A DNA stretch of 27,778 nt from a virus: positions 1 through 27,778 of the IMG/VR virus record IMGVR_UViG_3300046011_007030; one strand, given 5' to 3'. This document shows positions 1 to 27,778 of this stretch, one piece after another. Made by a program: the position numbers and the translations under genes. Below the pieces are notes generated by a model. It worked only from the letters and a program-made list of their open reading frames with translations. It was not told the origin of the DNA and did not search any database. How positions within the stretch are numbered: the first letter of the stretch is position 1; every line of letters begins with the position of its first letter.

Positions 1-1152
1 GAAAGAGGGGAAGTCAAATGGGCTTATTTTAAAGGTAAGATTCGCCAAAGGGTACGATAGCTTTTTAAAGTTAAAAGAAGCTAATAGGTTTAATGCCTCA
101 TCTGTGTTAATACAAGATAGGTCAATAGTAGTATTATTAATAAATCCAGCGGCTGTTACGTTTGCCTGGTTAGTCATTGATACTGTATCTAGTTTAGGAG
201 TCTCATTTCCAGTAATATTTTGATACTTAAATGTAAAAGTATTTGGAAGTTCTGCTCTACTCCCTCTGGTGATTTTAATATCATCTGCAATATCAATATC
301 AACATTTGGTAAATCTGTGATGTTATAATCAAGTCGTAATAATTTATAATAATACTTACCTGTCAAACTGTTTAGGTATAAAATTCCATGAGTATATCTA
401 AGTATTTCTTGAATCCAATCAAGACCCTTTTTAGAGGTGTTTATAATCATGTTAAGGCCAAGCTTTTCCTGATATAAGGTAGCTGCAGCTGATTCAAAGG
501 AGGCTGAATCAATTAATGCAGGGGACATTTTCAAGAAAGTTACCAGCAAGTCATAAAGAATAAATGCAGGATTGGCATTATTAATAGGTAAGGTGTACGT
601 GGTAACCTCAGGGGTATTTGCTGCAGTCTGATTAGCTGCAACAGTCGCCCCTATAAAACCAGTGCCATATTGTCCTGTTAAAGAGGCCGCTAAATTAGCG
701 GTAGTGGTTATTGTTTTTGTACCAACTATATTCTTGTAAGTAGCATATCCTAGTAAACTAGAACAAGAAGGTATACTAGTTCTTCCTAACAAAAACCCAT
801 AAACTGGAACATTCCTAACATTATCACCGATAAAAACTTGAGGAAACACAAAGTAAGATACATCTTTATATATAATATTAGAGCCTGTTTTTGCTGTTAA
901 GTAGCTACTAGCCTCCGTTTGGTACCCGTTAAAGAAAGTAACTGTGGAATTTCCAGTACGAGAACCTCCAACCTCAGAGGATATTCCTGTTTTACAAGAA
1001 AAAGAGGTGTTATTGGTGGTTATATTTCCTGACCATACCCGAGACTCCTGCAAGTACATTCCATAAAAGTTTTCTACAGAAGTGCACACAGCATATGCCA
1101 TATCCAAAAAGTAAGCGTAACCAACTAACTGAGAGCCTCCACCTTTTCCCAT
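1..1152 (-). CDS. Tail-tip central hub protein (GTA/gpJ-like), partial
   Basis: This reading frame starts with ATG at 1152 and stays open for 384 codons to the left edge, so the C-terminus is missing. The N-terminus reads MGKGGGSQLVGYAYFLDMAY, followed by a QESRVWSG-like segment, then FFNGYQTEASSYL and VSYFVFPQVFIGDN with a P-x-Y-x-F-x-x-x-R stretch. This order is what I know from the large tail-tip proteins of gene-transfer agents and of siphoviruses with DUF2163 hubs (rcc01698-like, functionally like lambda gpJ). Such proteins close the tail tube and carry or hold the receptor-binding part. It is the last visible gene of the tail operon, 3 bases after the small membrane protein gene, which fits the conserved order. 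Family-level assignment is fairly sure; receptor specificity cannot be judged because the C-terminal domains lie outside the window. Confidence 0.75.
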   Translation of the reverse strand, partial: MGKGGGSQLVGYAYFLDMAYAVCTSVENFYGMYLQESRVWSGNITTNNTSFSCKTGISSEVGGSRTGNSTVTFFNGYQTEASSYLTAKTGSNIIYKDVSYFVFPQVFIGDNVRNVPVYGFLLGRTSIPSCSSLLGYATYKNIVGTKTITTTANLAASLTGQYGTGFIGATVAANQTAANTPEVTTYTLPINNANPAFILYDLLVTFLKMSPALIDSASFESAAATLYQEKLGLNMIINTSKKGLDWIQEILRYTHGILYLNSLTGKYYYKLLRLDYNITDLPNVDIDIADDIKITRGSRAELPNTFTFKYQNITGNETPKLDTVSMTNQANVTAAGFINNTTIDLSCINTDEALNLLASFNFKKLSYPLANLTFKISPFDFPSF

Positions 1153-1155
1153 TGT

Positions 1156-1380
1156 TTACCCTCCGCTAAATATTGGTTTATTTTGTAGATTAGAATAGTA
1201 GATACAATTACCTTTAAGATATACTGTTCCATAAATTACAGGAACTACTCTGGAGGTGGAATTATCAGGACTTGTGAAATCGGCTAAACCACTAGGTGAT
1301 TGTGCCTCAGGCCCTGCTGGAGTAGGCATAAACAAGAACATAGCAACTAATAAAACTACTGCAATAACTAATAACCACAT
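1156..1380 (-). CDS. Small membrane-anchored tail-tip-associated protein
   Basis: A 74-residue protein. Residues 2-18 are a strongly hydrophobic helix (WLLVIAVVLLVAMFLFM), followed by a Pro/Ser-rich linker and a motif around residues 45-60, VVPVIYGTVYLKGNCIYYS. I recall similar short proteins with an N-terminal hydrophobic segment and an 'IPVvfGT...' motif just before the central hub gene in phages with this kind of tail tip. Their role is not established to my knowledge; tail-tip assembly or membrane contact are guesses. The start overlaps the stop of the hub gene upstream (TAATG), so translation is probably coupled. It occupies the slot where gene-transfer agents and related phages usually have an NlpC/P60-type peptidase, but no catalytic Cys/His pattern is visible here. 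Confidence 0.65.
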   Translation of the reverse strand: MWLLVIAVVLLVAMFLFMPTPAGPEAQSPSGLADFTSPDNSTSRVVPVIYGTVYLKGNCIYYSNLQNKPIFSGG

Positions 1381-2117
1381 TAGATAGACTCCGTGACTGG
1401 ATTTTTTGAAGGAATAAAAGGGAAACCGCCAAAATTTGGTAAATTATTAAACTTATTTGCACACTCAGTAGTTGATTTATTACACCCCTTAAGGAAAGCA
1501 ATTACTGATGGTATTGAAATTAAAGGAGTAGTTAAAGTTACTGTCCCATCTACATGAGTAAGTATAAAGGATGTTTCCCCTAAGTTTGTTTCTATACTCC
1601 CCCCTGTAAAAGTCCCAGAAGGTACAGAAAGTAAATCAGTACTTGTTATAGAATCTCTTAAGGTATTAAGAGTAAATGTAGAGCTGTTTATTAGGTGAGA
1701 CGCACTATTTACACCACAATTTTGGTCAAATAAAAGAAATGAACAACTAGTTCCGTAAGTTCGGTAAGGCACTTCACTATCAAAAAAAGCTTCTCTTCTT
1801 TTTAAGGTGGCAGTTACTTTTTGTTTTGAGCGGTCAAAGTTTACGTTAGTAACTATACCTTTAAATACCTCAAACCCAGAAGAATAGTCATATATAGTTA
1901 TCTCAACCTCACTTGAAGGGGAGGATAGTACAAAATACCTAAAAGGGTAGGTATCCTGTGGTAAATCTAAGCGAACCTCAGCATTAGTTAACTCTAGACT
2001 TATTTCTGTCCTAGTAATAGCGGAAGGTATAAAAGTATATCCTAAAAGTTCTATCGAGAACTCTGAGGAGGTATATGTAGCTACCCGTCCCTGGAAAGAA
2101 ATTTTGTATAAGTCCAT
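1380..2117 (-). CDS. Baseplate/tail hub protein, DUF2163/BR0599-type, probable Fe-S site
   Basis: A 245-residue protein with the C-terminal signature of the phage BR0599/DUF2163 hub family: GCNKSTTECANKFNN followed by FGGFPFIPSKNP at about residues 211-240. The usual family form is 'GC...C..+FNN..NFGGFP.iPG.dP'. It has exactly four cysteines, at 125, 134, 212 and 219. In lambda gpL and in gene-transfer-agent hubs, four cysteines at comparable places bind a [4Fe-4S] cluster, so a cluster here is a reasonable inference. The hub connects the distal tail ring to the central tip protein. It lies downstream of two distal-tail proteins and overlaps the 74-residue gene by one base. The start at 2117 has only a weak upstream GGG. 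The family call is strong; the metal cluster is inferred. Confidence 0.85.
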   Translation of the reverse strand: MDLYKISFQGRVATYTSSEFSIELLGYTFIPSAITRTEISLELTNAEVRLDLPQDTYPFRYFVLSSPSSEVEITIYDYSSGFEVFKGIVTNVNFDRSKQKVTATLKRREAFFDSEVPYRTYGTSCSFLLFDQNCGVNSASHLINSSTFTLNTLRDSITSTDLLSVPSGTFTGGSIETNLGETSFILTHVDGTVTLTTPLISIPSVIAFLKGCNKSTTECANKFNNLPNFGGFPFIPSKNPVTESI

Positions 2118-2129
2118 AGTATTTAATCC

Positions 2130-3188
2130 CTAAGTTATTAATATATTACTATAATCGTTATAGAGTTCTACAAGGGACAGTTTTACAGTACTAAAGTTAA
2201 CATCTTCTAACTCAAAAGTTAATACGTCTGTATCCAAACGGCAGTAATATAAAAAGTTAACCTCTCTACAGGTCTCCGTACTATTAAAAGGAGGAATTAC
2301 ATCATATAAATAGAGCTTCTCACAAGGTTCTCCCTGACCATTTACGTATTCCTCAACAGATAATACTTGAGAGGCAAAATTTGCATTAGGGATATATAAC
2401 ATTTTATTAACAAAACCATAAGTCATAGATGTATATGCTTTTTTAATAAGTATAAAATTATCACCAGAGGAGGGCTGAGCGTCAAAAGAAAAAGCGTTAT
2501 TCCTAGCGTTAAACAGAAATGTCTTATATTTTCCTGATACAGAATCAAACCAATTCTTTAATAAAACCCTTTCAGCAACTGTGTTCTGTGCTAATGAGAC
2601 ACTAAAGTATTTGTAGGGGTCTGCATCTGATACAAACTTCTGTTTCTGATATATCTCACCTAACACTTGATAATTAGCTTTTAAATTTTCTCCCACTGAT
2701 TCATAAACAACAAAAGGAAATAAGGTATTTTCAAACATTGGTCTATTTTCTGCTGGAATATCGGAGTAAGTTTCTTGACCTGGTGCTTTCCATGTAACAG
2801 CAAAAACACCAGTACTTGTTGTCCCTATAAACCTACACTTAATAGAAGCAATACCATTAGGAAGTGTTGCTGACCCTTCTCCCCCTGCCAGTAAGGAAGT
2901 AGCTACAACTACATCATTAACTAGTATTTCTGCGGTTCCTCCAGTAGTGGTTATCTTAAAGTAATAAACACCATAAGAAGGTAGATATAAGTCCCCTGTC
3001 ATTATTAATAAAGAAGAACTGGGGGTGGTATAATATGTAGCTATAGTCTCAGAAATATTATCCTCATAATGTGTACGAATTAGCTTAGAATTTATTGCGT
3101 AAGTTAATTCCCTTGTATCAAATAATAAAGAGGTTGTGGGGACTGAAAACCCAGTAGCATCATAGTGCTTTACTAAAAATCTTCTCAT
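2130..3188 (-). CDS. Distal tail structural protein with PA14-like domain
   Basis: A 352-residue protein. Residues about 60-147 look like a PA14-type beta-barrel: YYFKITTTGGTAEILVNDVV, then a glycine-rich turn, a rise in beta strands, and VFAVTWKAPGQETYSDIPAE. This is the order 'G.Y.F.i...g.a.l.vng... ...l..G...i...y.....g...l.W..PG....ip'. PA14 folds often bind carbohydrate, which would suit a tail-tip protein, but this is inferred from pattern alone. Residues about 175-345 contain a segment around 200-245 (LLKNWFDSVSGKYKTFLFNA) resembling the 'G...sFwlP' core of distal-tail proteins found next to DUF2163 hubs. Its start overlaps the previous gene's stop (TAATG). Position between tape-measure-side genes and the hub supports a distal-tail (Dit-like) or adaptor role. 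Confidence 0.6.
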   Translation of the reverse strand: MRRFLVKHYDATGFSVPTTSLLFDTRELTYAINSKLIRTHYEDNISETIATYYTTPSSSLLIMTGDLYLPSYGVYYFKITTTGGTAEILVNDVVVATSLLAGGEGSATLPNGIASIKCRFIGTTSTGVFAVTWKAPGQETYSDIPAENRPMFENTLFPFVVYESVGENLKANYQVLGEIYQKQKFVSDADPYKYFSVSLAQNTVAERVLLKNWFDSVSGKYKTFLFNARNNAFSFDAQPSSGDNFILIKKAYTSMTYGFVNKMLYIPNANFASQVLSVEEYVNGQGEPCEKLYLYDVIPPFNSTETCREVNFLYYCRLDTDVLTFELEDVNFSTVKLSLVELYNDYSNILIT

Positions 3189-4384
3189 TAATACTCCTGC
3201 AATGATATATTATGGGATTGTCCAGAAGAGCTATTATATGAAGTACTAGTACTTTTTGAGGGTATCATCAAGGCAACAGGCATTATCCAAGTTCCTTGAG
3301 CACAGCTTACAGGCTTTAAAAGTACCAAGGAGGAGGGAGTTACACTAACAATTCTAGCTAAGGTAACTTCTAACTCTGTAGTATATATACACACGTAATT
3401 TCCTGGGATAAATATATCATTATAAGTATCACAAGGTACCGTAGTAGATGAGGATACTTGTGCGGTAGTTTTAGAAGAGAACGCCCAAAGTGGTTGATAC
3501 ATCTCACTATATAATCCGCTATACACAGTATTCTCGAAAAAACTTGCCATACTAGCAGAAGACGCAGTTAATTTATAATTAGATTTTATTTTAGCTTTTG
3601 TCATAGTACTAACTCTTTTTTCTTTACCGCTTGTAGACTCAAATATATTAGTTCGGTAAGTATAGGATTCATTATAAGAACCTCTGTCTGGGAATAAAGA
3701 GTAAATTACAACGGGCTGTCTAGTAATAGTAACATAAACCCAAATAGTAACTTTATCAAAATAGATAGGACAGAAATCGGCAATTTCTGAGTCTCCAGAT
3801 AACAACTTAGCCTTTATATTAATGGTAGCTTGTCCTAGAGGGGGAATTGATGCTCCTATAGCTAACCCTGATATTTCACACCCAAAATGCTCAGGTATAG
3901 TATGAGATGTTATAGTAATGCTATCCAGTCTTTTATTATATATTATTAGTTGTAAACTTTTATCTGAAGTAATAACTCCAAAAGTTAATTCTCTATTTGC
4001 TGGGGAAGTTAATACTTCATATCCTATATTATCTTTTAAATCACCGTTAAAAATAACATTATTATTAGTTGAAGGCGTGATGGGTACTAAAACACTTCCA
4101 GCAGTAGAGCCACTAAAATTTATTGGGGTTATTGAGTCAGATGCAGTACTAGAAATGACCCCGACTACTGCAGAAATAACTTGTGAGTTTACTGAGCTGG
4201 TATTTTGTTTCTCCCCAAATAAATAAGTTAACTGTGTACCCCAGCGTCTTTGGTAAGCTAATATAAAAGGTATAGTACTAGTACGTTGAGGGGTTACTTG
4301 AATAATTTTACCAGAATAGGATAGAGAAACCTGACTGGTCTGGGAGGAGGAGCTAACCCCTGCAGGGTATGCAAAAGTTGCCAT
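3188..4384 (-). CDS. Distal tail/virion structural protein, family uncertain
   Basis: A 398-residue, beta-strand- and Ser/Thr-rich protein. Around residues 228-275 it has LFPDRGSYNESYTYRTNIFE, then SGKEKR and KAKIKSNYKLTASS. This resembles the 'W...e.E...y.TdI..s.dG.EqR......PR' stretch that I associate with distal-tail proteins encoded before DUF2163 hubs in several phages. The last 100 residues (VPCDTYNDIFIPGNYVCIYT) look like a small beta barrel. No enzyme motifs, membrane segments or signal peptide are visible. It is translationally coupled (TAATG) to the PA14-containing gene that follows, and the two may together replace a single Dit protein. Structural role is likely from position; exact function is unknown. 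Confidence 0.55.
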   Translation of the reverse strand: MATFAYPAGVSSSSQTSQVSLSYSGKIIQVTPQRTSTIPFILAYQRRWGTQLTYLFGEKQNTSSVNSQVISAVVGVISSTASDSITPINFSGSTAGSVLVPITPSTNNNVIFNGDLKDNIGYEVLTSPANRELTFGVITSDKSLQLIIYNKRLDSITITSHTIPEHFGCEISGLAIGASIPPLGQATINIKAKLLSGDSEIADFCPIYFDKVTIWVYVTITRQPVVIYSLFPDRGSYNESYTYRTNIFESTSGKEKRVSTMTKAKIKSNYKLTASSASMASFFENTVYSGLYSEMYQPLWAFSSKTTAQVSSSTTVPCDTYNDIFIPGNYVCIYTTELEVTLARIVSVTPSSLVLLKPVSCAQGTWIMPVALMIPSKSTSTSYNSSSGQSHNISLQEY

Positions 4385-4398
4385 ATATCAGTCCTTAG

Positions 4399-5823
4399 TT
4401 AAATTTTTATTGCAATTCTATTATTTGTATCAGTAAATATGGAATAATACTGACTCCCTCCTACAGTTACTGGCATATTTATGGAAGGAGTTACTCCATA
4501 ATATTTATAGAATCCTTTTAATACCCCGATAGGTTTATACTCTGAGTTTACAGTCCCAGTAAGGTTTACACCCGCTACTAGCTGCGTTAGAAGTAGCTCT
4601 CCAGTAGTTAGGTTGTACCCTGCAGTAGTATAATGTACTGGGGTAACTAAATCATTATACCCCTGCTTCCCAGTTCTAGATAAAGCAATAGTCGACCCAT
4701 ACCAGTCGCCCTCATAAAGTATATAATAAGGGGAAGATAAGAATTTACTACTAACACTAACCTGACCTCCAGAGTAATTAAAAAATTTATCTAAAGCTCC
4801 CCCGTAGATAAAAGAGTTTACAGCTAAAGCACTATACCCACTATTGGATAAGGAAGACCCAAAATGGTTAAGAAGAAAGTAACTCGTATCCCCTATAAAG
4901 GTAAAGTCTGCAGGTTCTACTGCCCAAAACTTAGTGTCAATATCAATATAAGCATAATCGTATAATAGATTATCCACAGAACATACAGTACCAGGCTGTC
5001 TATCTACACCCAACAAAGTATCATAACCTTTATTACTATACATAAAAAGACGAGCAAGTTCAGTGTCATATTTGAAAGAAAAATACAAGGTATTTCCATC
5101 TGGCTGTGTGGAGGATACGTACAATTCGGTAGTAAAAGTATCCATAGTAACATAATCTTCAGAATTAACAAAAGTTAATGGAGAAAGCCACCCATTACAG
5201 GCATTAGTATATGATGAGCCATGATAGGCTAGGTATTGACCACTAGTTGCCGTAATTGGGGTTGTAAATGTTAATGTAATAGCCTTATTATTAGTAATTA
5301 TATAATTAGTGCTGTTTATAACACTACTAAGCCCACTTAAAGTAGTAAGTACCTCTCCATTAACATCCGTTGTTACTATTGATGTTCCCTGGTACCCCGA
5401 CTGCCAAGCATGAGCACTTAATAAAATTCGCATTGGTTTATTTGTAATATTAAACCCATATCGTACTCTACCTATAGGCACAGCGGGGGCATCAGGGGTT
5501 TCGGGAAGGTCTTCAAACTGAGACTGACCTGATAAACTATAATACTTATACGTAGGAAAAACAGCATTTGGATTATGGTTTACTGTGTTTAAGTGTAACT
5601 TTAATTGCCCTGAGGGGTAATAGTTAACATTATTTCGGTAAGAGTTCCATGTATATAGAAACATGTGGGGATATAATAAATGGTCGCCCCTGCTGATTAC
5701 AGGGGAGGTGGCTGTTTTATTAATAGTCCAACCTATATCTATAAACCTGCTTTGTAACCAAGATAGTGGGTCTACCCCTAACCCAGTCAGCCCTAAATAA
5801 GAATCTTTTTCATTATAAAACAT
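4399..5823 (-). CDS. Virion structural protein, paralogue of the neighbouring 515-residue protein
   Basis: A 474-residue protein. The N-terminus contains LSWLQSRFIDIGW, comparable to the DLETLLTSQGW of the gene just upstream. The C-terminus ends PIGVLKGFYKYYG, then a QYYSIF strand and NNRIAIKI. The neighbour ends VIGVIPGVSVISK, then DHIVLDD and NNYRLAIKLN. The shared start and end suggest two members of one virion-protein family with different middle parts. Similar 'iG.lpG....i...y.vl.......AiK' endings occur in uncharacterised phage virion proteins. The middle (about 95-330) is rich in Tyr, Ser and Thr and predicted beta. There is no enzyme motif. It lies between the tape measure and distal-tail genes, so a tail-tip side fibre or decoration is plausible but not shown. 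The start at 5823 follows a GGAG 8 bases upstream. Confidence 0.55.
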   Translation of the reverse strand: MFYNEKDSYLGLTGLGVDPLSWLQSRFIDIGWTINKTATSPVISRGDHLLYPHMFLYTWNSYRNNVNYYPSGQLKLHLNTVNHNPNAVFPTYKYYSLSGQSQFEDLPETPDAPAVPIGRVRYGFNITNKPMRILLSAHAWQSGYQGTSIVTTDVNGEVLTTLSGLSSVINSTNYIITNNKAITLTFTTPITATSGQYLAYHGSSYTNACNGWLSPLTFVNSEDYVTMDTFTTELYVSSTQPDGNTLYFSFKYDTELARLFMYSNKGYDTLLGVDRQPGTVCSVDNLLYDYAYIDIDTKFWAVEPADFTFIGDTSYFLLNHFGSSLSNSGYSALAVNSFIYGGALDKFFNYSGGQVSVSSKFLSSPYYILYEGDWYGSTIALSRTGKQGYNDLVTPVHYTTAGYNLTTGELLLTQLVAGVNLTGTVNSEYKPIGVLKGFYKYYGVTPSINMPVTVGGSQYYSIFTDTNNRIAIKI

Positions 5824-5838
5824 AATAAATACTCCAAA

Positions 5839-7386
5839 TTAATTTAATTTTATTGCCAGTCTATAGTTATTTGCGGTCGAGGCATCTCCATCATCTAAAA
5901 CTATATGGTCAACAGAGTTAATTGTAATAATATCTTCTGCACTAGCTTGATTTTTAGATATAACAGAAACTCCAGGGATTACCCCTATAACACTAGCCCC
6001 GTAGTAGGCGGTTACATTTGCCATAAATACACTATTTATTATATTTTGAAGGGATGATATACTAGCGGTAGTACTCCCAACGGAGGCATTTACATATCCA
6101 GAATACCCTAACCTGTATAAATTATTTGAGGCATATAAATACCCACTTCTAAAAGTAGTGGAACTAACAGTAGTCCATAAATAGGTAGTTGTAGTGGTGG
6201 TACCAGATATAAAAATATTGTTAGCTTCATTTCCTAGTGTAGAAATAATTCCAATATACCCTGATTGGTATAAAGGAGTTGCCCTAGCGGAAGTTGTGTC
6301 ATGTAACTTATAATTTAAACTAACATATGAATCTGTAACAACAATCCAGTACTTCTTTAAAGCAGAGGATGTATTAGACACACAAGCTAATACTCTTGGA
6401 CTCCCTGAGGCTCCAGTAACTTTAGGTACTCTATTATCAATTGGTAGATTATATATACCTAGAGTTTCTGTGGCACCAAAAGTGTAACTATTTAATTCAA
6501 TGTTATCACTACTATTTACAAGAATACTTATATATAATTTAGAGCCATTGGCTAATAGTTTGGAGTAATACCCTCCTTTGGCTTTATTTACTTTGTGATT
6601 AAAAATCTCATAAACATAAGGGTCAGTAGAGACCACTGGGGTTGATTTATTAACAAGAGCTAAAACTTCCGAAGGTGTTAATACTTTATTCCAAGTAATA
6701 AGCTGGTCTATAGTTATAGAGTTAGTACCGTCAAATCTCCATATAGCTGGATACTTGGTGGTACTTCCTGGGAAACCTCTCAGTGTACAAGTAAAAGTAT
6801 TAACGTCATTAACGTAAACATTTAAAACTTTGGAGGTATTACTAAAAGTAAAGGTTAATAGAAAGTACTCCTTACCACACTTTGTAACCCCATCTACATC
6901 CATCATCTCTAAAGCCGTAGTGGTACAAATCTCGTCCCAAATTGCTGGATATTTTTTATTAAGAAATAAAAAAAATCCCATTTTACCAGAAAAGGTAAAT
7001 CCTGAGATATTAGATACATTTTTATATGACCCTGCACCAACTGTCTGGTAATAATCAACAAAACTACTTATATATTCTGCAAAATTAACTTGCATGGTTA
7101 CTGAGAATTCAGTTGGCATAGGGGAAAAAAATACATCTGGGGCAGAGCCTTGAGTAGTGTATGTTTTATGAGTTAAGTACTGTCCTGGGTAACACTTAAA
7201 CCCAGTAGTAGAGCTGTACTTTCCTGGCATAGGCTTGGCTGTTCCTATATAGATATTACCTTTACTGCTCTCCATAGAGCTTATATTACCAGACATTTCT
7301 TTATTCCAACCCTGAGAGGTAAGAAGGGTTTCTAAATCTCCGAACATTTCATCAATGTTTTTATTAATACCTACAGTAAAAGCCAT
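5839..7386 (-). CDS. Virion structural protein with LamG/concanavalin-like domain
   Basis: A 515-residue protein. Residues about 90-250 resemble a laminin-G/concanavalin-A-type lectin jelly roll. The best marker is IDQLITWNKVLTPSEVLAL at about 226-244, which matches the 'iDdv.iynr.Lt..Ei..L' closing strand-turn of such domains; 'YFLLTFTFSNTSKVLNVYVN' at 174-193 fits an inner strand pair. Such domains bind sugars or proteins in many phage tail proteins. Residues 250-515 form a second, beta-rich part whose end (VIGVIPGV ... NNYRLAIKLN) is shared with the 474-residue protein downstream. AAAGGA six bases before ATG 7386 supports the start. Location directly after the tape measure is unusual for a fibre gene and suggests a tail-tip decoration or receptor-contact role (inference). 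Confidence 0.6.
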   Translation of the reverse strand: MAFTVGINKNIDEMFGDLETLLTSQGWNKEMSGNISSMESSKGNIYIGTAKPMPGKYSSTTGFKCYPGQYLTHKTYTTQGSAPDVFFSPMPTEFSVTMQVNFAEYISSFVDYYQTVGAGSYKNVSNISGFTFSGKMGFFLFLNKKYPAIWDEICTTTALEMMDVDGVTKCGKEYFLLTFTFSNTSKVLNVYVNDVNTFTCTLRGFPGSTTKYPAIWRFDGTNSITIDQLITWNKVLTPSEVLALVNKSTPVVSTDPYVYEIFNHKVNKAKGGYYSKLLANGSKLYISILVNSSDNIELNSYTFGATETLGIYNLPIDNRVPKVTGASGSPRVLACVSNTSSALKKYWIVVTDSYVSLNYKLHDTTSARATPLYQSGYIGIISTLGNEANNIFISGTTTTTTYLWTTVSSTTFRSGYLYASNNLYRLGYSGYVNASVGSTTASISSLQNIINSVFMANVTAYYGASVIGVIPGVSVISKNQASAEDIITINSVDHIVLDDGDASTANNYRLAIKLN

Positions 7387-7422
7387 AAAAATCCTTTGAA
7401 GTTACTTTAAAGTCAAGTAAAA

Positions 7423-8763
7423 TTACTTGACTGCATTATTAATCACTTGTCTACCAGCTCTCGAAGTTAAGTAAGCTTCTATGACTGAAGGGTCAAGGGA
7501 GTTTACAATGACAACTTCAGAGTTACTGGCAGGAGCTTGTTGAGTAGCTTGAGGAGCATTTCCTGCTCCTTTGATTGCTGCCATATCTTTTCTGCTGAGA
7601 ACGTATTCTCCAGTTTGAAGAGTTGCAGGAACCTCATCACTTCTTAATCCTGCTCTATTATCGTTCGATACATAACCCCCTGTGTGGAAAGTCTGCGCTT
7701 TAATCTGCGCAACTTGTTGCATACCTGCTGCTACAGCTCCTGCAGCTGCGACAGGAGCTAAGTAAGGGCCTACATAAGGTATAGAAGCCGTAGCTGCATA
7801 AACTGATTGAGCAGCCTCATACGTTTTAACAATCGTAGTAGCCACAGAAAGAGCTTGCATAGCTTTAAATGCACCTTTACTCTTATTACCACTAAGTAGA
7901 TAGTATACATTAGCAATGTTAGAGAGTGCATCAAAGGTTTGTTGAGCTTGGGCTAAATGAGCACCCATCTTAGCAGCCTCTAAAGCTTTCATACGTTGGT
8001 TTTGGAGAGTTTGCATCTCGAATTCAGTATCATGGAATTGTTGAAGAAGTGCTTTTCTCTGCTCCATTGCGGCTATTTCATCTTCACTACCTGGAGTCAT
8101 TCCACTCATATCTTGGGCATTAGTGCCTAACTCTTGTCCTAGATTATCTTTTTGAGCTGTTAAAGTTGCTTGCTGAGTATCAAATATTTTATTAATATTC
8201 TGTTCATTTTGTTTCATACCTAGTCCAGAGAAATTTCCCATTCCCATACTAGTAAAGTTTGTGCCTGTTATAGCATCTTGGCCATCTTCTCTTTGGGTTT
8301 TTAGTTTGTCACCAATCATAACCCTAGCTTGAGGCTCTGTAAATCCAGCTTGTAAGAGTCTTTCAATTTCTCGCAGTACTTCCAGGTCTTTCTCATACCC
8401 AGAAGTTCTGTTTACGAAGTTTTCATACTCAGCGGCAATAGTTCTTTGGGCATCTAATTGTCTAGCAGTTGCTATAGTTTCTGCTGTTTTGTCTTTGATA
8501 ATATCTTTAGTAAGCCCCTGTTGTAATTTATACTCATCTGTTATATCTTGGGTAAGTTTTTTCTCTTTCTCTTTAATAGCATCCCCACGTTTTTTATTAC
8601 CACTATCATATTTGTTAAAATTATCTATCTCTTTAACAAGTTCTAATTCCTGCTCTTTTAATACTTTTAGTCTTTGTGCAGACTCTGCTTGTAAATTAGT
8701 ATCTGATAAAGTTTTACTTTGTGCAATTTGTAAATCTGTAACTACAAAGGCTGAGTTAATTGC
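7423..8763 (-). CDS. Tape measure protein, C-terminal part in the shifted frame
   Basis: This frame is open from just after a stop at 8764-8766 down to 7423, about 446 codons. It has no ATG, GTG or TTG start near its beginning; the first Met codon is at 8319, inside an uninterrupted coiled-coil-like sequence. Residues upstream of that Met (KEQELELVKEIDNFNKYDSG, EKEKKLTQDITDEYKLQQGL) continue the helical style of the tape measure. The C-terminus holds a hydrophobic stretch (SIPYVGPYLAPVAAAGAVAA) and then FHTGGYVSNDNRAGLRSDEV and LQTGEYVLSRKDM, the standard end of tape-measure proteins ('GG.v.g.g..D.VpA.L..GE.Vl'). So this is the C-terminal third of the tape measure, reached by a -1 frame change, not an independent gene. 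A start at 8319 would drop about 148 conserved-looking codons. Confidence 0.85.
   Translation of the reverse strand, partial: AINSAFVVTDLQIAQSKTLSDTNLQAESAQRLKVLKEQELELVKEIDNFNKYDSGNKKRGDAIKEKEKKLTQDITDEYKLQQGLTKDIIKDKTAETIATARQLDAQRTIAAEYENFVNRTSGYEKDLEVLREIERLLQAGFTEPQARVMIGDKLKTQREDGQDAITGTNFTSMGMGNFSGLGMKQNEQNINKIFDTQQATLTAQKDNLGQELGTNAQDMSGMTPGSEDEIAAMEQRKALLQQFHDTEFEMQTLQNQRMKALEAAKMGAHLAQAQQTFDALSNIANVYYLLSGNKSKGAFKAMQALSVATTIVKTYEAAQSVYAATASIPYVGPYLAPVAAAGAVAAGMQQVAQIKAQTFHTGGYVSNDNRAGLRSDEVPATLQTGEYVLSRKDMAAIKGAGNAPQATQQAPASNSEVVIVNSLDPSVIEAYLTSRAGRQVINNAVK
8742..8763 (-). other. -1 frame junction in the tape measure gene
   Basis: The two tape-measure frames are both open only between 8763 and 8742. 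The first frame reads CAG CCT TTG TAG; moving back one base after CCT gives CCT TTT GTA GTT, which continues smoothly as Q-P-F-V-V-T-D. No classical X-XXY-YYZ slippery heptamer is present. Adding one T to the TTT run (8748-8746) would also restore one frame. The site may be a homopolymer error in the sequence, a real mutation, or an atypical recoding site. Confidence 0.75.
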
Positions 8764-11700
8764 TCAGCCATAAGGCGAGTAACTTCTCTGACTTGTACAT
8801 TATCCTCTTTTAACAATTTAGTCATTACGTGCTTATCTAGTAATCCTAAAGTATCTAACCTAGCTTTTGCTTCTGTAAGTGTTAATATTTGTTGGTGAGA
8901 CTCTACATATTTTTTAGAAGCACTAACTACTGCATCTAAGGCCTTCTGTTTCTCTAGGTCTGGGTTAGCGGTTTTAGAGTAGTTCTCAGCCTCAAGGGTT
9001 ACTTTTTCTACAGCTTTACCAGCAGCTATTGGGTCACTACCAGCTTTTGTTATATCATTCATAAACTGTCTGGCCAATGCTTTACCAGCCTCTGGGACAG
9101 CATCTATAGTATTCTGTAACATTGCTATCTCTGTTTTAGATAACTTACTAATAGTATTAGCTAACTCAGCAGATAGCTCTTTAGTCTTTCCAGTAACATT
9201 AACATTACTATTATATAAACTTTCATATTTTGAAGCCGCAGAGGTAAGTAAATTTATATATTCAGGGGAAACTAATGTCTGGACTTGGGTTGCACCACTT
9301 TTAACACTAATAGCCCCTTTATCTTGTACTAAGTTGGGGGCATTAAATGCTGGACTTGCAGTACTTGTAGTTGCTGCTGGGGAAAACTTTTGTGTAGGGG
9401 AGTAGGCTGGGCCACTCAGAGTTGTCTTCATATTTGCTACGGTGCCTTGGTAGAATCTCATACCCTTGCCTGAAGCATCTACGGCTATATGCATAACAGC
9501 CTTTCCTGTAGCCTCCATAACCTCTAAGATAACCTGACCAACTCCTTTAAAAATATCTGGGTTCTGTTCCATATACTTTTGCATACGTTTACCCTCATCA
9601 ACGTTTGCGAGTTGTATATCTACTGCTCCAGATACTCCATGCTGCCCCTTATCACCAGCTCTCCCTGAACTTGTAATTTGGTATTGTTTATCAAACCCCT
9701 TTTCTAATCTTGATATTTGAGTAGCAAGAAACTGAGTATTATTAATCATTTCTTGAGTATACTTTAAGTCAGCCCCAGCTCTAGCATAATTAGCTTCAGT
9801 TACTTTTAACATTTCTTTTTGATTTGCTGCAGTATCATCTTTTAGGCTATAAATTCCTTTTGCGTTGGGGATTACTGCTGGGCCTGTAGCGTTAGGGTTT
9901 TGGGCCATAAGCTTAAATCGTTCAGCCAACACATCAGTTTGTGTCGTCATATTCTTAAGAGATAAAGCCCACGTATCCATATTCTTTTGATTGGCTACGG
10001 TACTAAAGTCTGCTGACTGAATAGATTTTTTGGCTAATTCTAGTTGACTAATAAAATCAGAAATTTCTGTGATTCTTTTAATATCTTTTTCATTAGTTGC
10101 TTTTAAAATCCCTGTCAATGAAGCAATATTAGCATCTAATGCAGAAGTCATAGCACTTTGTGCTTTTCCTCCAGATACTGCTAGGAGTTCTGGGTTCTTT
10201 TGATTAGCGTACGCAGTCATCATAATCGTTGCATCTTTTACAGATGACTTAGAATCTAATATAGCACTATTGATATTTAAAGCTTTAGTTAGATTATCTA
10301 CTTCTAACTGGGCAGCTGTAATCTTTAACTCAATCTTATAAGCTTCTGTTACACTTGCATTTTGTTTTAGTTTAATCAGCTCCCTAATTTTATCTTGGGT
10401 TTTAGTAATCTTATCATCTAGAGTAACCACTGCATCTTTAGACTCTCCAAAAGCAGCCGCCATACCTATTGCTACAGACGTTATACCTACAACTATAGCA
10501 GCTATAGGGTGTCTAGATATTGCAGTCATTAATCCCTGTAAAACAGCCATTGCTGCTGAGGCCCCAGTAGCTCCTGCTGTAATTGTTCCTAACGCAGCTG
10601 TAATTCTTATAGCAGCCCCCACAATAGCAGCCCCAGCTAATGCCCCTAAAACAACCTGCATAGCAATTCTAAATTTATCCCAGTTCTCCCTAATTGCTGT
10701 TATAGTATAATTAAACTTATCCAAAGCTCCAATTGCAAACTCGGTAGCTGCCTGTGCAAACGGTAATAAAGCCCCAACAGTATTTTTAAAACTTAGGGCT
10801 AATGAATTACCCAGTTTTTCCCACGTTATAGCATAACTTTCGGTAATAAAGTTAGCCTTATCAATTTCCCCATTTACCCCCGCATTAAGCTTTCTTAAAT
10901 GAAGAAAAAAGTTATCAGCATTATTTCGTAGCAATGTAATTGATTGTAGAGCAAGAATATCCATGCCTCTGGTAATTCTTCCAAAGTCATTATCAGAGAG
11001 TCCCTTAAGTTTAGCAACAAACTCAGCCATTGCTTTGTTTGATTCTTCAGTGCCCATCTTCATACGAGCAATCATTATCTCTTGGTCAGTACCAATAGCT
11101 TTAAAGAAACTTGTCACTTCTCCTGAAGTCTCAGATAATACGCTTGAGAATCTACGAATTTGTGTACCAATAGTAGAAGCGTTTACCCCTGCATTTGAAA
11201 AAGATATAGCCATAGCTGATACTGCGTTTGCAGTCATTCCAGAAGAACGTGCAGCGGCCAAAGCGTAGTTGGAGAATGTACCAATATCTTGAGTAGACAT
11301 ACGAGACTGGTTTGCCATGTACGCTAAAGTATTTGAAAGGTCTTCAACGCTTGGAGTAGTGCCAGTTATAGCGTCTTTAACATCCCCAAAAACTTCTTTA
11401 TAGGTAATCAAAGCACTTGCAGATGTTGCAAAGCTATCTCCAGTAAGTCTTGCCATTTTTATAATGTTTTCTGTCGCAGTAGCAACTTCTGCCTTATCAA
11501 AACCAGCACGGCCTAAAGTTAGTGCAGCCTCATTAATATCTTTTAACGTACCACCAAATTTTACGCTCAATCCTGCTAGTCTTTTTTCCAAACGTCCAGC
11601 AGACTCAGACGACATATCTAAAACTGCAGATAAAGTATGAATTGCTTGGTCATATTCTAGAGTATACGCAACCCCTGCAGACATTGCTTGAGTAACTTGG

Positions 11701-13562
11701 GTAATACCCATATATAGAGAAGAATAAGCTAATACTCTCCCTCCAATATTTTGAATCCATTTTGAAAAGCTCGTTTCACTTAATTGTGCATTAAGGTGTC
11801 TTGTTGCTTCAGTAGAAGATACGAGTGATTTATTTAAATTTTGTAAACTAGCACTTCCTTCTTTAACAGTAGTAGATAAATTAGTACTTGTAGCGAATGA
11901 GGCATCAAACTTAGCCTTTTCCTCTCTAACCTTTGTTAACTCTCTACCTAGCTTATCTATCTGCTCTTGTGCGGCCAAAAGGCTCTTATCTGTGGCCCAG
12001 TTAGTCTTAGCATTTTTTAAACGCTCTAGTGCCCCTATTTGCTCAGTATACTTTCTAATAGTTTGGTCGAACCCAACATCAACGGCTACTTTATTATCAA
12101 GGCTTTTCTTGAATGAGTTAAACTTATCCTTTAGGATGGTTATACTACTTCCAGTAATGACTAACTCATTTCTCAAAGACTCCAAATTAGCAAGTCCTAA
12201 TGTCTTATCTGCTGTGTTTAAATTTGCATTGGCCTCAACATTATTCTCATATTCATTAATTAGTTTTAAAAGACCTAACTTTTTGTTTAAGTCGGTAAGC
12301 TCTGCACTAGCAGATGCAGGAGACCCAGCACTTCCCTTAGTTTTATTATTTAGATTTACACTGATTGCATCAATTTGAGCCTTAATAGCATTAATTGTGC
12401 CAGAGGAGGTATTTCTCAAAGATGCACCAATTCTATCAACTTCTAATAATAAACTCTTGGCAGCCTCTCTAGCATTAACAAAGTTCTTTGATAAGTTGAC
12501 ATCCTCTTTAGTTTCTATTGCCTTATCAACAAGACCTGCAGTATTACTAGTCCCTGCTGTAATTTTACTAACATAAGTGGCAGTAGCTTTTGGAGTAACA
12601 GCTGTTGGGGTAAGAGTTAATAATGCTTTTCTTTTTGCAATCTCATCATCAAGCAAAGCTACAACTTTCTCGGCCGCTTTTAAATCCTCTTTAGATGCGC
12701 TATTCTTTTGAGCCGCAGCACTAGCAACTAGCAAATTTCTCTTAGCCTCTAGTAGAGTTATATCACTTTGTAATAAACTTTTTGCTTCTTTTTGTTTGGT
12801 TAACAGCTCAGATTGTGTTACGGAGAGGGATTTATATAAGTCATCAGACTTTTTTAAGAGTGCGTTGATTTGTTGTTGGTTCAAATCTCCACTTGCTATC
12901 TTATCTTTTGAAGTGGTTAGAGTACTTAATACTTTATTTTTATCTGGGCTTTTTATATCCAAGCTAGATAGTTTTTTAGTTGCTTCTTCCACCTTAATAA
13001 TATTAGCATAATATTTTTCCATATCACGACTAAGTTTATTTAACTGAGTTCCTTTCCCAGTGGTAGTTAAAATAGTATTAACGGATGCTAATTTATCTTT
13101 GAGAGAACTTAAAATTGTATCAGATACTCCCAAACTTTTCATGGTTGTTAGGAGGTTTTGAATATTTACATTTGCGCCTTTAGCAGTTCCACTTAATTGG
13201 TCATTAAACCCTTTAAAAGTACCAGTAACTGCTGCTAATTTTGTATTTAGGTTTGCTAAAGTTTCTGTAAATGCTTTCCAGGTTGGATTATTCTTATCAT
13301 CAGCTGCAGCAGAGCGTTTAAACTTATCGAAATCATCAGTAGTAGCCTTAACTTCCTCACTAAGGCTTTGTACTTCTTTAGAAAGGGCTTTATACCCCTT
13401 TTGTGCTTTCACTAAAGCTACATCATTACCTTTAAAGACTACAGAGGCGGCTTGCTCTAATTCCCCTACACGTTTAAACGTATTTACTAAGTCCCCATCA
13501 ATCTTACTGAGACCCTTTGATATAAATTCTACCCCAAAACTAAGTGTTTTATCATTAGCCAT
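8742..13562 (-). CDS. Tail tape measure protein, N-terminal part, with M15-like peptidase domain
   Basis: A 1606-codon frame; joined to the downstream frame it gives about 2046 residues, suggesting a tail near 300 nm by the usual ~0.15 nm per residue. Residues 1-590 are long helical/coiled-coil sequence. About 597-830 matches the tape-measure core (PhageMin_Tail-like: LEYDQAIHTLSAVLDMSSES, FGGTLKDINEAALTLGRAGF). About 955-1040 contains several hydrophobic segments (QVVLGALAGAAIVGAAIRI, HPIAAIVVGITSVAIGMAAA), as in proteins that cross the host membrane at DNA entry. About 1285-1375 looks like an M15-type peptidase: ITSSGR, H1308-x6-D1315 in QHGVSGAVDI, QVILE, and H1358 in VMHIAV. The start follows AAGGG. 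It sets tail length and probably helps DNA pass the cell wall. Frame ends at TAG 8742. Confidence 0.9.
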   Translation of the reverse strand: MANDKTLSFGVEFISKGLSKIDGDLVNTFKRVGELEQAASVVFKGNDVALVKAQKGYKALSKEVQSLSEEVKATTDDFDKFKRSAAADDKNNPTWKAFTETLANLNTKLAAVTGTFKGFNDQLSGTAKGANVNIQNLLTTMKSLGVSDTILSSLKDKLASVNTILTTTGKGTQLNKLSRDMEKYYANIIKVEEATKKLSSLDIKSPDKNKVLSTLTTSKDKIASGDLNQQQINALLKKSDDLYKSLSVTQSELLTKQKEAKSLLQSDITLLEAKRNLLVASAAAQKNSASKEDLKAAEKVVALLDDEIAKRKALLTLTPTAVTPKATATYVSKITAGTSNTAGLVDKAIETKEDVNLSKNFVNAREAAKSLLLEVDRIGASLRNTSSGTINAIKAQIDAISVNLNNKTKGSAGSPASASAELTDLNKKLGLLKLINEYENNVEANANLNTADKTLGLANLESLRNELVITGSSITILKDKFNSFKKSLDNKVAVDVGFDQTIRKYTEQIGALERLKNAKTNWATDKSLLAAQEQIDKLGRELTKVREEKAKFDASFATSTNLSTTVKEGSASLQNLNKSLVSSTEATRHLNAQLSETSFSKWIQNIGGRVLAYSSLYMGITQVTQAMSAGVAYTLEYDQAIHTLSAVLDMSSESAGRLEKRLAGLSVKFGGTLKDINEAALTLGRAGFDKAEVATATENIIKMARLTGDSFATSASALITYKEVFGDVKDAITGTTPSVEDLSNTLAYMANQSRMSTQDIGTFSNYALAAARSSGMTANAVSAMAISFSNAGVNASTIGTQIRRFSSVLSETSGEVTSFFKAIGTDQEIMIARMKMGTEESNKAMAEFVAKLKGLSDNDFGRITRGMDILALQSITLLRNNADNFFLHLRKLNAGVNGEIDKANFITESYAITWEKLGNSLALSFKNTVGALLPFAQAATEFAIGALDKFNYTITAIRENWDKFRIAMQVVLGALAGAAIVGAAIRITAALGTITAGATGASAAMAVLQGLMTAISRHPIAAIVVGITSVAIGMAAAFGESKDAVVTLDDKITKTQDKIRELIKLKQNASVTEAYKIELKITAAQLEVDNLTKALNINSAILDSKSSVKDATIMMTAYANQKNPELLAVSGGKAQSAMTSALDANIASLTGILKATNEKDIKRITEISDFISQLELAKKSIQSADFSTVANQKNMDTWALSLKNMTTQTDVLAERFKLMAQNPNATGPAVIPNAKGIYSLKDDTAANQKEMLKVTEANYARAGADLKYTQEMINNTQFLATQISRLEKGFDKQYQITSSGRAGDKGQHGVSGAVDIQLANVDEGKRMQKYMEQNPDIFKGVGQVILEVMEATGKAVMHIAVDASGKGMRFYQGTVANMKTTLSGPAYSPTQKFSPAATTSTASPAFNAPNLVQDKGAISVKSGATQVQTLVSPEYINLLTSAASKYESLYNSNVNVTGKTKELSAELANTISKLSKTEIAMLQNTIDAVPEAGKALARQFMNDITKAGSDPIAAGKAVEKVTLEAENYSKTANPDLEKQKALDAVVSASKKYVESHQQILTLTEAKARLDTLGLLDKHVMTKLLKEDNVQVREVTRLMAEQLTQPL

Positions 13563-13592
13563 TATTAGCCCTTACTCGTAAGTTATTACTAT

Positions 13593-13602
13593 ATAATCGT
13601 TA
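13593..13602 (-). promoter_or_regulatory. TAACGATTAT motif before the tape measure gene
   Basis: On the minus strand the 44-base gap before the tape measure reads GTTAACGATTATATAGTAAT. Its core TAACGATTAT matches the ACGATWAT core seen in other gaps of this arm. A -35 box is not recognisable. The same ten bases occur at 2151-2160, at the end of the PA14 gene, 33 bases upstream of the hub start; there it is coding (NDYS), so that copy is less certain. Likely a promoter element by comparison with the other copies. Confidence 0.4.
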
Positions 13603-13606
13603 ACGC

Positions 13607-14284
13607 CTACCTCTGTTTTGATTTAGCTAGTTCCGCTTCCATTTGCAGTCTCTTTCTATTTTCTATACTGTTATTAATTAACATAGAGAAAATACAGAAG
13701 GTGTGTGTCTGGTCAAACCAACCTCCATCGTCTGGCAAAAATCCAGCCTTAAATATATTGTAAGCCTCAATTCCTATAGATAGTATAGATAAATCCATAT
13801 CAAAAACTGGGCAGTGGGTATATAAGTTATTATTAATAACTAACTTAAAGTCTTTACTCTTTTCTTGCTCCCCCAAAAACCCACAATTTCTACTCCCTTG
13901 TAATCTTTTCTGTTTACATACTTCACACTTCCAATTATCAGAGGATAGTACATCTGAAAAATAAAGGTCAGCCGTTGTTGACATGCGCTCATATTGCTCT
14001 GAACTAATACTAGAGGTCTTAATAATATGGTCTGCAATTTCTTTCATTATAGTAATAGGCAATGAACTGAACTCTAATTTGTTATTTTCTACAGTTTCTA
14101 TTGACTTAATGGCTAACTCGCAGACCCTGTAGATATACTCATTTGGTTTATTTTCATTATAAATGGTATTTACAGTATTAATATCTCGTAAGGAGAGCGT
14201 AGAAAATACTACAGATACCTCAGGAAAGGAGGCATCTAAGTATACGGAAGGGGTGTAGTAGTGGGTTTGTTTATGAAGCTGCAT
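13607..14284 (-). CDS. Second tail assembly chaperone, zinc-finger-like
   Basis: A 225-residue protein between the first chaperone and the tape measure, the place of gpGT-type chaperones. It carries C120-x2-C123 (KCEVCKQ), C134 (RNCGFLG) and C158 (HCPVFD), a spacing suited to one zinc site. The C-terminal region (EAYNIFKAGFLPDDGGWFDQ then a helix ending in a Lys/Arg-rich tail) resembles the second, Cys-bearing chaperone-like protein of other long-tailed phages. ATG 14284 lies 14 bases inside the end of the preceding gene, in another frame, without a clear ribosome-binding site, and the codon just before it in this frame is a stop (TAG). Translation is therefore either coupled by re-initiation or made by a frameshift from the first chaperone. 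Such proteins guide tube assembly around the tape measure and are usually absent from the finished virion. Confidence 0.6.
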   Translation of the reverse strand: MQLHKQTHYYTPSVYLDASFPEVSVVFSTLSLRDINTVNTIYNENKPNEYIYRVCELAIKSIETVENNKLEFSSLPITIMKEIADHIIKTSSISSEQYERMSTTADLYFSDVLSSDNWKCEVCKQKRLQGSRNCGFLGEQEKSKDFKLVINNNLYTHCPVFDMDLSILSIGIEAYNIFKAGFLPDDGGWFDQTHTFCIFSMLINNSIENRKRLQMEAELAKSKQR

Positions 14285-14714
14285 CTACAGTAGGTGTTAC
14301 TTCTGGAGTAATAAATTTACCCAAAAATAAGTCTGTATGCTCGGGACTTCGTGTAATATTTGCAATCAAGTTAGCTAACTCTGCAATAATATCTAATGGG
14401 AGCAGTTCAATAGAGCTATCCTCTACAAACCCACTGGCATCTTTTTTCAGCTTAACAGTGTTAGAGTTTTCGTCAGTTACGTTAGTCCATCCTACAAGTC
14501 CACGCTTAATAATATTCCAGTTAAAAGTACCAGAAGCAAAACTAATAGTAGCATCATCTTGATTAACTTTAGTTAGGCCATCTTCAAGCTTAGCAAATGT
14601 TCGCTTGTCAATACGTTTTACCTCAACAGTAAATGGGTCAGTATCCTCTCTACAAGAAACAGGGATATAACTAAATGTTTGTGTTGTTTTATCAGAATTT
14701 GTGACTAGTGCCAT
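14271..14714 (-). CDS. Tail assembly chaperone (gpG-like)
   Basis: A 147-residue acidic protein directly after the tail tube gene and before the Cys-rich chaperone, the standard position of gpG. Features seen: KRIDKRTFAKLEDGL (about 33-47), RGLVGWTNVTDENSNTV (71-87), and LPLDIIAELANLIANITRSP near 103-122. The 'G W...d..G' followed by 'lp..ii.ELa..I...s' pattern is common in phage tail chaperones of this kind. ACGGAGAAAATA before ATG 14714 is a good ribosome-binding site. Its 14-base overlap with the next gene may allow a fusion product by a +1 or -2 shift, but no recognised slippery sequence is visible there. Confidence 0.7.
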   Translation of the reverse strand: MALVTNSDKTTQTFSYIPVSCREDTDPFTVEVKRIDKRTFAKLEDGLTKVNQDDATISFASGTFNWNIIKRGLVGWTNVTDENSNTVKLKKDASGFVEDSSIELLPLDIIAELANLIANITRSPEHTDLFLGKFITPEVTPTVDAAS

Positions 14715-14735
14715 TATTTTCTCCGTAATTTAATC

Positions 14736-14759
14736 AAAAGTAGAGGGCATACAGCCCTC
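14736..14759 (-). terminator. Hairpin terminator/attenuator after the tail tube gene
   Basis: On the minus strand, right after the tail tube stop, GAGGGC-TGTAT-GCCCTC forms a 6-base-pair GC-rich stem with a 5-base loop, followed by TACTTTTGATT. The U-tract is interrupted, so termination may be partial. That would lower transcription from the abundant tube gene into the chaperone genes. Confidence 0.6.
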
Positions 14760-14766
14760 AGTTGGT

Positions 14767-15795
14767 TTACATATGAGCTACGTAAACAGCCTCACCTAGA
14801 ACCGCATCTTCATACGCTTCAAATTCAATCTTGTTTTCAAGAATACCATCAGCATTTTCAATAGAAACCGCTGTATAACGAGTACGTGGGAACCAGATAG
14901 CAAACTTATGAGTACCAGAAGTCATCTCAAGGTAAACAGCAGCATCTGTGTTATTCTTAAACTTATTAAGCTCAGAATAGTCAGAGAAAACGATAGACAA
15001 AGAACCCTTAATCATTTTCTTAGTAATAGCTTTTGCAGTAATACCAGCAGAAGTAATAGCTTCACGGTCTACAACAGTATTTTCAATTGTGAAAGAGAGG
15101 TCTTTTGCTTCATAATCAGTTCCACCGATTGTAAATGTAGCATTTTTACCAACATAAGGGTTCTCAGTAAGAGAAGTACCTGAAAGGATTGTCTCACCAG
15201 CAGCAGTTGAATAACCTGCAGCACCTACGTCAAAAGTAATAGAAGCAACATCAGCAACAGGAAAGTCGAACTTAACACTTGAAGGTACAACACCTGTATA
15301 AGTAATAGTTTGACTATCACCTGTATCACAACCAAGGAATTGCTTGATAGCCAAAGAAGGCTGACCTCCACAAGGTTTAGCAAGTTTATAAAGAGTTGCT
15401 GTACCAGTCTGTGCAGCACCTGCCTCAAAAATCTGCTTAGCAGGGGTGGTACCAGCATCAGAGAACCCAATAAATGCTCCAGAAGCAAGACCAGGAGCTT
15501 CTACAACACCAAGAGCAACTTCCAAAAGCGCAGAACCATTAAGGTCTTTACTAGCACCTCCAAGAGGAATAAGCTCAACACCACAGCTTCCGCTTCCGAA
15601 GATTTTTCCAGCCATTTTAGGTTGGGATACGAAAGAGTTCTTTACAGCTTTACGCTCAATAGAGTCTCCTTCAGGTTTCATTGAGGTATCAGAAGTTACT
15701 TCAACCACGTTAGCCGTAAGGAATGTGCCACCAGTATTAAATGTTGATTCTTTAATGATTGCATAAACCGCACTATTAGAACGATAAAGAGCCAT
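14767..15795 (-). CDS. Major tail tube protein
   Basis: A 342-residue protein with the character of long tail tube proteins: an N-terminal MALYRSNSAVYAIIKESTFN, and a C-terminal block KKMIKGSLSIVFSDYSELNK, TDAAVYLEMTSG, FAIWFPRTRYTAVSIENADG and KIEFEAYED. The 'G.l...f......l..f.....v.l.......f.i.lP...y......' order is typical of this group. It polymerises as stacked rings to form the tube. It lies between the tail terminator and chaperone genes, the expected place. Expression appears individually controlled: a promoter-like element lies upstream (15828-15857) and a hairpin downstream (14736-14759), which fits a highly abundant virion protein. AAAGGA before ATG 15795 supports the start. The six neighbouring short antisense frames are shadows. 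Confidence 0.85.
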   Translation of the reverse strand: MALYRSNSAVYAIIKESTFNTGGTFLTANVVEVTSDTSMKPEGDSIERKAVKNSFVSQPKMAGKIFGSGSCGVELIPLGGASKDLNGSALLEVALGVVEAPGLASGAFIGFSDAGTTPAKQIFEAGAAQTGTATLYKLAKPCGGQPSLAIKQFLGCDTGDSQTITYTGVVPSSVKFDFPVADVASITFDVGAAGYSTAAGETILSGTSLTENPYVGKNATFTIGGTDYEAKDLSFTIENTVVDREAITSAGITAKAITKKMIKGSLSIVFSDYSELNKFKNNTDAAVYLEMTSGTHKFAIWFPRTRYTAVSIENADGILENKIEFEAYEDAVLGEAVYVAHM

Positions 15796-15827
15796 GTAAT
15801 GTCCTTTGAGATTAGTATGTCATTCTT

Positions 15828-15857
15828 ATTATCGTAGAGTATATAAAATAGTGTTAA
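15828..15857 (-). promoter_or_regulatory. Promoter-like element before the tail tube gene
   Basis: Minus strand: TTAACA (15857-15852), 18-base spacer, GATAAT (15833-15828), which matches 10 of 12 sigma70 consensus positions (TTGACA/TATAAT). The -10 is part of the CTACGATAAT version of the motif shared by this arm. The -35 overlaps the stop codon of the tail terminator gene. A transcript would start about 25 bases before the AAAGGA ribosome site. Confidence 0.55.
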
Positions 15858-16264
15858 ACAAGCCGTTTTATATATCTAATTTGTAGGAGCATTTGAGCAA
15901 TTGAGTAAGGCATAAGAAGACCACCATCTCTCTTAAAGGAAGTTATCATTCCCTCAATACAGCTACACTTAATATAAGTGTTAGCTTCTATAACTCCCTG
16001 AGCTACTTCAACTAAGTCTGATAGGTTATCATCAGTATCAGACCCACGTTGCTTGTTATAAATATAAATAGGAATATTTGCAGAAATAAAGGCCTTACTA
16101 TTGGTAAGATTCTCTCTATTTGTCGTATCACTTTCATAAACAACAGCTATAGCAGGAAACTCTTTAATATCTGTCCAAACTGGGATACTATTTTTAAATA
16201 CCTTTTTGAACTTTCTAGTTTTCTCTAAGTCAGCGCAAATTGCATCTATAACTTCTATTCTCAT
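15854..16264 (-). CDS. Tail terminator / tail completion protein
   Basis: A 136-residue protein upstream of the tail tube gene and after the HK97-gp10-like gene, the conserved slot of the tail terminator (lambda gpU, SPP1 gp17 type). It begins with a helix (EVIDAICADLEKTRKFKKVF), then alternating strands including FPAIAVVYESDT, ANIPIYIYNKQRG, a helix NLSDLVEVAQGVIEA and a final strand AQMLLQIRYIKR. This alpha-beta order with 'P.i.v......e' and 'l.v.vy' fits the family. It caps the tube and joins it to the head. Start ATG overlaps the stop of the previous gene (ATGA). Confidence 0.7.
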   Translation of the reverse strand: MRIEVIDAICADLEKTRKFKKVFKNSIPVWTDIKEFPAIAVVYESDTTNRENLTNSKAFISANIPIYIYNKQRGSDTDDNLSDLVEVAQGVIEANTYIKCSCIEGMITSFKRDGGLLMPYSIAQMLLQIRYIKRLV

Positions 16265-16809
16265 AATTGTCCCCTAGCTAAAAATAAACTATCAAATATA
16301 TCATGCATAGATGGTAGTTGCTTACCACTATCATCGAAGAATCTTTCAATGTCTGTACGTTTTAGCATAGCTTTATCCATCCAGTTTTCCCAACTAGGGC
16401 GAGTACCATCTTTTCTTCTTGGTGCTCCATCATTAGTAGCCTCAGCATACGCCAACTTTTTACCATCAATAATACCAACACCAGCAACAATGCTAATAAT
16501 ACGTTTTGTCTCTGAGGTATTAAGTTTAGATATAACATCTGCTCTAATACTATCCCTTAAGTGAGGGGTAGTATCACCTTTAGCTCTTTTATTAAAGTGA
16601 GGAGCATCAGAGTCATCTGGACGTTGTTTATGTTGTTTTACAATGTTTGCAGCTGCATGAACTGAGAGTTTCTTATATAGCTCTTTTTTCCACTTAGTTA
16701 CTTCTTTATTAGCAACAATTCCAAAGCTTTTTGCAACAGCTCCAGTCATCTTACTTAGGCTAAGATTAAAGTTCTTAGCTAACTTATAAGCTGCCCCAGG
16801 GGTAAACAT
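16261..16809 (-). CDS. HK97 gp10-like neck/minor tail protein
   Basis: A 182-residue basic protein. The central segment AGVGIIDGKKLAYAEATNDG (about 109-128), followed by RPSWENWMDKAM, resembles the 'i......YA...e.Gt....rPf...a' core of the HK97-gp10 family. The N-terminal half is helical (KKELYKKLSVHAAANIVKQH) with a polar loop carrying RPDDSDAPHF and a LRDSI strand. Members sit between the head-tail connector and the tail terminator and help join head and tail. It is flanked by exactly those genes here: a 2-base gap on one side and an ATGA overlap on the other. Function by family and position; the sequence match is moderate. Confidence 0.65.
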   Translation of the reverse strand: MFTPGAAYKLAKNFNLSLSKMTGAVAKSFGIVANKEVTKWKKELYKKLSVHAAANIVKQHKQRPDDSDAPHFNKRAKGDTTPHLRDSIRADVISKLNTSETKRIISIVAGVGIIDGKKLAYAEATNDGAPRRKDGTRPSWENWMDKAMLKRTDIERFFDDSGKQLPSMHDIFDSLFLARGQL

Positions 16810-16811
16810 AA

Positions 16812-17357
16812 TTAAAGCTTAAAGATTTTAAATGCTTGAAGAGCTGTATCAGCCAAGTAAGAGACTCTATCGAGGGGTTTAATTGCCTGTTTAGTATCAG
16901 AAGTAATCATGGATACATTTTCTAAGTTCTTAGTAATATCTGTATACATTTTCTTACCAACAGAGAACACAGCATTTAATAAGCTAGGAGGAATATCTGT
17001 ATGAGTTGCAAAACCTACTGAATATACAACTACGATATTACTTGTCCCAAGAATAAAAGTATTATCAGGAATATAAATACTATTTCTAGAGAATATAGCA
17101 GTTGATGTATCTAAGGGTTCATCAGACATAGTGATGGAAGTAATGCTTGTAATGTTACCCTTATTAGTGTAAAGCTTCTTAGAATTTCTACCATCATGAT
17201 ACTCTGTAAGAGTGCGAGGGTTTATAGAAATATCATAAGTATTGTAAATGAAATCTTCAACTTGGGTAAGTACTTGAGAGGCGAATGTAACAACTTCTAC
17301 ATCTTCCCCAGATACATCTATATACTTAACGAATAGTGCAATTAACTCTGGGGCCAT
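16812..17357 (-). CDS. Head-tail connector (gp6-like adaptor)
   Basis: A 181-residue protein. N-terminal helices (FVKYIDVSGED, FASQVLTQVEDFIYNTYDIS) are followed by TEYHDGRNSKKLYTNKGNIT and SITSITM. Then come a strand NIVVVYSVGF, IPPSLLNAVFSVGKKMY and C-terminal helices. The order 'a...ie.y......r..tE.ydG......l....PI.sI.si' then 'Y..G......ip..l..Av....' is typical of HK97 gp6/SPP1 gp15-type adaptors that dock under the portal. It lies downstream of capsid genes and before the neck protein. AAGGA before ATG 17357 supports the start. Confidence 0.7.
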   Translation of the reverse strand: MAPELIALFVKYIDVSGEDVEVVTFASQVLTQVEDFIYNTYDISINPRTLTEYHDGRNSKKLYTNKGNITSITSITMSDEPLDTSTAIFSRNSIYIPDNTFILGTSNIVVVYSVGFATHTDIPPSLLNAVFSVGKKMYTDITKNLENVSMITSDTKQAIKPLDRVSYLADTALQAFKIFKL

Positions 17358-17369
17358 GTATAATCCTTA

Positions 17370-17567
17370 TTACTTTTTAGCAGGTTTTTCTTCTACTTTG
17401 TCTTCCACTTTTTCTTTAACAGCTTTTGTAGCCTTAACTTCAGAAAAAACTTCTGGGAACATATCTAAAAGATACTTCGCATCTTCATTAGGAACTTCGT
17501 ACTCACGTCCAGTAACGAAATCAATACCAACAGAGGTAATACCTAGACCAGTAAACAATAAATTCAT
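17370..17567 (-). CDS. Small head-region protein, unknown function
   Basis: A 65-residue protein between the capsid gene and the connector gene. Residues 1-45 contain VTGREYEVPNEDAKYLLDMF, reminiscent of small phage proteins whose pattern is 'G....v....A..L....p..f'. Residues 46-65 are a Lys/Glu/Val-rich tail (KEKVEDKVEEKPAKK) likely to be unfolded. AAGGA lies six bases before the ATG. Proteins of this size at this place are common in HK97-type head modules, but I know no assigned function; a head decoration or assembly factor is possible. It follows the capsid terminator, so its expression may rely on read-through or its own promoter. Confidence 0.5.
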   Translation of the reverse strand: MNLLFTGLGITSVGIDFVTGREYEVPNEDAKYLLDMFPEVFSEVKATKAVKEKVEDKVEEKPAKK

Positions 17568-17620
17568 TTCTATTCCTTAAATCTTAACTCAGATATGGGT
17601 CACATACCTCGGCTAAAACT

Positions 17621-17646
17621 AAAAGAAAGAGTGGGAAATCCCACTC
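17621..17646 (-). terminator. Rho-independent terminator after the capsid gene
   Basis: On the minus strand, six bases after the capsid stop codon, GAGTGGG-ATTT-CCCACTC forms a perfect 7-base-pair stem with a 4-base loop, directly followed by TTTCTTTT. This is a standard intrinsic terminator. It would insulate the very abundant capsid message from the connector and tail genes. Confidence 0.85.
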
Positions 17647-17651
17647 AATTC

Positions 17652-18851
17652 TTAGAGATTGACGATTGCAACTACAGGAGTAGCAACGATTGAAAGCTTT
17701 TTGAAGTCAACATCACGGTATCCAACATAAAGAGTTGAACTAGAAACAGCTTTACGCTCTTCCTCAAGACCGATTGCTCCACGGTCAGCAATACCGAAGA
17801 AACGCTTATTAACAACAAGTACTGCAGTTTTAACTCCAGGAGTAACAGTATCAACAACACCAAGTGCAGTCAAGTTGTCAGGGATATAAGCAGAAGCAAC
17901 GATTGGCATACCATAAAGTTTGCCGATTTCTCCAGTAAGGATAGTTGCAGCTTGACCATATTTATCAACAGTCATAACCTCAGGGATAGCCAACATATCA
18001 TAAGCAACATTTACAGGAGCGATGATAGCAAGGTCAGTCAAGTTCAAGCCATAAACACCAAGTTTCTTACGAGCAGCAAGTACTTTAGTAGCAGTAATAG
18101 CAGTAGCACCACCATCAATAGTCATACCAGCAAGTACAGCGATTTTCAACAAACCATTGAACGCTTTACGAACGTCATTAGCATCAGCGATAGTAGTATC
18201 ACCAGCAATAATACCTTTTTCAGAAGCACGAGCCAATGAATATACCAACTCTTGTTTTACCAAATCCATAACAGCAACTACTGCTTCTTGGTCAGCTTGG
18301 TCAGTAACACTTACAAGTGTTTTGATACGGCTAGTTTCAAAAGTAATTTTACCAGCAGCGATTGTTGACTCGATAGCGTCTGCACCAGGAGCAATCAAAT
18401 ACGCAAGAGCATCAGTAGAACGACCTGGGATACTGAATTGGTTACGATTAGCAGGCATCTGCAACTTAGTAAACAATGGCTCAATCATCAACTCAGCTTC
18501 AAGCTTAGTCAACATTTGACCACTAAATTCTTCAGCCAACCAACTAGAAATATCAGCAGGTTTAATTGCTTTCTCAACAAGACCAGCCATATCTTTATAC
18601 TCTGCAAAAGACTCTACAGAACGTCCAGTAAGGATAGACTTAAGGTGAAGATTAGCACCAACAGTTTTAGCGTTAGCAATTTCTTTATCAGAAACTACAG
18701 TGTCTTCAAATGAAGTTTTACGTTCAGCCATTACACCAAGTTCTTTGTGTAATTCTTCAAGTTGTTTTTCAGAAGCAGATTTTGATTCTGCCATTTCAAG
18801 TTTAAGAGTGTCTAACTCTTTCGCCATCTTTTCAATTGCTTCGATTGCCAT
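17652..18851 (-). CDS. Major capsid protein, HK97 fold
   Basis: A 399-residue protein directly after the prohead protease gene. Residues 1-70 form a charged coiled coil (EAIEKMAKELDTLKLEMAES), the delta/scaffold region that the protease normally removes. The rest follows the HK97-type pattern: AEEFSGQMLTKLEAELMIEP, an N-arm/E-loop area QFSIPGRSTDALAYLIAPGA, a long spine helix near QADQEAVVAVMDLVKQELVY, and a C-terminal 'iadRgaigle..r...s.....  yR.vdfkkLsivatp' block. It builds the icosahedral shell. AAGGAG eight bases before ATG is among the strongest ribosome sites in the window, and a clean terminator follows, as expected for the most abundant virion protein. Codon use appears cleaner here than in neighbours (impression only). 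Confidence 0.9.
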   Translation of the reverse strand: MAIEAIEKMAKELDTLKLEMAESKSASEKQLEELHKELGVMAERKTSFEDTVVSDKEIANAKTVGANLHLKSILTGRSVESFAEYKDMAGLVEKAIKPADISSWLAEEFSGQMLTKLEAELMIEPLFTKLQMPANRNQFSIPGRSTDALAYLIAPGADAIESTIAAGKITFETSRIKTLVSVTDQADQEAVVAVMDLVKQELVYSLARASEKGIIAGDTTIADANDVRKAFNGLLKIAVLAGMTIDGGATAITATKVLAARKKLGVYGLNLTDLAIIAPVNVAYDMLAIPEVMTVDKYGQAATILTGEIGKLYGMPIVASAYIPDNLTALGVVDTVTPGVKTAVLVVNKRFFGIADRGAIGLEEERKAVSSSTLYVGYRDVDFKKLSIVATPVVAIVNL

Positions 18852-18863
18852 TAGGTAATCTCC

Positions 18864-20060
18864 TTAATATTTTAAATGTGAATTTACTGTTGCATCAATT
18901 GCTTGACGTAGCTCAAGTAAATTATTAATATAATCGTCTGTAGCTTCCGAACTCTCTACATAAGATAAAACCTGCTCAAAAGAAAGAACATTAGGTAGTG
19001 TAACTTCACCCTCAGCAGTTTGGAAAGAATCTCCCTCAGCATCTTGGATAATAATTTCATTACCATCTTCATCAGTTGGCTTTACATCAAGAGTATTATC
19101 GTCTGTTTCTTTTTCGACTGTCTCTAAATCAGCAATAAAGTTAATAATATCTTCTGGAACTTCATCAAGTACTTTAGTTTCTACCATTTCTTCATAGTGT
19201 TTTAGTAGGTGTTTTGCAGCTGAAATCTTAACTTCTTTGCTATAAACTAGTTCATCTTGTACGCTTTTAAGGGCAGCAAATGCAGATTGAACTCCCCCTT
19301 TATTTACAGAAAGTTTACCCTCATCAAATTCATGGTGAGGGAATTTCCAAGAGCTTTTCTTTTCAAGGTCTCCTACAACTAAGTAAGCTTCCTCAATTAC
19401 CTCTTTAGTAGCATCAGTACTAATAGTGTCAATAAGGATAGATTTATCTACCTCATTCCAACGTCTGTCAGAGATTTCTTTATTCTTAATTTTTTGAGCA
19501 CAAGCAATAGTATGAGAACTGGTAGCCTTACTTGCTAGTAAACAATTACCACTAGCACAAGGAGACTGAGTAAGAGTAGTAAAAATAGAATCTTGGTTAT
19601 CAGGAACGGAGACAATAGAAACCTCCAAAAGCTCAACAGCTTTAAAGTAATAAATGTCTGCTACTGCATCATACATACTATCCGTTGCTCTAAACCCGAT
19701 TGAGAAGGTTTTTAGGATACCTTTTTCTACAGCGTAATATACCTTTTCATTCAGAACTTGATGTACTTCAGCAGTAATTTCTAATCCGTTTAAGGTTACA
19801 CTAATATCAACAATTTTACCAACTGGGTGTTGTTTATCATGATAAGAGAGGAGAATTGGGTTTTTCTTGAAGTTTTCTAAGTCGTACCCACTAGGAAGAA
19901 CTGAGTCTCCACTACGGTCTACTACAACTTGACCATTATCATCAAGGAATCTATTAGCAAATCCTTTGATATAAATAATGTTAGCTTCACTAGAACTTTC
20001 GGAAGTACCTAGCTCCTTAACAATCTCCAAGTCTTTCATTACTAAGGTTAGGTTATCCAT
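18864..20060 (-). CDS. Prohead maturation protease (HK97-type, U35)
   Basis: A 398-residue protein. The protease part shows IYIKGFANRF (28-37), PILLSYHDKQHPVGK with the likely catalytic His74 (68-82), LKTFSIGFRA with Ser120 (116-125), and AVELLEVSIVSVPDNQ (141-156), the standard HK97 protease blocks. Residues about 236-292 form a second unit: SSWKFPHHEFDEGKLSVNKG, then AFAALKSV and AAKHLLKHYEEM. I recall this 'yPHH...G.l....v..a...L........a..HL..HY' block fused to other phage proteases; its role is not known to me. The C-terminal 100 residues are acidic, like a scaffold region. It processes the capsid precursor inside the prohead. AAAAGGG before ATG supports the start. Confidence 0.85.
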   Translation of the reverse strand: MDNLTLVMKDLEIVKELGTSESSSEANIIYIKGFANRFLDDNGQVVVDRSGDSVLPSGYDLENFKKNPILLSYHDKQHPVGKIVDISVTLNGLEITAEVHQVLNEKVYYAVEKGILKTFSIGFRATDSMYDAVADIYYFKAVELLEVSIVSVPDNQDSIFTTLTQSPCASGNCLLASKATSSHTIACAQKIKNKEISDRRWNEVDKSILIDTISTDATKEVIEEAYLVVGDLEKKSSWKFPHHEFDEGKLSVNKGGVQSAFAALKSVQDELVYSKEVKISAAKHLLKHYEEMVETKVLDEVPEDIINFIADLETVEKETDDNTLDVKPTDEDGNEIIIQDAEGDSFQTAEGEVTLPNVLSFEQVLSYVESSEATDDYINNLLELRQAIDATVNSHLKY

Positions 20061-20099
20061 TAATAGTCCCTTTTAAACTTTCTTTTAATATCTAAGAAG

Positions 20100-20109
20100 A
20101 TTATCGTTA
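20100..20109 (-). promoter_or_regulatory. TAACGATAAT motif before the protease gene
   Basis: Minus strand TTAACGATAATC lies in the 71-base gap between the portal stop and protease start. It is identical over TAACGATAAT to the copy before the portal gene. It also forms the right arm of an inverted repeat GATTAT-TAACG-ATAATC (20099-20115). The -35 position (CGTACA with an 18-base spacer) matches poorly, so activity would depend on the core motif. Probable late-promoter element. Confidence 0.45.
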
Positions 20110-20131
20110 ATAATCATTATTAGTGTACGTA

Positions 20132-21484
20132 TTATGGGGCCGTATTGGCTACAGCACCGTCAGAGGCCCCTCCGTTGGGGTCTGTACTTCCTGCTCCACC
20201 AGTAGAAGGGGCTGTCCCAACACCAGCAACTGCAGCACCATCTTGTACATAAGTTGCCCCAGTTCCAAATAAGTAAGCCGCAAGGATATTCTTATCTGCA
20301 TTTTCAACTGTTACTTTTGGTAACCCAATCATATTACGTCCCTCATTAAGAGTTGCAAGACCTGTAGAATATAAAGTTTTTGCAGCATCAGCACGTACAT
20401 CTAGGCTCGTTTCAAGTTCTACAACTCTGTCTAAATCAAACGTGAAAGTTAGTTTAGGGTTCTTATACTTCCCACGCAAGAAAAGGGTAATAGAATCCTC
20501 TAATTTATATAAGTAAGGGCGTACAGCAGTATTAAATACTGCCTTCATCAAGTCTTGAGGTTTTGATGTGGAGGTATTTTCTCCACCGAGGGCTAGTGCA
20601 TTAATTTTAAATACACGAAGAACTCTTTTATCACTAATATGTAGAGAATCAATTAGTTTAGAGTCGTTAGGGGAGACCTGAATTGGTTTATATGTAATTC
20701 CTCCAGGAAGGACAGCAGTACCACCTCTATTAACCCCACCTTGTCCATACATTACAGCGAACTGGTCTTGGAGTGCACTTACCTGTTCTGGACTAAGAGC
20801 ATACTCAGACTCTAATAGCCCTGTAAGTAGGCTTGAGTTTTCATAAAAACTCTTTAAGTCCTCTAAAGCATAAGTTTCTAGTAATAGAGTATCAAGGAGA
20901 GGGCGTATAGCTGGAACTCCATAATACATATTGTTAAGAGTAGGGTTTCTTACAATACACACCTCATCAGCAGTGTATGTAATTTTATCTTTCCAAATAA
21001 CACCCTTAATATAATTGCTAGAGTCTGGTACGATTTTAACAGAAGAAGGGGAGCCTAAAAACCAAGACTCAAGATTACCTTTATTAGTCTCATGTGTCAT
21101 AAAAGAGGTACCAGATAGCAAGATAGCCTGAATATTTAGTTCAATCATTTCTCCCCAAGTAAAGAAAGGGTTTGGGGATTGAATCCAAGCATTTAGTTTA
21201 TCTTTCTTAGGTAGTGGTAAAATCTCTCCATTGTCTCCCAGTGTTCCAATTCTAGGAACTGCTTGGCTGGCCGCTTTGGTAATATAATCAACACAACTAA
21301 AAATTAACTCGCTAGTGTGGAAACTATTTTCCTCAGATACTTTTGCTAAGCTACCCTGACCCCCCTCAAAGTTTTTAGCAGCTTCAGCATTATTTCTACT
21401 AGCTTTAGTGTGAACAAATAGAGAACTGCCCCCACTATTACTAGTCTTATCTTCTTTATTTGAGAAAAAATCAAAAATTCCCAC
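20132..21484 (-). CDS. Portal protein, HK97 type
   Basis: A 450-residue protein at the head of the minus-strand operon, followed by protease and capsid genes, the classic order. Motifs seen: FSCVDYITKAASQAVP (about 62-77), LNAWIQSPNPFFTWGEMIEL (97-116) with the family's 'L...PN...t...f', SWFLGSPSSVKIVPD, ADEVCIVRNPTLNNMYYGVP, and ISDKRVLRVFKINALALGGE (about 282-301), the 'i....gvP..llg' segment. The C-terminal 50 residues are Gly/Ala/Pro/Thr-rich and probably disordered. It forms the dodecameric ring for DNA entry and exit. The start is GTG at 21484, with AGGGGG 6 bases upstream. The terminase genes that normally sit beside it are on the opposite strand, across the divergent region. Confidence 0.9.
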   Translation of the reverse strand: MGIFDFFSNKEDKTSNSGGSSLFVHTKASRNNAEAAKNFEGGQGSLAKVSEENSFHTSELIFSCVDYITKAASQAVPRIGTLGDNGEILPLPKKDKLNAWIQSPNPFFTWGEMIELNIQAILLSGTSFMTHETNKGNLESWFLGSPSSVKIVPDSSNYIKGVIWKDKITYTADEVCIVRNPTLNNMYYGVPAIRPLLDTLLLETYALEDLKSFYENSSLLTGLLESEYALSPEQVSALQDQFAVMYGQGGVNRGGTAVLPGGITYKPIQVSPNDSKLIDSLHISDKRVLRVFKINALALGGENTSTSKPQDLMKAVFNTAVRPYLYKLEDSITLFLRGKYKNPKLTFTFDLDRVVELETSLDVRADAAKTLYSTGLATLNEGRNMIGLPKVTVENADKNILAAYLFGTGATYVQDGAAVAGVGTAPSTGGAGSTDPNGGASDGAVANTAP

Positions 21485-21516
21485 TATATCCCCCTAGAGT
21501 ATATATCAATTAACTT

Positions 21517-21537
21517 ATTATCGTTAAAGCGAGAAAA
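21517..21537 (-). promoter_or_regulatory. Late-type promoter motif before the portal gene
   Basis: Minus strand TTTTCTC-GCTT-TAACGATAAT, ending about 33 bases before the portal GTG. The same bipartite pattern with the same 4-base gap occurs on the plus strand at 21680-21700. GATAAT can serve as a -10 box; no good -35 is visible. A second -10-like TATACT (21502-21497) lies closer to the gene. Taken as the start of the whole head-tail transcript. Confidence 0.55.
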
Positions 21538-21633
21538 TAAGTAATTTTGGAGTATTCTTAAAGAAAACTGAATGCCTATTTTAGGGAGTTTGAAAGGCGT
21601 GTCCCAAGACCTATTAATGTATTCCCCTTTAAG

Positions 21634-21690
21634 AGCTTTTTCTAGAAATCTGATATTCTTTTTCTAGAAACCTTACAGCTTTTCTCTAGG
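21634..21690 (+). repeat. Three iterated CTTTTTCTAGAAA-like elements
   Basis: CTTTTTCTAGAAA occurs exactly twice, at 21636-21648 and 21658-21670, and a degenerate third copy (CTTTTCTCTAGG) lies at 21679-21690. Starts are 22 and 21 bases apart, two helical turns, so bound proteins would face the same side. Each exact copy contains the 10-base palindrome TTTCTAGAAA. The third copy overlaps the plus-strand promoter motif. This may be an operator, or a packaging (pac/cos) recognition site given the terminase genes next to it. The rest of the gap (about 21541-21633) shows nothing I can assign. Confidence 0.7.
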
Positions 21691-21700
21691 TGACGATAAT
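21672..21700 (+). promoter_or_regulatory. Late-type promoter before the terminase operon
   Basis: CTTACA (21672-21677), 17-base spacer, GATAAT (21695-21700): 9 of 12 matches to sigma70 consensus. The span includes TTTTCTC-TAGG-TGACGATAAT, matching the portal-side copy on the other strand. A start about 7 bases downstream would leave an 18-base leader with AGGAG before ATG 21725. Confidence 0.6.
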
Positions 21701-21724
21701 TAAATAAGCACTAGGAGATTAAAT

Positions 21725-21979
21725 ATGAATGTTGATTTAAAGAGTTCACCACTTAAAAGAATATTATCAATTAATGACTCAGTAATAACTTTTGAGTGTG
21801 TATGTGGAAAAACTTTCCAACAAGAGTCAAGTTTAGTTGAACCTCTAACTAGATGTTCTGCTTGTAACTCTAGTATGACATCAATCATTCCTTTAACTCC
21901 TATGGAAAAAGAAGAACTAGGTAATTATATGTTTATGAATGTTCTTTGTGAGTACAATAATAAATTTGTGAGATTATAA
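21725..21979 (+). CDS. Small zinc-ribbon protein, unknown function
   Basis: An 84-residue protein, first gene of the terminase operon. C25-x-C27-G (FECVCGKT) and C44-x2-C47 (RCSACNSS) form a compact ribbon-type zinc site; the knuckle sequences 'CxCG' and 'CxxC' are typical. The N-terminal 24 and C-terminal 30 residues show no known motif. AGGAG seven bases before ATG is a strong ribosome site. Its place, one base before the probable small terminase and close to the iterated repeats, would suit a DNA-binding accessory in packaging or late control, but that is inference. Confidence 0.6.
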   Translation: MNVDLKSSPLKRILSINDSVITFECVCGKTFQQESSLVEPLTRCSACNSSMTSIIPLTPMEKEELGNYMFMNVLCEYNNKFVRL

Positions 21980-21980
21980 G

Positions 21981-22478
21981 ATGAATATGGATTTAATTAG
22001 TCAAGCATCACAAGAGGTTGGGGAGTTATCTCCTGATGTTATAGAGAAGCTTGAAAGTGACTTAGTATTCACTGAGTGCTCTGCCCCTAGTAAGCCATTA
22101 ACTCTAGTTGAGAGGGCTGTATGTGAGCTTAGAGCTGATAAGAAGTCTAATATGTACATTGCTTCATACTTAGGAATATCTTTAGTTGATGTTAAACGTA
22201 TTCTTGCTAGAAATACAGTCAAAGAGTTCCTACAAACCCTCATCAATGCTCAGTACGACCTTTCTAAAGAGTACAGATTAGAAATAATGGGCAAAATTAT
22301 TGATTCTAAGATTAGAGAGATTGAAGAGGATATGGCTGGGGACTACAAAGGTGCTACGAAGAAAGACCTAGTAGATTTGATTATGTTACAAGACTCCTTA
22401 CTCAAAGAACGAGAGAAAAAAGAGCTTGGGACTAACGAGGACACTTATATCACCCTATTACAGCAGATTACTAAATGA
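21981..22478 (+). CDS. Probable terminase small subunit
   Basis: A 165-residue protein overlapping the large terminase start by four bases (ATGA). Residues about 41-80 look like a helix-turn-helix: LTLVERAVCELRADKKSNMY, then IASYLGISLVDVKRIL, with the 'ia..lgis..tv...l' pattern. Then come helices with FLQTLINAQYDLSKEYRLEI and a charged C-terminal helix including KKDLVDLIMLQDSLLKEREK, suited to oligomer formation. Small terminases have this plan and bind the packaging site, here possibly the repeats at 21634-21690. The call rests on position and the HTH; sequence families of small terminases are too diverse to be sure. An alternative ATG is at 21987. Confidence 0.65.
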   Translation: MNMDLISQASQEVGELSPDVIEKLESDLVFTECSAPSKPLTLVERAVCELRADKKSNMYIASYLGISLVDVKRILARNTVKEFLQTLINAQYDLSKEYRLEIMGKIIDSKIREIEEDMAGDYKGATKKDLVDLIMLQDSLLKEREKKELGTNEDTYITLLQQITK

Positions 22479-23869
22479 TAGTAGAAGATTTTGATGATGC
22501 TTTTATTGCGGAGGAAGTTTTACTTACTCAGGACGTAAAAGCGTATCAAGCTATTGTTAATAAAATTGATTATAACTCATCAGCTAGAGCTTTAAAGTTT
22601 AAGCCACACCCATCACAGCAGACTGTCTTTGACACAGTAGCTAGTAGGGCCTTTGATGTTATTACCCTAGCCTGTGGTAGACGTTTTGGTAAGTCAGAGG
22701 TGATGTCAGCCATTGCTTCTACTGAGCTTCTTATTCCTCATGCTCGAGTACTCCTTGTAACTCCTACGTTTGCTAATGCTAAAGCTATTTATGATAAAGT
22801 TGAGTTAGCCATCATTAAGCTTGGGTTGAAAATTAAGTCCAAAGATATTAAGCTGCTTACCTTCACTCTTGAGTATGGCCAGACTATTATTTGTGCAACC
22901 CCTAAATCTATTTCTAACGTACTAGGTTTTAAATACTCCCTTGTTATCTTTGATGAGTCCCAGGATGTATCAGGTCTTATGGATATTTGGGAAAATAAAA
23001 TCAACCCTGCTCAGGCAGACTATGGACTACAAGATGATGGGTTTATGTATTCTAAAACAATGTTCATTGGTACGGTTCGTGACTTTGATAATGACTTCTA
23101 TATTCCTTTTGAACGTGGTGAGTTACAACAACCAGGATACATTTCCTTTAACTTCCCAACATCAGCAAATCCTTATATATCAAAAGAGTACTTGGCGAAG
23201 AAAGAACTTACGTTACCTAAAAAGACATATGACATGGAATATAAAGGAATTTGGCAGTCTTTGAGAGACTCCTTAGTGTATTTTTCTTTTGACCCAGACA
23301 CATCTATCGTAAAACGAGCAGAATTGGCCCTTATGCTTGAGAACGCTATGGTATGCGCCTCAGGTATCGACTTTGGGTTTGCGGACAATACAAGTTACTT
23401 ATTGGGCGTTATAGAGCCATTAACTGGAATCATAACAATCGTTAGGGAGTACACTGAATCACAAAAAGCCTTAGAGTATCATGTTTCAAAATTTCTTGAA
23501 GTAGAAAGTAGTGTAAGGTCTTTGGCAATACATAGATTTGCTGACCCTTCCGCTGTTCAGCTAATTCATGATATGTCAGTTACCTATGGGTACTACTCAA
23601 ACAAAGCAAATAATAAGATTGATGAAGGCGTTGACAAGATTAATAGTCTATTTCATCAGGGTAAACTAAGAATTTCTGAGGATTGTAAAGAGCTAATTAG
23701 TGAGATTAAAAATTTATCTTGGAAAAACCCAAAAACAAAAGAAGTTATGAGAACAAAACGTCATAAACACTTTGACTTGGCTTTATCCTCTTTACGGTAC
23801 TTAGTGTATACGTGGGAACAACAAAAAGATTTGTCTATAGTTGTAATTCCTTCGAGGAGAGGTAAATGA
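22475..23869 (+). CDS. terL: Terminase large subunit
   Basis: A 464-residue packaging motor. ATPase: Walker A ACGRRFGKSE (residues 66-75), Walker B LVIFDES with D160 and E161 (156-162), and a coupling motif FIGT (197-200). Nuclease: GIDFGFADNT with D299, HRFADPSA with D357, and KHFDLALSSLRYLVY with D434, the three acidic residues of the RNase H-like nuclease. It cuts concatemeric DNA and pumps it through the portal. It overlaps the small subunit gene and the next gene by four bases each. All motifs are intact. It stands on the strand opposite to the portal gene, separated by a 4 kb-long arm-divergent layout, which is less usual. Confidence 0.95.
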   Translation: MIVEDFDDAFIAEEVLLTQDVKAYQAIVNKIDYNSSARALKFKPHPSQQTVFDTVASRAFDVITLACGRRFGKSEVMSAIASTELLIPHARVLLVTPTFANAKAIYDKVELAIIKLGLKIKSKDIKLLTFTLEYGQTIICATPKSISNVLGFKYSLVIFDESQDVSGLMDIWENKINPAQADYGLQDDGFMYSKTMFIGTVRDFDNDFYIPFERGELQQPGYISFNFPTSANPYISKEYLAKKELTLPKKTYDMEYKGIWQSLRDSLVYFSFDPDTSIVKRAELALMLENAMVCASGIDFGFADNTSYLLGVIEPLTGIITIVREYTESQKALEYHVSKFLEVESSVRSLAIHRFADPSAVQLIHDMSVTYGYYSNKANNKIDEGVDKINSLFHQGKLRISEDCKELISEIKNLSWKNPKTKEVMRTKRHKHFDLALSSLRYLVYTWEQQKDLSIVVIPSRRGK

Positions 23870-24324
23870 ATTTTGAAGAATGGTATAATATTAACCCACA
23901 CAAAGATAAAATAGACGGCTATAATCTTTCTGACAAGGAAAAGCAAAAACTAACCCCAGTTGTTACTTCAAGCTCCTTCTTGATAGAGGTTAGAAAGTAC
24001 TACATGGAGTTTGTGCAACGTAAACAAAGATATGTTGTTCCAGACTTCGTACGTTCTGAGTTTCCTATATTTTATAAGAAAAGGTACTTCTCAATCTTGA
24101 GTTACTATGACCTAGATACTGAGTTAAAGTATCTTATGAAGCATATTCCAGAAGCAAGGGCACTAAAAGACCTCATAGTTATTAAAGATTCTTATAAAGA
24201 CCTTCTTTCTTCTGAGATGAAGTTCTTTGACGTATCCTTAGATGCGGGTCTCTCTGAAGTTATCAGAGTTAAACATGGTGACCGAGTTTTAGGATTTAAG
24301 TTTAAATTAGATAGACCAAAATGA
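23866..24324 (+). CDS. Unknown protein coupled to terminase
   Basis: A 152-residue basic protein starting with an ATGA overlap on the large terminase stop. I do not recognise a family. It is rich in aromatic and charged residues (EVRKYYMEFVQRKQRYVVPD, FPIFYKKRYFSILSYYDLDT), mostly helical in the first two thirds, with a beta-like end (IRVKHGDRVLGFKFKLDR). No membrane segment, signal peptide or catalytic motif is visible. Tight coupling to terminase on one side and a small HTH-like protein on the other suggests a packaging or late-expression accessory role; this is only context. Confidence 0.5.
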   Translation: MNFEEWYNINPHKDKIDGYNLSDKEKQKLTPVVTSSSFLIEVRKYYMEFVQRKQRYVVPDFVRSEFPIFYKKRYFSILSYYDLDTELKYLMKHIPEARALKDLIVIKDSYKDLLSSEMKFFDVSLDAGLSEVIRVKHGDRVLGFKFKLDRPK

Positions 24325-24587
24325 TAAAAAAGAATAGAAGTAAATTATCTGATGCTGAGAAAGTATTTTTAACTGATAATTATCTATATTTATCAGATGA
24401 GGCAATAGCAGATATTCTTAATTTAGCAAGTGCCACGACAGCACGTAAAATAAGAAGTAATTTAGGCCTTTCAAGAAGTGGAAAGAAACTTAAAGAGTTT
24501 GTTAAAGAGGTTCCTCTCGTAATCTGGCTACAGAGAGACTTGTATACTTCTAATAATTTTGAAAATAGTGTAAATTTGAGTATTTAA
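24321..24587 (+). CDS. Small HTH-like protein
   Basis: An 88-residue protein overlapping the previous stop by four bases (ATGA). Residues about 8-51 read LSDAEKVFLTDNYLYLSDEA, IADILNLASATTARKIRSNL and GLSRSG. This matches the homeodomain-like DNA-binding pattern 'f..eny..lsd..IA..l......v...R..LgL.R' often seen in small phage regulators and in homing-endonuclease-like DNA-binding ends. The rest is a short helix with W69. It closes the terminase operon, and a strong sigma70 promoter begins two bases after its stop. Likely DNA-binding; target unknown. Confidence 0.55.
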   Translation: MIKKNRSKLSDAEKVFLTDNYLYLSDEAIADILNLASATTARKIRSNLGLSRSGKKLKEFVKEVPLVIWLQRDLYTSNNFENSVNLSI

Positions 24588-24588
24588 C

Positions 24589-24617
24589 TTGACAAATGTT
24601 TTTTTATGTGATATACT
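24589..24617 (+). promoter_or_regulatory. Consensus sigma70 promoter of the RNR operon
   Basis: TTGACA (24589-24594), 17-base spacer, TATACT (24612-24617) preceded by TG-A, an extended -10. Eleven of twelve core positions match the consensus. Transcription would start near 24624, and AAGGAG (24638-24643) lies seven bases before ATG 24651. Typical of early phage promoters read by unmodified host polymerase. It lacks the ACGATWAT core of the virion arm. Confidence 0.85.
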
Positions 24618-24650
24618 CTTTTTAAATTAAAGTTAATAAGGAGTTTAAAT

Positions 24651-25127
24651 ATGTTGCTTGAAATTATTTCAAAAAACCAGTTAGTAGACGGTGTTTTACT
24701 ACCATTTCTGCCAGAAGCTATGGAGCTTGCTAAAAAATCAGACCCAAGCCCAAGCTTCGATGAGATTATTTCAGACCTTGATGGTGCTTATACTAGGTTT
24801 TTATCTGCTTATGGTTTAGAGTCTCGCTTTCAGTCTTTTGTTGAGTACGGGTTTTCGTACCTACAGGGGTTGGTACATCTGGTAAACTCTCCAGATAATG
24901 CCAAACTAGACTCGATGGATGTACGTTCTACATACTTTACTGACTTGTTTATTATGTTCAATAGATTTCTAGGAAGAAGTTTTAATGAGCAGCAAGTTGG
25001 ACTTATTGGAGGTATGGTAGCTAACGCAATGGAGCAACTTGCAACTGCTAAGGTATCTGTAAGTGGCGAGTCTGTAGACTATGCAGGTCTTCTTGGTCAC
25101 TTTTTTACACAGTTGGAGTCAAAGTAA
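24651..25127 (+). CDS. Unknown protein, first gene of the RNR operon
   Basis: A 158-residue, mainly helical acidic protein that I do not recognise. It begins LLEIISKNQLVDGVLLPFLP and has a central FQSFVEYGFSYLQGLVHLVN and a C-terminal GMVANAMEQLATAKVSVSG helix. No cysteines, no clear membrane segment and no enzyme motif. Translation begins seven bases after AAGGAG and directly behind a consensus sigma70 promoter, so it is likely made early and well. The next gene starts on its stop codon (TAATG). A host-takeover or nucleotide-metabolism accessory role would fit the context but is not shown. Confidence 0.5.
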   Translation: MLLEIISKNQLVDGVLLPFLPEAMELAKKSDPSPSFDEIISDLDGAYTRFLSAYGLESRFQSFVEYGFSYLQGLVHLVNSPDNAKLDSMDVRSTYFTDLFIMFNRFLGRSFNEQQVGLIGGMVANAMEQLATAKVSVSGESVDYAGLLGHFFTQLESK

Positions 25128-25366
25128 TGGATAAGGTGCTGAGTTGCCAAGAGGCAGTCAGCCTCTTAGAAGACTATTTTTTAGGAACTACCCAGTCTAC
25201 TTTGTCAAACAGATACGGTATTTCTGAAAAAGCAGTTTACAATATCCTGTACTTAATTACCTACAAAGAGTGTACTAGAGAGTACGTAGTAGCTCAGGGG
25301 GGAACTTCTGCCTACTTAATTGAGTTAGCTCAACGTAAACAACGTGGTCTTGGGAGGGTTAAGTGA
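25127..25366 (+). CDS. Small HTH-type DNA-binding protein
   Basis: A 79-residue protein. Residues about 6-40 read SCQEAVSLLEDYFLGTTQST, LSNRYGISEKAVYNIL, which is a good helix-turn-helix with 'ls.rygiSekavynil' as the turn and recognition helix. The C-terminus is basic (LAQRKQRGLGRVK). Start ATG shares one base with the previous stop, and its own end overlaps the GTG start of the next gene by four bases. A small phage transcription regulator is likely; the target is unknown. Confidence 0.6.
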   Translation: MDKVLSCQEAVSLLEDYFLGTTQSTLSNRYGISEKAVYNILYLITYKECTREYVVAQGGTSAYLIELAQRKQRGLGRVK

Positions 25367-25659
25367 AAAAACTTTATTTAGCTTTATTTGTAATACAAGT
25401 ATTGGCTAACTTGAATAATGAAATATTAGCAGTATATGATAACGATAATACTCTTACCCATATCTTTATTATTTCAGAGAATGGTGATAAATTATTGCGA
25501 TTAGAAGGCCCTTTCCAAAGCCTAGATGAAGTCTTAAATTTTATAAAAAATGTTAAAGTAAGTACTGACTTTGATACGTACTTATATTTTATTTTTGTAG
25601 AATCACCCGACAGTATTAATCTTTACAACAGCATTTTTAAGATAAAATACTTCAATTAA
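25363..25659 (+). CDS. Unknown small protein with hydrophobic N-terminus
   Basis: A 98-residue protein starting with GTG inside the previous stop (GTGA overlap). The first 17 residues (MKKLYLALFVIQVLANL) look like a signal peptide or membrane anchor: two lysines then a hydrophobic run. No lipobox or clear cleavage motif is visible. The rest is alternating beta strands (LAVYDNDNTLTHIFIISENG, TYLYFIFVESPD). Function unknown; membrane association or a plain soluble alpha/beta fold are both possible. The coding sequence includes AACGATAATA at about 25443, which I treat as coding coincidence. Confidence 0.45.
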   Translation: MKKLYLALFVIQVLANLNNEILAVYDNDNTLTHIFIISENGDKLLRLEGPFQSLDEVLNFIKNVKVSTDFDTYLYFIFVESPDSINLYNSIFKIKYFN

Positions 25660-25682
25660 AATAAATTATTTAAAGGTTGTTT

Positions 25683-26690
25683 ATGTCCCTGTTACCTATT
25701 GAGACCCCTAACCCCCTGTTTGGTAAGTACCTTTACCCTGCTGCTAAAGAGCTAATGGAGCAACAACAAGATATTGCTTGGTTTGCTCAAGAGATTAAAG
25801 TAGAAAATGATATACAAGACTATCTTCAGAATATGTCAAGAGAGGCTTATGGACTAGTAAATGTTACTTTGACGGGTTTTGTTGAGGTTGAGCAAGATGT
25901 AGGTGATGTGTGGGATGTTATTGGCACTTGGTTCCCTCACTCTGAAATTGAGGGTGCTTGTAAGCAAATGGCGGCTATGGAAAAATCTGTACACGCTTTC
26001 TTTTACCAGAAGATGTCAGATACTCTTAATATTAACCCAGAAGATACAGCACAAATGCAGCAAGATATTAAAGCCATTAAAGATAAGCTTACTTTTATTA
26101 AATCCATTACTAAAAACTTATCAAAAAATAAGCCACTATCATTGGCGACGGTGGCTTTATTAGAGCAGGTACTTCTTTTTAGTAATTTTGCAATGCTAAA
26201 GTCTTTTAAAGCAAATGGTAATAACTTAATTGTAAATACTTTAACTGGTGTTGACTATGTTGTTAATGATGAGGTTATTCATGGTGTTTTTGCCTCTTAC
26301 TTACATAATACATATTTAGCAGAGTATCAAGAGGTATTTGGGGACTTCGACATAGAGAAGCACACTAAAGATATTGTTAAACTTACGGAGTCAGTAGTAG
26401 CCCACGAAGATGCTGTAATTAATTATGCATTTCCTGCAGATTTGCCTATTAATGATATTACGGCTTCTCAGCTAAAAATGTTTATTCGTTCAAGAGCTAA
26501 TATGGTTCTTAAAGACCTTGGACTCGAACCAATATATGATGTAACTGATAATCCTATAGCTAGTTGGTTTTACAAAGGGGCAAACGCAATAAAATTACAT
26601 GATTTCTTCTCTAGCGGAAGTAACCAATATAGTAGAGTGTGGTCTCTTACGGCCTTTTCTAGAAAAAAATACCTAGGAGATAAAAAATGA
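25683..26690 (+). CDS. nrdB: Ribonucleotide reductase class I small (beta) subunit
   Basis: A 335-residue R2-type protein that would hold the radical/metal cofactor for dNTP synthesis, partnered by the alpha gene overlapping its end. From ATG 25683: E70 in VEVEQDVG as first metal ligand, helix with MEKSVHAFFY (H104 and the radical-site Tyr108), E161 in LLEQVLLFS, and E197-x2-H200 in NDEVIHG; NPIASWFY near 291-298 also fits. Odd point: the usual E-x-x-H is here E100-x3-H104 with Lys101 at the expected Glu place. Start choice: AAAGG sits at 25672-25676, six bases before ATG 25683; the upstream in-frame TTG 25677 abuts it and is unlikely. The C-terminal tail (FSRKKYLGDKK) is basic, unlike E. coli. 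Confidence 0.85.
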   Translation: MSLLPIETPNPLFGKYLYPAAKELMEQQQDIAWFAQEIKVENDIQDYLQNMSREAYGLVNVTLTGFVEVEQDVGDVWDVIGTWFPHSEIEGACKQMAAMEKSVHAFFYQKMSDTLNINPEDTAQMQQDIKAIKDKLTFIKSITKNLSKNKPLSLATVALLEQVLLFSNFAMLKSFKANGNNLIVNTLTGVDYVVNDEVIHGVFASYLHNTYLAEYQEVFGDFDIEKHTKDIVKLTESVVAHEDAVINYAFPADLPINDITASQLKMFIRSRANMVLKDLGLEPIYDVTDNPIASWFYKGANAIKLHDFFSSGSNQYSRVWSLTAFSRKKYLGDKK

Positions 26691-27778
26691 GTAATACCAA
26701 GTACGAAAGATTCTCACATACACGTAAGCAGTTACAGCAAGATGGTTTAGCTCCTAGGTGGTTGACAACTGCTGGTTATCAGATGTTAGTTAACCAAAAT
26801 TACTTAGATACCGCTGAAACGCCAAAAGATATGTATAAACGTATTTCTAAACGTGCTGCAGAGCTTACCCTGTTTGATATTCCAGCAGACTTCGGTTATT
26901 CTTCGTGGGAAGAGTGTTTTTACACTGAAATGTGGAATGGGTGGTTGTCTCCATCAACTCCAGTCTTGACTAATATGGGAAATAATCGAGGACATCCTAT
27001 TTCTTGTTCTGGTACATATGTTGGAGACTCTATTGCTTCTTTCTATACCGCTAGAAAGGAGATGGCCCAATTAACTCAGCGTGGTTACGGTACGTCTTCC
27101 TGTATGGACTCTATTCGTCCTAGAGGGGCACCTATATCAGCAGGCGGTACTGCAAATGGTATCATGCAGTTTGCTAAAGGTGTTGTTCAGGATATGGATG
27201 ATGTGTCTCAAGGAAACTCTCGAAGAGGGAGTTGTGGTTTGTACTTAAACCCTATGCATGATGACTTTGTGGAGCTTGCCAATCAACTTGTTGCGGATGA
27301 TATGGGTTGGAATGTTGGTTGGAACATAACAGACGAGTATAATACTTTATGGGAGCGTGACCCAGACTTTGCTGATGAGCTTTGGTGTAAAATGATGAAG
27401 ACTAAGGCAACAAAAGGAAAAGGTTATTTCTTCTTTGTTGATAAGGTAAATAGAAAATTACCACAAATGTATAAGGATAGAGGTTTTAAGGTAAGACACT
27501 CTAACCTTTGTGCAGAGATTGCCCTTATGTCCGATAAAGACCATTCTTTTACTTGTGTATTGTCTTCTGTTAATATTTCTAAGTATGATGAGTGGAAGGA
27601 CACAAAGACTTTCCAAATTGCTACCATATTCCTTGATGCAGTTATTGAAGATATGCTTATCAAGGCTAAAAGTGAGCCAGAAGGTGGTTTTGAAAGAATC
27701 ATTGCTTTTACGGAGAAATCTAGAGCGCAAGGACTTGGGGTTTTAGGGGAAGCAACATATTACCAAATGAAATCATTA
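26687..27778 (+). CDS. nrdA: Ribonucleotide reductase class I large (alpha) subunit, partial
   Basis: The first 364 codons of the catalytic subunit, cut by the right edge. Seen: LSPSTPVLTN (87-96), PISCSG with redox Cys107, QRGYGTS, RPRGAPISAGGTANG (144-158), QGNSRRGSCGLYLNPMHDDF, then RHSNLCAEIAL with Asn273, the thiyl Cys275 and Glu277, and FTCVLSSVN with the second redox Cys290. All catalytic residues of class I in this part are present. The N-terminus starts directly in the ten-stranded-barrel domain without an ATP-cone, so dATP feedback through that domain is absent. ATG overlaps the beta stop (ATGA), with AGGAG seven bases upstream. It reduces ribonucleoside diphosphates to deoxy forms for phage DNA replication. 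Confidence 0.95.
   Translation, partial: MSNTKYERFSHTRKQLQQDGLAPRWLTTAGYQMLVNQNYLDTAETPKDMYKRISKRAAELTLFDIPADFGYSSWEECFYTEMWNGWLSPSTPVLTNMGNNRGHPISCSGTYVGDSIASFYTARKEMAQLTQRGYGTSSCMDSIRPRGAPISAGGTANGIMQFAKGVVQDMDDVSQGNSRRGSCGLYLNPMHDDFVELANQLVADDMGWNVGWNITDEYNTLWERDPDFADELWCKMMKTKATKGKGYFFFVDKVNRKLPQMYKDRGFKVRHSNLCAEIALMSDKDHSFTCVLSSVNISKYDEWKDTKTFQIATIFLDAVIEDMLIKAKSEPEGGFERIIAFTEKSRAQGLGVLGEATYYQMKSL

Follow-up and report, generated by a model that had tools for sequence, protein, structure and literature searches.

The sigma factor gp36 of phage phiEco32 recognizes middle and late promoters composed of one short element, tAATGTAtA, with transcription starting 6-8 bp downstream (PMC8948821). 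In phage T4, gp55 is similar to sigma factors in domain 2 only and acts together with gp33 and the sliding clamp gp45 (PMC2988020). The late promoters read by gp47 of phage 7-11 are bipartite, GTAAtg-(16)-aCTA (PMC8948821), and the FliA promoter has the form TAAAGTTT-n11-GCCGATAA (PMC2859248). Phage T5 relies on host sigma-70 for its late genes, and the mechanism of its switch is unknown (PMC7472727).

We analyzed a 27,778-base fragment of a virus record (the window), whose head, tail and packaging genes are of siphophage type and distantly resemble those of T5 phages. The word ACGATWAT recurs in this DNA; judging from its sequence context, it is very likely a late promoter for virion and packaging genes, likely recognized by a phage sigma factor. 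A limited literature search found no earlier report of a promoter class of this type. The working principle would be like that of phiEco32 gp36 or, more broadly, T4 gp55, i.e., a phage sigma factor reading a short late promoter. As in phiEco32, a phage sigma, the host core polymerase and one short conserved element would serve the late genes; here, however, the motif is another one, region 2 of the sigma is FliA-like, and the system is known from sequence alone. The candidate promoter consists of one element and a weak upstream C, with the predicted start placed by a purine at +7. A tblastn search with the phage sigma described below (E 0.01) found no match among 50,697 phage records, and remote homology to gp36 is possible. 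In phage 7-11, too, a phage sigma takes the place of sigma-70 at late genes, but the promoter is bipartite. T5 (Demerecviridae) has a distantly similar terminase and capsid but transcribes its late genes through host sigma-70. Phage 7-11 promoters predicted from sequence only (PMC4331800) differed from those later determined experimentally (PMC8948821), a case that calls for caution with such predictions here.

ACGATWAT in the virion and packaging arm

The two strands of the window hold 12 copies of ACGATWAT, where dinucleotide shuffles give 1.04 on average and 4 at most, which rules out chance or dinucleotide bias as their source. Six copies lie 24-39 nt ahead of virion or packaging start codons (tail assembly, tape-measure, minor tail, protease, portal and the first gene of the packaging arm), one of them, at 2151, overlapping the end of the gene before it. 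The remaining copies, also six, are within coding sequence. The copies assigned to virion or packaging genes are given here with the neighboring hairpins and a host-type promoter:

2151..2158 (-), predicted late promoter of a tail assembly gene, ACGATTAT at the end of gene 2130-3188; start codon 2117, 33 nt
7657..7664 (-), candidate promoter, ACGATAAT in the tape-measure C-terminus, 270 nt ahead of gene 5839-7386
13593..13600 (-), predicted late promoter of the tape-measure gene, ACGATTAT; start codon 13562, 30 nt
14743..14759 (-), terminator-like hairpin after the minor tail gene
15828..15835 (-), predicted late promoter of the minor tail gene, ACGATAAT; start codon 15795, 32 nt; motif there in 13/13 tabulated genomes
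17629..17646 (-), terminator-like hairpin after the capsid gene
18930..18937 (-), embedded copy near the protease gene end, ACGATTAT, 78 nt ahead of the capsid start; shared with relative G001 only
19095..19102 (-), candidate capsid promoter, ACGATAAT in the protease C-terminal linker, 243 nt ahead of the major capsid start
20100..20107 (-), predicted late promoter of the protease gene, ACGATAAT; start codon 20060, 39 nt
21517..21524 (-), predicted late promoter of the portal gene, ACGATAAT; start codon 21484, 32 nt; motif at the portal gene in every clade
21693..21700 (+), predicted divergent late promoter of the packaging arm, ACGATAAT; 24 nt to an 84-aa gene at 21725, followed by the small and large terminase genes
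24589..24617 (+), host sigma-70-type promoter, TTGACA-17-TATACT, ahead of gene 24651, with ribonucleotide reductase (RNR) genes downstream

All motif coordinates in an earlier note on this DNA were correct on re-checking, but its list missed the copies at 19095, 7657, 4954, 10222 and 25442. That note had also read TR as the beginning of the motif. We dropped this prefix because it is not conserved, as the copies at 15828 (CTACGATAAT) and 18930 (AGACGATTAT) show; at -1, the logo has only a weak A/T preference. The note's claim that the motif marks every gap of more than 40 nt in the arm that lacks a terminator hairpin holds, as the two motif-free gaps (14714-14767 and 17567-17652) each contain a terminator-like hairpin. 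We found no support for a virion-gene role of the copies at 4954, 10222 and 25442. The latter (AACGATAAT, 25442-25449) sits inside a small gene ahead of nrdB, 233 nt upstream of the nrdB start; the same word occurs 243 nt upstream of that start in relative G002 (G002:13873-13880), and G001 lacks it. This copy may serve RNR as a late promoter or may be coincidental.

The tape-measure gene of the window is split by a frame change at 8730-8784. ORFs 8742-13562 and 7423-8319 belong to a single gene, because residues 1-1605 of the G001 protein match frame -3 and residues 1647-2077 match frame -2; the G001 gene is intact. The frame change is either a sequencing error or real.

A terminase search retrieved seven homologous contigs, including G001, which is circular (82,148 bases, with a 116-base end repeat). 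ACGATWAT precedes orthologous genes in these contigs despite diverged flanks, and among 39 sites less than 70% alike, conservation is essentially confined to the eight motif letters. The packaging-arm copy, for instance, is kept in G001, G002 and G006, at 24, 27 and 30 nt, respectively. In an unbiased scan of upstream regions for every 8-mer with one degenerate position, ACGATWAT ranked first in its clade, with 43 of 427 regions against 1.52 expected. The late-promoter reading survived a genome-wide frequency test as well: in the complete G001 genome, the motif lies 12-65 nt ahead of 7/25 virion-arm genes and of 0/83 others. Pooling G001, G002 and G007 gave 19/74 virion-arm versus 9/257 other genes (P = 8e-8), with genes called by a simple script whose individual starts may be off, and with the G001 portal start corrected through homology with the window. 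The nine non-virion or unassigned genes, found in G002 and G007, count against this reading.

The earlier note had proposed two promoter classes, with a different promoter on the RNR side, and both points were borne out. TTGACA-17-TATACT at 24589-24617 precedes gene 24651, and its G001 counterpart lies 25 nt ahead of gene 70724. Host-type TTGACA-17-TATAAT promoters lie mostly outside the late arm and ACGATWAT within it; from the functions of the genes, the two classes would be early and late, respectively.

Promoter anatomy and embedded copies

A purine is found 7 nt after the motif in 36/42 ACGATWAT sites, and likewise in 27/27 and 17/18 sites of the related motifs CYGATATA and CGATATA described below (background about 0.52; P = 4e-6, 1e-8 and 1e-4, respectively; five CYGATATA rows with negative distances, which are wrap-around artefacts, were left out of the counts). 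A transcription start (+1) would lie there if the motif ended at -7. As a purine at this place is also frequent at copies away from starts (30/39, 8/10 and 7/10, including some embedded candidate promoters), we regard it as supporting rather than decisive. No conserved -35 element was found upstream of the motif sites, just a weak C near -32. This C, 19 nt ahead of the core C, is present in 19/42 ACGATWAT, 15/18 CGATATA and 3/27 CYGATATA sites. Region 4 is undetected in the sigma factors of the CYGATATA clade, while those of G001 and G007 have a weak one; since G002 region 4 is undetected too, we treat a link between the upstream C and region 4 as suggestive only.

The sites might instead be read by the host sigma-70 polymerase as a variant -10 box, GATAAT, turned on late by a phage activator, as in T5. 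GATAAT is close to TATAAT, the 15828 site has TTAACA 18 nt upstream of it, the weak upstream C matches the C of TTGACA, and T5 late genes use sigma-70 (PMC7472727). Nevertheless, used sites always have C and G before ATWAT, and a G at -12 is poor for sigma-70. A general -35 is absent, these genomes also have genuine TTGACA-17-TATAAT promoters, most of them at other places, and the motif varies by phage clade, all of which makes sigma-70 recognition unlikely.

In the ACGATWAT clade, one embedded copy, in the variable C-terminus of the protease, lies 229-263 nt ahead of the capsid start in the window, G001, G002, G006, G007 and G008; the second capsid-side copy, at 78 nt, occurs in the window and G001. 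Another, in the tape-measure C-terminus, lies 234-270 nt ahead of the next gene. The residues encoded by the protease copy vary (DDN, NDN, HDN) while the DNA word is kept. Those of the tape-measure copy are NDN or DDN, and both these residues and the copy itself are confined to the ACGATWAT clade; relatives G009-G012 have their own motif 28-44 nt ahead of the 5839-7386 ortholog. Given the residues, the codons that the motif needs would occur together with a probability of only about 0.13-0.19 at each site; we give no combined P value because related genomes are not independent. From these patterns, the 19095 and 7657 copies look like promoters embedded in coding sequence.

The word could otherwise act in RNA or translation, or be a by-product of coding for an N-D-N type tripeptide, as xAC-GAT-AAT can be read; many copies are near start codons and several are in coding sequence. 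The strong enrichment in upstream regions, the purine at a fixed +7 and the embedded copies 229-270 nt from the next start, which require unfavoured codons, render this very unlikely.

A further virion-arm gene, L016:3946-4347 (-), has orthologs in G002, G006, G007 and G008 that carry ACGATAAT 143-146 nt from their end, preceding a small virion-arm gene. In G001, the copy is intergenic, 109 nt ahead of that gene.

Clade-specific motifs and a phage sigma factor

More distant phages were retrieved by a capsid search with a conserved-core alignment; a capsid query against bacterial genomes found no relatives and so pointed to no host. No excess of ACGATWAT was found in G010-G012, which have 127-base end repeats. 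CYGATATA ranks first in their upstream regions, occurring in 31 of them against an expected 0.33, and is enriched at virion genes (P = 4e-9). The same scan yielded CGATATA in G009, CGATATAA-like words in G015 and AAWACGATTTT in G013 and G014. CYGATATA, CGATATA and AAWACGATTTT have a common CGAT/YGAT core, and CYGATATA, CGATATA or ACGATTTT precedes the orthologous portal, capsid, minor tail and tape-measure genes of the distant clades, with gene-by-gene exceptions. CGATATA-type words also topped the 8-mer scan in four further contigs (L102, L103, L105 and L106), as they did in L116, which is part of G015 and thus not independent. Neither a CGAT-type motif nor sigma region 2 was found in L112 and L113 (G021), distant capsid relatives with possibly incomplete records of 20 and 67.6 kb, and these phages may have another late switch. 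A missing sigma in fragments carries little weight because CGATATA fragments also lack a sigma match.

A sigma-like protein, which the earlier note had suggested looking for, is present in complete relatives. Six large relatives from two clades (G001, G002, G007, G010, G011 and G012) encode a sigma-70-family protein of 187-200 aa (187-190 aa in the first three), whose gene adjoins an SbcC-like gene (sbcC) in 6/6 cases. Aligned with the G001 protein, those of G010-G012 show 28-32% identity. The window fragment has no sigma gene, and its own phage presumably carries one elsewhere. Searches for more carriers returned G001 only with a single-sequence query and known carriers only with alignment queries. 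Sigma and motif are known together in just two clades, too few for co-variation statistics. As to G002, identical promoter contexts occur 86,625 bases apart (1,932 and 88,557; 2,824 and 89,449), L019 and L023 being its ends; this suggests end repeats of about 3 kb, so that the genome may be complete at about 86.6 kb.

Sigma70 region 2 scored 43.6 bits in G001 against a curated cut-off of 24, which was also passed in the other five genomes. Region 4 reached 27.6 bits in G007 (cut-off 24.1) and 23.3 in G001, just below, and was not detected in G002 and G010-G012. The likeness to T4 gp55 is that of a small diverged sigma-70-family protein with similarity centered on domain 2 and a predicted role at late genes. 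The domain-2-only pattern, however, fits the G002 and G010-G012 proteins and not that of G007, as G001 and G007 keep a weak region 4. Among specific families, FliA/WhiG matches region 2 best, and FliA is the best PDB sequence match. Full membership in the FliA/WhiG sigma-28 family was rejected (53.3 bits versus a family cut-off of 189.6). The structure model is of modest confidence, with an overall pLDDT of 69.9 and a disordered linker (residues 79-113), and we therefore used it at the domain level only; Foldseek placed sigma factors among its best matches, including the sigma-28 polymerase complex.

The region 2 match and the CGATAA core of the -10 element are what this system shares with FliA/sigma-28; the TAAAGTTT element and the GC extension are absent, and the family score is far under the cut-off. 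That host FliA itself reads the sites, as their CGATAA core in common with GCCGATAA might suggest, is highly improbable: the sites have neither a TAAAGTTT box 11 nt upstream nor a GC extension, the motif varies by phage clade, and the phages encode their own sigma. A literature search on sigma-28 residue contacts gave no relevant match.

In all six sigma-bearing genomes, near-consensus TTGACA-17-TATAAT or TACAAT is located 57-77 nt ahead of one and the same gene, which precedes sigma by about four genes (in G012, this stretch spans the contig ends). This fits an early, host-driven operon that would produce the late sigma. A 470-aa gene without assigned function (L015:7158-8570, -) follows the sigma gene in 6/6 genomes and overlaps its end; in G002, ACGATTAT lies 29 nt ahead of the 470-aa gene, within the last part of sigma. 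The 470-aa product is a possible partner of sigma.

A proposed two-step late switch

We propose that ACGATWAT is a single-element, -10-type late promoter used by large siphophages of an uncultivated lineage. The early genes, among them the operon with the small phage sigma, would first be transcribed by the host RNA polymerase under the host sigma-70. The phage factor, with its sigma-28/FliA-like region 2, would then steer the host core polymerase to ACGATWAT, in which GATWAT would be the -10 hexamer (-12 to -7) with C at -13 and A at -14 in front of it, and RNA would start at the purine 7 nt past the motif. The portal, protease, capsid, tail and packaging genes would thereby be switched on. 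We put the probability of this model as a whole at about 0.87.

How the switch arose is more tentative. At somewhat less than even odds, a sigma-28-class factor was captured by this phage lineage and cut to region 2 with a decaying region 4. A two-part flagellar-type promoter would have shrunk to a 7-8 bp single element drifting by clade (CGATATA, ACGATWAT, CYGATATA, ACGATTTT) in step with sigma, some copies being kept in coding sequence as promoters.

For an uncultivated phage lineage, this amounts to a specific gene switch in two steps, with a candidate for each half: a sigma gene and the promoters that it would read. The analysis also points to promoters retained within coding sequence, in the protease linker and at the tape-measure end. 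Because the relatives use related but differing -10 elements, this set of phages constitutes a natural series for asking which sigma residues pick which -10 letters, and the clade versions of the motif offer the same for the evolution of such switches.
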